NCBI GenBank assembly: GCA_900317625.1
Contig: ONHK01000013.1
Coordinates: 1-63,423, forward strand
From: an uncultured Treponema sp.
GTDB taxonomy: Bacteria; Spirochaetota; Spirochaetia; Treponematales; Treponemataceae
Length of the DNA: 63,423 bases
Direction of reading: 5' to 3'
Shown: in pieces, positions 1 to 63,423 of the stretch
Layout of the letters: the number at the start of each line of letters is the position of its first letter
Numbering within the stretch: position 1 is the stretch's first letter
Made by a program: the position numbers and the translations under genes
The notes under the pieces: model-generated
What the model was told of the DNA's origin: nothing
The model's database searches: none
What the model saw: the letters and a program-made list of their open reading frames with translations, nothing else

Positions 1-47
1 TTGATATACAAGTCGACAGCCTTTTTTCTTTCTTCGTAAGAATACAT
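1..47 (-). CDS. 5' end of an IS3-type transposase OrfA (cut by window edge)
   Basis: The minus strand has an ATG at 47 with AGGAG (53-57) just upstream and reads MYSYEERKKAVDLYI before the window ends. This opening is typical of the helix-turn-helix protein (OrfA) of IS3-family insertion sequences, which recognises the element ends with the OrfB integrase. Only 15 codons are visible, so neither element nor integrity can be judged. It lies 18 bases beyond the stop of the lipoprotein gene that reads the same way. A non-transposase HTH protein with a similar start is possible. Confidence 0.5.
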   Translation of the reverse strand, partial: MYSYEERKKAVDLYI

Positions 48-65
48 ATAATCTCCTATTCCCGG

Positions 66-1154
66 CTAAGCCGAAGTCCAAGAAATCGTACGCATGTTAG
101 TGTGGCTGAAATCGGCGAGCTCTAACACTGTAAAGTTTACAGATGCTGCTTTTACTTCCGATGAATCTTCGCAGCCCAATTCTACAACAAGTTGATTTTG
201 TTGTGCCAATAATAAAGATGGTATTTTATTTAAATAAATCGTAAGAATTCCTGTTGTTGCATAGAATTCTGCATTTGTTCCATCTGTTTCAAAAGGTGTT
301 TCATTCAATTTCCAGCTGTATGTGACCCAATCTGGAAGAGATTTTTTGTCATTTTCTCCTAAATAATAAATATGGAAAGTTGCAGTTTCTTGTGACAATT
401 GGATTGTGCTATCACTAGAACTAAACGAAGTTTCTAAAATTATGTTGTCAGGAAGTTTTCGTATTTCGGCTGTTGCATCTGATTCAACTTTTTTCATTTC
501 CAGTACAATTGACTTCTGTTCCTTTTCTACAGTTGATTTTAAAGTGCCTCTATAAATGGTTGTTCCATCTGATTTTGCTTCTGCAGTAATAGAGATGTTA
601 CCGATTGGCAAGTATTTTATCTCATATCCAGCTAGCAATTCTTTGCCTGTAGGATTGTATGTGTAGGATTCGCTTTCGTTTTCTAGATTAAGCGTTATAT
701 CGTAGTCTGCTATTTCTTCTAGTGCAGTTTTTACAGTGATTGATGAAAGCAATTGTTTCAATTTTATGCTGATGTTGTTTTCACCTTCTTGGATTGTTGT
801 TTCCTCTGAAGAGCCCTTGAAAATCGTGTGTTCATTTTCTGTTACTTCTGCGGTCAGTTTTATTGTGATTCCTGTTGTTATATTTTCAAATGTGCAAGTT
901 GCGGTTTGTGCTGTTTGATTCCAAGGAATAGTTTCTGTTGCGACAGTTTGGGAGCCTGCATTTACAGATATTTTAAGTTCGTAGCTATCTGTCGATGTTT
1001 CTGCTGTTCGGGCTTTAAGTCCAATGCTTTTGAAAATAGACTCTACAGGAACGTTTATTGAGGAAGTTCTTGATTCTGAAGAGCAGGATGAAAATATTCC
1101 TGTTAATGCGGTGAATCCAAATGCAAAAAGTGCTAAAAATAAGTTTTTTTTCAT
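66..1154 (-). CDS. Secreted lipoprotein of unknown function
   Basis: The start is ATG 1154, with GGAGA about eight bases upstream. A longer in-frame start 18 codons earlier would only add charged residues before the signal. The protein opens MKKNLFLALFAF and has a hydrophobic stretch ending in a lipobox (IFSSC, Cys about residue 24), so it should be exported and lipidated. The mature part, about 340 residues, is Ser/Thr/Glu-rich with beta-strand-like alternation and short repeated phrases of the form ITAE-K-GTT-Y-G. This suggests tandem immunoglobulin- or carbohydrate-binding-like beta domains. I do not recognise a family. It is probably a surface or periplasmic lipoprotein. Confidence 0.75.
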   Translation of the reverse strand: MKKNLFLALFAFGFTALTGIFSSCSSESRTSSINVPVESIFKSIGLKARTAETSTDSYELKISVNAGSQTVATETIPWNQTAQTATCTFENITTGITIKLTAEVTENEHTIFKGSSEETTIQEGENNISIKLKQLLSSITVKTALEEIADYDITLNLENESESYTYNPTGKELLAGYEIKYLPIGNISITAEAKSDGTTIYRGTLKSTVEKEQKSIVLEMKKVESDATAEIRKLPDNIILETSFSSSDSTIQLSQETATFHIYYLGENDKKSLPDWVTYSWKLNETPFETDGTNAEFYATTGILTIYLNKIPSLLLAQQNQLVVELGCEDSSEVKAASVNFTVLELADFSHTNMRTISWTSA

Positions 1155-1262
1155 CTCATATCTCCGTTGACTAGATTTATTAAATCGTAAGAAATTGTAC
1201 AAAAACACTGTTTATTATAAACTATTACAGTTAAAAAAGAAAGTTAATCTTTTTGAAAAAAA

Positions 1263-1290
1263 TTGACATCTAGTGTTTTTCTATTATACT
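1263..1290 (+). promoter_or_regulatory. Sigma-70 promoter of the cyclase operon
   Basis: TTGACA (1263-1268) and TATACT (1285-1290) are separated by 16 bases and lie about 60 bases before the first gene of a tightly packed four-gene run ending at 6655. No comparable promoter is visible between those genes, so this is the likely main promoter. Confidence 0.7.
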
Positions 1291-1350
1291 AAAAATTGTC
1301 TGATATAGTTTTTAGGCTAAAATTATTTTCAATATATATGGAGAGTTCAA

Positions 1351-1803
1351 ATGAATAAAAAACTTTTTTTTATTTTGATTTGTGCCCTTTGTGGATTTTT
1401 TTGTTTTGCGCAGAATTCTGAAAAAATTTCGGATATGCTGGACTGTGATGAAATTTCAAAAGGGCAGGCTGCTTATTTTGTCTGTGTTTATAAAGATTTT
1501 TCTGATGAAAACATTTCTGAATCCCAAGCTTTTTCTGTTTTGAAAGAAAAAAAACTTTTTTCTGAAAAACAAAATTCTGATGAGAAAATTTCTCTTGGAA
1601 AGTCTTGTTTTTTGATTGCCCGTGCGGCGAACATGAAAGGCGGAATTTTTTATTCAATTTTTCATTCTGAACGTTATGCTTTCCGTGAATTTAAGGGAAA
1701 AGGAATACTTCCTCAATATGCGGATCCTGTCCAAAAAGTTTCTGGAAGTGAATTTTTGGCGCTTTTAAATGAATTTGAAAAAAAGGAAAATCATGATGAA
1801 TAG
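1351..1803 (+). CDS. Small exported protein, unknown function
   Basis: 150 residues beginning MNKKLFFILICALCGFFCFA, a clear signal peptide with cleavage likely after CFA. The start ATG follows GGAGAG at a good distance. The mature part is short, Lys/Glu/Ser-rich, with two central cysteines, and I do not recognise it. It is the first gene of an operon with an outer-membrane-like protein, a FecR-domain protein and a CHASE2 cyclase, and overlaps the next gene by about ten bases. A periplasmic partner of that envelope-sensing set is a reasonable guess, from context only. Confidence 0.7.
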   Translation: MNKKLFFILICALCGFFCFAQNSEKISDMLDCDEISKGQAAYFVCVYKDFSDENISESQAFSVLKEKKLFSEKQNSDEKISLGKSCFLIARAANMKGGIFYSIFHSERYAFREFKGKGILPQYADPVQKVSGSEFLALLNEFEKKENHDE

Positions 1804-3037
1804 AAAAAATATTGAGAATTTGCAGATTTTCCGCAAAGTTTTTTTTGTTTTCAGTTTTTTTATGCTTACGTTGAAAATTTTTGCGGTTGATTTCGGTGGA
1901 CTTTTAACAAATAATTCTTCTATAAAAAGTTATGGAAGTGGCGATTTTAAACTTGACCAGAAAAATTCAGCTTTGCTATGGTTCAGGACTCCGTTTGATA
2001 AAAGCGGTGAAAATTATTTTGCCTCGGAAGTTGTTTATAATTTTGAATCAGATTTTGATTCTGAGCAGCGTACAAATGCCTTGGATTTTAATCTTCTGGA
2101 ATTGTCGCTTGCGAAAAATATTGATTTTTCAAAAATTGCCTTGAATGTCGGAAGATTTTATTTTTCAGATTTGACAGGAACGATTTTTACACAAAATTCT
2201 GATGGAGTAGAAATTTCTTTTCAAAATAATTGGCTTACTGTTTTGGCTTATGGTTCTTATACAGGACTTTTAAATGCCCAGAATATCGATATTATTACAA
2301 CAGCACCAAAAGTTTTCTTGTCTGATGGAAAAACTCTTTGCGAGGAAAATGCGAATTTAAGTTTCCGTGTTGACAATGATAAGATTTATGATTTTGCAGA
2401 AAAGTATGCTATTGCGGATTTTATGGTAAGTTTTCCGTATTTGTTTGCAAACCAGGCAGTTTCTTTTGAATTCTTAGGTGCTTTCCGGCTTGAAAGTGAT
2501 TCTTTTAATAGAATGTATGCGACTTTTGCAATGAACGGCCCGATTTATAAAACTTTTTTCTATAATTTATCTTCTACAGTTGGTATTGTGGATTATGACG
2601 GTGAAACAGAATTTTCTAACCTTTCGAAAATTGGCTTTGACTACTTTTTGAAAAAAATAAGTTTTGGTTTGGATGCTGTTTATGCTTCCGGAGAGCAGGG
2701 GGAACTTTCTATTTTTGAAGGCATTACAAAAAATACCTCAACATATTCCGTGCGAGACTTTTTGTACGCTGGAATAATAAAAACTGGTATTAACGCATCG
2801 TTCAAGCCTTTTGATTTTCTTGTTTTTAATCTTGACTCTGATATAATTTTTAATGCTGCATCTGGTGATAAAAAAGAAGATGTTGAATATTTTGGTTTTC
2901 AATATTCAGTTGATGCAGTTTGGCAGGTAAAAAGTGATTTTCAGCTAGGATTTTCTGCTTCACAGTTCATAGATAAGGACAATTTGGATGATGTAAGAAA
3001 AACCAGTTTTTCTTTGAAAGCTTCTTTGGCGTTCTAG
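1793..3037 (+). CDS. Outer-membrane beta-barrel-like protein
   Basis: The start is ATG 1793 (or 1796), overlapping the end of the upstream gene and preceded by AAAGGAAA. The protein has a basic N-terminus, a hydrophobic signal (FFVFSFFMLTLKIFA), then about 380 residues of alternating polar and aromatic segments. It ends SLKASLAF, a terminal aromatic residue as in outer-membrane barrels. Several strands have the amphipathic pattern of porin-like proteins. The family is not recognised. It sits between a small exported protein and a FecR-domain protein in one operon, so it may be the outer-membrane part of a sensing or secretion set. Confidence 0.65.
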   Translation: MMNRKNIENLQIFRKVFFVFSFFMLTLKIFAVDFGGLLTNNSSIKSYGSGDFKLDQKNSALLWFRTPFDKSGENYFASEVVYNFESDFDSEQRTNALDFNLLELSLAKNIDFSKIALNVGRFYFSDLTGTIFTQNSDGVEISFQNNWLTVLAYGSYTGLLNAQNIDIITTAPKVFLSDGKTLCEENANLSFRVDNDKIYDFAEKYAIADFMVSFPYLFANQAVSFEFLGAFRLESDSFNRMYATFAMNGPIYKTFFYNLSSTVGIVDYDGETEFSNLSKIGFDYFLKKISFGLDAVYASGEQGELSIFEGITKNTSTYSVRDFLYAGIIKTGINASFKPFDFLVFNLDSDIIFNAASGDKKEDVEYFGFQYSVDAVWQVKSDFQLGFSASQFIDKDNLDDVRKTSFSLKASLAF

Positions 3038-3055
3038 TTTTTTTGGAGGAAGATT

Positions 3056-3817
3056 ATGAAAAAGATTATCAGTTTTGTTTTTTCAGTTTTTGTTTCTGCT
3101 TCGTTGTTGTTTGCCGCGGAATTTTCTGCGGAGGTTGTTTCTGTTTCTGGTAAAGCGGAAGTTCTGGTTGATTCCACATGGAAATCCATTGCTGCTGGTG
3201 ATTCTTTGAAAAGTGGAGATATGATTCAAACTGGCTTTAAAAGTTCTGTTGTCTTGAAAGTAAAAAACTCTACAGTCAATGTTTCACCATTGACAAGGAT
3301 GACAGTTGAACAGCTTTCTGATAATCCTGAAAAAGATAATGTTCGTTTGTTTGTAAAAGCTGGTGGAATTTCTTCTGATGTAAAAAAAACAGATGCTAGA
3401 AAAGTGGGATTTACAGTAAGAACTCCTGTTGCGACGGCTTCTGTGCGAGGAACTGAATTTTCAGTGCAGAACAAATTTAATTCAACTGATGTTAATACAA
3501 CCCGAGGTTCAGTTGCGGTTTGGCGCGGAAAAAATTCTGTTAATGTTTCTTCTGATTCTGAAAATTCTGCTTCTTATGAAGAGGCTCCGCACGGTACAGT
3601 TTTTGTAAATGCGAATCAGGGTGTTGTCTTGACATCAGGAAGAATGATTTCTTCCCAAAAAACAGTTGCTTCAGAGGCAGTTTCGGTATCAGGAACAACA
3701 AAAACTCTTGCGGAAAGCACTGTTCAGGACAAGATTATTCCTGCGATTGAAAAAGACCCAAGTTCTGAACCTGAAAAAAAGACAACTGTCTCAGTAACTA
3801 TAACTGTAGAAGAATAA
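3056..3817 (+). CDS. FecR-domain periplasmic protein
   Basis: The gene starts after GGAGGAAG. It encodes a signal peptide (MKKIISFVFSVFVSASLLFA), then a FecR-type domain at about residues 22-150. Hallmarks are VSVSGKAEVL, the W-K-I-GD-L-SGD-I-TG pattern and the later TPVATASVRGTEFSV segment. A Ser/Thr-rich tail follows and ends in a charged Pro/Glu/Lys region. FecR domains are extracytoplasmic and often sense or bind envelope ligands. The stop lies three bases before the cyclase gene, so co-translation is likely. From memory, T. pallidum has a similar FecR protein (TP0484) next to its cyclase (TP0485). Regulation of the CHASE2 sensor by this protein is inference. Confidence 0.8.
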   Translation: MKKIISFVFSVFVSASLLFAAEFSAEVVSVSGKAEVLVDSTWKSIAAGDSLKSGDMIQTGFKSSVVLKVKNSTVNVSPLTRMTVEQLSDNPEKDNVRLFVKAGGISSDVKKTDARKVGFTVRTPVATASVRGTEFSVQNKFNSTDVNTTRGSVAVWRGKNSVNVSSDSENSASYEEAPHGTVFVNANQGVVLTSGRMISSQKTVASEAVSVSGTTKTLAESTVQDKIIPAIEKDPSSEPEKKTTVSVTITVEE

Positions 3818-3820
3818 TTT

Positions 3821-6655
3821 ATGAACACATCCCTGAAAAAAATAAAGAAAAGCACGAAATTTTTGAGTTTTGTGGTTGTTGTGGCGGTTTCGGTTTTTGT
3901 TTCTTTGCTGACATTTGCCGGGGTTTTTGAAAAATTTGAGCATAAATTTTACGATATTTTGCTTGGATTCAAGAAAACTCCTGTTGAGCGAGAGGAAATT
4001 TTGCTCGTTGATGTTGATGATGTCGCGCTGGAAATGATGGGAACTTGGCCTTGGTCGCGAGACAAAATTGCGGATGCTTTGCTTTATATGCGCGAAGCCG
4101 GGGCAAAATCTGCGCTTTTTGATATTGAATATCTTTCTAAATCTGAGAAATCTGTTGATTATTCAGTTTATGAGCAGATTCTTGAAAATCCGGCGGAAAA
4201 CGCGCCTGAGATTGAAAATCTTTTTGTTGATAATGATGAATATTTTTCAAAGGCAATCCAATTCTTTGGAAATACATGGCTTACAATAAATTCTGCGAAT
4301 CTTGCAATTGAATATAGCGACGAAGAACTTGATTATGCAAAAAAACGTTTTCTCTTCAATGTTGATGATGAGAATAATTTTCTTGCAAAGAAAAAATGCG
4401 CAAAAAATTATTCTGATTTTTCCCCTGCTTTGGGAATTTTTATGTCGCACGCAACTGGCGCAGGTTTTACAAATGTAACAATTGATTCTGATGGTGTTCG
4501 GCGGCGTATTCCGCTTTTTATAAAATATGATGATGGAGTTTTGGCTCAGCTTTCGTTTGCTCCGGCTCTAAAAATTCTGAATCCTGAAAAAATAAGAATT
4601 ACTAAGCATTTTGTTGTTCTTGAAAATTGCACGGTTCCTTCATCAGATGGAAGTGAAAAAGTTCAAAAAACTATAAAAATCCCGGTTGATAAAAATGGCA
4701 CAATGCTTATAAATTGGCTGGAAAAGCCGTTCGCGGCAACTGAAGTTATTGAAACGGATGATGGCGGTTCAGAGGAAGTTATGGATGAGAAAAATACTTC
4801 TTTCCATCATTGTTCAATTTGTCTTCCGTGGTTTTTGGCTCAGCATGAAAAAGAGCTTTTAGGGAATGTTGAATATTTTAAGAATTATTTTGAAAAAAAT
4901 CCTGATTCTAAAAACGCTTTTCCGGTTGTTTCTGAAATAAATTCAATTTGGAATGATGCGCAGGAAATTCTTGAGTACAAAAATTATATTTTGGGCTGCA
5001 TGAACGGTTTTGATTCAGACGGAAATGCTTTGCAGGGCGGTGTGGATGACGAAACTTTTGCTGAGTATTTTGAGCTGCGGAAAAAATATTTTGAAAATCT
5101 TGCATATCTTGTGAGCGGAAAAAACTTTGATGATGCGGTTCGGGCTTTTCCGGAAATAACTTCCGAGGCGGAAAAATTCTTTGACAATTTAAGCGTTTTT
5201 ATTAGTTGTTATGAAGAAATGTTCAATCTTTTTGCTGGAAAATTCTGCATTATCGGCAATACTGGCAGTGGAACAACAGATTTAGGCTCAACGCCGTTCC
5301 AGAATTCCTATCCGAATGTTGGAACGCACGCAAATGTTTACAATACAATTATGACGCAGGAATTTATAACTCCTGTGAACTGGTGGATTGCGGCTTTTGC
5401 GGCGGCGGTTCTTTCGTTTTTTGCGTTTGCTTTTCATTCAAAGCGCAAAGTTTTGTTTCAGACTTTGTTTGGATGCGGGCTTGTTGTTCTTGTTGTGGCA
5501 ATTCCGATTCTTCTTATGTATTTTTTCAGAATTTACGTGCCGCTTGCGTCTCCGCTCTTGATTTCAGTGCTTTCGTTTATTCTTGTTACTTTTTTGCGGT
5601 TCCGTTCGTCTGAAAAAGACAGAAAATTTATTACAGATGCGTTCAGTCAGTGTCTTTCAAAGGATGTTGTTCAGGAAATCATAAAAGATCCTTCTAAGTT
5701 GGTGCTGGGCGGAAAAAATTACAATATGACCGCGATTTTTACTGATATTCAAAAATTCTCAGGTTTTTCAGAACTTTTGACTGCGGATGAGCTTGTTGCG
5801 TTGTTGAATTATTATCTTACACGAATGAGTGAAATTATCATTGCAGAACATGGAACTGTTGATAAATATGAAGGCGATGCGATTGTTGCGTTTGTTGGAG
5901 CGCCTGTTCCAATGAAAGACCATGCGGAAAGAGCTTGCTCAGCGGCTTTAAAGATGAAAAAAGCTGAGGCGGTTATAAACAAAGAGATTGTTGAAATTGC
6001 GGCTCTTGCGCAAAAACCAGAAGAAATTCCTGAAAATCTTTATTCTGCGTTTAAAATCATGGTAAAAAATAAGCGCACGATTTTTACGCGGATTGGTTTG
6101 AATTCCGGGGAAATTGTTGCCGGTTTTATGGGAAGCGACAACAAGAAAAACTATACGGTAATGGGAAACAATGTTAATCTTGCCAGCCGCCTTGAAGGTG
6201 TTAACAAGCAGTATTCAACTGGCGGTATCCTGATGAGCGAAGCGACCCGAAAAATGCTTGGCGATGATTTTGTTGTCCGCAGTCTTGACCGGGTTCAGGT
6301 TGTAAATGTAAAAACTCCAATCCGATTGTATGAGCTTTTAGCTTTTAAATCTGATTCAGATGAAAAATTCCTTGCGTACGTAAAACTTTGGGAACAGACA
6401 ATGAAGATTTTTGAGGGCGGAAACTATTCTTCCGCGCTGAATATGTTCAAAAAACTTTTGACTGTTCAGCCGAATGACAAAACCTGCGCGTATTATATTT
6501 CGCTTCTGGAAAAATTCTTTGTTAAGGGAAAATATCCTACGCTTCAGGATGATTTTGGAGTCGCTTTTAATCCTGAAAATCCTTCGGATATGGATTCTTC
6601 GTGGATTGGAACAGAGAAAGAAATCAAGGGAACTTTTACTCTTCTGCAGAAGTAG
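3821..6655 (+). CDS. CHASE2-domain class III adenylate/guanylate cyclase
   Basis: The 944-residue protein has an N-terminal membrane anchor (about 13-35) and a long extracytoplasmic CHASE2 domain (about 40-510, with the typical LLVDVDDVALEMMGTWPWSR start). Three closely spaced membrane helices follow (about 518-600), then a cytoplasmic class III cyclase domain (about 635-815). Metal-binding aspartates are seen in FTDIQKFS and YEGDAIVAF. The adenine-selecting Lys of VDKYEGD and the catalytic Asn/Arg of NNVNLASRLEG are also present, so it looks active. The C-terminal 90 residues resemble a TPR. It would make cAMP (or cGMP) in response to an envelope signal. It is the last gene of the operon. 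Confidence 0.9.
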   Translation: MNTSLKKIKKSTKFLSFVVVVAVSVFVSLLTFAGVFEKFEHKFYDILLGFKKTPVEREEILLVDVDDVALEMMGTWPWSRDKIADALLYMREAGAKSALFDIEYLSKSEKSVDYSVYEQILENPAENAPEIENLFVDNDEYFSKAIQFFGNTWLTINSANLAIEYSDEELDYAKKRFLFNVDDENNFLAKKKCAKNYSDFSPALGIFMSHATGAGFTNVTIDSDGVRRRIPLFIKYDDGVLAQLSFAPALKILNPEKIRITKHFVVLENCTVPSSDGSEKVQKTIKIPVDKNGTMLINWLEKPFAATEVIETDDGGSEEVMDEKNTSFHHCSICLPWFLAQHEKELLGNVEYFKNYFEKNPDSKNAFPVVSEINSIWNDAQEILEYKNYILGCMNGFDSDGNALQGGVDDETFAEYFELRKKYFENLAYLVSGKNFDDAVRAFPEITSEAEKFFDNLSVFISCYEEMFNLFAGKFCIIGNTGSGTTDLGSTPFQNSYPNVGTHANVYNTIMTQEFITPVNWWIAAFAAAVLSFFAFAFHSKRKVLFQTLFGCGLVVLVVAIPILLMYFFRIYVPLASPLLISVLSFILVTFLRFRSSEKDRKFITDAFSQCLSKDVVQEIIKDPSKLVLGGKNYNMTAIFTDIQKFSGFSELLTADELVALLNYYLTRMSEIIIAEHGTVDKYEGDAIVAFVGAPVPMKDHAERACSAALKMKKAEAVINKEIVEIAALAQKPEEIPENLYSAFKIMVKNKRTIFTRIGLNSGEIVAGFMGSDNKKNYTVMGNNVNLASRLEGVNKQYSTGGILMSEATRKMLGDDFVVRSLDRVQVVNVKTPIRLYELLAFKSDSDEKFLAYVKLWEQTMKIFEGGNYSSALNMFKKLLTVQPNDKTCAYYISLLEKFFVKGKYPTLQDDFGVAFNPENPSDMDSSWIGTEKEIKGTFTLLQK

Positions 6656-6693
6656 AAAATTCTGTTTGCCTTGCTGTTGGGTGCAGTTTTTGC

Positions 6694-7344
6694 CTAAAGA
6701 ATTTCCTCAATTTCTGCAAGGCTTGAAAGAATTTTCCAGCATCTATTTTTTAAGGTTTCGTCCGGCTGGATTTTGTCTGGAATCATTATTGTTCTGATTT
6801 TCGCGTTTGCCGCGCTGTTTACGCCGTTCGGACTGTCTTCAATTGCAACCGCGTTTTCTGCATTTATGCTGATTGATTCAAGCGCTTTTAAATAAATTTC
6901 CGGATTCGGTTTTGAATGTTCAACCATGTCGCCAGTGGTAAGGGTTTTGAAATAGCCAATGATTCCAACAGAAGCCAATTGTTTTTGCACAACTGATTTT
7001 CTTGTTGAAGAGGCGAGCGCGAGCGTATATTTTTTGCCAAGGTATTCCAGTGCCTCTTTTGCGTGCGGCATTAAAGGAACTCCGTTGCGTTGGATTATTT
7101 GGGTTGTGAGTTCGGATGTGCGGTCGATGAATTTTTCACTTGGGAAATCTTTTCCATATATATTTCGTAAAAGTGCGTAGGTGTCAGCCCGATTTGCGCC
7201 CATGCAACGCGCATTTGCGCTGGCAATATCTTTTAGGCCAAATTCGTTGGCGGCAAGTTCCCATGAATGCCAGCTGATTGTCTCCGTGTCCAAAAGAACT
7301 CCGTCCATATCAAAAATCACAGCTTTTATTTGTGCAGTTTCCAT
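6694..7344 (-). CDS. HAD-superfamily phosphatase, beta-phosphoglucomutase-like
   Basis: 216 residues with the HAD motifs in order: DMDGVLLDTE (nucleophile Asp and acid Asp, about residues 12-21), a Ser in ALASSTRK (about 117), a Lys in SKPNPEIY (about 147) and the acidic pair in VAIEDSPNG (about 171). The helical cap between motifs I and II fits the beta-phosphoglucomutase/phosphatase subfamily acting on small sugar phosphates. The exact substrate cannot be told. The gene faces the cyclase operon. It has no Shine-Dalgarno: a TATAAT sits only six bases upstream of the ATG, suggesting a leaderless mRNA. Confidence 0.88.
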   Translation of the reverse strand: METAQIKAVIFDMDGVLLDTETISWHSWELAANEFGLKDIASANARCMGANRADTYALLRNIYGKDFPSEKFIDRTSELTTQIIQRNGVPLMPHAKEALEYLGKKYTLALASSTRKSVVQKQLASVGIIGYFKTLTTGDMVEHSKPNPEIYLKALESISINAENAVAIEDSPNGVNSAANAKIRTIMIPDKIQPDETLKNRCWKILSSLAEIEEIL

Positions 7345-7350
7345 ATTTTT

Positions 7351-7356
7351 ATTATA
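7351..7356 (-). promoter_or_regulatory. -10 element abutting the HAD gene start (leaderless)
   Basis: The minus strand reads TATAAT, six bases, then the ATG of the HAD phosphatase gene. Transcription would be expected to start at or next to the A of the ATG. A weak -35 (TTCAAT) is present at 17-base spacing. Confidence 0.5.
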
Positions 7357-7380
7357 GTGTTTATTGTAAAGGAATTGAAT

Positions 7381-8094
7381 ATGAACAATCAGAAAAACGA
7401 AGAAGAATACGCAAAAATTGATGAATTGATTTCGATTTTTGAAAAAAATAATCCTGTTTCGGCAGACAGAAAATTCGATTTGAACGCCGTAAAAAAAACA
7501 TATTACGAAATGCTTGATAAAGTCCTTATAAATGCTGATGAAGAGGACGATTTAAAAAAATGGATGGACGAGCATGATTTTTGGAAATCACCGGCAAGCA
7601 CACGTTTTCATGGAAACTGGGAAAGCGGACTTTGCGTTCATTCATTGATGGTTACAGTTCAGGCTTTGCGGTTTGCGCGTACAATTCTTGAGAATTTCTA
7701 CAGCACACCGCTTGGTCTTACCGGAAAATTTGAAATTTCTGCGGAAGATATTGTTGTTGCCTGCATTGCCCATGATTTCTGCAAAGCTGGAAGCTACACG
7801 ACCGAATACAGAAACACAAAGGATTTTATGGGAAACTGGGTTAAAAAATCATTTTATAAAACGCGTGAGGATTCAAGGAATTTGGGGCACGGAAACGAAT
7901 CTGTCCTGGATTTGCTTGAATGTATGCCTTCTTTTGTAAAAAAACGTCCTGTGCTGGAAGCAATCAGCCGGCACATGGGCTTTAGTGACGTTACAGATAC
8001 TGAAAAAATGAATTATTCAAATTTTCTGCAGAATCCGCTTGTTGTTCTTGTTCAGCTTGCAGATGAAACTGCCGCCGCATGGTGGGATTGTTAG
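7381..8094 (+). CDS. HD-domain phosphohydrolase
   Basis: The start is ATG 7381, preceded by AAAGGAAT. The frame is open further upstream but without a credible start. The 237-residue protein shows the HD metal ligands: His in GLCVHSLMVT (about 87), His-Asp in CIAHDFCKAG (about 134) and His in LGHGNESV (about 168). HD proteins hydrolyse phosphoester bonds, often in nucleotides. The substrate is unknown. The close is AAAWWDC. It is divergent from the HAD gene across a 36-base gap and upstream of the EF-G gene. Confidence 0.8.
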   Translation: MNNQKNEEEYAKIDELISIFEKNNPVSADRKFDLNAVKKTYYEMLDKVLINADEEDDLKKWMDEHDFWKSPASTRFHGNWESGLCVHSLMVTVQALRFARTILENFYSTPLGLTGKFEISAEDIVVACIAHDFCKAGSYTTEYRNTKDFMGNWVKKSFYKTREDSRNLGHGNESVLDLLECMPSFVKKRPVLEAISRHMGFSDVTDTEKMNYSNFLQNPLVVLVQLADETAAAWWDC

Positions 8095-8160
8095 AACTTT
8101 TGTATTTCGTTAAAATACCTAGAAAAGAATTTTATATTATTTTGATAAAGGATAAAAAAA

Positions 8161-10221
8161 ATGCCAACTGACCTAAAAAAAATGCGCAATATTGGAATTA
8201 TGGCTCATATTGATGCTGGAAAAACTACAACGACAGAACGAATTTTGTATTACACAGGAAAAATTCATAAAATTGGCGAAATTGATGATGGTCAGGCTAC
8301 AATGGACTGGATGCAGCAGGAACAGGAACGAGGAATTACAATTTGTTCGGCTGCAACAACAACTTATTGGAATAAATATCAGATAAATATTATTGATACT
8401 CCGGGACACGTTGATTTTACTGCGGAAGTAGAACGTTCGCTTAGAGTTTTGGACGGCGCGGTCGCTGTTATTTGTGCAGTTGATGGCGTTCAGCCACAGA
8501 CGGAAACTGTCTGGAAGCAGGCTGATTCTTTTAAAGTTCCGCGAATTATTTATATGAACAAGATGGACCGAATTGGTGCAGATTATTTTGGTTCAATAGA
8601 AGATGTTCAGAATAAATTTGGTGTTGAATGTGTTGCGCTTCAGATTCCGATTGGTCAGGGACAGGATTTTGAAGGATTGATTGATCTTTTGAAAATGAAG
8701 GAATTGCGTTTTGAAGGCGATGAGGGAGAAAACGTTGTTGAGTCGGAAATTTCTTCTGCTCGGCTGGATGAAGCAAAAAAATGGCGCGAAAAACTTATAG
8801 ATCAAGTTGCTTCAACAGATGATGCGCTTGCGGAAATATATCTTGAGGGCGGTGAAATTTCTGTTGAACAGCTGAAAAATGCTTTGCGCGCGGCTACAAT
8901 TTCCCGTGCGATTGTTCCAGTTGTTCTTGGTTCAAGCCGACACAATCAAGGTGTTCAGCCGTTAATAGACGCGGTGATTGATTATTTGCCGTGCCCGACT
9001 GATATTCCGCCGGCAAAAGGTATTCATGTGAAAAAAGACAAGGAAGAGGAGGTTTCCGTTCCTTGCGATGTTGCAAAACCGGCATTGGGGCTTGTATTTA
9101 AAATTCAGTATGATAAAGAAATGGGTTCTTTGGCGTATGTGCGTATGTATTCTGGAAAAATTGCCAGCGGAACTCAGATTTTAAATATCAACAAGAAAAA
9201 GCGCGAGCGCGTAAACAGAATTCTTCGTATGCATGCGGACAAAAGCGAGGCGCTGAATGCAGTTGAAGCTGGTGATATTGCCGTTTTTGTTGGATTGAAA
9301 CTTGCCCAGACAGGCGATTCAATCGGAAGTGAAGGTTTTCCGGTTCTTCTTGAAAAGCCAGTGTTCCCTCAGCCTGTAATTTCTGTTGCCCTTGAACCGG
9401 AAAGCATGAGTGAGCGCGACAAAATGAACGAAACTCTTGAAATACTTTCAAAGGAAGATCCTACGTTCACATACCATGAAGATGAGGAAACCGGTCAGCT
9501 TATAATCAGTGGAATGGGCGAGCTTCACCTTGATGTTCTTGTAACAAGAATGAAAGACGATTTTGGCGTAAAATGTCGGGTCGGAAATCCTCAGGTTACT
9601 TACCGCGAATCAGTTACTGCGACTGCGGAAGTTTCTGAAACGTTTGAAAAAGTTCTTGCCGGAAAAGAAAATAAAGCTGGTCTTACAGTTAAGGTTGAGC
9701 CACGTGAAACTGGTTCTGGAAACACTTATTCATGCACCGTGCGCGGAAAACAGGAAATTCCGGAAGAAATTTTTGCGGCGGTTGAAAATGCCCTTAATTC
9801 TTGCCTTGAGTCAGGAATAAATTACGGCTATCCGTGCGCAGATATTGCTGTTACAGTTACCGGAATTGATTATGACGAGCTTACGGCTTCTACATTTGCT
9901 TTTGAGGCGTGCGCGGCTCAGGCTTTTGACAAGGCTTGCAACCAGGCAAAACCGAAGCTTCTTGAACCAGTTATGAACGTCGATATTTCTTGCCCTAAGG
10001 AATTCGTTGGTGAGGCAATGAGCCAGATGACTCAACGCGGTGGAATTATCATGGGACAGGATTCTAAGGCCAGCGAGGAAATTATTCATGCCCAGGCGCC
10101 TATGGCAAAAATGTTCGGCTTCACAACAAATCTTCGCTCCGCAACAAAAGGAATGGCAAGTTTCAGTCTTGAATTCAGCCATTTCCAGGTAAAAGAAGGT
10201 GGTTTGGGAACAAATTATTAG
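8161..10221 (+). CDS. fusA: Elongation factor G paralogue (spirochaete EF-G2 type)
   Basis: A 686-residue translational GTPase with G1 AHIDAGKTT, switch I region QEQERGITI, G3 DTPGH and G4 NKMD, followed by domains II-V. Spirochaetes carry two EF-Gs. The openings MRNIGIMAHIDAGKTTTTER, TETVWKQA and YMNKMDRIGADYF match what I recall of the Borrelia second form (spdEFG2). They differ from the first form, which has AHIDSGKT. In Borrelia the second form was reported to act with RRF in ribosome recycling rather than translocation. Annotation pipelines would call it fusA. The paralogue assignment is from memory of sequences and needs a tree. Confidence 0.93.
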   Translation: MPTDLKKMRNIGIMAHIDAGKTTTTERILYYTGKIHKIGEIDDGQATMDWMQQEQERGITICSAATTTYWNKYQINIIDTPGHVDFTAEVERSLRVLDGAVAVICAVDGVQPQTETVWKQADSFKVPRIIYMNKMDRIGADYFGSIEDVQNKFGVECVALQIPIGQGQDFEGLIDLLKMKELRFEGDEGENVVESEISSARLDEAKKWREKLIDQVASTDDALAEIYLEGGEISVEQLKNALRAATISRAIVPVVLGSSRHNQGVQPLIDAVIDYLPCPTDIPPAKGIHVKKDKEEEVSVPCDVAKPALGLVFKIQYDKEMGSLAYVRMYSGKIASGTQILNINKKKRERVNRILRMHADKSEALNAVEAGDIAVFVGLKLAQTGDSIGSEGFPVLLEKPVFPQPVISVALEPESMSERDKMNETLEILSKEDPTFTYHEDEETGQLIISGMGELHLDVLVTRMKDDFGVKCRVGNPQVTYRESVTATAEVSETFEKVLAGKENKAGLTVKVEPRETGSGNTYSCTVRGKQEIPEEIFAAVENALNSCLESGINYGYPCADIAVTVTGIDYDELTASTFAFEACAAQAFDKACNQAKPKLLEPVMNVDISCPKEFVGEAMSQMTQRGGIIMGQDSKASEEIIHAQAPMAKMFGFTTNLRSATKGMASFSLEFSHFQVKEGGLGTNY

Positions 10222-10244
10222 TTTGGATTTTATTCGAGGTAGAA

Positions 10245-11087
10245 ATGAAAAAATATATTGTTTTTATGTTTCTTGCAGTGATGACGTTTACAGCTTGCGC
10301 CCAGAAAAAATCAAATGCTGCCGTTGGAAAAAATGATTCATCTGTTGACGTTCAAAAGACTGAAAATCCGGATTTTGCGAAAATTGATGAAATTCTTTCA
10401 AAAATGTCAGCGCGTGCCCAGGAAGAAATTGTTATTTCTGACAAAAATGAATTCCTTTCTGACCTTTACAATGTTCTTGCGGAAGAAAAAAAATACCGCA
10501 GCGACGATTTGAACCTTTACTATCTTATTGATAAAAAACATACAGTTTCTTCAAGTTATGTTCCAAAAGATTTGGTTCCACTTGTAAAAAATGAATTTTA
10601 TTCAATAAACCGCAATGATCTTTCGCTTCGCCCTGATGTTGAAAAAGCATTGCGCGAAATGGCAAAGGCTTCCCTGAATGATGGAATCCGGCTGCTTGTA
10701 AGTTCAACTTACCGTTCCTATGAATATCAGAAAAATCTTTTTGCCTATTGGGTAAAAGTTGACGGTCTGGAGGAAGCTGAACGGGAAAGCGCTCGACCGG
10801 GAACAAGCCAACATCAGCTTGGTGTTGCAATTGATTTTGGCTCAATCACAGACGATTTTGCGGATACAAAAATGGGGCAGTGGATTTACAAAAATGGTGA
10901 TAAATTCGGCTGGAGTCTTTCTTTTCCGAAGCAATATGAGGATATAACCGGGTACCGCTGGGAAAGCTGGCATTTTAGATATATTGGCATTCCGGCCTGC
11001 CAGATGCAGAAAAAATGGTTCTGCGGTGTTCAGCAGTATATGCTGGAATTTATTGATTTGTGGAAGCAGTATGAGCTTGTTCAGTAA
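10245..11087 (+). CDS. Lipoprotein D-alanyl-D-alanine carboxypeptidase, M15/VanY type
   Basis: MKKYIVFMFLAVMTFTAC gives a lipobox at Cys18, so the protein is exported and anchored. The peptidase domain (about residues 110-270) has the M15B zinc motifs: TSQHQLGVAIDF (SxHxxGxAxD) and ESWHFR (ExWH). VanY-type enzymes cleave the terminal D-Ala from peptidoglycan stem peptides. It is 280 residues long, normal for the family. It follows fusA by 23 bases with GAGGTAG as Shine-Dalgarno, so it may be read with it, but the functions are unrelated. Confidence 0.88.
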   Translation: MKKYIVFMFLAVMTFTACAQKKSNAAVGKNDSSVDVQKTENPDFAKIDEILSKMSARAQEEIVISDKNEFLSDLYNVLAEEKKYRSDDLNLYYLIDKKHTVSSSYVPKDLVPLVKNEFYSINRNDLSLRPDVEKALREMAKASLNDGIRLLVSSTYRSYEYQKNLFAYWVKVDGLEEAERESARPGTSQHQLGVAIDFGSITDDFADTKMGQWIYKNGDKFGWSLSFPKQYEDITGYRWESWHFRYIGIPACQMQKKWFCGVQQYMLEFIDLWKQYELVQ

Positions 11088-11164
11088 TTTACGATGAAAA
11101 AATTGTAAAAATGCGTTTAATGTTATTGACATAAAACGTGATTTTTTATATATTATTTTCACCT

Positions 11165-11246
11165 GCGGCGATGTTGGAATTGGTAGACAAGCAAGGTTGA
11201 GGTCCTTGTGTTGCAAGACGTGCAGGTTCAAGTCCTGTTCGCCGCA
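11165..11246 (+). tRNA. tRNA-Leu (GAG)
   Basis: An 82-base cloverleaf. Acceptor GCGGCGA pairs with TCGCCGC, discriminator A. The D-loop contains GGTAGAC. Anticodon stem CAAGG/CCTTG encloses loop TTGAGGT, anticodon GAG. A long class II variable arm as expected for Leu precedes the T-loop GTTCAAGTC. No CCA is encoded. A strong terminator follows after ten bases. Confidence 0.95.
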
Positions 11247-11256
11247 CTTGTCAAAG

Positions 11257-11284
11257 GGAATGCTTTAAGCATTCCTTTTTTTTT
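11257..11284 (+). terminator. Rho-independent terminator after tRNA-Leu
   Basis: GGAATGC, loop TTTAA, GCATTCC, then nine T. It separates the tRNA from argS. Confidence 0.9.
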
Positions 11285-11302
11285 GAAAAATGGAGTTTTA
11301 CT

Positions 11303-13129
11303 ATGGCTGATGTGAAATCTGCAATGAGAAAAGTTGTTTGCAAAGCGCTCAACGATTTTATGGCAACAAAGGGCGGGGATTCTGTTGATGAGGAAAAAAT
11401 TGTGGTTCAGACTACTCCGAATCCGGAAATGGGCGACCTTGGAGTTCCGATGTTTGCTTTTGCAAAGGCTTTGCGCATGGCGCCTCCGCAGATTTCAGCT
11501 GAAGTTGTAAAAATCATAAATGAAAAATATTCAGGCGAGGCGAAAACTTGCGGTGAATTTGCCGCTGTTGGTCCGTATGTGAACCTGAAGCTTAACAAGG
11601 CTGACCAGGCTGGCTCAATCCTGAAAAAGATTTTTGAGCAGGGCGAAAAGTACGGTTCTTTGAATGAAGAAGGAAAACCTTTCCTTGACGGCAGAAAAGT
11701 TATGATTGAATTTTCTGCTCCTAACACAAACAAGCCGCTTCATCTTGGACATTTAAGAAATGACGCGCTCGGAGAATCTGTAAGCCGCATTCTGAAAGCC
11801 GCCGGCGCTGAAGTTCAGAAGGTGAATCTTGTGAACAACAGAGGCGTTCACATCTGCAAAAGCATGCTTGCCTACAAGTGGTTCCACGAGGCTAAAGGCG
11901 AAACTCCGGAATCATTGGGAATAAAGGGCGACCATTTTGTCGGCCAGTGCTATGTTGAGTTCGACCGCTGGCTGAAAGGCGAGAAGGACAAGCCGGAAAC
12001 AGCTCATCCGGAGGCTCTTGCTCAGGCAGAGGAAATGCTTGTCAAGTGGGAAGCCGGCGACCCGGAAGTTCATGCTTTGTGGAAGAAAATGAACGACTGG
12101 ACAATCAGCGGAATCAAGGAAACTTATGCGCGCACCGGCGTTTCTTTTGACCGGTTCTATTTTGAAAGCGAAACGTACTTGAAAGGAAAGGATGAAATCC
12201 TGAAAGGCCTGGAAAAAGGCATTTTCTTCAAGGCGGAGGACGGCTCTGTTCGCATTGATGTTACAGATGTTGTAGGCAAGGGAAAAGACGAGGACAGCCA
12301 CGAGAAAGTTCTTCTGCGCAAGGACGGAACTTCTGTTTATATTACCCAGGATATTGGAACTGCAATCAGCCGACATGCGGACTGGCCTTTTAACCAGCTG
12401 GTTTATGTAGTTGCAAGCGAGCAGAACTATCATTTCAAGATTTTGTTCTATATTTTGAAGAAACTCGGCTTTGACTGGGCTGAAAAACTTTATCATCTGA
12501 GCTACGGGCTTGTGAACTTGCCTAGCGGACGCATGAAAAGTCGTGAAGGAACAATTGTTGACGCGGACGACCTTCTGGATTCCCTGCACAGCGACGCTCT
12601 GAAGGCGATTGAAGAGCGTGGCCGCGAGGCGGATGTTGATGCGGACGATGTGGCTGAAAAAGTTGCGCTTGCGGCTCTGCATTATTATCTTCTGCAGGCG
12701 ACTCCAATCAAGGATATGCTTTTTAATCCGGCGGAAAGCCTTAGTTTCAACGGAAACACAGGACCGTATCTTCAGTATATGGGCGCAAGAATCAGTTCAA
12801 TCCTGGAGAAGGCAAAAAATTCAGGTGTTAAGGCAAGTGTTGAACATTCAGACTTGTTGAAAGCGCCTGAAGAATGGGAGCTTATAAAAGCACTTGGTTC
12901 ATTCCCGGAAACAGTTGATAAAGCCGCGGAAAATCTTGATCCAAGCGTAATGGCGGCATATCTTTACGATTTGAGCAAACTTTTCAGCAAATTCTATCAG
13001 AACTGCTCAATTGTGAACGCAGAAACCGCCGAGCTTAAAAGCGCGCGCCTTTTCCTTGCGGAATGCACATTGACTGTAATGAAAAAAGCCATGAACATGG
13101 TTCTTGTTCCGTTCCTGGAAAAAATGTAG
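11303..13129 (+). CDS. argS: Arginyl-tRNA synthetase
   Basis: 608 residues. An N-terminal Arg-S additional domain (about 1-95) is followed by the class I catalytic core. It has the HIGH-type signature NKPLHLGHLRND and the KMSKS-equivalent MKSREGT near residue 413. The C-terminal DALR anticodon-binding domain ends MVLVPFLEKM. It charges tRNA-Arg. The gene stands alone between two terminators. Its GC content is visibly higher than that of its neighbours, probably codon optimisation of a well-expressed gene. The ATG is preceded by GGAG. Confidence 0.96.
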   Translation: MADVKSAMRKVVCKALNDFMATKGGDSVDEEKIVVQTTPNPEMGDLGVPMFAFAKALRMAPPQISAEVVKIINEKYSGEAKTCGEFAAVGPYVNLKLNKADQAGSILKKIFEQGEKYGSLNEEGKPFLDGRKVMIEFSAPNTNKPLHLGHLRNDALGESVSRILKAAGAEVQKVNLVNNRGVHICKSMLAYKWFHEAKGETPESLGIKGDHFVGQCYVEFDRWLKGEKDKPETAHPEALAQAEEMLVKWEAGDPEVHALWKKMNDWTISGIKETYARTGVSFDRFYFESETYLKGKDEILKGLEKGIFFKAEDGSVRIDVTDVVGKGKDEDSHEKVLLRKDGTSVYITQDIGTAISRHADWPFNQLVYVVASEQNYHFKILFYILKKLGFDWAEKLYHLSYGLVNLPSGRMKSREGTIVDADDLLDSLHSDALKAIEERGREADVDADDVAEKVALAALHYYLLQATPIKDMLFNPAESLSFNGNTGPYLQYMGARISSILEKAKNSGVKASVEHSDLLKAPEEWELIKALGSFPETVDKAAENLDPSVMAAYLYDLSKLFSKFYQNCSIVNAETAELKSARLFLAECTLTVMKKAMNMVLVPFLEKM

Positions 13130-13148
13130 AAAAACTAGATTATTTGAG

Positions 13149-13180
13149 TCAGCGGAAAATCCATTCCGCTGATTTTTTTT
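13149..13180 (+). terminator. argS terminator
   Basis: TCAGCGGAA, six-base loop, TTCCGCTGA, then eight T. The T-run is also the first part of the 25-base direct repeat that recurs at 14095. Confidence 0.9.
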
Positions 13181-13196
13181 GAAGCGTAAAAATCTC
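13172..13196. repeat. 25-bp direct repeat, left copy
   Basis: A, eight T, then GAAGCGTAAAAATCTC. An exact copy lies at 14095-14119, 923 bases away. The pair brackets the two minus-strand genes at 13218-13962. The left copy includes the U-tract of the argS terminator, so the cassette seems joined exactly at the terminator tail. Confidence 0.85.
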
Positions 13197-13217
13197 GGCT
13201 TTTGACGCTTCTTCTGA

Positions 13218-13436
13218 CTAAAGTACAAACTGTTTCATTTCTGCTTTTGTTAAAGGACGACCAAGGCGTTTTGATAAAAGAATTGCTTCGCGTAAACGGA
13301 AAATCTTTCCATCAGAAGGCTCTGTGAGTCTTGAATCAGGCATTTCTTCTCCAAATCTCATTGCAGAATCGGATTCGCAGAGTGTAATTGTGTATGTATC
13401 ACAAACGACAGGTTCTCTTTCTTTTGTTGCAATCAT
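13218..13436 (-). CDS. Small protein, second gene of a GNAT-like pair
   Basis: 72 residues, with AGGAGG properly spaced before ATG 13436. The start lies one base past the stop of the GNAT-like gene, so the two are translationally coupled. The protein has a conserved-looking core (RFGEEMPDSRLTEPSDGKIF, then a Leu/Arg-rich helix and GRPLTKAEM). I recall similar small proteins beside the same GNAT-like family in Firmicutes, but know no function. An antitoxin or accessory role is only inference from size and coupling. Confidence 0.65.
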   Translation of the reverse strand: MIATKEREPVVCDTYTITLCESDSAMRFGEEMPDSRLTEPSDGKIFRLREAILLSKRLGRPLTKAEMKQFVL

Positions 13437-13437
13437 T

Positions 13438-13962
13438 TTAAGCCTCCTCTGAAAAATATTTTTTTATGAGTGTCAAAGCTGCATAACTGTCAATAAACAT
13501 ATTCTGGTCATCGATGTTCTGTGCTTTTAAAGTCTGTCTATAATGTTCAACCAGGTTTGATTTTGCCTTGAACTGAACAAAACCTTCATTTCCTGCATTC
13601 CAGCTTAATTTGCAGGCAATTGCAAATAAATGCGCGCCAACTCCTTGGTAAATGCCGTTTTTGCCACGATTCATTGGAGCGGATTCTACTAAATCAACGT
13701 GGGTATATAATTGATCTCTGATGTGTTTTAAAGCAATCAAGCCCTGCCGTTCTTCTGAGCCTTTTATCAGGAGTTCATATATTTCATATCCATTTGAATG
13801 AGGAACACTCCAGTCAAACAGCCAGCCATTAGCCATAAGTTTTTCTGCATCAGCTTTTGTTATTGTTTTGGAGTTACGTCTGTATTGAGTGTCACATTCT
13901 TCATTTGTTGCCCGGTTCACAAGGCAATTTGTAAGACCGTCAATTTCAATACTAATTTCCAT
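13438..13962 (-). CDS. GNAT-like acyltransferase of unnamed family
   Basis: 174 residues, with TAGGAGTC before the ATG and its own promoter. The C-terminal half resembles a GNAT fold: a strand ending HVDLVESAPMN, then GIYQGVGAHLFAIACKLS (a Q/R-x-x-G-x-G/A acetyl-CoA loop), then FVQFKAKSNLVEHYRQT. The N-terminal 60 residues are unlike common GNATs. Acetyl-CoA use is inferred from that loop. The target is unknown, and a GNAT toxin is one possibility. It is co-transcribed with the 72-residue gene inside a direct-repeat-bounded cassette. Confidence 0.65.
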   Translation of the reverse strand: MEISIEIDGLTNCLVNRATNEECDTQYRRNSKTITKADAEKLMANGWLFDWSVPHSNGYEIYELLIKGSEERQGLIALKHIRDQLYTHVDLVESAPMNRGKNGIYQGVGAHLFAIACKLSWNAGNEGFVQFKAKSNLVEHYRQTLKAQNIDDQNMFIDSYAALTLIKKYFSEEA

Positions 13963-13980
13963 AGCTGACTCCTATTGATA

Positions 13981-14008
13981 ATTATAACACAAAAAAACAG
14001 TTTTGTAA
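13981..14008 (-). promoter_or_regulatory. Promoter of the GNAT-like cassette
   Basis: On the minus strand TTACAA (14008-14003), 16 bases, TATAAT (13986-13981), then TAGGAGTC and the ATG at 13962. It lies inside the repeat-bounded cassette, so the cassette carries its own expression signals. Confidence 0.65.
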
Positions 14009-14094
14009 GGTTGTAATTTTTCATAATAAATTCCGTACACAAGTTCTGCGGGTGTTTATAATATAATGAAAATGGTTGCAAAGATTTTATATGT

Positions 14095-14119
14095 ATTTTT
14101 TTTGAAGCGTAAAAATCTC
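14095..14119. repeat. 25-bp direct repeat, right copy
   Basis: An exact match to 13172-13196. It is followed by about 160 bases without a gene, rich in short TCACTGA / TCAGTG words in both orientations (14115-14240), which I cannot assign. Confidence 0.85.
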
Positions 14120-14322
14120 AGTGGCTTTTTACTGGAAACTCACTGCTTTTTTTTAAAATTTTCAGTGCGGAAAAATAAATTCTCACTGAGTTTCTGATGG
14201 ATTCTCACTGAGAATTTGCCTGCCTGCTGTGAGAACTGTTTTTTTTATTCGGGAAGCGGATTTTTTTTATTTTTTTTGAAGATTTTTATTGCCGTTTTTT
14301 AAGATGTCTTATTATCTTTAAG

Positions 14323-14595
14323 ATGTACTTTCCGGCCGGAAGTATGGAGTTCGGTTTGAACTTCAAATTTTTATCGCTAGCGGAGGTGCTTCTGGAGAAA
14401 ATGCCTCTGTTTCTGAAAAATTCAAACCGCATCAGGCTGGATAATTTTGGAATATTTAAGCTTTCATTAAGTTCAGATGGAAAGGACAGGGAAGAAGACG
14501 TTTCAGCGAATGATATAACTGCTGTGCGCGTGCTTTTTACTCCAAGTTCCAAGCTTAAACACGAAATAGCCGATGTGACCTACACAAAAAAGTAA
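14323..14595 (+). pseudogene. HU-family DNA-binding protein remnant
   Basis: The C-terminal part (RLDNFGIFKLSLSSDG...EEDVSANDI...VRVLFTP) is the beta-arm half of the long HU-like proteins found in Bacteroides and Treponema, which bend DNA. The usual N-terminal half is missing: about 35 residues are lost before AGSMEFGLNF. A short out-of-frame ATG at 14304 reads MSYYL then a stop. Removing one T there would give MSYYLKMYF in frame, as in intact relatives. So the gene appears to have both a one-base frameshift and an internal deletion. A short product from ATG 14323 (90 residues) is still possible, but no Shine-Dalgarno is seen. Confidence 0.6.
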
Positions 14596-14646
14596 ACGCA
14601 GCTTTTTGGGTGGTGGTTAGAAAAATAATTTATTGAATATTACTCT

Positions 14647-14788
14647 TTGAACTGCAAATCAGTTCAAATAAAATTAAATGATTTAATTTGCGGCCGTGCT
14701 TTCCAATAAAAGCTTAAAAGCATAGCCCTGAAAGAAAAGATAAATCTCCAGACAAGCCTGAAAAGGCCGCTGCTGGAGATTTTTATTT
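14647..14788 (+). terminator. Hairpin cluster downstream of the HU remnant
   Basis: Two perfect 8-bp hairpins come first: TTGAACTG/CAGTTCAA at 14647-14667 and AAATTAAA/TTTAATTT just after. A longer stem follows, AAATCTCCAG (14742-14751) with CTGGAGATTT (14773-14782), and then T-rich sequence. The last is a plausible terminator. The rest of this 390-base gap holds no gene that I can support. Confidence 0.45.
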
Positions 14789-14886
14789 TAAAAGCAAAAT
14801 CCTAGTCCTGCGCAGAAAACTGCCGAATTGAAGTCCGAACCGGATTTTTGATATGATTTTGAAGATGAATTTTTATTTGCTTGCTG

Positions 14887-14926
14887 AAAAAAAAATGGAG
14901 ATTTCATAGTTTCCTTGAAATCTCCA
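14887..14926 (-). terminator. Terminator of the left lipoprotein gene
   Basis: On the minus strand TGGAGATTTCA, nine-base loop, TGAAATCTCCA, then nine T. It follows the stop of the minus-strand lipoprotein by about 60 bases. The inversion locus is therefore bounded by a terminator on this side and by another at 17709-17742 on the other. Confidence 0.9.
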
Positions 14927-14984
14927 CAAGATACAGTTAAAGCCGACTGCTTTTATAATTTTTACAAGGCTTCGTTTGTATGTT

Positions 14985-15968
14985 TTAGTTATGAATTTCC
15001 TGTTCCCAGATTATTATATCAGAATCAGGTGCGTAAGCAGCTTTGATATATGAATCTTTAGGGAAGTTCCATGTTCCAGAAACAGTTGCATCTTTATGAA
15101 CCATAGCATATTTTCCGAGTTTTGCTTCCTGAACTACAAATGACTCAAGCGTATTTGAGTTAGAAATCACTTTAGAAGTTCCTGAAGCTGCATCTGAGCT
15201 TGATTTTAATGTTACTTTGTAAGATCCGTTTGTAATTCTTTTTACTTTTGTAGTAGTTCCGTCTTCGTCTTCATCATCAACTTCTGTGATTGTGCCTTTT
15301 TTCAGGTATTCACCATAATTGTCTTTTGTTATTTCTGTTTCGCCGGAAAGTACTGTCAAATCAATGTATACTTTTAAGATTCCGTCATCACCAAGAGTAT
15401 AAGAACCTGCAGGAATATCTGTCCATGATTTTACAATCTCATATTCTTTTGCGGAGTTGGCTTCTACACCCCATTTTTCCGTCTCAGATTCGCTTACATC
15501 AAAATCACCGGCATTTGTTGAAAAATCATTTACTGTGCCTTTCTTTCCTCGAACACCTGTATAGTATGAAATAAAATACTGAGGTTTTTTATTGTAATAT
15601 CTTACTCCAACTTCGCAGAATGAATAAGGTTTGTCATCAGAGCCTTTTCCGATTTGGTTGAAAATATATCCCATTGTATATTTTCCGGTTGATTTTTTAG
15701 TATCAATTGTAATTTCGCAATCTGCTGCAAGATGTTTAGTTGCTGTGCTTATATAAGCCCTTTTGTATTCAACATCAGTGTCGTTTGTATAGCCACCTTT
15801 TTCAATCTGGGTGATGATTCCATCTTCGTCTTCATCTGTTTTACATCCCGCAAAACCAAACACCAATGCAGCGGCAACTGCACTACTTAAAAGAACCTTT
15901 AGTGTGTTTATTGTCTGCGTATTATAAAAAATACGGGCTTCCTCCCGTTTCCCAAATTTTGAAAACAA
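14985..15968 (-). CDS. Left lipoprotein of the inversion locus (apparently silent state)
   Basis: From the shared block onward the frame reads KVLLSSAVAAALVFGFAGC, a lipoprotein signal with lipobox FAGC, then about 285 residues starting KTDEDEDG. The mature part resembles the right-hand protein: GGYTNDTDVEYK against VGYTNDSDVTYR, both with TKH soon after, and similar closes (GKYAMV..IIIWEQ against GFYAAV..VIEWED). No ATG precedes the block in frame. The only upstream start is TTG 15968, with a non-signal leader, and no promoter is seen. A terminator-like hairpin lies just upstream. I read it as an unexpressed gene body that gains promoter, Shine-Dalgarno and ATG when 15843-16809 inverts. Confidence 0.7.
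   Translation of the reverse strand: MFSKFGKREEARIFYNTQTINTLKVLLSSAVAAALVFGFAGCKTDEDEDGIITQIEKGGYTNDTDVEYKRAYISTATKHLAADCEITIDTKKSTGKYTMGYIFNQIGKGSDDKPYSFCEVGVRYYNKKPQYFISYYTGVRGKKGTVNDFSTNAGDFDVSESETEKWGVEANSAKEYEIVKSWTDIPAGSYTLGDDGILKVYIDLTVLSGETEITKDNYGEYLKKGTITEVDDEDEDGTTTKVKRITNGSYKVTLKSSSDAASGTSKVISNSNTLESFVVQEAKLGKYAMVHKDATVSGTWNFPKDSYIKAAYAPDSDIIIWEQEIHN
15843..15900. repeat. 58-bp inverted repeat, left arm (candidate crossover site)
   Basis: The reverse complement is identical over all 58 bases to 16752-16809. It encodes the end of the signal peptide and the lipobox Cys of the left lipoprotein. The reading frame is conserved across the repeat in both genes, so exchange anywhere inside keeps both proteins in frame. 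Confidence 0.95.
15924..15948 (-). terminator. Possible minus-strand terminator before the silent lipoprotein
   Basis: On the minus strand ACGGG, loop AGGAAG, CCCGT, then an A/T-run rich in T (15930-15924). The stem is only five bases but GC-rich. It would stop read-through into the left lipoprotein in this orientation and into the right one after inversion. Confidence 0.4.
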
Positions 15969-16013
15969 ATAGAAATTTCCTGTATCTTTTTATTCAAAAA
16001 AGGTGAGGAAAAA

Positions 16014-16664
16014 ATGACGTACGGCTATATTCGTGTAAGCACAGATAAGCAGACTGTGGAGAATCAGCGTTTTGAAATAAGGCGGTGGTGCGGAATCCAT
16101 AATATTCTTATTGACGGCTGGATTGAAGAAACTATAAGCGGAACAAAGAACTACAGAAAGCGGAAGCTCGGCTCGCTGCTCGGAAAAATCAGGAAAGACG
16201 ATACAATAATCTGCACGGAGCTTTCGAGGCTCGGAAGAAATTTCTTTATGATTATGGAAATTCTGAATATCTGCATCGCGAAGGAATGCAACATCCGGAC
16301 AATAAAAGAAAATTTCATCCTTCAGAATGACATCCAGTCAAAAATTCTTGCTTTTGCGTTTTCCATAAGCGCGGAAATAGAACGCCAGCTCATAAGCCAG
16401 AGAACAAAGGAAGCGCTTGCCGCCCGCAAAGCTTCCGGCAAAAAACTTGGAAGAATCCCCGGAAAAAGAGGCCGGCTGAACCAGAAATGCGTTTCGCAGA
16501 GCAAAAAAATAAATTCCCTTCTGGCCGCAGGAACGCCAAAATGCAGAATCGCCCACGAGATAGGAGTTTCCGCCGGAACCTTCTACCGCTACCTTGTCTA
16601 CACAGGCAAATTCATTCCGGAAAATCGCCGCTCCGAAAAATGGAAATCAGGAATCTATAAATAG
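16014..16664 (+). CDS. Serine DNA invertase, Mpi/Hin-type
   Basis: The start ATG follows AGGTGAGG. 216 residues: a catalytic resolvase/invertase domain with YIRVSTDKQTVENQRF (catalytic Ser9, Arg7), ETISGTK, and ELSRLGRN (Arg72, Arg75). The long E-helix reads LAFAFSISAEIERQLISQRT (about 112-131), followed by a GRIPGKRGR linker and a C-terminal helix-turn-helix (about 165-195). The sequence closely recalls the Bacteroides master invertase Mpi, which flips promoters. Such enzymes cut both strands at paired inverted sites through a phosphoserine link. The gene lies inside the 58-bp inverted repeats, so these are its probable substrates. A weak promoter (TTGAAA, 18 bases, TATCTT, 15959-15988) precedes it. 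Confidence 0.9.
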   Translation: MTYGYIRVSTDKQTVENQRFEIRRWCGIHNILIDGWIEETISGTKNYRKRKLGSLLGKIRKDDTIICTELSRLGRNFFMIMEILNICIAKECNIRTIKENFILQNDIQSKILAFAFSISAEIERQLISQRTKEALAARKASGKKLGRIPGKRGRLNQKCVSQSKKINSLLAAGTPKCRIAHEIGVSAGTFYRYLVYTGKFIPENRRSEKWKSGIYK

Positions 16665-16680
16665 AAGACTTTTTTTAATA

Positions 16681-16708
16681 TTGACAATTTTTCTTATGAA
16701 AATATAAT
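16681..16708 (+). promoter_or_regulatory. Strong promoter at the right end of the invertible segment
   Basis: Consensus TTGACA (16681-16686), 16 bases, consensus TATAAT (16703-16708), followed by GAGGAG (16728-16733) and ATG 16741. All of this and the first 11 coding bases lie inside the invertible segment. It is the only good promoter near either lipoprotein. Confidence 0.85.
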
Positions 16709-16740
16709 TAAAGAAAAACTCAAAAAAGAGGAGAAAAAAA

Positions 16741-17679
16741 ATGAAACTTTCAAAGGTTCTTTTAAGTAGTGCAGTTGCCGCTGCATTGGTGTTTGGTTTT
16801 GCGGGATGTGCGGATAATGAAGATGAGCACAATATTCTTTATGTAAAAGGCGATACTGCTTATATTGGTGATTCAGGCAACGATTCTGTTGGATATACAA
16901 ATGACAGCGATGTGACTTACCGTGGATTCAGAACTCTAAAGACAAAGCACACTGATGCTGTTGCAATTTTTTATTTGAAAGGTGCTGAGACAGAAGATGC
17001 TTCAGAGCGTACTGGAGTTCTTGGATATGTATTTGATTTGAACAAAGATAAGAAAGTAAGGAATGATGCAGGTGACTCAAAAACTGTTTATGATTTCACG
17101 GCTGTTTCTTTGAGAAAGAATGGAGATAAAATTCAGGCATATATTTCTAGATTTGAAGGCGTTGATCCGTCTAATATGGATGGTGGAAATAACTTTAAAG
17201 ATGTGAATGGTGATGAACTTAATTCAACTGGTAAAGTTATTGGTGAGCATAATGCAAAAGAAACTGAATACTTGAAGGGTGCTTCTGGTGCTTATGCAAC
17301 TCTTGGAGGAGTTACTAAGGATGCTGATGGATATTATAAAGTTGCTGTAGAAGTTACAGCAGCTGCTTCTGGTGTTTACAGTGTAAAATTCTATGACGGA
17401 AATGATGCTACTGCAGAAGAAAAAGGTGAAACAAATGATGCTGGCGATACTGTAAAAACAGGACAGATTAAAGCTGGTGCAAAAGTTTTGACTATTGCTG
17501 GAAATACAACTTCAAACCCTGTAACAATTGATGCTTCTTGGAAGGCAGATGGCTTGTCTAAACCAAAACAGACAGATATGGGCTTTTATGCTGCTGTTTA
17601 TCCAAAGAAAACTCTTGAAGGTAAAATTCAGCTTCCATATATCTTGAATGAAGACGAAGTAATCGAGTGGGAAGACTAA
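16741..17679 (+). CDS. Right lipoprotein of the inversion locus (expressed state)
   Basis: The protein begins MKLSKVLLSS and has a lipobox FAGC (Cys23). The mature part of about 290 residues is acidic and Gly/Asp/Lys/Thr-rich, starting ADNEDEHN. It shares scattered motifs with the left-hand protein (GYTNDSDVTY, TKH, a closing WED), so the two are diverged paralogues with the same export signal. It has a strong promoter, GAGGAG Shine-Dalgarno and its own terminator. The family is unknown. A lipidated surface or periplasmic antigen is the simplest reading. Its expression should depend on the orientation of the upstream segment. Confidence 0.8.
   Translation: MKLSKVLLSSAVAAALVFGFAGCADNEDEHNILYVKGDTAYIGDSGNDSVGYTNDSDVTYRGFRTLKTKHTDAVAIFYLKGAETEDASERTGVLGYVFDLNKDKKVRNDAGDSKTVYDFTAVSLRKNGDKIQAYISRFEGVDPSNMDGGNNFKDVNGDELNSTGKVIGEHNAKETEYLKGASGAYATLGGVTKDADGYYKVAVEVTAAASGVYSVKFYDGNDATAEEKGETNDAGDTVKTGQIKAGAKVLTIAGNTTSNPVTIDASWKADGLSKPKQTDMGFYAAVYPKKTLEGKIQLPYILNEDEVIEWED
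16752..16809. repeat. 58-bp inverted repeat, right arm (candidate crossover site)
   Basis: An exact inverted copy of 15843-15900. Near its middle is a smaller palindrome, TGCAG-TTGCCG-CTGCA (16770-16785), a plausible dimer-binding core for a serine recombinase. Confidence 0.95.
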
Positions 17680-17708
17680 TTTTCATTTCTAGTTTTTAGA
17701 GAAAAAAG

Positions 17709-17742
17709 CTGCTTTTGATATTTTTCAAAGGCAGTTTTTTTT
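17709..17742 (+). terminator. Terminator of the right lipoprotein
   Basis: CTGCTTTTGA paired with TCAAAGGCAG (one G-T wobble), then eight T. Confidence 0.85.
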
Positions 17743-17756
17743 GTGTGGTATATTTT

Positions 17757-18734
17757 TTATTTTATAGAGAATGCTGTTCCCAAATTAAAATCAATGTTAA
17801 GAATAGAAGATGATGTCGGCTGGTTTTCAAATTTTGTAAGAATATCGCTGTATTCGTCTGCATATAAATCTCCGTAGTCAGAACTGCCTGATATAATTGA
17901 AAATTCTGAAAAGATTTTAAATTTCTTTTTTATTCTGTATTCTGCTTTCAATGTGGTTTTTAATTTTGAAAAATATCCGTACTGAACATCGCAGTAATGC
18001 ACATTTGCAGAAGACTTGTGATGCGTGTCAAGCGAATACATATATGCGAACGGTGAAATGAAAAGTCCCGTTTTTATGCTGAATTTTTCTATTGGCATAT
18101 AGTAAAATTCAAATCCAAAAAATGTAAAAAATGTGTGTCTATAATAATCTATGTCGCGGATTTTTTTTGCTTTCCGGGCGAGAGGGTCATTCCAAGCCAC
18201 ATCATAATCTCTTGGGATTTTTGCGTATTCCTTAGCACCGTACCAGCCATAGCCATCGTGTGCATTGAAATTTTGAAACATATATTGCGCTTGTACAGCC
18301 GGCTCAAATCTGAAAATCGATAATTGCGGAGTATGGTAAGAAATTTCAAGTTGTGTGTCAAAACTTTGCTTTAAATCACATTCGCTTATTGTGTACGTTT
18401 TTTTTAATCCTGAAAGATTCCAGTCTGAATCGTACATATTGCCTGTGCGTAAGGGCAGGCCTGCGCTGAATTGAGCAGATATAAAAAAGTTAAAAAATGT
18501 TATATCTGTTCCTATTCCGAATTCATAAATATTTTTTTCTTCCCAGTCTAGTTTACTGACTTTCGTGTTTGTGCTGCCAAGATAGATTGACTTTGAAATC
18601 TCTCCATATTTTATTCCTGAAAAAACTGAAAAATCTATTTTTAGTCTGTCTTTTGAAAAAGCCGGTTTGTGCATAAAAGCGGTCAACAAAATGAATGACA
18701 GGATAAATGCAATACGATTATTTCTTTCTACCAT
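17757..18734 (-). CDS. Omptin-like outer-membrane protease
   Basis: 325 residues with a signal peptide (AFILSFILLTAFMHKPAFS), then a barrel rich in aromatic strands. Omptin landmarks are present: IKYGEISKSIY, KLDWEEKN, GLPLRTGNMYDSDW with the paired aspartates (Asp102, Asp104) of the active site, and LDTHHK with the Asp-x-His pair (Asp236, His238). These match OmpT Asp83/Asp85 and Asp210/His212 in order and spacing pattern. Omptins are surface barrel endopeptidases that cleave host or bacterial proteins at basic residues. Overall identity looks low, so specificity is open. The final residues (NLGTAFSIK) lack a terminal aromatic. TATAAT lies eight bases before the ATG. Confidence 0.72.
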   Translation of the reverse strand: MVERNNRIAFILSFILLTAFMHKPAFSKDRLKIDFSVFSGIKYGEISKSIYLGSTNTKVSKLDWEEKNIYEFGIGTDITFFNFFISAQFSAGLPLRTGNMYDSDWNLSGLKKTYTISECDLKQSFDTQLEISYHTPQLSIFRFEPAVQAQYMFQNFNAHDGYGWYGAKEYAKIPRDYDVAWNDPLARKAKKIRDIDYYRHTFFTFFGFEFYYMPIEKFSIKTGLFISPFAYMYSLDTHHKSSANVHYCDVQYGYFSKLKTTLKAEYRIKKKFKIFSEFSIISGSSDYGDLYADEYSDILTKFENQPTSSSILNIDFNLGTAFSIK

Positions 18735-19013
18735 ATGTTTTTATTATAGAAAAGACTGTGTTTTTTTGCTACCAATAGCTTGTTTTCTAAAAGATTGTGG
18801 AATTTTAAATTTAATTCTGCATAAAAATAATTGACACGAAAAGATTTTGCCGTCCTTTTGTAATTCATTTCCGTTCCTTCACTATACTTGCGGCTCTGCA
18901 AATACAGTAATGCAACGCCTCGCTTTATGTCCGTAGAATACTACCGAACAAGTCCATAGCAGCCTCTGAATTGTTTCCATAACGCGGTTTATTTCCTTTC
19001 CGTGCGACACCCA

Positions 19014-19188
19014 GCTGACTAACTAGTAAGTAGGGTGCTGATTAGCCTAATCAGCGGTGTACTGATTAACCTAATCAGCAGTCTGTTGATTAACTAGTCA
19101 GCGTTCTGATGATTAGTTAATCAGTGCTGCGCTGACTAGTTAATAAGCATCATGCTGATTTGCTAGTCAGTGGCATGCTGATTAAAAC
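19014..19188. repeat. Array of 23-bp-period palindromic repeats
   Basis: Seven full units and one half unit. Each is an 18-19-bp imperfect palindrome close to GCTGAYTARYYTARTCAGC, separated by 5-6 variable bases (for example AGGGT, AGTCT, GTTCT, GCTGC, ATCAT, GGCAT). Starts are at 19014, 19037, 19061, 19085, 19108, 19131, 19154 and 19177. It ends about 90 bases before the Shine-Dalgarno of the interrupted Rpn-type gene. Function unknown. The 280 bases before it (18735-19013) contain nothing that I can assign. Confidence 0.85.
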
Positions 19189-19274
19189 TAAAACTGGCGG
19201 TGAAAATTTTCTCGATTTTTTTGTGATTCATTTCCATTTTTGCAATTTTTCCGCGATAAATATCCGGAGGCAAG

Positions 19275-19364
19275 ATGAGGTACGAATCAAAAAAAATACG
19301 AGGATTTGTTTTTCACGGACGGCTTTCTGTTCAGCAAGATAATGCGCGAGCCGGAAATCGCGAA
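19275..19364 (+). pseudogene. Separated 5' end of the Rpn-type nuclease gene
   Basis: GGAGG at 19266-19270 and ATG 19275 begin MRYES, followed by an A8 tract. Beyond the tract, in the neighbouring frame, the DNA encodes KYEDLFFTDGFLFSKIMREP and then departs from the family at 19365. The last 76 bases recur at the start of the full copy at 20216. It is the natural start of the downstream gene, cut off by an inserted toxin-antitoxin segment. The A8 tract also puts ATG and body out of frame; seven or ten A would restore it. Confidence 0.7.
19289..19364. repeat. 76-bp direct repeat, left copy
   Basis: It matches 20216-20291 at 74 of 76 positions, without gaps. The two copies flank a toxin-antitoxin pair plus a dispersed intergenic repeat (about 850 bases). 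Confidence 0.9.
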
Positions 19365-19399
19365 AGATTCGTCTCTTTTTATATTGTTATTTGACAAAT

Positions 19400-19822
19400 A
19401 TGAATCCAAGTGCATATAATAAAGTTGTATGGGAAGTTGCATCATCATACGAATATGATAAGTGGTTCAGTTCTTTAGACGATGAATCTAAAGAAGCTGT
19501 ACTGGAACGAGTTTTGCTTTTGCAGCGCTTAGGACCGAATCTTCCTAGACCTTATGCAGATGTGCTGCATGGCAATAAAAACCATTCTAATTTGAAAGAA
19601 CTTAGAAATAGAACTAAAAATCATATTCTTAGAGTTGCATATTATTTTGATTCTGAGCGTAAAGCGTTTTTGCTTACTGGTGGTGACAAAAAAGGAAAAG
19701 ACCAAAATAAGTTCTACAAAAATCTTATTGCTGAAGCTGAAGGAATCATAGCAATCCACGAAAAAGGTCAGGAGGAAAAAAATGAAAAATGCCGTAAAAA
19801 TGATGGAATCGCAGATGTCTGA
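19400..19822 (+). CDS. HigB/RelE-type toxin (Gp49-like)
   Basis: 140 residues from ATG 19400; a TTG three codons earlier is the alternative. Family features are VVWEVASSYEYDKWFSSLDD, LGPNLPRPYADVLHG, LKELRNRTKNHILRVAYYFD and a closing KKGKDQNKFYKNLIAEAEG. These match the phage-derived Gp49-like branch of RelE/HigB mRNA interferases. It overlaps the antitoxin gene by about 40 bases, in toxin-first order as in higBA. A consensus TTGACA and TATAAT overlap the start region, so the exact start is uncertain. The extra 30 residues at the C-terminus are charged and probably unimportant. Confidence 0.82.
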   Translation: MNPSAYNKVVWEVASSYEYDKWFSSLDDESKEAVLERVLLLQRLGPNLPRPYADVLHGNKNHSNLKELRNRTKNHILRVAYYFDSERKAFLLTGGDKKGKDQNKFYKNLIAEAEGIIAIHEKGQEEKNEKCRKNDGIADV

Positions 19823-20081
19823 AGACTCTGTTCGGCGTGCCCGCCTGAAGTCTGAGCAGGAAATTCTTTCAATCCATCTTGCTCAGCTTCGTGAAGAGCA
19901 AAATGTAAAACAGTCTGAAATGCAGAATTTTACACAGACAGCTGTTTCAAAAATTGAAAAACGCAAAGACATAAAAATCTCTACCCTTATTGACTACCTT
20001 GATAGCCTTGGAATGGGACTGGAAATCGTTGCTCTTCCCAAAACTGCAGAAACTGCGGAAAAAGTGCTTTTAAAAATATAG
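19782..20081 (+). CDS. HigA-like XRE antitoxin
   Basis: 99 residues, with CAGGAGG seven bases before the ATG. The helix-turn-helix is at about residues 34-75 (REEQNVKQSEMQNFTQTAVS, then KIEKRKDIKISTLIDYLDSL), typical of antitoxins partnering Gp49-like toxins. It would bind the toxin and repress their promoter. The gene overlaps the toxin and lies entirely between the 76-bp direct repeats. Confidence 0.82.
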   Translation: MKNAVKMMESQMSEDSVRRARLKSEQEILSIHLAQLREEQNVKQSEMQNFTQTAVSKIEKRKDIKISTLIDYLDSLGMGLEIVALPKTAETAEKVLLKI

Positions 20082-20109
20082 GAAAAAATCTCTCGCTTTT
20101 TTTTGCGAT

Positions 20110-20205
20110 TGAACCAGTAAAAGTGCGGAGCACCCGGATTAATACAAGCGGAGCGCGAGCCAAATCCATCTGGAGCAAACTGGAAATCTGACGGAAGCGA
20201 TTTTT
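20110..20205. repeat. Dispersed intergenic repeat, copy A
   Basis: About 80% similar to 57090-57192. Shared landmarks are ATACAAGCGGAGCGCGAGC, TCTGGAGCAAA, TGGAAATC and AAGCGATTTTT. No ORF lies in either copy. It probably belongs to a small non-coding repeat family of this genome. Confidence 0.7.
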
Positions 20206-20215
20206 CAGAATTTGT

Positions 20216-20291
20216 AAAAAAAATACGAGGATTTGTTTTTCACGGACGATTTTCTGTTCAGCAAGATAATGCGCGAGCCGGAAATCGCGAA
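20216..20291. repeat. 76-bp direct repeat, right copy
   Basis: The partner of 19289-19364. Here the A8 tract is preceded by a stop codon in the nuclease frame, so this copy lacks the ATG of the left one. Confidence 0.9.
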
Positions 20292-20979
20292 GGGAGTTGT
20301 GGAAAGCCTGCTTGGAATCAAGGTCGGAAAGATTGAGTTTCTGACGTCGCAGTATTCGCTGGGCGAGCTTTACGACGGACGCGGAGTCAGGCTGGACGCA
20401 TATCTGGAAGATTCCGACAGAATTCTGGACATTGAAATGCAGATTGTTGTCAGGGCGGACGAAGGGCTGCGCATGCGCTACTACCAGAGCATAATCGATG
20501 TGGAAAACCTTGGCCGCGGAGAAAGCTACCGCAGGATGAAGGAATCTTATATCATTTTCATATGCCTTGCAGACCCGTTCGGCGACAGGATTCTGAATGA
20601 CAGAATCCACAAAGTGATTTATAATGCAAGCGACTTCGCGAAGGCGGAGAATCCGGTGGTGCGCTCGTTCCTGAAGTTCCTGAAAAACCGCTCCGCGTCG
20701 GACGCCATAACCCGCCGAATCCAGGCCGAAGTCGAGGTGTGCAAGAGCCACCAGAAATGGAGGGCAGAGTATATGCTGTGGGATGACCAGGTGCGCGAAT
20801 GGAAAGAGGAAGCCCGCGAGGCCGGACTGTCGGAAGGCAGGAAAGAAGGCGCGAATAGCAAAGCTGTTGAAACCGCCCGGAATCTTTTGAAGATGGGGCT
20901 TGGCTCTCCAGAGCAGATTTCCGCCGCGACAAATCTTCCTATAGAAGAAGTTCTGGAAATAAAACAGAAACTTGAATGA
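20233..20979 (+). CDS. Rpn-family PD-(D/E)XK nuclease / putative transposase body
   Basis: The body of a recombination-promoting-nuclease type protein. It has FFTDDFLFSKIMREPEIAKG, the nuclease core VRLDAYLED..RILDIEMQI (the D...E-x-Q form of the PD-(D/E)XK motif), MRYYQSIID, YIIFICLADPFG and a C-terminal helical tail ending EEVLEIKQKLE. 248 residues from TTG 20233, the first possible start. The true start is at 19275, across the inserted segment. Rpn proteins cleave DNA and raise recombination. GC is higher than in the flanks. Probably expressed poorly or not at all as it stands. Confidence 0.75.
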   Translation: MFFTDDFLFSKIMREPEIAKGVVESLLGIKVGKIEFLTSQYSLGELYDGRGVRLDAYLEDSDRILDIEMQIVVRADEGLRMRYYQSIIDVENLGRGESYRRMKESYIIFICLADPFGDRILNDRIHKVIYNASDFAKAENPVVRSFLKFLKNRSASDAITRRIQAEVEVCKSHQKWRAEYMLWDDQVREWKEEAREAGLSEGRKEGANSKAVETARNLLKMGLGSPEQISAATNLPIEEVLEIKQKLE

Positions 20980-21125
20980 AATTCGGCCTGGCTAGAATGG
21001 GTGTGTTTGCTTTTTTAGTTACCCCTTGCTAACCTTTTATTGTGATAAAAAATACTTAGTGGTAATATTCTGTAGGAAATTTTAAGGAAATTCTTTGCCG
21101 TTTTGGCGGCAGTTTGGGGGATTAA

Positions 21126-21827
21126 ATGATCTACACTGCAGAAGTAGAACACATGTGTCCTTTGGCAAAAGGCGCATATCATGGACCGGCTCCTATTCCG
21201 GAAGAAGGAAAATGGGTTCAGGTTAAGGAAATTAAAGATGTTTCTGGTTTTACACACGGAGTTGGTTGGTGTGCACCACAGCAGGGTGCCTGCAAACTTT
21301 CTTTGAATATCAAAGACGGTATTATCGAAGAAGCTCTTGTTGAAACAATCGGTTGTTCTGGTATGACTCACTCAGCTGCTATGGCTTCTGAAATTCTTAT
21401 CGGAAAAACATTGCTTGAAGCTTTGAACACTGACCTTGTTTGCGATGCAATCAATACTGCTATGCGCGAACTTTTTATGCAGATTGTTTATGGTCGTTCT
21501 CAGTCTGCTTATTCTAAGAACGGTCTTAAAGTTGGTGCATCTTTGGAAGACCTTGGAAAAAATCTTCGTTCTCAGGTTGGAACTATGTTTGCAACTCGCA
21601 AGACTGGTCCTCGCTACCTTGAAATGACAGAAGGTTATGTTGAAACTATGGCTGTTGATAAGGATAATCAGGTTATTGGTTACAACTGTATTAACTTTGG
21701 TAAATTGATGGATGCTCTTAAGGCTGGAAAACCTGCTAATGAAGCTATTGAAGGTGCACGAACTCATTATGGTCGTGTGACAGAAGATCAGGGCATGGTA
21801 AAACTCATTGACCCTCGCAAGAACTAA
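21126..21827 (+). CDS. NifU-like iron-sulphur scaffold protein
   Basis: 233 residues, with GGGGGA before the ATG. Cysteines in GWCAPQQGAC and TIGCSGMTHSAAMAS match a NifU/IscU-like N-terminal fold, in which clusters are assembled before transfer. The rest lacks the NifU C-terminal domain. It is followed 25 bases later by the GGGtGRT gene, a pairing that I recall in Treponema and some Clostridia. A hairpin (TGCCG..CGGCA) lies about 15 bases before the Shine-Dalgarno. The two genes probably form one well-translated operon; the codon use is markedly regular. The client of the scaffold is unknown. Confidence 0.75.
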   Translation: MIYTAEVEHMCPLAKGAYHGPAPIPEEGKWVQVKEIKDVSGFTHGVGWCAPQQGACKLSLNIKDGIIEEALVETIGCSGMTHSAAMASEILIGKTLLEALNTDLVCDAINTAMRELFMQIVYGRSQSAYSKNGLKVGASLEDLGKNLRSQVGTMFATRKTGPRYLEMTEGYVETMAVDKDNQVIGYNCINFGKLMDALKAGKPANEAIEGARTHYGRVTEDQGMVKLIDPRKN

Positions 21828-21852
21828 GTGTAGGAACGGAGGAATATAGAAT

Positions 21853-22890
21853 ATGTCATTGTTTGAAGATTTTGAAGGCCGTATCCCACAGGTAAACAAG
21901 GCTCTTAAAGAATATGGTTTTTCTGAAGGCGAAAAAGGACTTCAGGAAGCGCGTGACCTTTGCAAGGCTCGCGGTTTTGACCCTTATGAAATTTGTCAGT
22001 CTACACAGCAGATTTGTTTTGAAGATGCTAAATGGGCTTACGTTTTGGGTTCTGCAATTGCAATCAAAGAAGCTGAAAAAACTGGCGACAAGACTGGTTC
22101 AACAGCTGCTGCAAATATCGGAAAAGGACTTCAGGCATTTTGTTTGCCAGGTTCCGTAGCTGATGACCGCAAAGTTGGTCTTGGTCACGGAAATCTTGGT
22201 GCTCGTCTTCTTTCTGAAGAAACTCAGTGCTTTGCTTTCTTGGCAGGTCATGAATCTTTTGCTGCTGCAGAAGGTGCTATTAAAATTGCTGCGAATGCAA
22301 ACAAAGTTCGCAAGAACAAGCTTCGTGTAATTTTGAACGGTCTTGGAAAAGATGCCGCTCAGATTATCAGCCGTATAAATGGTTTTACTTATGTTCAGAC
22401 ACAGTTTGACTATTTTAACGGAGAAGGAACAGACAAGGCTTTGAAGGTTGTAAAAGAAGTTCCTTACGGAAACAATCCGGAACGTCTTATCGTAAAGTGC
22501 TACGGTGCTGATGATGTTCGCGAAGGTGTTGCAATCATGTGGCACGAGGATGTTGATGTTTCTATCACAGGAAACTCTACAAACCCAACTCGTTTCCAGC
22601 ATCCAGTTGCAGGTACATACAAAAAGGAACGCTTGCTCGCTGGCAAGAAATACTTCTCTGTAGCTAGTGGTGGCGGTACAGGTCGTACACTTCACCCAGA
22701 TAACATGGCTGCAGGTCCTGCTTCTTACGGCTTTACAGATACTTTGGGTCGTATGCACTCAGACGCTCAGTTTGCAGGTTCTTCTTCAGTTCCTGCTCAC
22801 GTAGAAATGATGGGCTTCATGGGAATGGGCAACAACCCAATGGTCGGCTGCACAGTAGCATGTGCTGTAGCAGTAGCTGGTTCATTCTAA
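21853..22890 (+). CDS. GGGtGRT protein
   Basis: 345 residues with GGAGG before the ATG. It carries the signature for which the family is named, SVASGGGTGRTLHPDNM, near residue 280, and several conserved glycine-rich stretches (GLGHGNLGARLLSEETQ, MGFMGMGNNPMVGC). The close is ACAVAVAGSF. Cysteines at the ends could hold a metal cluster supplied by the neighbouring scaffold. The biochemical role is not established. Length is normal. The 3' end is partly duplicated downstream at 23016. Confidence 0.85.
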   Translation: MSLFEDFEGRIPQVNKALKEYGFSEGEKGLQEARDLCKARGFDPYEICQSTQQICFEDAKWAYVLGSAIAIKEAEKTGDKTGSTAAANIGKGLQAFCLPGSVADDRKVGLGHGNLGARLLSEETQCFAFLAGHESFAAAEGAIKIAANANKVRKNKLRVILNGLGKDAAQIISRINGFTYVQTQFDYFNGEGTDKALKVVKEVPYGNNPERLIVKCYGADDVREGVAIMWHEDVDVSITGNSTNPTRFQHPVAGTYKKERLLAGKKYFSVASGGGTGRTLHPDNMAAGPASYGFTDTLGRMHSDAQFAGSSSVPAHVEMMGFMGMGNNPMVGCTVACAVAVAGSF

Positions 22891-23015
22891 ATTTAGAAAT
22901 AGCTGCAATTAAACTGAATCTATTGCAGCCGTCTAGTTTCTACGTTTTTTCGTTTACGAAAAATGCGAGCATTGCGAGCAAGTGGGAACTAGAGAAGCAA
23001 CCGCAGGTTGCGACC

Positions 23016-23054
23016 TGCACAGTAGCATGTGCCGTAGCGGTAGCAGGAAGTTTC
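23016..23054 (+). repeat. Duplicated 3' fragment of the GGGtGRT gene
   Basis: It encodes CTVACAVAVAGSF, the same 13 residues that close the GGGtGRT protein (22849-22887), with only silent changes. It continues WFNLEF instead of stopping. The DNA between the copies is not coding. This looks like the tail of a lost paralogue or a partial tandem duplication. Confidence 0.65.
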
Positions 23055-23079
23055 TGGTTTAATTTAGAATTTTATAAAA

Positions 23080-23112
23080 ATGTCTTGCCTTTAAGGCAAG
23101 GCATTTTTTTTG
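23080..23112 (+). terminator. Terminator downstream of GGGtGRT
   Basis: CTTGCC, loop TTTAA, GGCAAG, with outer ATG/CAT pairing, then nine T. The following 120 bases (23115-23240) are a GC-rich repeat-like stretch containing GTAGGCGAAAGCCGGAAGG, related to a stretch near 40918. Confidence 0.85.
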
Positions 23113-23298
23113 CGGCAAGGATAGTAGCCCCGCCGAAGGCGTTCCGGAGCGTAGCGTAGGAATGTAGGCGAAAGCCGGAAGGGCGAATAGCCTGGTTTTT
23201 GGTAGTTTGCAGTAGGCAAACGAACAAAAAGCCGCCCGCTTTTTTATGGAAAAAATCAAGAAGTTACAATATACTATATTTAAGAAAGGGAGGTTTTT

Positions 23299-23547
23299 AT
23301 GACTAACTCTGTTACAGTAAAAGAAGCCTACAAATTAATAGATGAGATTCCTGTTGAAAAATTGAAGTATGTGATACAGTTTTTGCGTGGTGCAAAAGGG
23401 TTGCTTGGAGATAAGAAAGAAAATAATAAACAGAAAGAAATTGCATTCAATAATCTAAAACAATTTAAAGGAATTTTAACTGATAGATTTGACTATGATA
23501 AAAAAAAGTTTGAATATATGGAAGAAAAATATGGTCGCTTTAATTGA
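23299..23547 (+). CDS. Antitoxin of a VapBC-like module
   Basis: 82 residues with GGGAGG before the ATG. The N-terminal half (VKEAYKLIDEIPVEKLKYVI) is the helical segment common to small DUF2281-like antitoxins that precede PIN toxins. The C-terminal half is charged and would wrap the toxin. It overlaps the toxin start by 17 bases. The partner toxin is damaged, so this antitoxin may have no present target. Confidence 0.7.
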   Translation: MTNSVTVKEAYKLIDEIPVEKLKYVIQFLRGAKGLLGDKKENNKQKEIAFNNLKQFKGILTDRFDYDKKKFEYMEEKYGRFN

Positions 23548-23800
23548 TACAAATATTATAATAGATTATTTGGTAAATAGAGAACCCTTTTCTAATGATG
23601 CGGAGAAAATTATTGAATTATGTAAAGATGGAAAATTTTCAGGATTTATTGCGATTCAGTCTATTGTGGATTGTTTTTATATATTACGTAAAGTATGTTC
23701 ATCAGATTTGTATTGTATTGTGACGAGAAATCCGAAGGACTATGTTTCTTCAAGTATTGATATTCTGACACCTAAACAGTTCATTGATGTTATAAAATAA
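23531..23800 (+). pseudogene. PIN-domain (VapC-like) toxin with internal deletion
   Basis: From ATG 23531 it opens VALIDTNIIIDYLVNREPFS, the first PIN strand with its catalytic Asp, and ends CIVTRNPKDYVSSSIDILTP, the typical last acidic strand. The product is only 89 residues where relatives have about 140. FYILRK is followed directly by VCSSDLYCIVTRN. The middle helices, with the usual second acidic residues (DFxDA), are missing. The deletion is in frame, so a protein may be made, but RNase activity is unlikely. Confidence 0.65.
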
Positions 23801-23829
23801 ATTTTTAAAAGTATATCTATATTTTTGAC

Positions 23830-23838
23830 GGGGGGGGG
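23830..23838 (+). repeat. G9 homopolymer upstream of the amylase gene
   Basis: Nine consecutive G, 19 bases before the amylase ATG, running into a GGGC-GAGA-GCCC hairpin. Such a tract is rare in AT-rich DNA and sits where length changes could affect transcription or translation. Confidence 0.9.
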
Positions 23839-23857
23839 CGAGAGCCCTTTTCGTACT

Positions 23858-25915
23858 ATGAAAAATTTTAAGTTTTTTGTTTGCTCGGTTTTGGTTTTTG
23901 GGGCTTTGCTTGGCTCTTGCAAAAACGGAAGTGATCCGGATGGCGAAAATCCTGATTTTCCTGAAAATCTTGCTGAATATGTTGGGGATGAAAATTATAA
24001 AAGTCCGAAAAATGTGGAAATCACTTCTGATGCGGCAAAAAATCAGTCTGCAGGGTTAAATGACAGCTGGTGGCGCGAAACTTCTTTCTATCATATTTGG
24101 GTGAAAAGTTTTGCAGATTCTGATGACGACGGTTGCGGTGATTTTAAGGGAATTGAAAGCAAGCTTGACTACATTCAAAATGATTTGGGGTGTTCTGGAA
24201 TTTGGCTTTCGCCGATTTTTGAGTGCGATTATAAATCAAAATTTAAAAGAGAAAATATGCACGGCTACGATGTGAATGATTACTACGCCGTGAACAGCTA
24301 TTTTGGCACGGAAGAGGACTTAATCAGCCTTATAAACGCTTGCCACGAAAAAGATATTAAAATCATTTTTGACTTTGTTCCAAATCATACGGGAAGGGGA
24401 AATCAGTGGTTCAAGGATTCTTACGGTGGCAAAAACGGTAAAAAGAACTGGTATTTGTGGAGCGACACGAAACTTTCTTGGAATCCGGGAATGGGAAGTT
24501 CGGACACTTGGCATAAAAATCCTAGCGGAAATGACTTTTATTACGCGGCATTTTGGGAAGGTCAGCCTGATTTGAACTTTAGAAATTATGAAGTTCGCGA
24601 AGAAATGAAAAATGTGGTGCGTTATTGGCTGAACAAAGGTTTTGACGGATTACGGGTTGACGCCGTTCGCTATTTAATAGAAACAAATGGTTCAAAATAT
24701 GACACGGATGAAACTCATGGATGGTTTTCTGAGCTTAGAAGTGAAGTTATTGATAAATATAAAGATATTTCGCCAAAGTTTATGACTTGCGAAGCCTGGA
24801 TTACAGGAAACAGAACTAGTCTTGAAAAATATTTCGGCACGGACGAAAAGCCTGAATTCAATATGGTTTTTGATTTTGATCAAGGTTATGGAATTGTAGA
24901 CAGTATTAGGGATTATGAGGCGAGTTATCTTTCTTCTACATTAAAGGCAAATCTAGGTGAGACAAAATCTTACGGAACATTTATTGGAAACCACGACAAC
25001 TATATTAACCGGCTTGGAACTGTTTTTTATGGGTATGAGGCGCAAATAAAGGCGGCGACTGCGCTGTCTCTTTTGCGGCCAACTGTTCCTTTTATCTATT
25101 ATGGGCAAGAAATCGGGATGAAAGACAATACTTCTTATGGTACTGGCGACATACGGCACAGAACAGACATTGATTGGTCTGAAGTTGAAAAGCAAAAGGC
25201 AAATCCTAGTTCAATTTTGAGCTTGAACAAGGCGATTTTAGCATTGCGGAAGACGTATCCGAATCTTTTTGCAGACGGAAAAGTTGAATTTTTGAAAAGT
25301 TGCACTGTTGACACAAAGAAAAATCCTTTGAATACAGTTGCTGCTTACACAATTTCTGATGGAACAGATAGTTTGCTCTGTGTGCAGAGTTTGATAAATT
25401 GCGGAGATTATCCTTTTTGGGTTGAAAATTCTTCTCTTGTTGATGTTTCAAATTATTCAGTTCTGATTGGAATTAATGACGAAAAAAATCTTTCAATAGA
25501 TGATGGTGCTTTGAAAATCGATTTCATTGCTCCTTACGAAACTCGTGTTTATTATCTTGGCAATTCTTCAAAAAAAATGCTTTTTACAGATAACCGTCTT
25601 TTTCTGCGCGGAAGTATGAATAATTTTGGCTACAATGAGATGAAATATGATTCAGAAAAGCAGATTTTTTCAGGTTCTGTTGAGCTTAAGGCTGGAACAT
25701 ATCAGTTTAAGTTTGACAAATACTGCGACTGGTCTTTGTCTTACGGAAGTGACAAAGAAAATAAAGACGGAAAATCAATTGCTTTGGGCGAAATTGTACA
25801 GACTTCTGACACTGCTGGGGAAAATACAAATTTTTCTGTAACGATTCCAAGTGCAGGAACTTATTTGTTCACGTTTTATGAAAAAGATAATACGTTCAAG
25901 GTCGAATTAAAATAG
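23858..25915 (+). CDS. Lipoprotein alpha-amylase, GH13
   Basis: The start is ATG 23858. A TTG further up would begin inside the G tract. The signal MKNFKFFVCSVLVFGALLGSC gives a lipobox Cys21. The catalytic barrel (about 75-530) has the GH13 regions: FDFVPNH (I), GLRVDAVRYL with the nucleophile Asp (II), MTCEAWI with the acid Glu (III) and FIGNHDN (IV). The C-terminal 110 residues (FLRGSMNNFGYNEM..) look like a CBM48/starch-binding-type beta domain. It would hydrolyse alpha-glucans at the cell surface and feed the cell. No clear Shine-Dalgarno is seen. The upstream G9 suggests variable expression. Confidence 0.9.
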   Translation: MKNFKFFVCSVLVFGALLGSCKNGSDPDGENPDFPENLAEYVGDENYKSPKNVEITSDAAKNQSAGLNDSWWRETSFYHIWVKSFADSDDDGCGDFKGIESKLDYIQNDLGCSGIWLSPIFECDYKSKFKRENMHGYDVNDYYAVNSYFGTEEDLISLINACHEKDIKIIFDFVPNHTGRGNQWFKDSYGGKNGKKNWYLWSDTKLSWNPGMGSSDTWHKNPSGNDFYYAAFWEGQPDLNFRNYEVREEMKNVVRYWLNKGFDGLRVDAVRYLIETNGSKYDTDETHGWFSELRSEVIDKYKDISPKFMTCEAWITGNRTSLEKYFGTDEKPEFNMVFDFDQGYGIVDSIRDYEASYLSSTLKANLGETKSYGTFIGNHDNYINRLGTVFYGYEAQIKAATALSLLRPTVPFIYYGQEIGMKDNTSYGTGDIRHRTDIDWSEVEKQKANPSSILSLNKAILALRKTYPNLFADGKVEFLKSCTVDTKKNPLNTVAAYTISDGTDSLLCVQSLINCGDYPFWVENSSLVDVSNYSVLIGINDEKNLSIDDGALKIDFIAPYETRVYYLGNSSKKMLFTDNRLFLRGSMNNFGYNEMKYDSEKQIFSGSVELKAGTYQFKFDKYCDWSLSYGSDKENKDGKSIALGEIVQTSDTAGENTNFSVTIPSAGTYLFTFYEKDNTFKVELK

Positions 25916-26025
25916 ATAAAAATCAAAATGACAGATTTCTCACTTTACTTAGTTGTAAAAGCATGTTATAAAGAAAAAAGAAATTGCACTTGACAAATAA
26001 AGAAGGGAGAAACACAATCTTGTCA

Positions 26026-26095
26026 GAACAGAACAGAACAGAACAGAACAGAACAGAACAGAACAGAACAGAACAGAACAGAACAGAACAGAACA
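26026..26095 (+). repeat. 14 tandem copies of GAACA
   Basis: A perfect pentanucleotide array in the leader of the Fn3/FGE lipoprotein gene. A candidate leader ORF runs from TTG 26020 (GGGAGA upstream) through the array, encoding repeats of EQNRT, and stops just after it. Each gain or loss of a unit shifts that frame. Confidence 0.95.
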
Positions 26096-26134
26096 GTAAA
26101 TAATTCTCTCTTAAATACAATTTATTCAGTTATT

Positions 26135-26191
26135 AAAAGACCGTTGTGTCCGAGCGTAAAAAATTGCGCTTAGGGCTAACGGTCTTTTTTT
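26135..26191 (+). terminator. Terminator/attenuator before the Fn3/FGE lipoprotein
   Basis: AAAAGACCGTT (26135-26145) pairs with AACGGTCTTTT (26178-26188) and is followed by T. The loop holds a second small stem (GAGCG/CGCTT). It lies between the GAACA array and the gene start at 26233, so it could act as an attenuator. Confidence 0.8.
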
Positions 26192-26232
26192 ATTTAACAT
26201 TTTTAACATTGACTTTTAAGAAGGAGAAAGCT

Positions 26233-28397
26233 ATGAAAAAGTCTTTAAAAGCCATTTTGTTTACGGCGGCAACAATTTTTGCAATTGCATCATTTGGTTG
26301 CAAGTCAGAAACAAACACGGAGTATGTTGAGGTGGAAAAAAAGCCGGATTCAACTCCGCCGCAGAAAGTTATTACTGGGGAAAATGCTGCAATAGCAGGA
26401 AACAGTTCTGTTCTATTAAGCTGGAAAAATCCTGCTGATGAAGATTTTTACGGAACGAAAATTACATTCACACCGGCGACAGAAGGCGTTACGCAGCCGC
26501 TTGTGATTATTGGCGAGAAATCGAAAAATTCTTCAATTTTGATACGTGGTCTGCAGAACGGAACTGAATACACATTCAGCCTTTCTGCACTGGATAAAAC
26601 TCACAATGAGGCGCAAAAAGTTGAACTGAAAGCCACTCCTGTTGACTCATCCGACAAACTTCCTCCGGCAGAGGTTACCGGGCTGCAGTCTGTTGCAATG
26701 CCTGAAAGGGTAAGGCTTACTTGGAACGATCCTGCGGATGAAGACCTGTTCGGAATCGAAATCACCTGCAAAGAATCGTCTGAAATAACACGTTCTGTTA
26801 CAAAAATGGAGGAAAAAGCGTGTTTGCGGCGCCGGGCTTGAAGTATATGGAAGTTCCTAATCTTACAAACGGCACAGAATACACGTTTACCGTAAAAACA
26901 ATGGACATAAGCGGAAACAAAAGTGAAGGCGTTACTGTAAAAGCAACGCCACTTGCGGTAGATTCAAAAGAAACGATGAAGATTGCCTTGAGCGTTCCGC
27001 CAGAAAAGAGCAACACAACTATTACGGTAACTGCGAATATTACAACAGCGGCACAAAGCGTGGAAAAAGTTGTGTACAAAAAGGACGGAAGTGAAGTTGC
27101 CTCAAAACTTCTTGCGGATTCTTCCGCAACCGCTGCCGTAAAGGACAGTTCTGACAATAAAAAATGGACTTTTGAAATAACGGCCGCAGACGAAACTGCG
27201 AACGGAATTTACACGGTTGCCGCAATCGACTCAGACGGTCGCGAAGAAACAGCGCAAATTGTAATATCAAACTTTGATTTTACTCCGCCAAAACTTGTGT
27301 CGGAATTAAACGCCGAACTTTCAGCTGAAAAAACTTCTGTTACGCTTACTTGGAACGACCCGAGCGACGAAGACTTTGACCATGTTGAAATCAGTTTTGT
27401 TTCAAACGACGGAACATCGGATTCAGAAAAGTCGGAAATTGTAACAGTTGCAAAAGGCGTTCAGACCAAAGTTTTTGATGGAATTGATTCAAGCAAGGAT
27501 TACTACAAGTATTTTATTGTTACCGTTGATACGGTTGGAAATAAAAGTTCTATAATTACAAAAAAAGTGAATATTACTGCAGTTTCAAAAATTCCTGAAG
27601 GATTTGTAGAAATCCCTGCCACTTCAATTACAGGAACTGAAACTTGGACTCCAAGCTCAGAGGTATTCGTAAGCGAACGAGCATTGGAAATTCCTTCTTT
27701 TTATATGAGCGATCATGAAGTAACTCAAAAAGAATATCTGGAAATAATGGGCAAAAATCCAAGCAAATTTAGTTCAAATCCTGCAGAAGGAGAAGTTCAG
27801 GAAAATCGTCCTGTTGAAAATGTATCTTGGTATGATGCGCTTGTTTATTGCAATAAGCTCTCTATGAAACAAAAACTTATTCCTTGTTACACAATAAAGG
27901 GGTCAACAAATCCTGCTGATTGGGGAGATGTTCCTGATTCTTATAATAATGATGATTGGAATGCAGTTGAATGTGATTTTACAAAAGATGGTTATAGACT
28001 TCCTGTTTTAGTTGAATGGGAATGGGCTGCTCGTGGGGGTTCGAATTATACATATAGCGGAAGTGACACTATAGGTGATGTAGCCTGGTATAAAGGTAAT
28101 TCATCTAGTAAAACTCATGAAGTAAAAAAGAAACAAAAAAACAATTATGGCTTGTATGATATGAGTGGGAATGTTTTGGAATGGTGTTGGGATTGGAGGT
28201 CGAGTTCGATAAACAAAAATACTCCGTTTGAAGGTAATGCTTATGGTGCTGATTTTACAGAAAAACAGACTCATTCTTATGGAGGAGGTTTCTATCTGGG
28301 TGTTGAAAGTGATTGTACAGTGTTTAGGCGAAATTCACATTATGCAAGTAATCGCTCTACGATGGCAGGCTTCCGCGTGGTTCGAAATATAGAATAA
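26233..28397 (+). pseudogene. Frameshifted lipoprotein: Fn3-like repeats plus FGE/SUMF1 domain
   Basis: ATG 26233 follows AAGGAGAAAG. The signal MKKSLKAILFTAA..FGC gives a lipoprotein. Three Fn3-like modules each contain a phrase of the form LTWNDPADED. The frame ends at 26841 after KMEEKACLRRRA. The continuation (FAAPGLKYMEVPNLTNGTEY) is in the next frame, 26820-28397. One extra base at the short A-run or GCG near 26813-26820 would join them. The C-terminal 270 residues form a formylglycine-generating-enzyme-like fold: SFYMSDHEVTQKEYLEIMG, ENRPVENVSWYDALVYCNKL, YRLPVLVEWEWAARGG, LYDMSGNVLEWCWDW, AGFRVVR. If intact it would be a surface lipoprotein of about 720 residues. A sequencing error cannot be excluded. 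Confidence 0.75.
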
Positions 28398-28410
28398 CAA
28401 ATAATTTTAG

Positions 28411-28447
28411 CCGGGCGGTAATTTTTCTTTATCGCCCGGTTTTTTTT
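28411..28447 (+). terminator. Terminator after the FGE lipoprotein
   Basis: CCGGGCG and CGCCCGG with a 15-base loop, then eight T. Confidence 0.9.
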
Positions 28448-28456
28448 AGTGTGTGT

Positions 28457-28465
28457 GGGGGGGGG
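28457..28465 (+). repeat. Second G9 homopolymer
   Basis: (GT)3 followed by nine G, just after the terminator and two bases before a REP-like hairpin. Confidence 0.9.
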
Positions 28466-28466
28466 A

Positions 28467-28524
28467 CATTGAGCCAGTCGAAATGTCCACGTCTTGCCAA
28501 ATTGTCATTTCGACATGCTCAATG
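28467..28524. repeat. REP-like palindromic element
   Basis: CATTGAGCCAGTCGAAATG (28467-28485) faces CATTTCGACATGCTCAATG (28506-28524), matching at 17 of 19 positions. The sequence resembles extragenic palindromes of the TTCGACA-GCTCAATG type seen in many genomes. Only one is present here. Confidence 0.75.
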
Positions 28525-28580
28525 ACCACATGAATTTAAAATCATTGCCGAACCTTCATTTTTTCTTGTATTATAAAAAT

Positions 28581-28820
28581 ATGAAAAGCATTTTGATAAA
28601 AGATACAACAAGAGCCGAGCGCGAGGAAATTGTTCGCGAATCTTTGGGAGATGGCTGGGATGTTGGCTGTGGAACTGGCTCGGCAGGAATTGATTACGAT
28701 CTTTATATTGAAGGAAAAGTTGAGCTTAAGGATTTGAACATGGCGGCAAACTGCGGTTTTGAGGTGGCTCACCCAGCGGAACAAAGGGCTTTGTGTTCTG
28801 GCGAAGGATTTGCAGACTAA
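28581..28820 (+). CDS. Small protein of unknown function
   Basis: 79 residues from ATG 28581 (MKSILIKDTTRAEREEIVRE), with a glycine-rich centre (DGWDVGCGTGSAGIDYD) and AHPAEQRALCSGEG near the end. I do not recognise a family. No Shine-Dalgarno is seen. TATTAT lies six bases before the ATG and TTGCCG 18 bases further up, so the mRNA is probably leaderless. The stop codon touches the ATG of the GNAT gene, so the two form one unit. Confidence 0.6.
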   Translation: MKSILIKDTTRAEREEIVRESLGDGWDVGCGTGSAGIDYDLYIEGKVELKDLNMAANCGFEVAHPAEQRALCSGEGFAD

Positions 28821-29447
28821 ATGAAAATAAGGCAGGCGAATCTTTTTGATATTGATTCGATTATGAACATTGAAAACAGCTCGTTTATTCCTCAGGTTCG
28901 GGAAGAAAAACAAGTTTTTTTGCAAAGGTTAAAAGTTTTTCCGCAAGGTTTTATTCTTCTGCTGGACGATTCCGTTTCCTGCGGAAATAAAAATGACGGT
29001 TTTGGTCTTGGCGCAAGAAAAGATAATATCTGCGGGTATTTTTGCACAGAACTTTGGGAAAAAATTCCAGAGGCGGCGGAAAGTTTTTCTGTTGGGCACG
29101 ATATTTCTTTGGCGCATTGCCCAAACGGTTCAGTTTTATATATTTCTTCTTTTGCGGTTTTGCCGGAAGTTCGCGGTTGTGGCATTGGCGGTGATTTTTT
29201 CAGTTCTGCCCTTAATTTTATAGAAGAATCTGTTTCAAATTTGAAGGAAGAAGTGCTTTTGGTAAACGAAAACTGGCTTGGCGCGCGTCATATCTATAAA
29301 AAAAACGGATTTTCAGAATGTTTTTCAATAAAAAACGCATTTATGGATGAATCTTTGCAGCCGCAAGCAGGAATTGTGATGAAAAAAGTTATTAGAGGTT
29401 CAAATTCTGGCGATTTACATTCTTCTTTTTGTTCTTCCGATTGTTAA
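28821..29447 (+). CDS. GNAT-family N-acetyltransferase
   Basis: 208 residues. The N-terminal start MKIRQANLFDIDSIMNIENS is typical of GNATs. The acetyl-CoA motif is LPEVRGCGIGGDFFSSAL (about residues 113-130), followed by the IYKKNGFSEC segment common to RimI-like members. The substrate is unknown. An unusual Cys/Asn-rich insert (about 53-70) lies between strands. Its start codon directly follows the stop of the upstream small gene, indicating coupling. Confidence 0.82.
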   Translation: MKIRQANLFDIDSIMNIENSSFIPQVREEKQVFLQRLKVFPQGFILLLDDSVSCGNKNDGFGLGARKDNICGYFCTELWEKIPEAAESFSVGHDISLAHCPNGSVLYISSFAVLPEVRGCGIGGDFFSSALNFIEESVSNLKEEVLLVNENWLGARHIYKKNGFSECFSIKNAFMDESLQPQAGIVMKKVIRGSNSGDLHSSFCSSDC

Positions 29448-29499
29448 ATTATTTCCAAAGTGGTAAATTGTACAAAACGATTTTTTACGAGGCTATAAA

Positions 29500-30765
29500 A
29501 TGGCAAAAGACAAAGTTATATTGGCTTATTCTGGTGGACTTGATACAACTGTTATCATTCCTTGGCTTAAAGAAAATTATGACTATGATGTAATTGCTGT
29601 CTGCATTGATGTTGGACAGGGTGATGACTGGGAAACGATTAAAAATCGTGCTTTAAAAACCGGTGCTTCTGCCTGCTATGTTGTTGATGCAAAACAGGAA
29701 TATATTGAAGAATATGTTTGGACAGCTTTAAAGGCAAATGCTGTTTATGAGGATGAATATCTTTTGGGAACTTCTACAGCCCGTCCTCTTATTGGAAAAA
29801 TTCTTGTTGAATATGCCCGTCAGGAAAAAGCTGTTGCGATTTGTCACGGAGCAACAGGAAAAGGAAATGATCAGGTTCGTTTTGAGCTTGCAATAAAGGC
29901 TTTTGCTCCTGATATTAAAGTTATTGCCGCTTGGCGTGATGACAAATGGAACATGGATAGCCGCGAAGCTGAAATCAAATTCCTTGAAGACCGCGGACTG
30001 GAAGTTCCAATGAAAAAAGACCAGTCTTATTCGCGCGATGAGAATGTATGGCATCTTTCACATGAAGGTCTTGAACTTGAAAAAACAGAAAATGAGCCGA
30101 ACTATAAGCACATGCTCAAAAATACAACTGTTCCGGAAGAAGCCTCTGATGAAGGTGAGTACGTAACAATCGATTTTGAAAAGGGAATTCCGGTTGGCTT
30201 GAACGGCAAAAAGATGAATGCCCTTGATCTTTTGAATGAACTTAACGTAATCGGCGGAAGAAACGGTGTCGGTCTTGTTGATATTTGCGAAAACCGTTGT
30301 GTTGGAATGAAGAGCCGAGGTGTTTATGAAACTCCAGGTGGAGCAATCCTTTATTTTGCCCACAGAATGATGGATCATATCTGTCTTGACCGCGATACTT
30401 ATCATTTTAAACAGCACGTTTCCCTTAAAATGGCTGAACTTATCTATGATGGAAAATGGTTCACAACTCTTATGGATTCTTGCATTGCCTTTATGGATAA
30501 GGCTGAAGAAACTGTGACTGGCTGGGCAAAAGTAAAAGTTGTAAAAGGCGCAATCCGCGGTGCTGGTTCTGGCTCAAAATACAGTTTGTACAACGAGTCA
30601 ATCGCTTCTTTCACAACTGGTGAGCTTTACAACCACAAAGACGCGCAGGGCTTTATCACCTTGTTCGGACTTCCACTGAAAGTCCGCGCTATGATGGAGC
30701 AATCGGTAGGAGAAGGTCAGGCAATAAAAGAAAGCAAAAGCTTTAAAAAACGCCCAACGGAATAG
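29500..30765 (+). CDS. argG: Argininosuccinate synthase
   Basis: 421 residues with the ATP-binding P-loop of the family (LAYSGGLDTT, residues 8-17), STARPLIGK, the CHGATGKGNDQVRFE aspartate/citrulline loop and GIPVGLNG. It joins citrulline and aspartate using ATP, the penultimate step of arginine synthesis. GAGG lies nine bases before the ATG. No other arginine gene lies in the window. Length and motifs are normal. Confidence 0.96.
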   Translation: MAKDKVILAYSGGLDTTVIIPWLKENYDYDVIAVCIDVGQGDDWETIKNRALKTGASACYVVDAKQEYIEEYVWTALKANAVYEDEYLLGTSTARPLIGKILVEYARQEKAVAICHGATGKGNDQVRFELAIKAFAPDIKVIAAWRDDKWNMDSREAEIKFLEDRGLEVPMKKDQSYSRDENVWHLSHEGLELEKTENEPNYKHMLKNTTVPEEASDEGEYVTIDFEKGIPVGLNGKKMNALDLLNELNVIGGRNGVGLVDICENRCVGMKSRGVYETPGGAILYFAHRMMDHICLDRDTYHFKQHVSLKMAELIYDGKWFTTLMDSCIAFMDKAEETVTGWAKVKVVKGAIRGAGSGSKYSLYNESIASFTTGELYNHKDAQGFITLFGLPLKVRAMMEQSVGEGQAIKESKSFKKRPTE

Positions 30766-30797
30766 TATATAAAATCAACATCCTGTCGATTTTATAA

Positions 30798-30827
30798 TTC
30801 AAGAAAATCTTTTAAGATTTTCTTGAA
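30798..30827 (+). terminator. Perfect 14-bp inverted repeat after argG
   Basis: TTCAAGAAAATCTT and AAGATTTTCTTGAA with two bases between. The following sequence is not T-rich, so it may be a processing or end-protecting hairpin rather than a classical terminator. Confidence 0.6.
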
Positions 30828-30890
30828 GTTTCTGAGCTTTCGTTATGACGTGCCATCCATGGCACTATTAATAATTATAGAATGTGAATG

Positions 30891-30935
30891 GCGGCTCAGC
30901 ACCCGTCTACCGATTGCACGAGCCGCTAATTTTTT
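30891..30935 (+). terminator. GC-rich hairpin before the MoxR gene
   Basis: GCGGCTC (30891-30897) pairs with GAGCCGC (30920-30926), followed by TAATTTTTT. The loop contains ACCCGTCTACCGATT. On the minus strand it reads like a 7-bp acceptor stem with a D-arm-like GGTAGAC but no anticodon arm. A smaller palindrome (GTGCCAT/ATGGCAC) lies at about 30850. Confidence 0.55.
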
Positions 30936-30950
30936 ATCACTGGGAAGCCT

Positions 30951-32024
30951 ATGACAATTAATTCAGAACAACTTTATTTTATTCTTGATAACACTCCGCC
31001 GGAACAGAATATTATGTTGGTCGGAAAGCATGGAATCGGAAAAAGCCGGATTCTGGAGGAATACTATTCTAGAAAAAATTGTAAAGTTGTGACTCTGTTT
31101 TTGGGTCAGATGAGCGATCCCGGTGATCTTATAGGGCTTCCGGAAAAGAATGAAAAAACTGGAAAAACCGATTTTATGTTGCCTTATTGGTTTCCTCTTG
31201 ATGAAAAACCGATTGTTCTTTTTTTGGATGAATTGAACCGCGCCCGCCCGGAAGTTCTGCAGACAATTATGGATCTTGCCCTGAACCGCAAACTTGCAGG
31301 AAAAGTACTTCCGAAAGGCAGCCGGATTATAAGTGCGGTTAATAATGGCGGCGAATACCAGCTTACAGATTTGGATCCGGCTCTTGTTTCTCGTTTTAAT
31401 ATTTATGAATTTGCACCAACTGTAAAAGATTGGCTTGATTGGGCGGAAAGTTCAGAAATTGACAAGAGAATTTGTTCATTCATAAAAGAAAATCCTGAGT
31501 ATCTTGACAGCAATGACCAGAATGTTGAAGTTCAGAACCTTGAGCGAACTCCAGACCGCAGAAGCTGGGAGAGAGTTTCTTCTGTTATAAAAAAATTTCC
31601 TGAACTTACGGATTTTCATAAAGTTCTTGTTTCTGGAATTATTGGAAACCGCGCGACTTCGCTTTTTTTTCGATTTGTAAATGAAAATACGATTCCTTCT
31701 GCAAAAGAAATTCTTTTTGGCGATTTTAAATCTGCTGAGCCAAAGCTTGAAAAACTCAATGTTCCGCTTGTTTCTCAGGTTTCCTCTTCTTTGTTTAATT
31801 TTATAGAGGCGCAATCTTCTGAAATTGAAAATTCTCCCGAAAAAACTCACTGTGTCTCAGAAAATCTTATAAATTATTTTGAATATCTTGAGAAAACTTC
31901 AAAAGAAGCTGTTTCATATTTTGCGAGTTTGTGGTCTGCAAATGAATATCCGCTAACATTGGCGTTTATTGGCGCGAATTGCATTGAATTGTACAAAAAA
32001 CTTGTTTCCTCGTTTGAAAAATAG
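30951..32024 (+). CDS. MoxR-type AAA+ ATPase
   Basis: 357 residues. Walker A is GKHGIGKS (about residue 25), Walker B VLFLDELNRA (about 87-96), sensor-1 region ISAVNNGG, and the arginine-finger segment DPALVSRF. MoxR ATPases work with VWA-domain partners to remodel or insert metals or subunits into target complexes. The partner gene follows three bases after the stop. Here the linker after the AAA core is long and Ser/Glu-rich. The target is unknown. Confidence 0.85.
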   Translation: MTINSEQLYFILDNTPPEQNIMLVGKHGIGKSRILEEYYSRKNCKVVTLFLGQMSDPGDLIGLPEKNEKTGKTDFMLPYWFPLDEKPIVLFLDELNRARPEVLQTIMDLALNRKLAGKVLPKGSRIISAVNNGGEYQLTDLDPALVSRFNIYEFAPTVKDWLDWAESSEIDKRICSFIKENPEYLDSNDQNVEVQNLERTPDRRSWERVSSVIKKFPELTDFHKVLVSGIIGNRATSLFFRFVNENTIPSAKEILFGDFKSAEPKLEKLNVPLVSQVSSSLFNFIEAQSSEIENSPEKTHCVSENLINYFEYLEKTSKEAVSYFASLWSANEYPLTLAFIGANCIELYKKLVSSFEK

Positions 32025-32027
32025 CAA

Positions 32028-33296
32028 ATGAATATTGAAAATCGTCTTAAAAATATTGAGAACGACTGGTTTTATTCAGAACCTCTTTTGTTTCTTGCCG
32101 CCTGTTCACATCAAATGGTTGAAAATTCGCAGATGAATGTTCCGCTTCGTTCAGGCCGGATGAGAATTGAATTTAATCCTGAAGTATTAAAAAATTGTTC
32201 TGATATGGAGCTTTCAGAATATTTAAAGGTTGAAGTCTACAGGATTCTTTTGCAGCATCCTTACAAACGAGAACCTTACAACGCAAACAAAAATATTCTG
32301 CTTATTGCTAGTGATTTAACAATAAATCAGTTTTATAAAACAAATGTCCGGCTTGAAGGCGTTGAATATCTAAAAAGCCTTACAAAGCGATTCAAAGAGC
32401 TTGAAAATCCTTTGGGCGAAGAATGGGCTGGTACGGAAGAAGAAAAATTTTTTATGCGGAATCTGAATATTGACCGTCAGACAGGACGTTTTTATTCGTG
32501 CGATAATCTTTCCTTTGAAGACTGGTACAAGTGGATTTTTTTTCTTGTAAAACATATTTCTTCAAAAGGGCAGAGTGCAGGGCATGCTTCACTTGCGGAA
32601 AATGCGGATTTTGCATCTGATGCCGCGGATTTGTGGGAAGAAAATGAGGAAGCTCAGGAAAACATTCAGAAAAATATCCAGAAAGTTGAGATTGACCAGG
32701 GATGGGGCGAGATTGGCGGTGGCTTAAAGCGGGAAATCCAGGCGCAAGCTGATTTTTCAATGGATTACCGCCGCGCGCTTTCGCAGTTCAGGCAGAATAT
32801 TGTTTCCGCCGCAAGAAATTTAACAAGAATGAAACCGAGCCGCCGCTTTGGTTTTAAGGCAATGGGAAGCCGTTATCAGCGCAAGGCGAATGTCCTTATT
32901 GCAGTCGATGTTTCCGGTTCAATCACGGATGAAAGTTTTAACAGATTTTTCCATGCTATAAACAATATTTTTTTTCTTGGAATTATAGAAAAAATCGATG
33001 TGATTTTTTTTGATACAACATTGAAATTTTCAAAGCCTGTTTCAATCAAGAAAAAGATGAGCTTAAAAGAAATTCAGGGGCGCGGTGGAACAAATTTTCA
33101 ATGCGCGGTGGATTTTTTCACTTCACACAAGGAATATAATGGTCTTATAATTTTTACAGATGGACAGGGAAATCCGCCAGCCATGCGTTCTACCCAGAAT
33201 GTCCTGTGGATTTTAACAACTCGCCTTGATTACGAAAATTCCAGACCGTGGATAAATTCTTTGCCTGGAAACAAGGCGACATATATGCCATTTTAA
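32028..33296 (+). CDS. VWA-domain, metallopeptidase-like (DUF2201-type) protein
   Basis: 422 residues. The N-terminal half resembles the DUF2201 metallopeptidase-like region (EVYRILLQHPYKREPYNANK, then ASDLTINQF; the usual HExxH is degraded to LLQHP). The C-terminal VWA domain has the MIDAS DVSGSITDE (about 294), RGGTNF and FTDGQG. It is the standard partner of the upstream MoxR ATPase, and coupling is indicated by the three-base gap. Together they probably form a chaperone-like unit. Confidence 0.8.
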   Translation: MNIENRLKNIENDWFYSEPLLFLAACSHQMVENSQMNVPLRSGRMRIEFNPEVLKNCSDMELSEYLKVEVYRILLQHPYKREPYNANKNILLIASDLTINQFYKTNVRLEGVEYLKSLTKRFKELENPLGEEWAGTEEEKFFMRNLNIDRQTGRFYSCDNLSFEDWYKWIFFLVKHISSKGQSAGHASLAENADFASDAADLWEENEEAQENIQKNIQKVEIDQGWGEIGGGLKREIQAQADFSMDYRRALSQFRQNIVSAARNLTRMKPSRRFGFKAMGSRYQRKANVLIAVDVSGSITDESFNRFFHAINNIFFLGIIEKIDVIFFDTTLKFSKPVSIKKKMSLKEIQGRGGTNFQCAVDFFTSHKEYNGLIIFTDGQGNPPAMRSTQNVLWILTTRLDYENSRPWINSLPGNKATYMPF

Positions 33297-33305
33297 GGAT
33301 TTTTT

Positions 33306-33902
33306 ATGCAGGAAGTTCAAAAAGATATTGAAAGTGATTTTTGGAAGGAGATTTTCCGTCATCTTCAGCACAGGAATATGAGCCGGATTGAGGCAAAGCG
33401 TTTGCCGCTTTCAGAGGCGATGAATGAAATTGAAGATTTCAAAAAACGGCATCCAGAAATAATTTTCCGCGTTGAAGATAAAAATTCGTACATCACATGG
33501 GAAACTGAAATCTCAGAAACAATAAAACTTCGCCTTTTTATTCAGAGTCAGATAAAAGCAAGTCTTTTGCAGGAAAATGGCGGCGAATGGATAAAAATTG
33601 CCGATGCAAAATTCCCGAACAATCCGTTTCCAGAAGTTGAACTTTTGCTTTCGAACCGTGAAAAATACAAAAAAGATTTGCAGAATGAGAAAAAAACTAG
33701 TCAAATCAGTGAGGTTCAGACAAAAATTACAATTGAGCTGATAAAAGCTGTTTTGATGAAGAAATTTAAAAAGGAAAATTCTTCTGTTAAGGTAAAGATT
33801 TCAGAAAATGGCTTTACCGCAGAAATTCTTTCGCCTGAAAAAAATCAGACATTCAATTTTTCAAAAGAAAAACTTGCGGAAGAAATTTCTGCGCTAAATT
33901 AA
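33306..33902 (+). CDS. Uncharacterised third protein of the MoxR-VWA operon
   Basis: 198 residues, rich in Lys/Glu, mostly helical by eye, with no signal or membrane segment. It starts nine bases after the VWA stop. I recognise no domain. The middle (AKFPNNPFPEVELLLSN) and the closing beta-like stretch could be a substrate or adaptor module. Its position suggests that it is the client or adaptor of the MoxR-VWA pair. Confidence 0.6.
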   Translation: MQEVQKDIESDFWKEIFRHLQHRNMSRIEAKRLPLSEAMNEIEDFKKRHPEIIFRVEDKNSYITWETEISETIKLRLFIQSQIKASLLQENGGEWIKIADAKFPNNPFPEVELLLSNREKYKKDLQNEKKTSQISEVQTKITIELIKAVLMKKFKKENSSVKVKISENGFTAEILSPEKNQTFNFSKEKLAEEISALN

Positions 33903-33903
33903 A

Positions 33904-34176
33904 TTATCTTTCGTCATCTTCGTCGTCGAATTCTTCTTCGTCGCCAAAGTCATCATCATACTTGTAAGGATTTGTGTAGCCATCCTCAGGTTCTACATCA
34001 TCGTAAGGTTCGTAGATGTCATCGTCTGCGTCGTCAAAAGCTTCTTCATAGCTTTCGTAGTCTTCATCCATGTCATCCAAGGTTTCGTCAGAATATTTGT
34101 CGTTAAAATCATCCTCGAATTCATCATCAAAAGAAAAAGGACCGTTAAAAAGGGTTAAATCATTGCGCGCAGACAT
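33904..34176 (-). CDS. Very acidic small protein
   Basis: 90 residues, of which nearly half are Asp or Glu, mostly in runs. Only the first 15 residues are ordinary. TTTGGAGA precedes the ATG. Its stop abuts the convergent gene. Such proteins can be nucleic-acid mimics or metal/calcium binders, but nothing specific is visible. The acidic repeats could also have arisen by slippage of GAY/GAR codons. Confidence 0.7.
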   Translation of the reverse strand: MSARNDLTLFNGPFSFDDEFEDDFNDKYSDETLDDMDEDYESYEEAFDDADDDIYEPYDDVEPEDGYTNPYKYDDDFGDEEEFDDEDDER

Positions 34177-34276
34177 ATATAATCTCCAAAGAAATTAAAC
34201 AATCCCCATTCGAAAACTATAAAGTAAGTCTGCGGTTTAGGCAACAGAAATTTTTAGATTGACACTTTTTTTTAAA

Positions 34277-34304
34277 TTGACAACTGAACTTATTGTGTTA
34301 TAAT
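34277..34304 (+). promoter_or_regulatory. ispE promoter with near-leaderless start
   Basis: Consensus TTGACA (34277-34282), 16 bases, consensus TATAAT (34299-34304). The ATG follows only ten bases later with no Shine-Dalgarno, so the 5' leader would be zero to four bases. Confidence 0.8.
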
Positions 34305-34314
34305 TTATTTTAGT

Positions 34315-35181
34315 ATGTTGAATGAAATCGTTGTTTTTGCACCTGCAAAGATAAATCTTGGACTTAGGGTTTTACCAAAAAGACAGGATGGATTTCATAA
34401 TTTGGAAAGTATTTTTCAGACGGTTTCGCTTGCTGACAAACTGACTGTTTCAAAATTTTCTGGTTCTGGATGTGCGGTTTTTTGTGACAATATGGAACTT
34501 CCTGAAAATAATACAATTTCAATGGCATACAAGGCTTTTTGCGATGTCTCAGAATGTTCAGGTTTTGCGGTTAACGTGATTCTTGAAAAGCATATTCCTG
34601 CTGGCGGAGGATTGGGCGGTGGCTCTTCTGATGCCGCTTCGCTTATATGGGCTTTGGAAAAACTTAATAATATCAGGCTTTCTGAAAAACAGCTTGATTT
34701 GATTGCTGCCTCTGTTGGAAGCGATGTTTTTTTCTTTACTCATTGTGATTCTGCAGGAAGTTGCTGTGCTGTAGTTTCTGGACGCGGTGAATTTGTTAGA
34801 GTTATAAGAAAACGTCAGGATTTATACTTTGTATTGGTATTTCCTGATGTTCATAGTTCCACAAAAGAAGCGTATTTTCTTGTGGATAAACTTCTTGCCA
34901 ATAATGAAAAAAAAGAGTATCCTACATTCGGTGATTTGGAAAGAATGTATTTTTCTCCGGTTTCCGATTGGAAATTTAAGAATACTTTTACCGAGGCATT
35001 GAAGTTAAAATATCCTGAAATAGATGTTGCTTTGCAGAAATTAAAGGAAACAAATTCCCTTTATTCTGAAATGTCTGGTTCAGGTTCGACTGTTTTTGGC
35101 ATTTATGCTTCGTGGGAAGAAGCTAAAAAAGCTGCAAAAATACTTAATGATGAAGGCTTAAAATGTGTAGTTACGCAATAG
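34315..35181 (+). CDS. ispE: 4-diphosphocytidyl-2-C-methyl-D-erythritol kinase
   Basis: 288 residues of the GHMP kinase fold. VFAPAKINLGLRVL at the start, the ATP loop PAGGGLGGGSSDAA (about 97-110) and the C-terminal SGSGSTVFGI are all present. It phosphorylates CDP-methylerythritol in the non-mevalonate route to isoprenoids. It is followed by spoVG, an order also seen in Bacillus and Borrelia. Confidence 0.95.
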   Translation: MLNEIVVFAPAKINLGLRVLPKRQDGFHNLESIFQTVSLADKLTVSKFSGSGCAVFCDNMELPENNTISMAYKAFCDVSECSGFAVNVILEKHIPAGGGLGGGSSDAASLIWALEKLNNIRLSEKQLDLIAASVGSDVFFFTHCDSAGSCCAVVSGRGEFVRVIRKRQDLYFVLVFPDVHSSTKEAYFLVDKLLANNEKKEYPTFGDLERMYFSPVSDWKFKNTFTEALKLKYPEIDVALQKLKETNSLYSEMSGSGSTVFGIYASWEEAKKAAKILNDEGLKCVVTQ

Positions 35182-35222
35182 TCTTTGCAGTGTTTTTTTG
35201 CAATAATTAAGGAGAAAGGCTT

Positions 35223-35501
35223 ATGCAAATCACAGAATTGCGTATTCGTAAAGTCGAGAATGAAGGAAAACTTCGTGCCTATGTTACAGTAACATTTGAC
35301 AACTGCTTTGTTGTTCATAATGTCAAGATTATTGAAGGTCAGAACGGTCTTTTTATTGCAATGCCAAGCAGAAAGACTGCGAATGGCGAATACAAAGATG
35401 TTGCTCACCCAATTAGCCCGGAATTCAGAACGGACTTGCAAAACAAGATAATTAGTGAGTATAATGCTGGACATGTAGAAGCTGCTGGTTCAGAAGACTA
35501 G
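35223..35501 (+). CDS. spoVG: SpoVG-family nucleic-acid-binding regulator
   Basis: 92 residues beginning [20 protein letters not shown], with the family core [12 protein letters not shown] and AHPI. AAGGAGAAAGG precedes the ATG. SpoVG is a small site-specific DNA/RNA-binding protein. In Borrelia and Firmicutes it adjusts expression of many genes. It is probably co-transcribed with ispE, which ends 41 bases upstream. Confidence 0.93.
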
Positions 35502-35521
35502 CTAGTTTTTTGCATATATTT

Positions 35522-35594
35522 TGGGACGTCGTCAAGGGGTAAGACAACGGCTTTTGGTGCCGTCATTCCACAGGTTCGAATCCTGTCGTCCCAG
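35522..35594 (+). tRNA. tRNA-Gln (TTG)
   Basis: 73 bases. Acceptor TGGGACG/CGTCCCA, discriminator G. Anticodon stem ACGGC/GCCGT with loop TTTTGGT, anticodon TTG. T-arm ACAGG-TTCGAAT-CCTGT. No encoded CCA. Confidence 0.95.
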
Positions 35595-35595
35595 G

Positions 35596-35626
35596 AAGGA
35601 CTTCTGTAAAAGGGAGTCCTTTTTTA
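35596..35626 (+). terminator. Terminator after tRNA-Gln
   Basis: AAGGACT, 12-base loop, AGTCCTT, ending in six T. Confidence 0.85.
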
Positions 35627-35683
35627 TTTAACGAAAACTTTGTAAGAGTTGAATAAGCCAGGATTCGTGCAAAAATTTTCCCA

Positions 35684-35947
35684 TCACTTATACTTGCACG
35701 TTCTGAACTTTACTTCAATCCTGAAAGTCGCCTCAATCGTATGGAATTTCAGCAGGCGAAATTTCGGATCATCGATTCCCTTGCTGAAAAAGCGTTTGTC
35801 CGCGTCGTTCCAAATGCTTTGCTGAACTGTCCGGTCTTTCACAAATTCCACGTTGCCGAACAAAGTTACGTTGTCCAAAAGTTTCGCCGTCTTCCACTCG
35901 ATTTCTGCAATTCGCTCTTTTTGGATTTAGTTTGCCGTTTTTTTCAT
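35684..35947 (-). pseudogene. Remnant of a pyridoxamine-phosphate-oxidase-like flavoprotein
   Basis: ATGGAGAAACC precedes ATG 35947, which opens MKKTAN and then hits a stop. Past the stop the frame reads KERIAEIEWKTAKL, then DNVTLFGNVEFVKD, SIWNDADKRFFSKGIDDPKF and LLKFHTIEATFRI. This is the C-terminal half of the small PPOX-fold proteins that bind FMN. About 40 middle residues are missing and there is an in-frame stop, so it is dead. Confidence 0.65.
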
Positions 35948-35966
35948 GGTTTCTCCATTCTGAAAT

Positions 35967-36524
35967 TTACAAATCGGCACTTTTTGCCTGTTCCAGTACA
36001 AATTCCATCTGAATGTCGAACGGTTCTTCAGCCGTCATTTTTTCGTTCACTTCCACAGCCGGAGCGCAGCCCAGAGCCTTGTACGCCGCCTGGCTTTCCT
36101 TTGACGAATGGGCGGAAATGTAGAGTTTTTGCGCGTCAAAACTTTTCGCTTCCGAGCAGGCAAGGGCGAACAGCTTGCGTCCGATTCCCCGACCGCGGAA
36201 ATCTTCTGAAACCTGAAACTGCTCAAGGTTCACGTATTTTGCTGACTTCCCGAAAATCTCGTGCTCGACCGTAACGAATCCCACAATGCGGTTTTTGCAG
36301 AACGCCCCGAATGCCGACAAATCTTTTTCCAGCCTGCAAGAAATTCCTGCAGCAACTTCACGGCATTTTTCAACCGGCCAGTTTTCCGTAAAATTGTTCG
36401 GAACAAGTTTCAGCTCGCCGTCAACGTTCCGCCAACATTCTGTGATTGTCTGATGCCGCCTGAATTCATCAAGCGAATGTCCACAAAAATTTCTGTGATT
36501 AAGTTTTTCGTATCTGATTTCCAT
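35967..36524 (-). CDS. GNAT-family N-acetyltransferase
   Basis: 185 residues from ATG 36524, which has AAGGATTCAC upstream; a start 20 codons earlier lacks one. The acetyl-CoA motif is QVSEDFRGRGIGRKLFALAC (about 111-130), and SSKESQAAYKALGC closes the fold. The N-terminal part (CGHSLDEFRRHQTITECWRN) is usual for a widespread GNAT subgroup. The substrate is unknown. It lies 20 bases past the PPOX remnant. Confidence 0.85.
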   Translation of the reverse strand: MEIRYEKLNHRNFCGHSLDEFRRHQTITECWRNVDGELKLVPNNFTENWPVEKCREVAAGISCRLEKDLSAFGAFCKNRIVGFVTVEHEIFGKSAKYVNLEQFQVSEDFRGRGIGRKLFALACSEAKSFDAQKLYISAHSSKESQAAYKALGCAPAVEVNEKMTAEEPFDIQMEFVLEQAKSADL

Positions 36525-36609
36525 GTGAATCCTTATAAAACTAAAATGGTTAGTTAATATATCTAACGTGATTAGTTTTGTCAAGGAATGGGAGGATAGA
36601 ACATTGTGC

Positions 36610-37902
36610 TTACTGCAAAATCTTCCAGCTGCCGTTTTTGTCTGCGCCGAGCCGCTGAATGATTTTTTCCTGCTGAAGTTTTTTCATGTTGCGGTTCACG
36701 GTTTCCCGTGCGATGTTCAGTTTTGATGCGATTTCATTTTGCGTTATACATGGATTTTCTTTTATCAGGTTCAGAATTTTTTTCTGTGTTTGTGTGAGTT
36801 TTACAGTGATGTTTTGTGTGACATTCTTATTATTTACAGTGATTTTTCCATGATTTGCAGTGACATTTTTATTGTTTACAGTGACATTTCGTGTGATATT
36901 TTTGTTATTTACAGTAGCTTTTTTAGTGTTTCGAGTGATAGTTTCATCTTTTTCAGTGATATTTTTGTCGTTATCTGTGACATTTTGAGTGATGTTTTTA
37001 TTATTTGCTGTGACTTTTCCGTAGTTTACTGTGGCATTTTTTTCTTTGATTTCCAGGAAATCTTTTGCCCTGATGTGGAGGAATCTGTTTTTCAGTTCGT
37101 TGTGTTCTTTCAGTAAAAGATTCTGGAAGAATTTTTCAAGGAATTCCGGACTTTCATGGATTCCTTTTTGAATATTGTTATAGTTTGCGCGGACAAGGGC
37201 GTTCCGGAAATACCAGGAATTTTCCGAAAAAAGTTCATTGTCCACATCGAATCCTAGCGAGCGAAGATATTTTATCGTGAAAACTGCGGTCGTTCTTGTG
37301 TTGCCTTCTCCAAAGGCGTGAATTTGCCAGAGCCGCGAGACAAAAAAAGTTATGTGCTTTACAATTTCTTCCAGCGTGAGATTTTTATAGCTGAAATGTC
37401 TTTCCTGTTCAAAGTCATAGTCAAGCGCGGCTTTCAGTTCAAATGCGGCTCCGTGCATTACGGAATCGCCGTCCAGAACCCATTCTTTTTTTGAGATGTC
37501 ATAGTCCCGGATTTTTCCCGCAAACTTGAAGATTCCGTCAAAAAGTCTGCCGTGAAGTGCAATTAAATATGACGGAGAAAAATTGAACGATTTTTCACTT
37601 AAAATCTGCGCGATTCTTGATGAAACTTTGTCGGCTTCTTCTGTCCGTTCGTCGTCATCGCTTGAACGGTCAACTTTTGACTCATAATAGCTGTCGATTA
37701 TTGAAGTCACCTCTGCAACCGAAATTTCGCCGTCGATATTCCGTTTCGCAGTCTCAAAAAGATATTTTGACGGCGTAAGTCCGTCCACCTGCTGCAGCCC
37801 GATTGCCGTTGCCCATGCATAAGTTTTTTCCTTTTTTGCAGGCTCTGAGTTGCGGATATATTCTTCAAAATCAAACTCATAAGGCGATTTTTTTTTCGGC
37901 AT
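36610..37902 (-). CDS. Fic-domain protein with repetitive Asn/Thr linker and winged-helix tail
   Basis: 430 residues. The Fic core (about 90-285) has the active loop IHAFGEGNTR near residue 195, a variant of HxFxxGNGR in which the second Gly is Thr. The catalytic His and the Asn are kept, so nucleotidyl transfer is possible. Residues about 287-370 are a low-complexity linker of roughly heptad units such as TVNNKNV, TANHGKI and TRNTKKA. A winged helix-turn-helix follows (TQTQKKILNLIKENPCITQN..IARETVNRNMKKL). The latter suggests DNA binding and self-regulation. AGGA lies 11 bases before the ATG, with TATAAT and an ATTAGC-AAT-GCTAAT palindrome (37931-37945) upstream. Confidence 0.85.
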   Translation of the reverse strand: MPKKKSPYEFDFEEYIRNSEPAKKEKTYAWATAIGLQQVDGLTPSKYLFETAKRNIDGEISVAEVTSIIDSYYESKVDRSSDDDERTEEADKVSSRIAQILSEKSFNFSPSYLIALHGRLFDGIFKFAGKIRDYDISKKEWVLDGDSVMHGAAFELKAALDYDFEQERHFSYKNLTLEEIVKHITFFVSRLWQIHAFGEGNTRTTAVFTIKYLRSLGFDVDNELFSENSWYFRNALVRANYNNIQKGIHESPEFLEKFFQNLLLKEHNELKNRFLHIRAKDFLEIKEKNATVNYGKVTANNKNITQNVTDNDKNITEKDETITRNTKKATVNNKNITRNVTVNNKNVTANHGKITVNNKNVTQNITVKLTQTQKKILNLIKENPCITQNEIASKLNIARETVNRNMKKLQQEKIIQRLGADKNGSWKILQ

Positions 37903-37930
37903 AATCGGAAAGTCCTATTTTAGTTTACGG

Positions 37931-37949
37931 ATTAGCAATGCTAATTATA
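37931..37949 (-). promoter_or_regulatory. Promoter/operator of the Fic gene
   Basis: The minus strand has TATAAT (37949-37944) overlapping a 15-base palindrome ATTAGCAATGCTAAT (37931-37945). The winged-helix tail of the Fic protein is a candidate binder. Inference only. Confidence 0.45.
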
Positions 37950-37961
37950 TTACACAAGCCT

Positions 37962-38576
37962 TCATCTTTCCACCGCAAAGAACGTGTTCCCATACAGCGG
38001 CATTTTGGGCATTGCGGTGTTCCAGAGCTTCTTGAATTCTTTTGTCGGGATTCTTCTATTATAATGCGGTTCGTTGCAGTTTGAAAGCTCGGCGAGTGAT
38101 TCGGCGATGAAAACATTCTGCTCGTCGTAGCCAACAACTGGAACGTAGTGGAGCCAGTTTTTGTCCGAGCGGATTTTTATCATTACGATTACTGGATTTC
38201 CGCCTGCGACCGCATTTTTGAGCGCGTTCAGGTTTCCGCGGCAGTATTTTACTTTGAATCCGTTTTCACGAAGGAAGTTGAAGATTCCTTTCGGGTAAAC
38301 GTAGCCGTCTTTCATTTTATTCGGCATTTTTTCGTAGACTGAATTTCCGTCCACTTGAATATTCCAGTGCCGCATCACGAACGCGGAAGAAAATCCTGAG
38401 CACTTGAATCCATCCTGAAAGTCAATCCGGTTCGGCTTTGTGATAAGAAATTCTTTTGCCTTTGCTTTTGCGCTGAAACAAAAATTGAGCCGCCCCATCA
38501 GCACGATGTCAACAATCGTTGTTGTCAGAAAGTACGAGAGGAATGAAATTGCCGTGATAAGAAAAATCAATTTCAT
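37962..38576 (-). CDS. Membrane-anchored C39-like cysteine peptidase
   Basis: 204 residues. The N-terminal segment MKLIFLITAISFLSYFLTTT is a membrane anchor or signal. The domain has a Cys in FKCSGFSSAFVMR (about 58), a His in WLHYVPVVGYDEQ (about 143) and VFIAES after it, the Cys-His arrangement of C39-like papain folds. A C-terminal EFKKLWNTAM helix is typical of the group. The substrate is unknown. It follows HigA by three bases on the same strand, so the genes may be co-transcribed. Confidence 0.75.
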   Translation of the reverse strand: MKLIFLITAISFLSYFLTTTIVDIVLMGRLNFCFSAKAKAKEFLITKPNRIDFQDGFKCSGFSSAFVMRHWNIQVDGNSVYEKMPNKMKDGYVYPKGIFNFLRENGFKVKYCRGNLNALKNAVAGGNPVIVMIKIRSDKNWLHYVPVVGYDEQNVFIAESLAELSNCNEPHYNRRIPTKEFKKLWNTAMPKMPLYGNTFFAVER

Positions 38577-38579
38577 ATT

Positions 38580-38897
38580 CTAAACGTAAGCGTACATTTT
38601 GATTGCCGCGAATTCCTCCTTGTGCTTGCTTTCCTCTTCCTCAAGGTCGTAGAGATTCTGAAGATTCAGCCAGAATTCCGCCGTTGTTCCGAAGAATTTT
38701 GAAAACCTGATTGCAGTGTCGGCTGTTACTGAACGCTTTCCGTGGATTATCTCAGAAATTCTTGTCTGCGGAATGTCGGTTTCCTTTGCAAGCCGGTACG
38801 CTGTGATGTTCATCGGGTCAAGGAATTCTTCCTTTAAAACTTCACCGGGATGAATGTTCGGTAGCTTGTCATCTGTGATAATCTTGTATTCCGACAT
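38580..38897 (-). CDS. higA: HigA antitoxin
   Basis: 105 residues from ATG 38897, chosen because GGAGGTG precedes it at six bases. It opens MSEYKIITDDKLPNIHPGEV. The XRE helix-turn-helix YRLAKETDIPQTRISEIIHG is followed by KRSVTADTAIRFSKFFGTTA, a clear VapI/HigA family match. It neutralises HigB and represses the operon. It overlaps the toxin reading frame by 29 bases. Confidence 0.9.
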   Translation of the reverse strand: MSEYKIITDDKLPNIHPGEVLKEEFLDPMNITAYRLAKETDIPQTRISEIIHGKRSVTADTAIRFSKFFGTTAEFWLNLQNLYDLEEEESKHKEEFAAIKMYAYV

Positions 38898-39153
38898 TTT
38901 CGGCACCTCCATCTTCAAATCTAAAAACTATCCGCCACTGGCCGTTTATTCTGACTGAAAAATATCCGTCAAGATTTCCGGAAAGTTTTTCAAGCCGGTT
39001 TTCGGGCGGAATCCGCAGGTCGTCCACGGTTTTTGCGGCATAAATCATCCTGAGTTTTCTTCGAGCGGAATTTTGAATCTCAGGCGGAAGTTTTCTGCTT
39101 TTTATTCCGCTGAATATCAGCTCCGTTTCCTTATCCGCAAAAGTCCGAATTAT
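38869..39153 (-). CDS. higB: HigB toxin lacking a standard start codon
   Basis: The frame encodes IRTFADKETELIFSGIKSRK, then LPPEIQNSARRKLRMIYAAK, DDLRIPPENRLEKLSGNL, DGYFSVRINGQWRIVFRFED and ends with TGA inside higA. This is a complete HigB/RelE-fold mRNA interferase of about 94 residues. No ATG, GTG or TTG begins it. The codon where relatives have Met (MIRTF) is ATA at 39153-39151. It may be inactivated at initiation or start at very low efficiency from ATA or ATT. Confidence 0.75.
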   Translation of the reverse strand: MIRTFADKETELIFSGIKSRKLPPEIQNSARRKLRMIYAAKTVDDLRIPPENRLEKLSGNLDGYFSVRINGQWRIVFRFEDGGAENVGIQDYHR

Positions 39154-39159
39154 AGATTT

Positions 39160-39189
39160 ATACTAACGTTTACCAGAAGTATTTGTCAA
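39160..39189 (-). promoter_or_regulatory. higBA promoter
   Basis: On the minus strand TTGACA (39189-39184), 18 bases, TAGTAT (39165-39160). The toxin's ATA lies six bases after the -10, so the toxin mRNA would be leaderless. Confidence 0.6.
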
Positions 39190-39203
39190 GGAAAAATTGT
39201 TTT

Positions 39204-39860
39204 TCACTTCCCCAATTTCCCGACAATCCGCAGTGCTGCTTCGATGTGCATTATCCAGTGGCGCGAAAACGGCATTTGAATAAGTCCGCGGAAATCTTTG
39301 CAGCACCAGTAGTCAATCAGCCAGATGGCGTTTTCATCCGTGCTCACAACATTCAGCGATTCAAGTTCATTTCTGCGTTCGGCGGAAACTTTTTTCTTCA
39401 GGTCGGAGTAGGAAAGGGCGGAAAGAATTTTTTCAGTTTCTGTCCTGACTTCGTGGATGTAATTTTGAAGTTCGGCAAGGTTCAGCTGGCGTGAAAAATC
39501 GGCAATCTGCTGTTTTGCAAGTTCGTTTCCGGTTGTGATAATCGGGCTTTTTGTGCGTTCCTTATAGTTTCCGCGGAAGAAAATCTGCTCGCCGCCTGCA
39601 ATCAGCGTGTTCGCCACGATGTCCTCAATCCTGAAAATGTGCCAGAGCGAATATGCGACCGTCTTTGAATGGTAGCCTTCTGCGTTCAAAAAAGGAATCG
39701 CGCAGAACTCTTCGCGGCTCAAATCACGGAAAAATCCGTCCGCAACCTGCATGAGTTCGTTGCGCAGCTCAAAAAGCGTCGCAATTCCGTCTGCAAAAGT
39801 CGTTTCCTTTTTTAACTGAATCTGCATTTTCTTGTTGAGTTCTGACCATTCTTTGTTCAT
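39204..39860 (-). CDS. DinB-like protein (probable independent start)
   Basis: ATG 39860 has AAGGATTTGCAAG upstream and opens MNKEWSELNKKMQIQLKKE. The 218-residue protein keeps the helical bundle and conserved stretches GYHSKTVAYSLWHIFRIEDI and GLIQMPFSRHWIMHIEAALR of a DinB/YfiT-related family common in Clostridia. DinB-fold proteins often bind metals through His residues, and several His are present. It probably retains normal expression despite being read through from the HipA fragment. Confidence 0.7.
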   Translation of the reverse strand: MNKEWSELNKKMQIQLKKETTFADGIATLFELRNELMQVADGFFRDLSREEFCAIPFLNAEGYHSKTVAYSLWHIFRIEDIVANTLIAGGEQIFFRGNYKERTKSPIITTGNELAKQQIADFSRQLNLAELQNYIHEVRTETEKILSALSYSDLKKKVSAERRNELESLNVVSTDENAIWLIDYWCCKDFRGLIQMPFSRHWIMHIEAALRIVGKLGK

Positions 39861-40487
39861 CTTGCAAATCCTTCTTCCACGTCGCCTTTTTGTATGCGGT
39901 GAACCATTCCGAATTCCTTTATTGACTCTTTTATGACGCAAAGCCCTGCTTCTTCCAGAACCTGGTTCTAAAAGTATTTGAAGCCATTTGTCATCTTGCA
40001 AATGAGATTTTTCAAATTCTATTGATGCCTGCTCCAGCTTTCGCAAAGTTTCTAAAGGTGGCACATTGTACAAGTCTGTTTCTGAGATAAAGTTTTGGGA
40101 ATCAGCATATTTGAACCGCAGCCCTCCCATTCTTGACTCATCATTTACGCCGACCAAGAAATCCAACTCGGTTAAATCTCGTGCATCCCGGTTTTCTTTT
40201 ATTGCGAGTATTTCTTCTTTTCTTTTTAAGAGTTTTCTTCCCCATCGGTCAGGAAGGCAGTCCGACAAGAATCCCCAGATTTTTTTGTCGGCTGGTGCAA
40301 ATTGCCGTCCTTTTGTGTTATACAAATCTGGATCTAACATGATATGTGAGAAATTGTATAGCCAGTTTTCTGTGTATTCAAATGAATAAATATTTTTTCC
40401 TCTCATTGAGGATACGTAAAGAGTTCCAATTTGATTTTCGCTTTCAATCCAGTCAGCATATATGTTAATTTTATTTTCTTCTTTCAT
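39204..40487 (-). CDS. Chimeric ORF: truncated HipA fused to a DinB-like protein
   Basis: Residues 1-177 are the N-terminal region of a HipA-like Ser/Thr kinase toxin (GTLYVSSMRGKNIYSFEY, LPDRWGRKLLKRKEE, MGGLRFK), ending at ILLEPGSG where the kinase core should continue. About 30 basic residues (SRALRHKRVNKGIRNGS..) follow. These are an out-of-frame reading of another gene's 3' end, whose own frame gives LEEAGLCVIKESIKEFGMV and stops in ATGA overlap with the next start. From residue 210 the frame is a full DinB-like protein. A deletion seems to have joined the pieces. The kinase active site is absent. The start overlaps hipB by four bases. Confidence 0.65.
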   Translation of the reverse strand: MKEENKINIYADWIESENQIGTLYVSSMRGKNIYSFEYTENWLYNFSHIMLDPDLYNTKGRQFAPADKKIWGFLSDCLPDRWGRKLLKRKEEILAIKENRDARDLTELDFLVGVNDESRMGGLRFKYADSQNFISETDLYNVPPLETLRKLEQASIEFEKSHLQDDKWLQILLEPGSGRSRALRHKRVNKGIRNGSPHTKRRRGRRICKMNKEWSELNKKMQIQLKKETTFADGIATLFELRNELMQVADGFFRDLSREEFCAIPFLNAEGYHSKTVAYSLWHIFRIEDIVANTLIAGGEQIFFRGNYKERTKSPIITTGNELAKQQIADFSRQLNLAELQNYIHEVRTETEKILSALSYSDLKKKVSAERRNELESLNVVSTDENAIWLIDYWCCKDFRGLIQMPFSRHWIMHIEAALRIVGKLGK

Positions 40488-40810
40488 TCGTTTTTCCCTT
40501 TCGTTTTTGGAGCACGTTTTTTAGGAAGCAGTTCTAAATCCTGATAAGTTTTGCCCAGCACGTCATCTTTTGCAAGAAGGGTTACATCATCCTTTAAGCC
40601 TAAAGCACATAAAACAGACACGTAAGCTCCGAACGAAACTGAAGGCTCCCCGTTTTCAATCGCCCATAATGTTGCTCGGCTTATGCCTGCTCTTTCTGAA
40701 ACAAGCTGAACGGAAAGTTTTCTGCGAAGGCGTGCAAGTTTTATCTGCTCGCCGACGGTTCTTAGCGTTTTTAATATAATTGGAGATAATGTTACTGTTC
40801 TTTTTGCCAT
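40484..40810 (-). CDS. hipB: HipB-like XRE antitoxin/repressor
   Basis: 108 residues. The helix-turn-helix is at about residues 18-75 (GEQIKLARLRRKLSVQLVSE, then RAGISRATLWAIENGEPSVS), followed by a basic tail (KKRAPKTKGKNE). It overlaps the HipA fragment by four bases (ATGA). The start lies inside one arm of a perfect palindrome around the promoter, so autorepression is likely. The partner is truncated, so it may now act only as a local repressor. Confidence 0.85.
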   Translation of the reverse strand: MAKRTVTLSPIILKTLRTVGEQIKLARLRRKLSVQLVSERAGISRATLWAIENGEPSVSFGAYVSVLCALGLKDDVTLLAKDDVLGKTYQDLELLPKKRAPKTKGKNE

Positions 40811-40864
40811 AACGTTTAATATTATAAACAGTATTTAACAATTGTCAAATATATTAAACGTTAT
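40809..40864 (-). promoter_or_regulatory. hipB promoter flanked by a perfect 14-bp operator palindrome
   Basis: On the minus strand TTGACA (40849-40844), 16 bases, TATAAT (40826-40821), then ATG at 40810. ATAACGTTTAATAT (40809-40822) and ATATTAAACGTTAT (40851-40864) are exact inverted copies. One overlaps the -10 and the start codon; the other abuts the -35. Confidence 0.85.
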
Positions 40865-40874
40865 GTTTTTTCTT

Positions 40875-40965
40875 TAATTCCCTTCCGGGGCGTTGTACGT
40901 AAACCCTGCTATAAGGGGTAGGCGAAAACCGGAGGTTTGAGCCGAGGGGAAGGCTTTCCCCATCA
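40875..40965. repeat. GC-rich intergenic repeat-like stretch
   Basis: It contains GGGGTAGGCGAAAACCGGAGG and a GGGGAAGG..CCTTCCCC-type palindrome (about 40948-40963). It resembles the stretch near 23150 in the GTAGGCGAAA-CCGGA core. No ORF is present. Confidence 0.4.
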
Positions 40966-41049
40966 AAATAAAATCGCTATTTACATTCTTGTTTGTTTTA
41001 TGATAAAATATCCTACTTAATTTTTAAGGATATAAGGAGCTTTTAGAAA

Positions 41050-41604
41050 ATGACTAAGCAGACTTTGAATGCAAAGGTTCGTTCTACTACTGGAAAAACA
41101 GCTGCCAAAAATCTTCGAAAAGTAGGTAGTATCCCTGCTGTTGTTTACAACCACAAGGGTGAGGCTACATCTATCGAAGTAAATGCTGTTGAATTTAACA
41201 AGATTTGGCGCACAATTACTGCTTCCACACCGGTTGAATTGGTTGTTGACGGTAAAAAGGAAGAAGTTCTTATTAAGGATGTTGAATATAATATCCGCAA
41301 TGATTCTGTTCTTCATGTTGACTTTTTTGCACCAGATCCAGAGGAAAAGATTGTTTTCAAGTACAAGATTCAGTATTCTGGAAACCCGGTTGGTGTTTTG
41401 AAGGGTGGTTTTATGGTAAAGCGTGTTCCTGAGATAAAGGTTCAGGCTACACTTGCAAATCTTCCTGAAAGAGTTGTTATTGATGTTTCTGCTTTGAACA
41501 TTGGTGACGTTTACAAAGTAAAAGATTTGAATCTTGGAAAAGATATTACAGTGCTTACAGACGGTGAACTTTCACTTGTAAGTATTGCTCCAGCTCGCGG
41601 CTAA
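41050..41604 (+). CDS. rplY: 50S ribosomal protein L25 (Ctc/TL5 form)
   Basis: 184 residues. The N-terminal L25 domain (KQTLNAKVRSTTGKTAAKNL, GSIPAVVYNH) is followed by the TL5-type beta-rich C-terminal domain ending SIAPARG. It binds 5S rRNA. AAGGAG lies before the ATG, and a terminator follows. It stands next to tilS. The more usual partner pth is not seen. Confidence 0.93.
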   Translation: MTKQTLNAKVRSTTGKTAAKNLRKVGSIPAVVYNHKGEATSIEVNAVEFNKIWRTITASTPVELVVDGKKEEVLIKDVEYNIRNDSVLHVDFFAPDPEEKIVFKYKIQYSGNPVGVLKGGFMVKRVPEIKVQATLANLPERVVIDVSALNIGDVYKVKDLNLGKDITVLTDGELSLVSIAPARG

Positions 41605-41620
41605 GTCGTGTTGCTTTGTA

Positions 41621-41649
41621 AAGGGCTGTCAGTTTTGGCAGCTCTTTTT
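41621..41649 (+). terminator. Terminator after rplY
   Basis: AGGGCTGTCA, TTT loop, TGGCAGCTCT (one G-T pair), then five T. Confidence 0.75.
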
Positions 41650-41660
41650 GTTTAACTTTT

Positions 41661-43169
41661 ATGAATAAAGACAAAATCATTAATTTTGAAAATCATATTG
41701 AAAATAGCCTGAAAAAGCTTGGCTTTGATTTGTCTTGCGTTGAAAAAAAATCCTTATGCATTGGCGTTGCTGTTTCTGGTGGCGCGGATTCTGTTTCCCT
41801 TTTTGTGGCGCTTTGTCATATTTCCAAAAAATATAAAATTCCTGTGCGGGCTATAACGGTAAATCATAATATCAGGGGCGAGGCTGAGAGCTGGGGCGAT
41901 GCGGATTTTGTTGTTTCGCTTGGGAATAAACTTTTTGAGCAGGGAATTAACGTGAAGGTTATTGAAAAGGAACTTGAGCGCGGCAAGGTTTTTTCTGTGG
42001 CGGAAAGGCGCGGTAATGGCGTTGAGGAAGCGGCTCGGTTTTTGCGTTATGAGGCCTTTTCTGAATTTGCGTTGTCTGAAAAACCGGCTTTTATTGCTCT
42101 TGCGCACAATAAAAATGACCAGATTGAAACTTTGCTTATGCGTTTTTTGCAGGGAAGCGGAAATTCGGGGCTTTGCGGAATTTGTGCGCGCCGCGGAATT
42201 TTTGTGCGTCCGCTTCTGGATGTTTCCCGCGCCCAGATTGAAGAGTATCTTTTGGAGCAAAATATTCCATGGCGGACGGATTCTACAAATTTTGACACGA
42301 GTTATATGCGTAACAGAATCCGGCAGAAGCTTGTTCCTTTTTTGAATGAAAATTTCTTTGGGTTTGAAAAAGCTCTTTTGAATGGTGCGCAAAAGGCTTT
42401 TGATGATGAAAACGCGCTTTGTTCTTTTTTGGAAAAGGATTTTTGGTCTGCAAAAAAGAATGCTGTTGAATGTAGTGGCGCTGAATTTTTGGCTCTTCCA
42501 GAAGCGTTGAAAAGGCGGCAGATTTTTGCTGGAATTGATTTGCTCTGTGGAAATTCTGGGGAATGTGCTGATGGCGCGGAAAAAATTGGCTATGAAAAAA
42601 TTCCGGGGCGTGGGCGTGCTGGCGGAAGAATTCCTTTTTTGTTTGTAAAGGAATTTATGGAGACGGTTGAAAATGCCGGATTTTCGGGGCTTTCTAAAAA
42701 TCGTATAAAAAAATCAGCTGGAAATTTTTTGTTCTGTTTTGACGGTAAAAAAATTGAAATCAAAAAAAATGAATTGCTAGCGACTGAATCCTCTTTTTTT
42801 GTTATAATTGATAAGGAGCTGCAGTTTTCGTTTTCTGCCGGCGAGGTTTTTGTAAATCTTGCTGAAAACAAGAAATCTGCGAAAGTTCGTTTTTCTTCAG
42901 AAAAGGATGAATTTTCGCTGGATAATGTGCCGGTTCCATTTTGCATTCGCAGTCGCCAGCAGGATGATTTTGTTCGTGCTGCAAATGGCGGAAAAAAATC
43001 GCTTTCAGATATTCTTTCTGACTGGCATGTTTCTGTTGAATTGAAAAATTCTGTTCCTGTTGTTCAGGAACTTTTCACTAAAGACCAGGAAATTGTTGCT
43101 GTTTTAGGTTCGTTGCTTGGTTTTAAAAACTGGATTGTAAAATCGGAACTGAAAGGTTCTGATTTTTAA
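41661..43169 (+). CDS. tilS: tRNA(Ile)-lysidine synthetase
   Basis: 502 residues with the PP-loop AVSGGADSVSLF (about 37-48), LAHNKNDQIETLLMRFLQGS and RPLLDVSRAQIEEYL, then a long C-terminal TilS domain. It modifies C34 of the CAU-anticodon tRNA-Ile so that it reads AUA, an essential step. The C-terminal half has Gly- and Phe-rich insertions typical of Treponema. No Shine-Dalgarno is obvious; the ATG lies just after the rplY terminator. Confidence 0.92.
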   Translation: MNKDKIINFENHIENSLKKLGFDLSCVEKKSLCIGVAVSGGADSVSLFVALCHISKKYKIPVRAITVNHNIRGEAESWGDADFVVSLGNKLFEQGINVKVIEKELERGKVFSVAERRGNGVEEAARFLRYEAFSEFALSEKPAFIALAHNKNDQIETLLMRFLQGSGNSGLCGICARRGIFVRPLLDVSRAQIEEYLLEQNIPWRTDSTNFDTSYMRNRIRQKLVPFLNENFFGFEKALLNGAQKAFDDENALCSFLEKDFWSAKKNAVECSGAEFLALPEALKRRQIFAGIDLLCGNSGECADGAEKIGYEKIPGRGRAGGRIPFLFVKEFMETVENAGFSGLSKNRIKKSAGNFLFCFDGKKIEIKKNELLATESSFFVIIDKELQFSFSAGEVFVNLAENKKSAKVRFSSEKDEFSLDNVPVPFCIRSRQQDDFVRAANGGKKSLSDILSDWHVSVELKNSVPVVQELFTKDQEIVAVLGSLLGFKNWIVKSELKGSDF

Positions 43170-43193
43170 TTCTGTAAAATGAGGAATTATCTG

Positions 43194-45356
43194 ATGAAAA
43201 AAAAGTTGTTTTTTTCAGTTTTTCTTTTATTGTCTGTTCATATTTTTTTATCGGCGGCAAGTTCTTCTTTGGTTGCGGCAAACAGGCGCACTGCTGTCCG
43301 ATGTTTAAAACTTTCAGAATCGTTTCTTTCTTCAAATGATTACACAAATGCTTTGGCTCAGGCGGAACTTGGACTTGCTTATGATGAAAGTGTTTCTGAT
43401 CTTTGGTACATAAAAGCGGCTTCGCGCGCCGGGCTTGGGGCTACGCGGGCGGAACTTATTCCTCTTGTTACTCATGCGCTTACAGAAGGTGAATGGGTTG
43501 ACTACAACCGCGACGGTGCCCGGATTCTTTATGCTGATTTGTTGTGTGATACTGGAAATTACGAACAGGCTGTTGGGATTCTTGATGCGGAACCTTTTAT
43601 TTATTCTTCTGATGCGGAATTTATCCGGGCAAAATCGTATTATAGAATCAGAACGGCGGAATCCATTGCAAAAGCCAGGGATAAGATAAATTCGGCTCGG
43701 AAAATTTATCCGGCAGACAAGCGTTTTCCAAAACTTTTTTTTAAGCATGAATATGATTTATTAAGGTCTGCTGGTTTTTCCGCGAATTCTGATTTAAGCG
43801 GAAATCTTGCGGCTTTAAAAGATGATTCAACGCTTGTGCAGAAAATCGCGGATTCATTTTTGGCGAAAATGCCTGAATATGACAATCCGGATGCAGAATT
43901 TGAGATTTATTCAGTTTTCTTTGCGTCAGGCGAACGGCAAAAACGTCTGGCAGAGGCTTTTGCTTCTCATGGAATGCGTCATCCGCTGTATGCGCTAGTT
44001 GCGCTGAAATGCGGTTTGATGAGCCAGCAGGAGGCGTGGGATTATTTTTGTTCATTTGCTGACGAGTCGGTTTCTGTTGAAATGCTTCAGGATATTCTTC
44101 CGATGATTACGGATGAAGTAACCGTTGCTTCTGTAAAAGAACATTTGGATTCATTTTCTGGAATTTTGACTTTTGACACGGATTTTGACCTTGAATCGAA
44201 TCTTACCGCAAAATATATGCGCGGCCGACCTGCAAATTTTTCTTGGGATAAAGAAAATGACGGCGTTATTGAATGGTCTGTTGAATGTGATTTTGGCGTT
44301 CCTGAATCATTGCTTTTGACGCGTGGAAATATCCAGCTTTATTATGGAACTTATCCTTCTGTTGTTCGTGCTGTTTTTGCGTCTGATAAAATTGCGGAAG
44401 GCGAGGCGGTTTTTAATCTTGTTGATGAGGCGCTTGATTGGTCGCCTTTTGAAATAATTCCTCTTGAAATTGCAAAAAATCTTTTTGGATTTGATTTTTA
44501 TGTTCCCTATATTTTTAATTATATAGAAGAAATTGATGAAAATTTGCTGATAAAAAACTGCTCGAACTATGAGATTGCTTCAGAGGAACGTCCGGGCGCA
44601 AGAATCCGTTTTTACGTTCTTAATGGAGAATTCCAGACGGCTGAATATGTTGCGGACGGCAAGATTTATGCGCGCGCTGAATTTTCTGAAGGTTTTCCTT
44701 CTGTCCGTTCTGTTGATAATGATGGTGATGGAATTTTTGAAACTGTTGAAACTTTTGGCTATGACCCGGAAAATCTTCTTCATATTTCAGATTCTGAGCA
44801 AAAACAGGTTATGACAAATTTGTTTGGTCACGAGATTGCCGGTTCTGGAATTTATTTAAAGATGATTCAGATTGATTCAAACGGTGATACAGTTCCGGAC
44901 TTTTCAGAAGAATATCTCGCTGACAACGGAAAAATTTCCAGCTGGGATTTTGACGCGGATTCTCGCTGGGAACTTCGCTACAAACGCTATCCGCAGGCAG
45001 ATTCAGCTTCGCCGGTTATTGAAGATGCGCAATTTTATACAAATCCAGACAGAAAACTTGTTACGGTTACGCTTTGGAATAAAATTCCTGTAAAGGTTGA
45101 ATATGAAAATCAGTTTTTTCCTGTAATTCAAGGTGCTTCTGATTCATTTTATTGGATAGGAAAGGAAGGAAATGCTGATGACGAGAAATTTCTTCTGGAA
45201 AATTTTGACAAATCTTATGAGCAAGGTGTAAGCGTTATTTTACAGAATGAAAAAGTCAGGATGATGGCTGTGAAAATTGGTCAGAATATTTACGGTGAAA
45301 TTCTTCCTTTTTATGACAAAACAATTTATGATGAAAGCAAACAAAACGATGAATAG
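43194..45356 (+). CDS. Exported TPR-repeat protein
   Basis: 720 residues from ATG 43194, with GAGG eight bases upstream; an ATG 15 bases earlier overlaps that site. A signal peptide (MKKKLFFSVFLLLSVHIFLSA) is followed by about five TPR-like helix pairs (for example NDYTNALAQAELGLAYDESV), then a 350-residue beta-rich region containing three VDNDGDGIFE-like Asp-rich loops that may bind calcium. It overlaps the protease gene. It may form a periplasmic scaffold, inferred from context. Confidence 0.7.
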   Translation: MKKKLFFSVFLLLSVHIFLSAASSSLVAANRRTAVRCLKLSESFLSSNDYTNALAQAELGLAYDESVSDLWYIKAASRAGLGATRAELIPLVTHALTEGEWVDYNRDGARILYADLLCDTGNYEQAVGILDAEPFIYSSDAEFIRAKSYYRIRTAESIAKARDKINSARKIYPADKRFPKLFFKHEYDLLRSAGFSANSDLSGNLAALKDDSTLVQKIADSFLAKMPEYDNPDAEFEIYSVFFASGERQKRLAEAFASHGMRHPLYALVALKCGLMSQQEAWDYFCSFADESVSVEMLQDILPMITDEVTVASVKEHLDSFSGILTFDTDFDLESNLTAKYMRGRPANFSWDKENDGVIEWSVECDFGVPESLLLTRGNIQLYYGTYPSVVRAVFASDKIAEGEAVFNLVDEALDWSPFEIIPLEIAKNLFGFDFYVPYIFNYIEEIDENLLIKNCSNYEIASEERPGARIRFYVLNGEFQTAEYVADGKIYARAEFSEGFPSVRSVDNDGDGIFETVETFGYDPENLLHISDSEQKQVMTNLFGHEIAGSGIYLKMIQIDSNGDTVPDFSEEYLADNGKISSWDFDADSRWELRYKRYPQADSASPVIEDAQFYTNPDRKLVTVTLWNKIPVKVEYENQFFPVIQGASDSFYWIGKEGNADDEKFLLENFDKSYEQGVSVILQNEKVRMMAVKIGQNIYGEILPFYDKTIYDESKQNDE

Positions 45357-46962
45357 ATTTTTGTGTTTTTCTTTGATTTTTGCATTTTTTCTCTTTGGCT
45401 GCACAACTTTGAAACAGCCGAAAAGCGTGTTTTCCATGCCGGATTACACGGAAGAAGATGTTCTGAACAATGAAATTAAACGCATAAAAAAAATCGGTGA
45501 GGAAAATCTGGAGCTTGCACTTTGGCGTTCTTATCTTATTAAAAATGATGAGCTTTTTAACGGATATGCCGATTTACTTTTTGAAAAATTAAAACAGCTG
45601 AATGATGAAAAAAAACTTTTTGAAAGCTGGCAGATTTTCCGCACATTAAAGACTTTTGATTACAAAAAGCTGAACGAGCTTTCGGTTTCTGAGCAGCAGC
45701 TTTATTCAGAATATCTTTACAATGTTCCCGGAGTTGTGGTGGAAAAATCGTTGCTTCCGAAAAATATTCAGAACTGCATTGATGCGACTGTAACAATCTG
45801 GGTTGACAAGGGAATCGCGATTCATAATGGAATTGGCTACGCGGACAGAGTTCTTGGTTCTGGCTTTTTTATTGATAAGCGCGGCTATCTTATTACAAAT
45901 CATCATGTTATAAATGATATGGTTGACCCGAAATACGAGGGATATTCGCGCCTTTATGTAAAATTGGCCTCTGATCAGGACACGCGCATTCCTGCGAAAG
46001 TTGTTGGTTACGACAGTATTCTTGATTTGGCTTTGCTTAAGGTTGAAATTGATCCGCCATATATTCTGCAGCTTGGCTCAAGCCGTGAACTTCATATTGG
46101 TGATAAAGTCAGTGCGATTGGAACTCCGTTGGGGCTTCATGGAACTTTAACAAGCGGAATTGTTTCTGCTGTTGACCGAAAACTTTTTACAACGGGGAAT
46201 GTTCTTCAGATTGATACAGCTGTTAATTCTGGAAATTCCGGCGGACCTTTAATTGATGAGCAGATGAGGGTTCAGGCGATTGTTTTTGCAGGAATCATGC
46301 AGTATCAGGGATTGAATTTTGCGATTCCTGTTGAATATCTGCGCCAGGATCTTCCGTTTCTTTTTTATGGCGGAAAAAGAAATCATGTCTGGATTGGAAG
46401 TTACGGACATACTTTTAAAGATGCCGGAAAAAATGCCGGACTTGAAATTCAATATGTGATGCCGGGTGGAGTTGCTTTCCGAGCAGGATTAAAAAAAGGT
46501 GATGTGATTACTTCAATTGACGGCAACAAAATTTATTCAATTGATAATGCACAGGATGTTCTTAGAAATTTTGGCGCAAAATCGATTGTTAATTTTTCTT
46601 ATTTGCGTGATGGAAAAGAATTTTCTGTCAATATTTATCTTGAAGAACGACCTGCGCAGCCGGGATATGAAATTTATAAGTCAGATTTGCTTTCTACTTC
46701 ATTAGTTCCGATTTTTGGAATGGAACTTTTACCGGACTCAACAACTTCTTCCAGACGTTTTGTAATTTCAGATGTGTTAAAAGGCAGCGTAGCGGATGAG
46801 TCAGGTTTTTCTGCGCTTGATCCGGTTTTGATAACTGATGTAGAATTCAGTGAAGAAAATGATGCGATTTCTGTAACAATGAATACACGAAAAAAGAAAA
46901 AGGGCTATCTTGATATAACAATCAGGATTGGTTCAGCTTTGGACAGCCCGTATTATTTTTAA
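45349..46962 (+). CDS. HtrA/DegP-like serine protease lipoprotein
   Basis: The start is ATG 45349 (MNRFLCFSLIFAFFLFGC, lipobox Cys18), overlapping the upstream stop in ATGAATAG; 45331 is an alternative. The trypsin-like domain has LITNHHVIND (His about 185), DSILDLALLKV (Asp about 225) and AVNSGNSGGPL (Ser about 296), a full catalytic triad. One PDZ domain follows (GVAFRAGLKKGDVITSIDGN), and a second degenerate one near the end. It would degrade or refold misfolded envelope proteins. Length, with its 130-residue helical preface, exceeds a typical DegP. Confidence 0.88.
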   Translation: MNRFLCFSLIFAFFLFGCTTLKQPKSVFSMPDYTEEDVLNNEIKRIKKIGEENLELALWRSYLIKNDELFNGYADLLFEKLKQLNDEKKLFESWQIFRTLKTFDYKKLNELSVSEQQLYSEYLYNVPGVVVEKSLLPKNIQNCIDATVTIWVDKGIAIHNGIGYADRVLGSGFFIDKRGYLITNHHVINDMVDPKYEGYSRLYVKLASDQDTRIPAKVVGYDSILDLALLKVEIDPPYILQLGSSRELHIGDKVSAIGTPLGLHGTLTSGIVSAVDRKLFTTGNVLQIDTAVNSGNSGGPLIDEQMRVQAIVFAGIMQYQGLNFAIPVEYLRQDLPFLFYGGKRNHVWIGSYGHTFKDAGKNAGLEIQYVMPGGVAFRAGLKKGDVITSIDGNKIYSIDNAQDVLRNFGAKSIVNFSYLRDGKEFSVNIYLEERPAQPGYEIYKSDLLSTSLVPIFGMELLPDSTTSSRRFVISDVLKGSVADESGFSALDPVLITDVEFSEENDAISVTMNTRKKKKGYLDITIRIGSALDSPYYF

Positions 46963-46974
46963 TAAGGAATAAAA

Positions 46975-48777
46975 ATGGAAATGAAGTACAAGCGCAATTT
47001 CTGTATTGTTGCGCACATTGATCATGGTAAATCTACTTTATCGGACAGACTTATTCAAAAGTCAAAAATTATTGATGAACGAAAGATGACAAACCAGATT
47101 CTTGACAATATGGATATTGAGCGCGAACGGGGAATTACAATAAAAAGCCAGGCTGTTACAATTCCGTATCATGCAAAGGATGGTCATGATTATGAACTGA
47201 ATTTTGTTGACACTCCAGGTCATGTTGACTTTTCTTATGAGGTTTCCCGTGCGATTGCATCTTGTGAAGGAGCGTTGCTTCTTATTGACGCAAGTCAGGG
47301 TGTTGAAAGTCAGACTGTTTCAAATATGTATATGGCTTTGGAGCATGACCTTGCGATTGTTCCGGTTATAAATAAAATCGATTTACCAAGTGCAGATATC
47401 CACGCTTGCCGAGAGCAAATTTCAAAAGAATTGGGGCTTGATGACAGCCAGACTCAGCTTGTTTCTGCAAAAACAGGTGAAGGTGTTGATGAGCTTTTAG
47501 AGGCGATTGTAAATTATTTTCCGGCTCCACAGGGAGATCCGTCCGCTCCGCTTCAGGCTTTGATTTTTGACTGTCATTATGATGTTTACCGTGGTGTTGT
47601 TGTTCATGTCCGTGTAAAGGAAGGAACTCTAAAAACCGGTGATGTTATCAAGATGATGAATACTGGCCTTGAGTACAAAGTTGAGCAGTGCGGTGTTTTT
47701 AAGGTTGACTATGAGGAAACCGGAAAACTTGAGGCTGGTGATGTTGGATACATAATTTCTGGAATAAAAACTGTTTCAGACATCAGTGTTGGTGACACAA
47801 TCACAGGCTCGGCAAATCCTGCGTCAGAACCGCTTGCAGGTTTTAAGGAAGTAAAGCCAGTTGTTTATTCTTCGATTTATCCGATGGATTCAAACGACTA
47901 CGAGGAACTTAAAGGCAGCATTGAAAAATTAAAGCTGAACGATGCAAGTCTTATCTATGAAAAAGATAATTCAATCGCATTGGGAAATGGTTTCCGTTGC
48001 GGATTCTTGGGGCTTCTTCATCTTGAAATTATCCAGGAACGGCTGGAACGCGACTACAATCAGGCGATTATTTTTACAGCGCCGTCGGTTCGTTACAAGG
48101 TAAAGCTTACAAATGGCGAGGATATGTTTGTTGACAATCCAAGCGAATATCCGCAGGGAAGAATCCAGTCCGCGGAAGAACCTTACATCAAGGCAAGTAT
48201 TATAACTCCGGCAACTTATTTGGGTTCTCTTATGGAACTGTGCAAAATGAAGCGCGGCGAACAGACTAATATGCAATATCTTGATGAAAAGCGTGTTGAA
48301 CTTACTTACGAAATGCCGCTTTCTGAAGTTCTTTTTGATTTTTATGATAAATTGAAAAGTTTTAGCCGCGGTTATGCGTCCTTTGATTATGAAGTTATTG
48401 GCTACAGACCAACGGAACTTGCAAAAGTTGATATGCTTTTGAATTCAAAGCCGGTTGATGCGCTTTCGTTCCTCTGCTACAAGCCGAGCGCACCTGAGCG
48501 GGCAAGAAAAGTCTGCGAGCGTTTAAAGAATGAGATAAGCCATCAGCAGTTTAAGGTTGCAATCCAGGGCGCGATAGGTGGTCAGATTATTGCACGGGAA
48601 ACTGTGAGCGCGTACAGAAAAGATGTTCTTGCAAAATGTTATGGCGGAGACATCACCAGAAAACGAAAACTTCTTGAAAAACAGAAGGAAGGTAAAAAGC
48701 GCATGAAGATGTTTGGAGATGTGGAGCTTCCGCAGAGCGCGTTCCTTGCTGTTCTTAAAGAATCTGAAGATCAATGA
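46975..48777 (+). CDS. lepA: Elongation factor 4 (LepA)
   Basis: 600 residues. GTPase motifs AHIDHGKST, ERGITI, DTPGHVDF and NKIDLP are present. The C-terminal LepA-specific domain is identified by RKKLLEKQKEGKKRMK-like sequence near 555-590. It acts on stalled or initiating ribosomes. TAAGGAA precedes the ATG. The 3' end overlaps the convergent MptE-like gene by 23 bases. Confidence 0.95.
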   Translation: MEMKYKRNFCIVAHIDHGKSTLSDRLIQKSKIIDERKMTNQILDNMDIERERGITIKSQAVTIPYHAKDGHDYELNFVDTPGHVDFSYEVSRAIASCEGALLLIDASQGVESQTVSNMYMALEHDLAIVPVINKIDLPSADIHACREQISKELGLDDSQTQLVSAKTGEGVDELLEAIVNYFPAPQGDPSAPLQALIFDCHYDVYRGVVVHVRVKEGTLKTGDVIKMMNTGLEYKVEQCGVFKVDYEETGKLEAGDVGYIISGIKTVSDISVGDTITGSANPASEPLAGFKEVKPVVYSSIYPMDSNDYEELKGSIEKLKLNDASLIYEKDNSIALGNGFRCGFLGLLHLEIIQERLERDYNQAIIFTAPSVRYKVKLTNGEDMFVDNPSEYPQGRIQSAEEPYIKASIITPATYLGSLMELCKMKRGEQTNMQYLDEKRVELTYEMPLSEVLFDFYDKLKSFSRGYASFDYEVIGYRPTELAKVDMLLNSKPVDALSFLCYKPSAPERARKVCERLKNEISHQQFKVAIQGAIGGQIIARETVSAYRKDVLAKCYGGDITRKRKLLEKQKEGKKRMKMFGDVELPQSAFLAVLKESEDQ

Positions 48778-50380
48778 TTTTGATAAAATAGTCGATTTCT
48801 ATTCTTATTCGGTTCAAAAAACTTTGGGAAAAATCCAGTCTGTAGCTGTCTGGAAAATGAAGGTAAAGATATTCGCGGTTTTTTAAAAGTTCCCTGATTT
48901 TTTCGTTGCGTTCATTTTCAGAAAGCTTGGATTTTCCTGTGAAAATTGATTTTAATTCGGAAAGTGCGTTTCTTTCAGTTTTTAGCCATTTTTGTATTTT
49001 TGCGTTCAGTTCGTTTGTTTTTGTGTAAGAAATTTCTTCAGTCTGTTTTTTTTTCTGTGTTAAATCTATGATATTTTCTTCTGGCTGTTTTTTAGGCAGT
49101 TCCAGATTTATTCCGTTTTTTCCTGCGTCAAACAGATTTTTTGTTCCACTGAATTTATAGCTGAATAATTTTGCATATCCAGAAAGGGCTGTTGTTGTTA
49201 TCGCGATATTTCCGTCTTTTCCGTAAAATTTTGTGCTGTCATTTCCAAATGCTGCGTTAAAATTTTCAAAACTTTTTATTTTTGAAGAAGTTGCCCGTCT
49301 TGCACTGTCGTGAAATGAATTTGTCGCGTGCGTTTTTCCAATTGAATAAGAAAAATCCAGTCCTGTAACAAAAACTGGAATGTTTTCATCTTTTCGTATG
49401 TTCAAGGCGATTTGAGTTGCGCTTAATCCGACTGAGCCAAGCGGCGGCTGTACAGAATTCAATATTCCTTCGCCTTCTAGCTTCTTTAAAAATGCTGCGT
49501 CAGTAAAAAGTGGCGTGTAAAAAATATTTTTTTCTGGATTTATTCTTGCAGCTGTGTTTGTTGCTGTTGTGCTTACAAAAAAATAGCGGAAATCTTGTTT
49601 GCAGCCGGTGAATGCCTTTGCGATAATGGACTGAGCTTCCTCGCAGACGGCGGCATCTGGGGTGATTTTCAGTGCTTTTAGCGTTTTTAATGCCGCATCC
49701 ACTGCAATGATAAAAAAATCGTCCCGGTTTCTGCTGATTTTTTTTAGAGTTTCTAAAGAACTTTCGCCTGCGCCAACAACAATAATTTTTTTTGAAACCG
49801 TTATTTTTTCAATGCTTTTTGAAATAAGATGAATATTTTTTAAAAGGTTTGCGCAATATTTTCTTCCGAATTTTACAAGTGTAACGTGATTTTTCCAGAA
49901 TTGGCTTACGGAATTTCTGCATGCATCAAAAAGTCGAGTGTAGAATTCCTTGTTTAAAGAAAAACCGCCTGAAAACTCAACGTAAATAACCCGGCGAAAT
50001 TTTCCGGTTTTGCATAATTTTTCCAGTTTTTCAGGAAGCAAAATCAATTCTTTTTGCGGAACCAGCTCATAAATGTTGTTTTTCGTACATTCAAGATTTT
50101 CTGATTCCGATTCTGAAAGTTTGTGAAGTTCAGAATCTGCCTCGATTCCAAACATTATGCAGTTTTCCGGTAGTTTTTCTGCAAGCGGCTCAAGTCCGTA
50201 GTTTAAGACTGGGGAAAAACACAAAACAATAGTTCCCGGAAGAATCTCCATTTTTTCAATGATAGAAAGAATATTCCGTGCGGGATTATATTTTGAGTAA
50301 AGAAAAAGATTTTTGTAGCTTACAGAAAAGCCCTGCGCAGTTCTTACCAGGCAGGGCTTGTTTTCGGATTCTAAATGCAA
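48755..50380 (-). CDS. MptE-like / DUF115 (Maf-type) protein
   Basis: 541 residues. The central domain (about 190-410) has IIVVGAGESSLETLKKI, IIAVDAALKTLKALKITPDA, STTATNTA and FVTGLDFSYSIGKTHATNSF. These are hallmarks of the 6-hydroxymethylpterin-diphosphokinase-like DUF115 family, which includes motility-associated factors (Maf) that glycosylate flagellins. The N- and C-terminal arms are helical. In a motile spirochaete a role in filament modification is plausible, but no flagellar gene is near. It lies 12 bases from the foldase gene, so they are one transcript. Confidence 0.75.
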   Translation of the reverse strand: MHLESENKPCLVRTAQGFSVSYKNLFLYSKYNPARNILSIIEKMEILPGTIVLCFSPVLNYGLEPLAEKLPENCIMFGIEADSELHKLSESESENLECTKNNIYELVPQKELILLPEKLEKLCKTGKFRRVIYVEFSGGFSLNKEFYTRLFDACRNSVSQFWKNHVTLVKFGRKYCANLLKNIHLISKSIEKITVSKKIIVVGAGESSLETLKKISRNRDDFFIIAVDAALKTLKALKITPDAAVCEEAQSIIAKAFTGCKQDFRYFFVSTTATNTAARINPEKNIFYTPLFTDAAFLKKLEGEGILNSVQPPLGSVGLSATQIALNIRKDENIPVFVTGLDFSYSIGKTHATNSFHDSARRATSSKIKSFENFNAAFGNDSTKFYGKDGNIAITTTALSGYAKLFSYKFSGTKNLFDAGKNGINLELPKKQPEENIIDLTQKKKQTEEISYTKTNELNAKIQKWLKTERNALSELKSIFTGKSKLSENERNEKIRELLKNREYLYLHFPDSYRLDFSQSFLNRIRIEIDYFIKIIDLQIL

Positions 50381-50392
50381 GAAAACTCCTGC

Positions 50393-51871
50393 TTAGTTAT
50401 TTGTCATAAAATATTTGTAGAAAACATCCTGCACATTGTTCACAAGTTTTGGACTTGAAAGCAATGCAGTCTGGGCTGAAGTTACATCGTAATTTGTAAG
50501 TTCATCGTTCAGAGCTTCTGCAGGAATTGGTTCTTGAGCTGCAACATTGTTTTTTGCAATCTGAAGAACAAGGATGTTGTTTCCGTTTGTAATTGGCTCA
50601 GAAAGTTCTCCGTCTTTCAGGGAGAAAACTGAAGTCAAGAAATTTTTATTTGTGTCTGCGCCGGAAAGTCCATCCAAAGTTGTGTCCAGTTTTGTCAAAA
50701 CAGAAAGTCCGCCGTAATTCAATGCGAATTCTGGAACATTAACTTTTTTTGCGTTGTACTGATTTACAGCAGCGTTGAATCCGCGGCTCTTTGCCGTAGA
50801 AGAGAAAGCCTTTGCTGTTTCTTTGTAGTAATCTTCAATGTGGCTAAATTCGTTTGCAGTAAGATAATTGTATACAGTTCTTACAGTTGCATTGTCTGAA
50901 AAATCAGGTTCAGCTTTTGCAGAGTCAGCCTTAAAAATTGAATATCCTACAGAAGTCTGTAGAGGTTCGCTTACTGCGCCTTCTTCAAGTGCGGCAAGTT
51001 TTTCCATGTCAGCTGGTTGTTTAAGGAATTTTTCAATCTGATAATGATATTTGCTGTTGATTTTTCCGCTATCGTTTGAATAAATTTTCTGTGATTCGTT
51101 TACTGCGTCCTCAAAAGTGATAGCATTTTCATTTATCCGTTTAAGAATAGAAGCTGCTTTTGCCTTGTCAGAAACTGTGATTACAGAAAAATCATATTTT
51201 ACAAATTTTTCAGCGTTTGCTTTTCCAAATGCGATTTTTTCAGAATCCGGATAGTCAGACATATTGAATACAGCCATGTTGAATGAACGTTGTCCGTTGC
51301 CCATTTTGTGGATAAAATCTGCTTCTGCTGTGGAAGTCTTTAATCCGTAAAGAGTTCCGTTTCCAAGTGCTGTCTGGCCGCCAAAAGAATCTTCTGCGTA
51401 GCGGCTTGTTGTAAGAGTTGAAGCAATCTGGTTCCTGAGCGAAGCGACGCTGTCTGAATTGTTGCTTACAGAAATATTATAAAGTTTCTGCGAGAAATTT
51501 CCGTTCTCATCTACGAAATACGGTTTTATTGCGCGGTTTATTGCTGTTTCTGGAACTTTGTAGCCAGCTTTTGCAACAGCTTTTTTGTATGCAAGCTCTG
51601 TTACAGTTGCATTAAAAGCATAATTAAATAGATAAAACTGTGCTGAATCTTTGATTTCAATTCCCTGGTTTTTGTAGTATTCAGCATAACGGGCAACATA
51701 ATTGTAAAAATCTGTATCCTGCTCGTATCTGATTTCTGTTCCATCATATTTTCCAAAAACTGGAAGTCTTTTTCCCATCTTTCCACCCTGGAAAATAGGA
51801 ACAAGAACAAAGATAAAAGCTGCAATCAACAAAATGATGAGTGAGCCGATTGTGTAAACACTTCTTTTCAT
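50393..51871 (-). CDS. PpiD/SurA-like periplasmic foldase
   Basis: 492 residues. An N-terminal membrane anchor (about 6-28, TIGSLIILLIAAFIFVLVPI) precedes a SurA_N-like helical part and a parvulin-type region (about 255-335, FEDAVNESQKIYSNDSGKI..LEEGAVSEPLQTSVGYSIFK). The C-terminal part (FSLKDGELSEPI..ILVLQIAKN) repeats the parvulin-like edge. It should assist folding of exported proteins. The active-site residues of parvulins are only partly kept, so it may be a chaperone without isomerase activity. A clear promoter precedes it. Confidence 0.82.
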   Translation of the reverse strand: MKRSVYTIGSLIILLIAAFIFVLVPIFQGGKMGKRLPVFGKYDGTEIRYEQDTDFYNYVARYAEYYKNQGIEIKDSAQFYLFNYAFNATVTELAYKKAVAKAGYKVPETAINRAIKPYFVDENGNFSQKLYNISVSNNSDSVASLRNQIASTLTTSRYAEDSFGGQTALGNGTLYGLKTSTAEADFIHKMGNGQRSFNMAVFNMSDYPDSEKIAFGKANAEKFVKYDFSVITVSDKAKAASILKRINENAITFEDAVNESQKIYSNDSGKINSKYHYQIEKFLKQPADMEKLAALEEGAVSEPLQTSVGYSIFKADSAKAEPDFSDNATVRTVYNYLTANEFSHIEDYYKETAKAFSSTAKSRGFNAAVNQYNAKKVNVPEFALNYGGLSVLTKLDTTLDGLSGADTNKNFLTSVFSLKDGELSEPITNGNNILVLQIAKNNVAAQEPIPAEALNDELTNYDVTSAQTALLSSPKLVNNVQDVFYKYFMTNN

Positions 51872-51919
51872 TTTTAAATCCTTAAACTGATTTGAGAATA
51901 AATATTATAGTAGAAAACA

Positions 51920-51948
51920 TTTTAACACTCTAGGCTTATACTGTCAAT
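51920..51948 (-). promoter_or_regulatory. Promoter of the foldase/MptE-like operon
   Basis: On the minus strand TTGACA (51948-51943), 17 bases, TAAAAT (51925-51920). The -35 overlaps a TGTCAATTTGACA palindrome (51943-51955) that also supplies a TTGACA on the thrA side, so the two divergent promoters share it. Confidence 0.7.
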
Positions 51949-52040
51949 TTGACATTTTGAATGATTTTTTTCTAATTGTAATTTATGTGTCAATTTTATA
52001 GAATGTTACATAAATCGATTATTTAAGGAATGGTGTTTTT

Positions 52041-54545
52041 ATGCTTACATTAAAATTTGGCGGTACTTCAATGGGCAATGCTCGCCGCATTCTTGCTTCT
52101 GCGGAAATTATCATAGGACGTGCAAAGGAAGACAGACTTAGCGTTGTAGTTTCTGCTGTTGCCGGGGTTTCCAATACTCTTCAGGCTGCAATTGATTCAA
52201 GTGTATCAGGCACCACAGGCACTTTTGTGTCGGACCTTAAAAAAACTCACGAAGAAATTTGTCTTGAGCTTCAGTCTAAATGTGAAGGTTTTGAAGCTGA
52301 AAAAGTCATGCAGTTCATCGAGCCGCGTTTTGAGGAGCTTGAAAAACTTCTTGCCGGCGTTGCATCTTTTGCGGAATGTCCAGATACAGTTTACTGCCGC
52401 ATTATGGGAATGGGCGAACTCCTTTCCGCTCCTATTATGGAAGCCGTTCTCCGTGCAAAAAAACAGAGCGTTATTTTCCTTGATTCAAGAAAATTTATCT
52501 ATACAACAGGAAATCAAAAGGAAGGCGAGGCTGATTATATAAAGACAGCTGAAGCTTGTCTTCCTTACCGTGATGGTGAAAATAAAAGCCAGACAAGAAT
52601 TTTGCTTTTCCCTGGATTTGTGTGTTCTTGGACAAAAGGAACTGGTTCATCTCCTGTGATGGGACTTCTTGGCCGAAATGGTTCTGATTTTTCTGCGGCG
52701 ATTCTTGGGGCTTCGCTCGGTGTTAAGCGCGTTGAATTCTGGACTGATGTTGATGGTGTTTTCACAGCAGATCCGCGCGTTGTGCACGATGCGATTCTTG
52801 TTGATGATATGACTTATGAGGAGGCGATGGAGCTTTCTTTCTTTGGCTCTAAAGTTCTTCATCCAAAAACATTGGCACCGCTTCAGGCAAAAGGAATTGA
52901 AGCGTGGAGTCTGAACAGTCTTAATCCTGAAGCCCGTGGAACTAGAATTGGAAAAGGACCTTTTGAAAGCCGCACAAAATCTTCTATTTGTGGTATTTCC
53001 GCGCTAAAAAAAGTTTCAATGATTTCTGTAAGCGGTGCTGGAATGCGTGGCCGTTCTGGAATGGCAGGAAGAATTTTCAACACTGTTTCTGCGGCTGGAA
53101 TTTCAGTTCTTCTTATTACTCAGTCTTCTTCTGAATATACAATTTCTTTCTGCGTTCGCGATTCTGAGGCTGATACAGTTCGCGATGCGCTTTCAAAGGA
53201 ATTTGAACTTGAAATCCGGGAAAAAATCATAGACGAAATCGGTGTAAAAACTGAATGCGCGATTGTTTCTGTTGTTGGCGACGGAATGATTCGTAACCGC
53301 GGAGTTGCCTCGAACTTTACAAATGCGCTTGCCTCTCAGGACATAAACATTAAGGCTTTGGCTCAAGGTTCTTCTGAACGCTGTATTTCGGCAGTAATAA
53401 ACGGAAAATTTGCGGACAAGGCTGTAAAGGCGGTGCACCAGTTCTTCTTTAACACTTGCCAGACAATTGAAGTTTTTGCATTTGGTGCAGGAACTATTGG
53501 CGGCACAATGATTGATCAGATTTATCAACAGCATGAAAAACTTTTGAAACAGAAAATTGACATCAAAGTTATTGCGATTACAACCATTTATGGAATGAAC
53601 TTGAACGAAAATGGGCTTGATCTTTCTGACTGGCGCAATGACATGAAAAATCCTATGTATAAGTTCGGTCCTTCAAATGTTGATGATATTATAAAATTTG
53701 TAAAAGAATCAAAACCTTTGAATCCTGTTTTTGTTGACTGTACAGCTTCTTATGATCTGCCGGAACGTTATCTTGATATTCTTGACGCAGGAATGTCTAT
53801 TGCCACACCGAATAAACGCGCAAACTCAATGAGCATGCAGTTCTACAAGGATCTGCGAAGAGTTGCGAACAAACGGCATCGCCGCTTCCTTTATGAGACA
53901 AATGTTGGTGCAGGACTTCCGATTATTGATACTTTGCAGAACCTTTATAAGTCTGGCGACAAGCTTGAAAGTTTCAACGGAATTATGTCCGGTTCTCTTT
54001 CTTATATTTTTGGAAAACTTGACGAAGGTGTTCCGTTCAGCAAGGCTGTTATGGAAGCAAAGGAGTTGCGCTACACTGAGCCTGATCCACGCGATGACTT
54101 GAATGGAATGGATGTTGCAAGAAAAGGTCTTATCATTGCGCGAGAATCTGGCTACGATATTGAGCTGGAAGACATCACAATGTATAAGGTTTTTCCAGAT
54201 TCATTTGATCCGTCTGGAACAGTTGATGAATTTTTGAAGAAACTCCCGGAAGTTGATGAGTATTTTGCAAAGAAAATCGCTGATCTTAAAAAAGAAAACA
54301 AAGTTCTAAGAATGGGCGCAACTATAAAAGATGGAAAAGTTTCTGTCGGAATGATGGAAGTTGGTCCAGAAAATCCTTTGTACAGCGTAAAAGGCGGAGA
54401 AAACGCATTTGTTTTCTATACAGAACGCTACAAGCCGATTCCTCTTACTGTCCGCGGATATGGAGCTGGTGCCGGTGTAACTGCCGCAGGTGTTTTTGGC
54501 GACATTATGCGAACCGTTTCATTCAATCTTTCCAGCGAAGACTAA
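52041..54545 (+). CDS. thrA: Bifunctional aspartokinase / homoserine dehydrogenase
   Basis: 834 residues. The aspartokinase (about 1-290) has LKFGGTSMGNARRI and WTDVDGVFTADPR. Two ACT domains follow (about 315-460), then homoserine dehydrogenase (about 475-830) with the NAD-loop FAFGAGTIGGTMIDQ, a GAGLPIIDTLQNL segment and YTEPDPRDDLNGMDVARKGL. It catalyses the first and third steps from aspartate to threonine and methionine. ACT domains suggest threonine feedback. It starts a three-gene amino-acid operon. Confidence 0.95.
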   Translation: MLTLKFGGTSMGNARRILASAEIIIGRAKEDRLSVVVSAVAGVSNTLQAAIDSSVSGTTGTFVSDLKKTHEEICLELQSKCEGFEAEKVMQFIEPRFEELEKLLAGVASFAECPDTVYCRIMGMGELLSAPIMEAVLRAKKQSVIFLDSRKFIYTTGNQKEGEADYIKTAEACLPYRDGENKSQTRILLFPGFVCSWTKGTGSSPVMGLLGRNGSDFSAAILGASLGVKRVEFWTDVDGVFTADPRVVHDAILVDDMTYEEAMELSFFGSKVLHPKTLAPLQAKGIEAWSLNSLNPEARGTRIGKGPFESRTKSSICGISALKKVSMISVSGAGMRGRSGMAGRIFNTVSAAGISVLLITQSSSEYTISFCVRDSEADTVRDALSKEFELEIREKIIDEIGVKTECAIVSVVGDGMIRNRGVASNFTNALASQDINIKALAQGSSERCISAVINGKFADKAVKAVHQFFFNTCQTIEVFAFGAGTIGGTMIDQIYQQHEKLLKQKIDIKVIAITTIYGMNLNENGLDLSDWRNDMKNPMYKFGPSNVDDIIKFVKESKPLNPVFVDCTASYDLPERYLDILDAGMSIATPNKRANSMSMQFYKDLRRVANKRHRRFLYETNVGAGLPIIDTLQNLYKSGDKLESFNGIMSGSLSYIFGKLDEGVPFSKAVMEAKELRYTEPDPRDDLNGMDVARKGLIIARESGYDIELEDITMYKVFPDSFDPSGTVDEFLKKLPEVDEYFAKKIADLKKENKVLRMGATIKDGKVSVGMMEVGPENPLYSVKGGENAFVFYTERYKPIPLTVRGYGAGAGVTAAGVFGDIMRTVSFNLSSED

Positions 54546-54561
54546 TTTTTAGAGGCATGCA

Positions 54562-56505
54562 GTGGTTATTGTTCTTAGGCACGATATTTCAAATGAAGAC
54601 AAGAGTCGTATAAAATCGTTTTTATGCGAGAAAGACTTTAAGATAAATGAAGTCGATGGCGAGGAACAGTCAATCATTGCGGCTGTAGGTCAGCTTGTAA
54701 TTGCTCCAGATGATGTGGGGCTTTTGCCTGGCGTTGAAAAAGTTATTCCAATCTCAAAGCCATATAAAATGGCGAGCCGCGAGTTTAAGCCTGAAAATAC
54801 AGTTGTTGAGCTTAGCAACAGGTTGGGGCAGAAAATACGGATTGGCGGTCAGCGCATTGTGGCTGTTGCAGGTCCTTCAATGGTTGAAAATTCTGAGCGG
54901 ATGTTTGAGATTGCAAAATCTGTTCAGCAGAGCGGGGCTTGTATTTTAAAGGGCGGAACTTTTAAGCCTCGAACAAGTCCTTATGCTTTTCAAGGATTGG
55001 GCGAAGAAGGCGTGAAGATTTTAAAATCTGCCGGGGAAAAATATGGGCTTCCTGTTGTTTCAGAAATAATGTCCGCTGAGCAGATAAAAATAATGCAAAA
55101 ACATGGTGTTGACTGTCTTTTGATTGGTTCGGTCAATATGCAGAATTATGATTTGCTGAAATCTGCTGGAAAATCTCGGCTTCCTGTGATTCTGGAACGA
55201 GGAATGTGCGCAACTTTGGAAGAACTTCTTATGTCTGCGGAATATCTTCTTTCAGAAGGTTCTGCTGATGTGATTTTATGCGAGCGCGGAATCCGGACTT
55301 ATGAAAAAGCCACAAGAAATACTCTGGATCTTTCTGCTGTTCCTGTTTTGCGTGGAATGACTCACCTTCCGATTATTGTAGATCCTGCGAATGCGGTCGG
55401 TCTTTGTGATAAAATTGCTCCAATGGCGCTCGCGGCAATCGCTTCAGGTGCGGACGGAATCAGCGTTGAAGTCCACGATAATCCTAAAAAAGCGTTCAGC
55501 GACGGTCAGCAGGCTTTGCTTCCTTCAATGTTTGATAAATTGATGCACGATATTGAGGCATTTGCGCCGGTAATTGAAAAATCTGTTGTTCATATCCGAG
55601 GGGAAATTTCTTCATTCCTGGAAGAGAAAAAAATCAAAAAGAATGAGAAGCCTGTCTGCGCGTACAATGGAATCCGCGGAACTTATGCAGAGCAGGCTGT
55701 GAACCGATATTTTGATGGTGCGATTGAGGCTAAACCGTTTCCATCATTCCGGGAAGTTTTTAAGGCTGTTGTAAATGGGCAGGCAGATTACGGAATGATT
55801 CCTATTGAAAATTCTCTTGGCGGTTCAGTTTACGACAATTATGATAATCTTGTTGCTTTTGAAGATGTTTCGATTGTCGGCGCGTTGTATCTGCGGATTC
55901 AGCATGCGCTTTTAGCGAAAAAAGGAACGGATTTTGATTCTATAAAACGGATTTATTCGCATCCTCAAGGGTTTGCCCAATGTTCAAAGCTGATAGAAGA
56001 CAGAAAATGGGAAAAAATCTCTGCTTCTTCAACTGCAAATGCCGCAAAAATGGTTTCTGAATCTGATACAGATGATTGCGCTGCGGTTGCAAGCTCTATT
56101 ACGGCAAAATATTATAATCTGGAAATTCTGCGGGAAGATATTCAGGACGATCCGCGGGATTACACAAGATTTGTTGTTATTGCGGCAAATCATATTGAAA
56201 AGAAAATCAAGGCGAACGGAAAAACTCCGAACATGGCTTCGTTTGTTTTCTGTACTCCAAATGAAACTGGAGCTTTGTGCAATGTTCTGGAAATTTTCAA
56301 AAAGCACAAGTTAAGTTTCACACGTCTTGAAAGCCGCCCGATCTCAGGTCAGCCGTGGCATTACTGGTTTTATACCGATGTTGAAATTCGGGAAGAAATT
56401 CTGCAGAATGAAAACTATATTAAGAATTTTATGATAGAATTAAGGAATTCAGCAGAGGAAGTCCGTCTTTTGGGCGTTTATTCTGAAGCTGGAAACAGTA
56501 TATAA
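54562..56505 (+). CDS. DAHP synthase-prephenate dehydratase fusion
   Basis: 647 residues from GTG 54562 (an ATG three bases earlier is out of frame). A small ferredoxin-like N-domain (about 1-80) precedes a class I-beta DAHP synthase (about 95-335; AGPSMVENSERM, GGTFKPRTSPYAFQG, LCERGIRTYEKATRNTLDL, DPANAVGL). Then comes a prephenate dehydratase (about 365-545; GIRGTYAEQAV, PIENSLGGSVYDNYD, catalytic DYTRFVVIA). An ACT domain has the Phe-binding LESRP. Fusing the first shikimate step to the phenylalanine branch would let Phe binding reach both. It lies 17 bases after thrA. Confidence 0.93.
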   Translation: MVIVLRHDISNEDKSRIKSFLCEKDFKINEVDGEEQSIIAAVGQLVIAPDDVGLLPGVEKVIPISKPYKMASREFKPENTVVELSNRLGQKIRIGGQRIVAVAGPSMVENSERMFEIAKSVQQSGACILKGGTFKPRTSPYAFQGLGEEGVKILKSAGEKYGLPVVSEIMSAEQIKIMQKHGVDCLLIGSVNMQNYDLLKSAGKSRLPVILERGMCATLEELLMSAEYLLSEGSADVILCERGIRTYEKATRNTLDLSAVPVLRGMTHLPIIVDPANAVGLCDKIAPMALAAIASGADGISVEVHDNPKKAFSDGQQALLPSMFDKLMHDIEAFAPVIEKSVVHIRGEISSFLEEKKIKKNEKPVCAYNGIRGTYAEQAVNRYFDGAIEAKPFPSFREVFKAVVNGQADYGMIPIENSLGGSVYDNYDNLVAFEDVSIVGALYLRIQHALLAKKGTDFDSIKRIYSHPQGFAQCSKLIEDRKWEKISASSTANAAKMVSESDTDDCAAVASSITAKYYNLEILREDIQDDPRDYTRFVVIAANHIEKKIKANGKTPNMASFVFCTPNETGALCNVLEIFKKHKLSFTRLESRPISGQPWHYWFYTDVEIREEILQNENYIKNFMIELRNSAEEVRLLGVYSEAGNSI

Positions 56506-56529
56506 TATTTTGTTCAAGAGGAGATAAAA

Positions 56530-57021
56530 ATGGAAAAATTCGTGTTGAGTGTACTTGTGGAAAATCATGCTGGTGTTTTGAGCCGAGTTTCAGGTCTGTT
56601 CAGCCGTAGAGGTTACAACATTGATTCTTTGACGGTTTGTGAAACAGGAAATCCAGGGCAGTCTCGCATGACAATTGTAGTGAACGGTGATTCATATATT
56701 CTTGAACAGATTGAAAAACAGCTTTCAAAACTTGTTGAAGTGATTTCAATAAAAAAATGCGAAAAAAACAAGACTACTCAACGTGAAATGGCTTTGATAA
56801 AAGTAAAGGCTCCTGGCGAAAAACGCGCAATTATAATCGGAACTTGTGATATTTACCGCGCGCACATAATCGATGTTGCTCCAGACAGCGTAATTGTAGA
56901 AGCCACAGGCAGCGAAGAAAAAATCGAAAGCCTTATCCGCCTGCTAGAGCCATTCGGAATCCTGGAATACGTAAAAACCGGCCTAACTGCAATGGACCGC
57001 GGCGAAGAAATAATGCGTTAG
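56530..57021 (+). CDS. ilvN: Acetolactate synthase small (regulatory) subunit
   Basis: 163 residues. The N-terminal ACT domain (LVENHAGVLSRVSGLFSRRG) and the ALS-specific C-terminal domain (TCDIYRAHIIDVAPDSVIVE) are complete. It regulates the catalytic subunit in valine/leucine/isoleucine synthesis and senses valine. AAGAGGAG precedes the ATG. No catalytic ilvB/I gene lies in the window, so here the regulatory subunit is separated from it. The 3' fifth of the gene is notably richer in C. Often named ilvH. Confidence 0.93.
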   Translation: MEKFVLSVLVENHAGVLSRVSGLFSRRGYNIDSLTVCETGNPGQSRMTIVVNGDSYILEQIEKQLSKLVEVISIKKCEKNKTTQREMALIKVKAPGEKRAIIIGTCDIYRAHIIDVAPDSVIVEATGSEEKIESLIRLLEPFGILEYVKTGLTAMDRGEEIMR

Positions 57022-57089
57022 AATGTGTGTTTGAGTTTTTATTGAGTTGAATAGAAGCGTAAGCGAATTTTCAATTTGTGAAGACTTTG

Positions 57090-57192
57090 TGCGATTCAAC
57101 TGATAAAAGTTGCAAAGCAACCCGATTTTATACAAGCGGAGCGCGAGCACAACCGTCTGGAGCAAATTGGAAATCCGCTGAAAGCGATTTTT
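57090..57192. repeat. Dispersed intergenic repeat, copy B
   Basis: The partner of 20110-20205. The 204-base gap 57022-57225 is otherwise free of genes. Confidence 0.7.
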
Positions 57193-57225
57193 TCTCAAAA
57201 AATAAAATTCTTGATGCACTTTGTT

Positions 57226-57666
57226 CTATCTGCATTTGACCCATTGCGGATTCCACAATTCTGTCTGGATTCCTGATTTTTTTGCTTCTGCAATTTGAAA
57301 AATTCTCAAGTTTTTGGAAATGCTTTTTTCCATGTTGATGGAATTTTTTTCCTCTGGAATTTTTTTTAACGTTCCAATCAAAAGTTTTTCAGAAAATTCA
57401 GAACAATCGGACATTTTTATTTTTACCGAACAAAAAATCTGGTTTTCAAGAACAGTTGCTTCTTCAATCTGCACTGAGTGAAAAAGATTTTTTAATTCCT
57501 GAATATTTTTTTGTTCAAAATAATCGTTTTTCAATTCAACAAGCAGCGGAAAAAATGGAAACGCGATATTTTCTTTCTCACTGGAATTCAAAGCCTTTAA
57601 AATCCGTTTTTGTTCTCTTATAAATAGAATTTCATCATCTTTGTGTAGGCGGATAACCTTTGTCAT
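57226..57666 (-). CDS. Uncharacterised cytoplasmic protein
   Basis: 146 residues from ATG 57666; the longer frame has no better start. Lys/Glu-rich, two likely alpha/beta units, no motif that I know. No Shine-Dalgarno: TATATT lies exactly six bases before the ATG, pointing to a leaderless mRNA. Divergent from the next gene across 45 bases. Confidence 0.55.
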   Translation of the reverse strand: MTKVIRLHKDDEILFIREQKRILKALNSSEKENIAFPFFPLLVELKNDYFEQKNIQELKNLFHSVQIEEATVLENQIFCSVKIKMSDCSEFSEKLLIGTLKKIPEEKNSINMEKSISKNLRIFQIAEAKKSGIQTELWNPQWVKCR

Positions 57667-57711
57667 AAATAAAATATAGTATTTTTGAAAAAAAAATTGT
57701 AGTATCTTGTT

Positions 57712-59544
57712 ATGAAAATAAAATTGGAACGTAAACAAAAAATTATTGTCGGCGGGATTTTTTTATTCATTCTTTTTGATTTGATTCTTATTTTTGGTAA
57801 ATTTGCGGCGAATATATATTCAAGGTCGGCTGTTTTTTTTGAAGGAAATTCTGTTTCTTCTGAAAAAATGCGCGCTTTGAACAAAAATGCGTCTTCCGGG
57901 AAAATTTCAAAACCTGGTTTTGCTTATTATAAATTCACTTCTGACGGACAGAAAAATTTTTCAGATTATTATAAAAAAAATGGCTCAGTTGGAGTTTCTG
58001 TGCGGATTGGCGTAAAAAATGTGAAAGGTGCGAAATTTCAGGCGGCAACCGCAACAGAAAAACTGTTTTACTTTGGTTTTTTGACTAAAAACGATTTCAC
58101 GGAAAAAGGAAAGTTCAAACCTTCTGAAAAACGCATTTTTTCTGGTTGTGATTTAAGGAATTTTATAAACAACGCGAAAGGTTTTTCTTATTTTGACAAC
58201 GGATTTGCAGTTGAAAAAAATCTGGATGAAGATTCAATTCCTTGTGGTTTTGTAATTTATTCTGATTATCCGGTAAGAATTGTGGATTTTCTTGTTGAAA
58301 AGGCAAAAGTCGGTTTTGACTGCACAAAGGAAATTCCGTTTTATGGAGTTTCCAGCAACGGAGGAAGTTTTTCAAGAAATTCTGATTCGTTTGATTTTTC
58401 TGGCTGCACGCAGGTTTTTCCTGTTGAAAACACGCGCTATTCAGTTATGCCAAAAATTGAGCTTGGTTTTGTTCCGGCTCAAAACGGAAATTCCGCGGAA
58501 AATTCAAATTCTGTAAAAATAAATGCTGGTGGAGATATTTTTACAGTGCGAGTTTTTCCTGGAAAAAATGAAAATGAGATTCAGACTTCAACGTTGCTTG
58601 CGCCGTTCAGCTATTATGAAATTACAGAAAATTCTTCGGGCGTTTCAAAACTTTTGATGACAACAAATGAGTCGAATTTGATTCCAGCTGAATCAGACAA
58701 AGTTCTTGTGCCGTTGAAAACAGATTTGGGGCTTGTGCTTTCCAGCAAAAATTCAACGTGGCGTACAAAAGATTACGAAGTTTATGAATGGAACATTTTT
58801 CCTGGAATTTTGTTTTTTGACACTTTGAATTATTCAGTGCAGGATCAGTTTTTTAGGCGTCTTGCATACTTTGTTGAAAAAGCCGGTTTCCGCGGCAAAC
58901 TTCTTACAGATTCAGAGCTTGGCGATATGCACGGTTACAATGCCCACGATTACAGCGCGGAAAGTCTTGCCTCGTTTTTTACGGCTTGTGAAAAGCAGAA
59001 TTTTAAAATCTCCCAAAAAGAAAATATTTTAAAGGAAATCCTGATAAAAAATGGCGTTATTGTTCCAGACTCAGGCTCTTATCGGGCTGGAAAAGGAGCT
59101 GTGATTTCGATTTCGCGAGAATCTCCGGCTTATCTGCGGCGTTCTCTTACAGCTCACGAGGCTTGGCATGGAATATTTTTTACTGATGAAAATTTTAGGA
59201 ATGCAGTTGCCGCGGTTTATTACACAGTTGATTCAAATACAATGTCATTTATGAAAGGTTACTGGGCTAGCCAAAAAGGTTTGGGCTACGACCAGAATGA
59301 TGAATATCTTATGCAGAATGAATTTATGGCTTATCTTATGCAGCAGCCGCTGAATTCTGTCTCGGAGTATTTTATTCATGTGGCGAACCGCGGTTCTGTT
59401 ATGTCGTATCAAAAAGAGCTTTGCGACTGGGTGAAAAATACTCAAGGTCAGACTTTTGAAGACGCATGCCGGGTTCTTGATTCTTATGCGCTTGATAATT
59501 GGGGGCTTGCGAGCGGCAGGGTTTCGCTGATCACAAGAAATTAA
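57712..59544 (+). CDS. Membrane-anchored putative zinc metallopeptidase
   Basis: 610 residues. An N-terminal membrane anchor (about 11-36, IIVGGIFLFILFDLILIFG) precedes a large Ser/Asn/Phe-rich extracytoplasmic region of unknown fold. Near residue 481 is LTAHEAWHGIFF, an HExxH zinc motif, and 50 residues later NEFMAYLMQQP offers a third-ligand Glu, the gluzincin pattern. This makes it a candidate surface or periplasmic metallopeptidase, possibly spirochaete-specific. The rest is unrecognised. TAGTAT six bases before the ATG and no Shine-Dalgarno suggest leaderless transcription. Confidence 0.6.
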   Translation: MKIKLERKQKIIVGGIFLFILFDLILIFGKFAANIYSRSAVFFEGNSVSSEKMRALNKNASSGKISKPGFAYYKFTSDGQKNFSDYYKKNGSVGVSVRIGVKNVKGAKFQAATATEKLFYFGFLTKNDFTEKGKFKPSEKRIFSGCDLRNFINNAKGFSYFDNGFAVEKNLDEDSIPCGFVIYSDYPVRIVDFLVEKAKVGFDCTKEIPFYGVSSNGGSFSRNSDSFDFSGCTQVFPVENTRYSVMPKIELGFVPAQNGNSAENSNSVKINAGGDIFTVRVFPGKNENEIQTSTLLAPFSYYEITENSSGVSKLLMTTNESNLIPAESDKVLVPLKTDLGLVLSSKNSTWRTKDYEVYEWNIFPGILFFDTLNYSVQDQFFRRLAYFVEKAGFRGKLLTDSELGDMHGYNAHDYSAESLASFFTACEKQNFKISQKENILKEILIKNGVIVPDSGSYRAGKGAVISISRESPAYLRRSLTAHEAWHGIFFTDENFRNAVAAVYYTVDSNTMSFMKGYWASQKGLGYDQNDEYLMQNEFMAYLMQQPLNSVSEYFIHVANRGSVMSYQKELCDWVKNTQGQTFEDACRVLDSYALDNWGLASGRVSLITRN

Positions 59545-59626
59545 GATTTGCCGGGAAGTTTTGTGCAAGTTCATTTGATTTTTGAATTATGCAAAAAACT
59601 CGATATTCGGCTAATTAAAAAATCAG

Positions 59627-60187
59627 TTATTTCAAGTCTGAGTTGAATTCCTGTTCCGCTCCGATTGTTGTCGGTGGACCATGTCCTGGAAGAAGGATTG
59701 TGTTTTCCTGCTGAGAAAGGATTTTTTCTTCAACATTTCGTCTTAAAAGATGTTTTGAATAGCTGGAATTCGTTGAGCCAAGTTTTCCGGCAAAAATTGC
59801 ATCTCCTGTAAAAATTGCGTTTCCAATCTGGTAAGCCATTGAGTCAGAGGAATGTCCCGGAAGATTCATGTAACGAACCAAAAGTCCTGCAAGATGTAAT
59901 GTTCCATCCCCGGTGATTACGTTTGTCTTGTCTCCGTTAAGCTCAAGGTCTGCGCCAAAAATTCTCGGCGTATAGATTTTTAAAAGAGTTTTCAGTCCGT
60001 GGACATGGCTGTTGTGGTTATGCGTAACAAGAACTGCCACAAGCTTTAGATTGTTCTCCTCGATTCGTTTTATTATTTCTTCTGTGAGTTTTCCCGGATC
60101 AATTAAAATCGCTTCATTTGTCTTTTCATTTGCGATTATGTATGTGTTGGAAAATCCGCCGGTATTCAAGTGAAAATAAATTTTCAT
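59627..60187 (-). CDS. MBL-fold hydrolase, glyoxalase II-like, with altered metal motif
   Basis: 186 residues of the metallo-beta-lactamase fold: GGFSNTYIIA, LIDPG, TGDAIFAG and LPGHG are all in place. The usual HxHxDH reads HNHNSH (about residues 56-61), with Ser for the Asp that normally binds the second metal. Lactonase or thioesterase activity is therefore uncertain, and a one-metal site is possible. It overlaps the pentapeptide gene by four bases (ATGA), a two-gene operon. Confidence 0.8.
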   Translation of the reverse strand: MKIYFHLNTGGFSNTYIIANEKTNEAILIDPGKLTEEIIKRIEENNLKLVAVLVTHNHNSHVHGLKTLLKIYTPRIFGADLELNGDKTNVITGDGTLHLAGLLVRYMNLPGHSSDSMAYQIGNAIFTGDAIFAGKLGSTNSSYSKHLLRRNVEEKILSQQENTILLPGHGPPTTIGAEQEFNSDLK

Positions 60188-60864
60188 AAAACATCTCCAA
60201 TATCAGATTTTCCGCTGGAATTTGCAATATCCTTGGAAAGTTCGCTTCCGCCCAAATCAAAAACAGCTTCGCGCGTGTTCGACATTTTGAATGATACATT
60301 TTCCTGCTTGATTCCATGGAACAAAACTTTTTTTATGTTGCAGTTTCGGAACGATATGTTCACAAGCGTTGAGTTTATAAAACGGGAATTGTATAAATCT
60401 GAATCATCGAATGAAGACTGAACTGCGTTGATTCCGTTGTAGTTGTTCTGAAGAAGTTCGCTGGCCGTGAAAAGCGTTCTTGAAAAAGTGCAGCCGGCAA
60501 ATGACGTAAAATGGATATTGCTTTCTATAATATTGCAGTCAGTGAAAACCGCAAAATCGAAAATGCTCATCCGGCTTCTAAGTCCTTTTGAATGGACATT
60601 TGTGAAAGTGCAGCGTTGAAAATTGCATCCGTAAAATCTTTTTCCTGAAAAATCCATGTTCGCAAAAGTAAGTCCGTTTGCGCAAAGCCCGACAATTTTT
60701 TCATGTGTATTTATATAGTTTATAACATCCTGATGGACTTTTCCCGGGTTCGGTGAATGGTCAATGCAGTAGTTTTTTTCCTCTGTGATTTCGCCGGCCT
60801 CATTAAAAGTTGAAACTGCAATATGATGGCAGGCTCTTACAAGACATTTGTTCATTGAAAACAT
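60184..60864 (-). CDS. Pentapeptide-repeat protein
   Basis: 226 residues. From about residue 65 the sequence runs in A(D/N)LXX-type fives: LTFANMDFSGKRFYGCNFQR, CTFTNVHSKG, FTDCNIIESNIHFTSFAGC, SDLYNSRFINSTLVNISFR. These form a right-handed quadrilateral beta-helix. Some such proteins mimic DNA and protect gyrase; others have unknown roles. The N-terminus with CLVRACHHIA..CIDHSP may bind metal through Cys/His. TAACAT six bases before the ATG indicates a leaderless start. Confidence 0.85.
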   Translation of the reverse strand: MFSMNKCLVRACHHIAVSTFNEAGEITEEKNYCIDHSPNPGKVHQDVINYINTHEKIVGLCANGLTFANMDFSGKRFYGCNFQRCTFTNVHSKGLRSRMSIFDFAVFTDCNIIESNIHFTSFAGCTFSRTLFTASELLQNNYNGINAVQSSFDDSDLYNSRFINSTLVNISFRNCNIKKVLFHGIKQENVSFKMSNTREAVFDLGGSELSKDIANSSGKSDIGDVL

Positions 60865-60917
60865 AAAAAAATGTTAAACCATTGCGATTGTTTAGTCAAA
60901 TCTTTATTATTCTTGTT

Positions 60918-61718
60918 ATGAGCGTAAATTTTGCATTTCTTGATTCAGGAACAGGCGGACTTCCGTATTTAAAATATTTAAAGACTGAAAAGCCTGATGC
61001 TACTTGCGTTTATGTTGGTGATACAAAAAATTTTCCTTATGGCGAAAAATCCCGTGAGCAGATAATTGAAAAATCGGCTGGATGCGTAAAAAAGATAATT
61101 GAAAAATGGAATCCAGATGCAATAGTTGTTGCGTGCAATACAATTTCAGTTTCAGCGCTGGATGAGCTTAGAAAAAGATTTCCAGAAACTCCGTTTATTG
61201 GAACTGTTCCGGCAATAAAACCTGCCGCAAAAATCACAAAGACAAAGAGAATCGGACTTCTTGCAACGAATGCGACTGTAAATCATCCTTATACAAAAAA
61301 GCTAATTTCAGATTTTGCCGGCGGCTGCAAGGTTTTTTCTTTGGGAGCGCCGGAACTTATAAGTTTTATTGAGCACAATTATTATTATTCAACCCATGCG
61401 GAGCGGCTGAATGCGGCCAAACCAGCCTGCGATTTTTTTAGGGAAAACGGCTGTGATGTTATTGTTCTTGCATGCACTCATTTTTTGAATATGTCTGATG
61501 AAATAAAGGAGGCTGCCGGGGAAAACATAAAAGTTGTGGATTCCCGCGATGGAGTAACGCGCCATGCGTTCGATGTTGTACCGGCGGAAAAAATTTCTGC
61601 GTTGAATTTGTTTCATTCTGAGCTTTATGTTACCGGTTTTACAGAAAGCAACGACAGCCAGCGTTATATTTCCTTTTGCCAGCAGAATGACATAAAATTC
61701 GGTGGTCTTTTGAAATAA
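60918..61718 (+). CDS. murI: Glutamate racemase
   Basis: 266 residues from ATG 60918; a longer frame would begin with a false hydrophobic stretch. It has FLDSGTGGLPYL, the catalytic cysteines in VVACNTISVSA and LACTHFLNM, and ATNATVNHPYTKK. It supplies D-glutamate for peptidoglycan. Promoter TTGCGA (60882-60887), 17 bases, TATTAT (60905-60910), with the ATG seven bases later and no Shine-Dalgarno, so probably leaderless. Confidence 0.92.
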   Translation: MSVNFAFLDSGTGGLPYLKYLKTEKPDATCVYVGDTKNFPYGEKSREQIIEKSAGCVKKIIEKWNPDAIVVACNTISVSALDELRKRFPETPFIGTVPAIKPAAKITKTKRIGLLATNATVNHPYTKKLISDFAGGCKVFSLGAPELISFIEHNYYYSTHAERLNAAKPACDFFRENGCDVIVLACTHFLNMSDEIKEAAGENIKVVDSRDGVTRHAFDVVPAEKISALNLFHSELYVTGFTESNDSQRYISFCQQNDIKFGGLLK

Positions 61719-61756
61719 AAATTGCGCAGAATATCGCATAAAATCCTTTAATTCTG

Positions 61757-61762
61757 TATAAT
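61757..61762 (+). promoter_or_regulatory. -10 element abutting icd
   Basis: TATAAT ends six bases before the icd ATG at 61769, so transcription should begin at the start codon. No good -35 is seen. Confidence 0.5.
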
Positions 61763-61768
61763 TTCTAT

Positions 61769-62965
61769 ATGGCTAAAATTCAGATGAAAAATGCTATCGC
61801 AGAGCTCGATGGCGACGAAATGACACGTGTATTGTGGAAGGTTATAAAGGACGAGCTTCTTTTGCCTTATATCGATTTGAAAACTGAATACTTTGATCTT
61901 GGCCTTAAAAGCCGTGATGATTCAGACGACAAAATAACTTATGAAGCGGCAGAAGCAATCAAGCGGCTTGGTGTTGGCGTAAAATGTGCGACAATCACTT
62001 CAAATGCGGCAAGAATGGAAGAATATAAGCTGAAAAAGCTTACTCCTTCTCCAAATGGAATTTTGCGCGGCGAACTTGACGGAACAATTTTCCGCGCCCC
62101 GATTTTTGTAAAGAATATTGCCTGCAACGTAAAATCTTGGGAAAAACCGATTGTTCTTGGTCGTCATGGCTATGGTGATGTCTATAAAAACTGCGAGATA
62201 AAAACTCCTTGTGCAGGAACAGCTGAACTTGTATTCCACGGAGAAGACGGCTCAGAAATCAAAAAGACAATTCAGGTTATGAAAGGTCCTGGAATAATTC
62301 AGGGCATCCACAATCTTGATGCTTCCATTGAAAGTTTTGCGCGCTGCTGCTTTAACTACGGTCTTGACCAGAAAATCAGCGTTTGGCTTGGCACAAAAGA
62401 TACAATCTCAAAAATTTATGATGGAAATTTCAAGGCTATTTTCCAGAGAATTTATGATGAGGAATTCAAAGAAAAATTTGAAAAGGCTGGAATCGAATAT
62501 TTTTACACATTGATTGATGATGCTGTTGCCCGCGTTATGAAGTCAAAGGGCGGATTCTTGTGGGCTTGTAAAAATTACGATGGCGATGTTATGAGCGATA
62601 TGATTGCGTCTGCCTGCGGAAGCCTTGCGATGATGACAAGCGTTCTTGTTTCTCCAAACGGACAGTTTGAGTACGAGGCGAGCCATGGAACTGTTCAGAA
62701 GCATTATTACCGTTATCTTAAAGGTGAAAAAACTTCTACAAATCCAGTCGCAACAATTTTTGCATGGACTGGTGCGCTCAAAAAACGTGGTGAGCTTGAT
62801 GGAACAAAAGATTTGGTTGAATTCGCTGAAAAACTTGAAAAGGCAACTCTTTCAACAATTGAAGATGGATTGATGACAGGCGATCTTGCAGCTCTTGCAA
62901 ATCCACCGGCAAAAAAAATCCTGAACAGCTGGGAATTTATTGCGGAAATAAAAAACAGGCTTTAG
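61769..62965 (+). CDS. icd: NADP-type isocitrate dehydrogenase (eukaryote-like form)
   Basis: 398 residues. Substrate loop TPSPNGILRG (about 91-100), VLGRHGYGD, metal-binding region YDGDVMSDMIASACGS and cofactor loop EASHGTVQKHY are typical of the homodimeric eukaryote-like enzyme rather than the E. coli form. It converts isocitrate to 2-oxoglutarate with NADP, supplying glutamate synthesis. It ends before a bidirectional terminator. Confidence 0.93.
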   Translation: MAKIQMKNAIAELDGDEMTRVLWKVIKDELLLPYIDLKTEYFDLGLKSRDDSDDKITYEAAEAIKRLGVGVKCATITSNAARMEEYKLKKLTPSPNGILRGELDGTIFRAPIFVKNIACNVKSWEKPIVLGRHGYGDVYKNCEIKTPCAGTAELVFHGEDGSEIKKTIQVMKGPGIIQGIHNLDASIESFARCCFNYGLDQKISVWLGTKDTISKIYDGNFKAIFQRIYDEEFKEKFEKAGIEYFYTLIDDAVARVMKSKGGFLWACKNYDGDVMSDMIASACGSLAMMTSVLVSPNGQFEYEASHGTVQKHYYRYLKGEKTSTNPVATIFAWTGALKKRGELDGTKDLVEFAEKLEKATLSTIEDGLMTGDLAALANPPAKKILNSWEFIAEIKNRL

Positions 62966-62995
62966 TTTTCTAAAAAATCTGTTTGCTTTGCGCAT

Positions 62996-63044
62996 AAAAA
63001 CAGCCACAGCTTTGAATTTTCTTCATCGCTGTGGCTGTTTTTTT
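62996..63044. terminator. Bidirectional terminator between icd and a convergent gene
   Basis: AAAAACAGCCACAGC and GCTGTGGCTGTTTTT around a 17-base loop, with T on both strands. Confidence 0.9.
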
Positions 63045-63053
63045 GAGGAATTT

Positions 63054-63278
63054 TTAGAAATTGATGATTCTTAAGATTTTTCCGCTGAAAATCATAAGGA
63101 TTAAATCAAGGAACCAGATAATATTCCATCCTAAAAAAAGACGCAAAATTCCAGCTACAAATTTCTTTTCCTGGAAACGTGTTACAAAACCACAAATCCA
63201 TGAAGTTACTGGAATAATTGCAAGAATTACGCTGATGAATCGTCCTGCTCCAAAATAATCTTTTCCTTTTTTAGCCAT
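63054..63278 (-). CDS. Small two-helix membrane protein
   Basis: 74 residues, TAGGAGC before the ATG. Two membrane segments (about 13-33, FISVILAIIPVTSWICGFVT, and 42-65, ILRLFLGWNIIWFLDLILMI) with basic loops. Similar to short YqaE/TM2-like small membrane proteins in layout, but no motif identifies it. The last 120 bases of the window beyond it hold a CAGACA-GTT-TGTCTG-like hairpin (near 63345-63360) and no gene that I can support. Confidence 0.65.
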   Translation of the reverse strand: MAKKGKDYFGAGRFISVILAIIPVTSWICGFVTRFQEKKFVAGILRLFLGWNIIWFLDLILMIFSGKILRIINF

Positions 63279-63423
63279 TTTTTGCTCCTAAAAATATGAT
63301 TTTTAATTTTCTGTCAGATAATGCATAAGCTAAGCCCTTTGTCCAGACAGTTTGTCTGAAAAATAACGAATTTTATGCAGCCATCTTTTTGGTGATGATT
63401 GCAGAAGGAAAACTTCCTTCCTT

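Follow-up and report, generated by a model that had tools for sequence, protein, structure and literature searches.

A predicted invertible DNA switch between two lipoprotein genes in an uncultured treponeme

The segment inverted by Hin in Salmonella carries a promoter, its crossover lies outside coding DNA, and the second gene is controlled through a repressor (fljBA); the phage invertase Gin swaps C-terminal parts of proteins. In Campylobacter fetus, the promoter-bearing sap segment flips between opposed surface-protein genes with a common 5' sequence; this system is RecA-dependent, concerns S-layer proteins and is not known to use a serine invertase. Crossover inside coding sequence is reportedly, to judge by the titles, also the subject of Milman 2023 (gene-altering programmed inversions) and Chanin 2024 (intragenic invertons). 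In the vsa locus (HvsR) of Mycoplasma pulmonis, inversion by a tyrosine recombinase brings one promoter and a 5' coding part, 714 nt of coding sequence, to otherwise silent surface-protein genes, of which there are several (PMC2268961, PMC4534519). Ureaplasma parvum has opposed surface-protein genes with an inverted repeat in the 5' coding region (mba/UU376 and UU172/UU171, the latter with one arm intergenic); alternating expression was demonstrated at the DNA and protein level for UU172/UU171, and the recombinase is unproven, XerC/RipX-type tyrosine enzymes being named (PMC3047005). The Mpi invertase of Bacteroides fragilis flips promoter segments at 13 or more scattered sites and thereby governs surface molecules (PMC4747536, PMC5903667), and Hin lies inside its own invertible segment (PMC5903667). 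Homologues of hsdS/psrA-type inversion systems have been recorded from Treponema medium and T. denticola (PMC4948785), psrA being named as a tyrosine recombinase (PMC7096588).

We analyzed a window of 63,423 nucleotides from an uncultured Treponema sp. (contig ONHK01000013.1) and conclude, with a probability of about 0.85, that one of its loci is an invertible DNA switch choosing between two lipoproteins. The locus comprises the following features.

14897..14925, minus strand: terminator hairpin 3' of the left gene, followed by a T-run (-15.4 kcal/mol, z -5.2)
14985..15842, minus strand: left lipoprotein gene, mature body after the Cys and stop (open reading frame; predicted silent in the present orientation)
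15843-15900, minus strand: left arm of the inverted repeat, encoding signal-peptide residues up to the lipobox Cys
15901..15968, minus strand: silent leader with TTG at its start, inside the invertible segment and before the left gene
15933..15948, minus strand: terminator-like hairpin ACGGG-AGGAAG-CCCGT with T-run, directed towards the silent gene (consensus scan; folding z just -1.5)
15959..15988, plus strand: weak promoter-like site TTGAAA-18-TATCTT (9/12, chance level)
16014..16664, plus strand: serine DNA invertase gene of the Mpi family, 216 aa (NCBIfam, Pfam, alignment)
16681..16708, plus strand: promoter TTGACA-16-TATAAT (12/12 match), inside the invertible segment
16727..16733, plus strand: Shine-Dalgarno sequence AGAGGAG, 7 nt upstream of the ATG
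16741..16751, plus strand: active start, 11 bases from the ATG to the repeat, inside the invertible segment
16752-16809, plus strand: right arm of the inverted repeat, its final codon being the lipobox Cys (16807-16809)
16810..17679, plus strand: right lipoprotein gene, mature body after the Cys and stop (open reading frame; predicted active in the present orientation)
17701..17742, plus strand: terminator hairpin 3' of the right gene (-21.3 kcal/mol, z -5.3)

Like vsa, the locus has one promoter and start, but it carries a serine invertase gene and no tyrosine recombinase, and instead of several silent genes there are two genes in the genome, whose shared part is confined to the signal peptide, so that the Cys would be the sole constant part left in the mature protein. 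It differs from the Ureaplasma loci in that a serine invertase is encoded in the segment, as well as in phylum and protein family, and from sap in having a serine invertase gene. Hin and Gin resemble the window's enzyme as serine invertases with their own invertible segment. Mpi shares its NCBIfam family name, whereas the window's enzyme is encoded within the segment that it would invert, the crossover would fall in coding DNA and two alternative products are predicted. The hsdS/psrA systems also invert DNA between gene parts, but they concern restriction-modification specificity genes, with no lipoproteins and no crossover in a signal peptide.

The two repeat arms are each 58 nt long, 100% complementary and 851 nt apart. 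When positions 10000-22000 were resampled 20 times with an order-1 Markov model, no exact inverted repeat within 2 kb exceeded 15 bp (longest per resample, 11-15 bp), and a chance origin was thus ruled out. Identity falls abruptly outside the arms, to 22/60 bases outward and 14/60 inward. A 30-base piece of the repeat occurs at exactly two sites in the source genome (2.31 Mb, 36 contigs, 88% complete; up to 3 mismatches allowed); no copy was found in 195 further genomes of the genus (45 bp, up to 3 mismatches), and viral contigs contained no exact match to the 30-base piece. Rfam returned no match at the gathering threshold in 14700-17900, and an RNA element was rejected. A dyad in the repeat pairs 8/13 positions; the best in the sister species G009 pairs 6/13 at another position, and no recombination core site is claimed from this search.

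The repeat is read in the same frame in both genes. The right gene runs from the ATG at 16741 to a stop at 17679; its copy of the repeat stretches from the last base of codon 4 through the TGT codon of Cys23. The left gene is an open frame of 327 codons on the minus strand (14985-15968) that begins with TTG, and its N-terminus, MFSKFGKREEARIFYNTQTINT-LKVLL...FAGC, stays in frame throughout the repeat. Both genes contain the putative lipobox region ...LVFGFAGC, with Phe at position -3, a residue allowed there solely by the relaxed spirochaete lipobox; the Cys is invariant in a 61-row alignment. After the Cys, the mature bodies are 25.8% identical over 279 aa. At E<=1e-5, the left gene matches 61 proteins and the right gene 65. 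Neither has a Pfam match above the cut-off or an NCBIfam match at E<=0.1, and a 16-row family profile found no further family copies in the source genome, which is 88% complete. Fold models of the left and right bodies (pLDDT 84.2 and 85.4) are lectin-like among the best 50 matches listed in the fold comparison, and both bodies are predicted to be lectin-like (ConA) sandwiches.

The invertase scores 285.4 bits against NCBIfam PRK13413/NF009949 (cut-off 272) and matches Pfam Resolvase at residues 3-144 (4.6e-34); HTH_7 at residues 168-194 (E 0.00092, 19.7 bits) remains below the Pfam cut-off of 23.8. In an alignment with Gin and Tn3/gamma-delta resolvase chains, its Ser9 stands opposite Gin Ser9, and Arg7 and the SRLGR motif (71-75) align with Gin, which has Asp in place of the first Ser of the motif. 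Ser9, Arg7 and the arginines of SRLGR are presumably catalytic, and the reading frame is apparently intact. A second Mpi-like invertase gene, 55% identical, lies on contig C23 of the source genome.

The promoter at 16681-16708 is the sole 12/12 site in 14700-17900. The consensus scan gave four sites against a shuffle mean of nine, so that match quality alone stands out. The left gene has no 12/12-type promoter and no ATG; its TTG is present, and no Shine-Dalgarno sequence was seen for this start. The weak site at 15959-15988 could serve the invertase. The terminator scan found 10 terminator-like sites against a shuffle mean of 2.5, with neither outer terminator among them; it also picks stems within both repeat arms, where the T-run is poor.

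Most of the anatomy claimed in an earlier note on this DNA was borne out by these results: perfect 58-bp inverted repeats (58/58 nt), a reading frame shared across them, two divergent and diverged lipoprotein genes, a serine recombinase with catalytic Ser9 between the repeats, and a single promoter, Shine-Dalgarno sequence and ATG serving the right gene only. Its claim of strong terminators after both genes held for their folding z-scores, but not for the consensus scan. The lack of an off state that the note proposed is an inference.

Public proteins, clustered at 90% identity (which hides finer variation), contain leaders and bodies in exchanged combinations. The silent leader MFSKFGKREEARIFYNTQTINT is found in P0057 on a right-type body 94.8% identical to that of the window, and it is joined to another body in P0087. 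Conversely, the window's exact active leader occurs on left-type bodies in seven protein clusters (P0002-P0006, P0008, P0009), with body identities of 80-86% (85% for P0002, 80% for P0003 and P0005). The bodies of P0096 (leader MTCFYVL) and P0091 (active leader) are 98.1% identical. With three further bodies (clusters 4, 11 and 13) that carry either leader kind, six bodies in total, grouped by single linkage at 60% identity, were found with both. Proteins starting MVFGFAG (seven left-type, one right-type, two of cluster 4) were not counted as states, as they may be silent alleles or contig-end starts, and P0027-P0033, seven left-type fragments that do not cover the leader, were excluded. The silence of the M-x-x-FYVL leaders is presumed, since they are known from protein sequences in which start codons are not seen. 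We infer that the exchanged leaders, known as proteins from assemblies, arose by inversion. The active leader, counted in 30 protein records, precedes at least nine body types, which suggests a repertoire; the window's silent leader is on three of these, and partners therefore seem to change.

Similar loci are present in other treponemes. A search of related genomes for the same design, which the earlier note had suggested, returned seven of the 142 invertase loci examined (by eye). In the sister species G009, a perfect leader repeat of 41 bp, unlike that of the window, is common to a lipoprotein gene beside the invertase and an active-leader lipoprotein gene. Leader copies are thus identical within each species, as continued recombination between such sites would lead one to expect. 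Two of the seven loci (L152, L164) are lipoprotein pairs with the invertase between the genes. The other five (L167, L169, L314, L330, L354) are pairs of exported-looking non-lipoproteins, judged exported by their leaders alone; four proteins from three of them had no Pfam match, and this group is weakened as evidence because divergent paralogue pairs can keep leader repeats by ancestry alone. A flanking repeat of any sort was found by lax criteria at 35/142 loci. At most of the invertase loci no divergent pair of this kind was found, and the family therefore has other roles as well. In L320, two outward starts carry an 18-bp repeat (94%); it was taken for a probable chance similarity of unlike genes and omitted. 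Among 36 stretches fetched for their lipoprotein, 31 contain one lipoprotein match and none an invertase match; L233 has a divergent lipoprotein pair without an invertase and without a 25-bp repeat. For the best 80 invertase loci out of at least 550, contig ends within 150 nt of the invertase were seen downstream in 19 cases and upstream in three. This skew fits repeats near the 3' end of related invertases; it says nothing on the window's layout and is not main evidence.

The orientation might instead be fixed, with repeats kept identical by gene conversion or derived from a recent inverted copy, and with exchanged leaders produced by assembly errors at the repeat. Some leader chimeras could indeed be artefacts, because an assembler can flip the segment between identical inverted repeats: 58-bp repeats are longer than small assembly k-mers, and the assembly graph permits both traversals. 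P0057 and P0087 lie on short contigs (2,281 and 3,687 bp). However, reads of 100-150 bp span 58 bp, and non-active leaders are also found on contigs of 156-536 kb (P0122; P0051, 317 kb; P0060, 426 kb; P0095, 536 kb); active-leader proteins are on long contigs as well (P0054, 110 kb; P0085, 433 kb; P0131, 402 kb). Since the segment also contains an open invertase gene, and six bodies occur with both leader kinds, one pair being 98% identical, we regard a fixed orientation as quite improbable.

It is unlikely, though a little less so, that the segment does invert but through RecA-type homologous recombination or a different invertase working in trans. The second Mpi-like gene on C23 could encode such an enzyme, and some lipoprotein pairs that face inward share long leader repeats with no invertase in the fetched stretch. 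Against this, 58 bp is short for efficient homologous recombination, and the repeats here enclose an open invertase gene; one also adjoins a lipoprotein gene in G009 (L145), and L152 and L164 each carry one between their two genes. The idea of an on/off switch for the right gene only, the left being a decayed remnant, draws on G001 (L217), where a truncated left-type gene adjoins an intact right-type gene without an invertase. It is very improbable for the window, where the left frame is open over its full 327 codons and has its own foldable terminator, and left-type bodies bear the window's exact active leader in seven protein clusters.

A switch between two lipoproteins is thus the preferred reading. 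It builds on perfect in-frame repeats, divergent bodies, an invertase gene, a one-sided promoter, Shine-Dalgarno sequence and ATG, foldable outer terminators and public proteins with exchanged leaders, all of which are directly seen. As in an inverton, inverted repeats bound a promoter-bearing segment. In relatives, both leader-body combinations occur as proteins. The Mpi-family invertase encoded inside the segment would recombine the two identical signal-peptide sequences, and inversion would move the only strong promoter, ribosome-binding site and ATG of the locus to the other lipoprotein gene, so that in each orientation one gene would be expressed and the other silent. The crossover would leave the mature proteins unchanged, because the repeat stops at the lipobox Cys. 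The two products may be carbohydrate-binding (ConA-like) proteins that vary the cell surface. The two-lipoprotein switch of the earlier note agrees with the anatomy and with the leader-body combinations that inversion predicts, but it proves too small, as the active leader is found on nine or more kinds of body and similar designs occur in other treponemes. We give roughly even odds to a broader arrangement, where one leader module, conserved letter for letter, serves nine or more kinds of lectin-fold lipoprotein body and a portable invertase cassette with the sole promoter and start fuses it to a single body at a time, partners being exchanged between loci and strains and the mature proteins bearing no mark of the crossover.

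In the part of the literature that was searched, no account was found of surface proteins being switched by inversion in Treponema; the treponeme variation described there comprises repeat slippage, tprK gene conversion and hsdS-inversion homologues (PMC4948785 for hsdS). Mycoplasma vsa and Ureaplasma mba already show the principle; what is new is its combination with a serine invertase, a spirochaete host and a crossover limited to signal-peptide DNA. With such a crossover the mature protein can do without a constant region, so that every residue exposed at the surface may differ between the two products; this would overcome a design problem of surface switches. The alternation of carbohydrate-binding surface proteins by spirochaetes becomes testable, and the two junctions per locus are ready markers for measuring switching in metagenomes. 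If the broader arrangement is true, the signal peptide would be a scarless recombination site giving treponemes a large interchangeable surface repertoire.

The two divergent lipoprotein genes of the window, the predicted silent left gene and the predicted active right gene, lie around the following elements:

15843-15900 and 16752-16809, arms of the inverted repeat (58 nt each, perfect, 851 nt apart)
16014-16664 (+), invertase gene, between the repeat arms
16681-16708, promoter TTGACA-16-TATAAT (12-of-12 match), 3' of the invertase gene
after the promoter and inside the segment, AGAGGAG, then the ATG at 16741
15948-15933 (-), hairpin with a T-run from the consensus scan, directed at the silent left gene

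In 20 order-1 Markov resamples of the 12 kb around the repeat, no inverted repeat exceeded 15 bp. In the right gene the repeat extends from the third base of codon 4 through the lipobox Cys codon (MKLS, then KVLLSSAVAAALVFGFAGC), and in the left gene its frame runs on upstream into the leader MFSKFGKREEARIFYNTQTINT, whose first codon is TTG and ahead of which no Shine-Dalgarno sequence was seen. Of the 60 bases next to the repeat, 22 match on the outer side and 14 on the inner side, and the lipoprotein bodies (the mature parts after the lipobox Cys) are 25.8% identical over 279 aa. In the window's genome (2.31 Mb in 36 contigs, 88% complete), a 30-base piece of the repeat is confined to the two arms, and no third member of the lipoprotein family was found in this 88% complete sequence. 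The earlier note's perfect 58-bp inverted repeats, set in one reading frame in two diverged, divergent lipoprotein genes, are borne out.

The serine recombinase proposed between the repeats is likewise confirmed by a complete resolvase domain and a score of 285.4 bits against the NCBIfam Mpi-family cut-off of 272, and it can be aligned to Gin and the Tn3/gamma-delta resolvase through the serine. The claim that one promoter, Shine-Dalgarno sequence and ATG serve the right gene only also holds, no other site in the scanned 3.2 kb matching the promoter consensus at 12 of 12 positions. Since promoter-like sites are fewer in total than in shuffled sequence (4 observed, shuffle mean 9), the weight of this promoter lies in its match quality and place. 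The strong terminators said to end both genes fold strongly, yet the consensus scan lists neither; the hairpin at 15948-15933 folds unremarkably (z -1.5).

These parts (an invertase gene flanked by two identical sites in signal-peptide codons, a promoter and start on one side, and a terminator at each outer end) would allow recombination at the repeats to hand the start to the other body. Of the repeat, only the Cys would be common to the two products, because the repeat ends there and this Cys would become the first residue of the mature lipoprotein. The anatomy of the locus is directly observed; enzyme action, expression states and a surface role are what we infer.

Proteins with exchanged leaders are directly observed among relatives. 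Three queries to a protein collection (left body, right body and a family alignment of 16 rows) gave 156 distinct representatives, for which leaders were tabulated per body cluster (single-linkage, 60% identity). The window's exact active leader, MKLSKVLLSSAVAAALVFGFAGC, opens 30 of the 156, spread over at least nine body kinds (clusters 1, 2, 4, 5, 6, 10, 13 and 14, and the singleton P0052). Three kinds of body carry the window's silent leader. P0001 has it on the left body, differs by one residue from the window's left protein and occurs on 29 contigs; P0057 has it on a right body with 94.8% identity to that of the window's right protein; and P0087 has it on a cluster 4 body. Other M-x-x-FYVL leaders, known as protein sequence and presumed silent, open right (P0060), cluster 13 (P0051), cluster 4 (P0095, P0099), cluster 5 (P0096) and cluster 11 (P0122) bodies. 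All of these bodies occur with an active-type MKLSK leader as well (P0096 and P0091 are 98.1% identical in body), and both leader kinds are known for six bodies (clusters 1, 2, 4, 5, 11 and 13). For the left body the nearest active-leader protein is 85% identical, so the exchange is seen across strains or species and not inside the window's own. Equal longest-contig values in four protein pairs (P0098/P0122, 156,066; P0025/P0055, 4,888; P0041/P0147, 4,961; P0037/P0114, 11,340) suggest partners on one contig; by the same lengths, P0025/P0055 suggests the left body with a different partner, P0025 having an ambiguous MVFGFAG start.

Relatives of the invertase were found in 113 of 200 genus genomes (E 1e-40), those of the right lipoprotein in 39 of 200 (1e-6), and those of the left protein in 32 of 274 genomes searched at family level, all of the same genus. 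The 180 stretches fetched contain 142 distinct invertase loci, of which 35 have some flanking inverted repeat of at least 18 bp. The earlier note had proposed searching related genomes for the same block; at most loci no such block was found, but at seven of the 142, judged by eye, each arm coincides with the start or leader of an exported-looking gene, and the two genes read outward. Two of the seven pairs belong to the window's lipoprotein family (L152, repeat 207 bp, 97.6%, proteins 36% identical to each other; L164, 41 bp, 88%, 35% identical). The same layout with proteins of other kinds is found in L167, L169, L314, L330 and L354, where divergent pairs with MKKI...FA leaders flank Mpi-like invertases, with the repeats at their leaders; one of the two L167 genes has no normal start.

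In the sister species (G009), the invertase on contig C19 adjoins a lipoprotein frame that lacks the active leader's start and opens at GTG, and a separate contig, C112, whose first sequence is the end of another gene, carries a lipoprotein gene whose leader is of the active type. These two lipoprotein genes have an identical stretch of 41 bp, not the same as the window's sequence, and differ on either side of it. Stretch L217 of genome G001 (4801-6343) has an intact right-type gene next to a truncated left-type one and no invertase, a form of the locus that is either decayed or fixed. Among the 36 stretches fetched for the lipoprotein (four more, fetched for invertases, being excluded), 31 have one lipoprotein match and none has an invertase match; the switch is therefore a minority arrangement of the lipoprotein family.

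Several further features were observed. An omptin-like outer-membrane barrel gene (17757-18734, minus strand; PF01278, 5e-11) adjoins the switch, and the omptin-like match recurs in 22 of 45 stretches surveyed, which suggests a functional pair. Imperfect direct and inverted repeats (families D2, D3, I2 and I4) cluster around CTAATCAGC...CTGATTA at 19014-19184. A 76-bp direct repeat (19289-19364 and 20216-20291, 97%) covers with its second copy the start of a 248-aa ORF, and the upstream copy looks like a leftover fragment of that gene. The window's genome has a second Mpi-like invertase (C23:52123-52713, 55% identity) next to a lipoprotein-like ORF of 828 aa, with no inverted repeat of at least 18 bp found in its 11-kb stretch (L184). 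Elsewhere, invertase relatives adjoin methyltransferase-like genes starting MIGNPPY, with inverted repeats within this N-terminal stretch (L147, 5116-5164; L156, 4933-4992; L160, 3571-3614), likely a different switch of modification-enzyme type.

As far as the accessible text of the cited papers goes, the Mycoplasma pulmonis vsa locus (PMC2268961, PMC4534519) and Ureaplasma mba/UU172 (PMC3047005) follow the same logic but involve a tyrosine recombinase (a candidate one in Ureaplasma), whereas the window has a serine recombinase, the invertase within the segment, a spirochaete host and a common part limited to the signal peptide. For treponemes, the text covered describes repeat slippage in T. 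pallidum (PMC11868660) and, in titles cited in PMC4534519, tprK gene conversion. A comparison of two T. pallidum strains showed no gene inversions (PMC3373638), and T. medium and T. denticola are noted to have homologues of the hsdS/psrA inversion system (PMC4948785). No inversion switch of treponeme lipoproteins was apparent among the papers listed by a search of mainly open-access literature.

The reverse geometry also occurs. In four stretches (L232, 3344-7849; L234, 1339-5194; L225, 3258-6031; L165, 4798-6704), with no invertase match within them, two lipoprotein genes face each other and inverted repeats of 69-124 bp (97-100%) span the Shine-Dalgarno sequence, start and leader/5' region. 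L232 and L234 have neighbouring genes in common and, on just one side, a conserved block upstream. These pairs are possible body-swapping cassettes, and if they invert, bodies would be exchanged behind fixed promoters.
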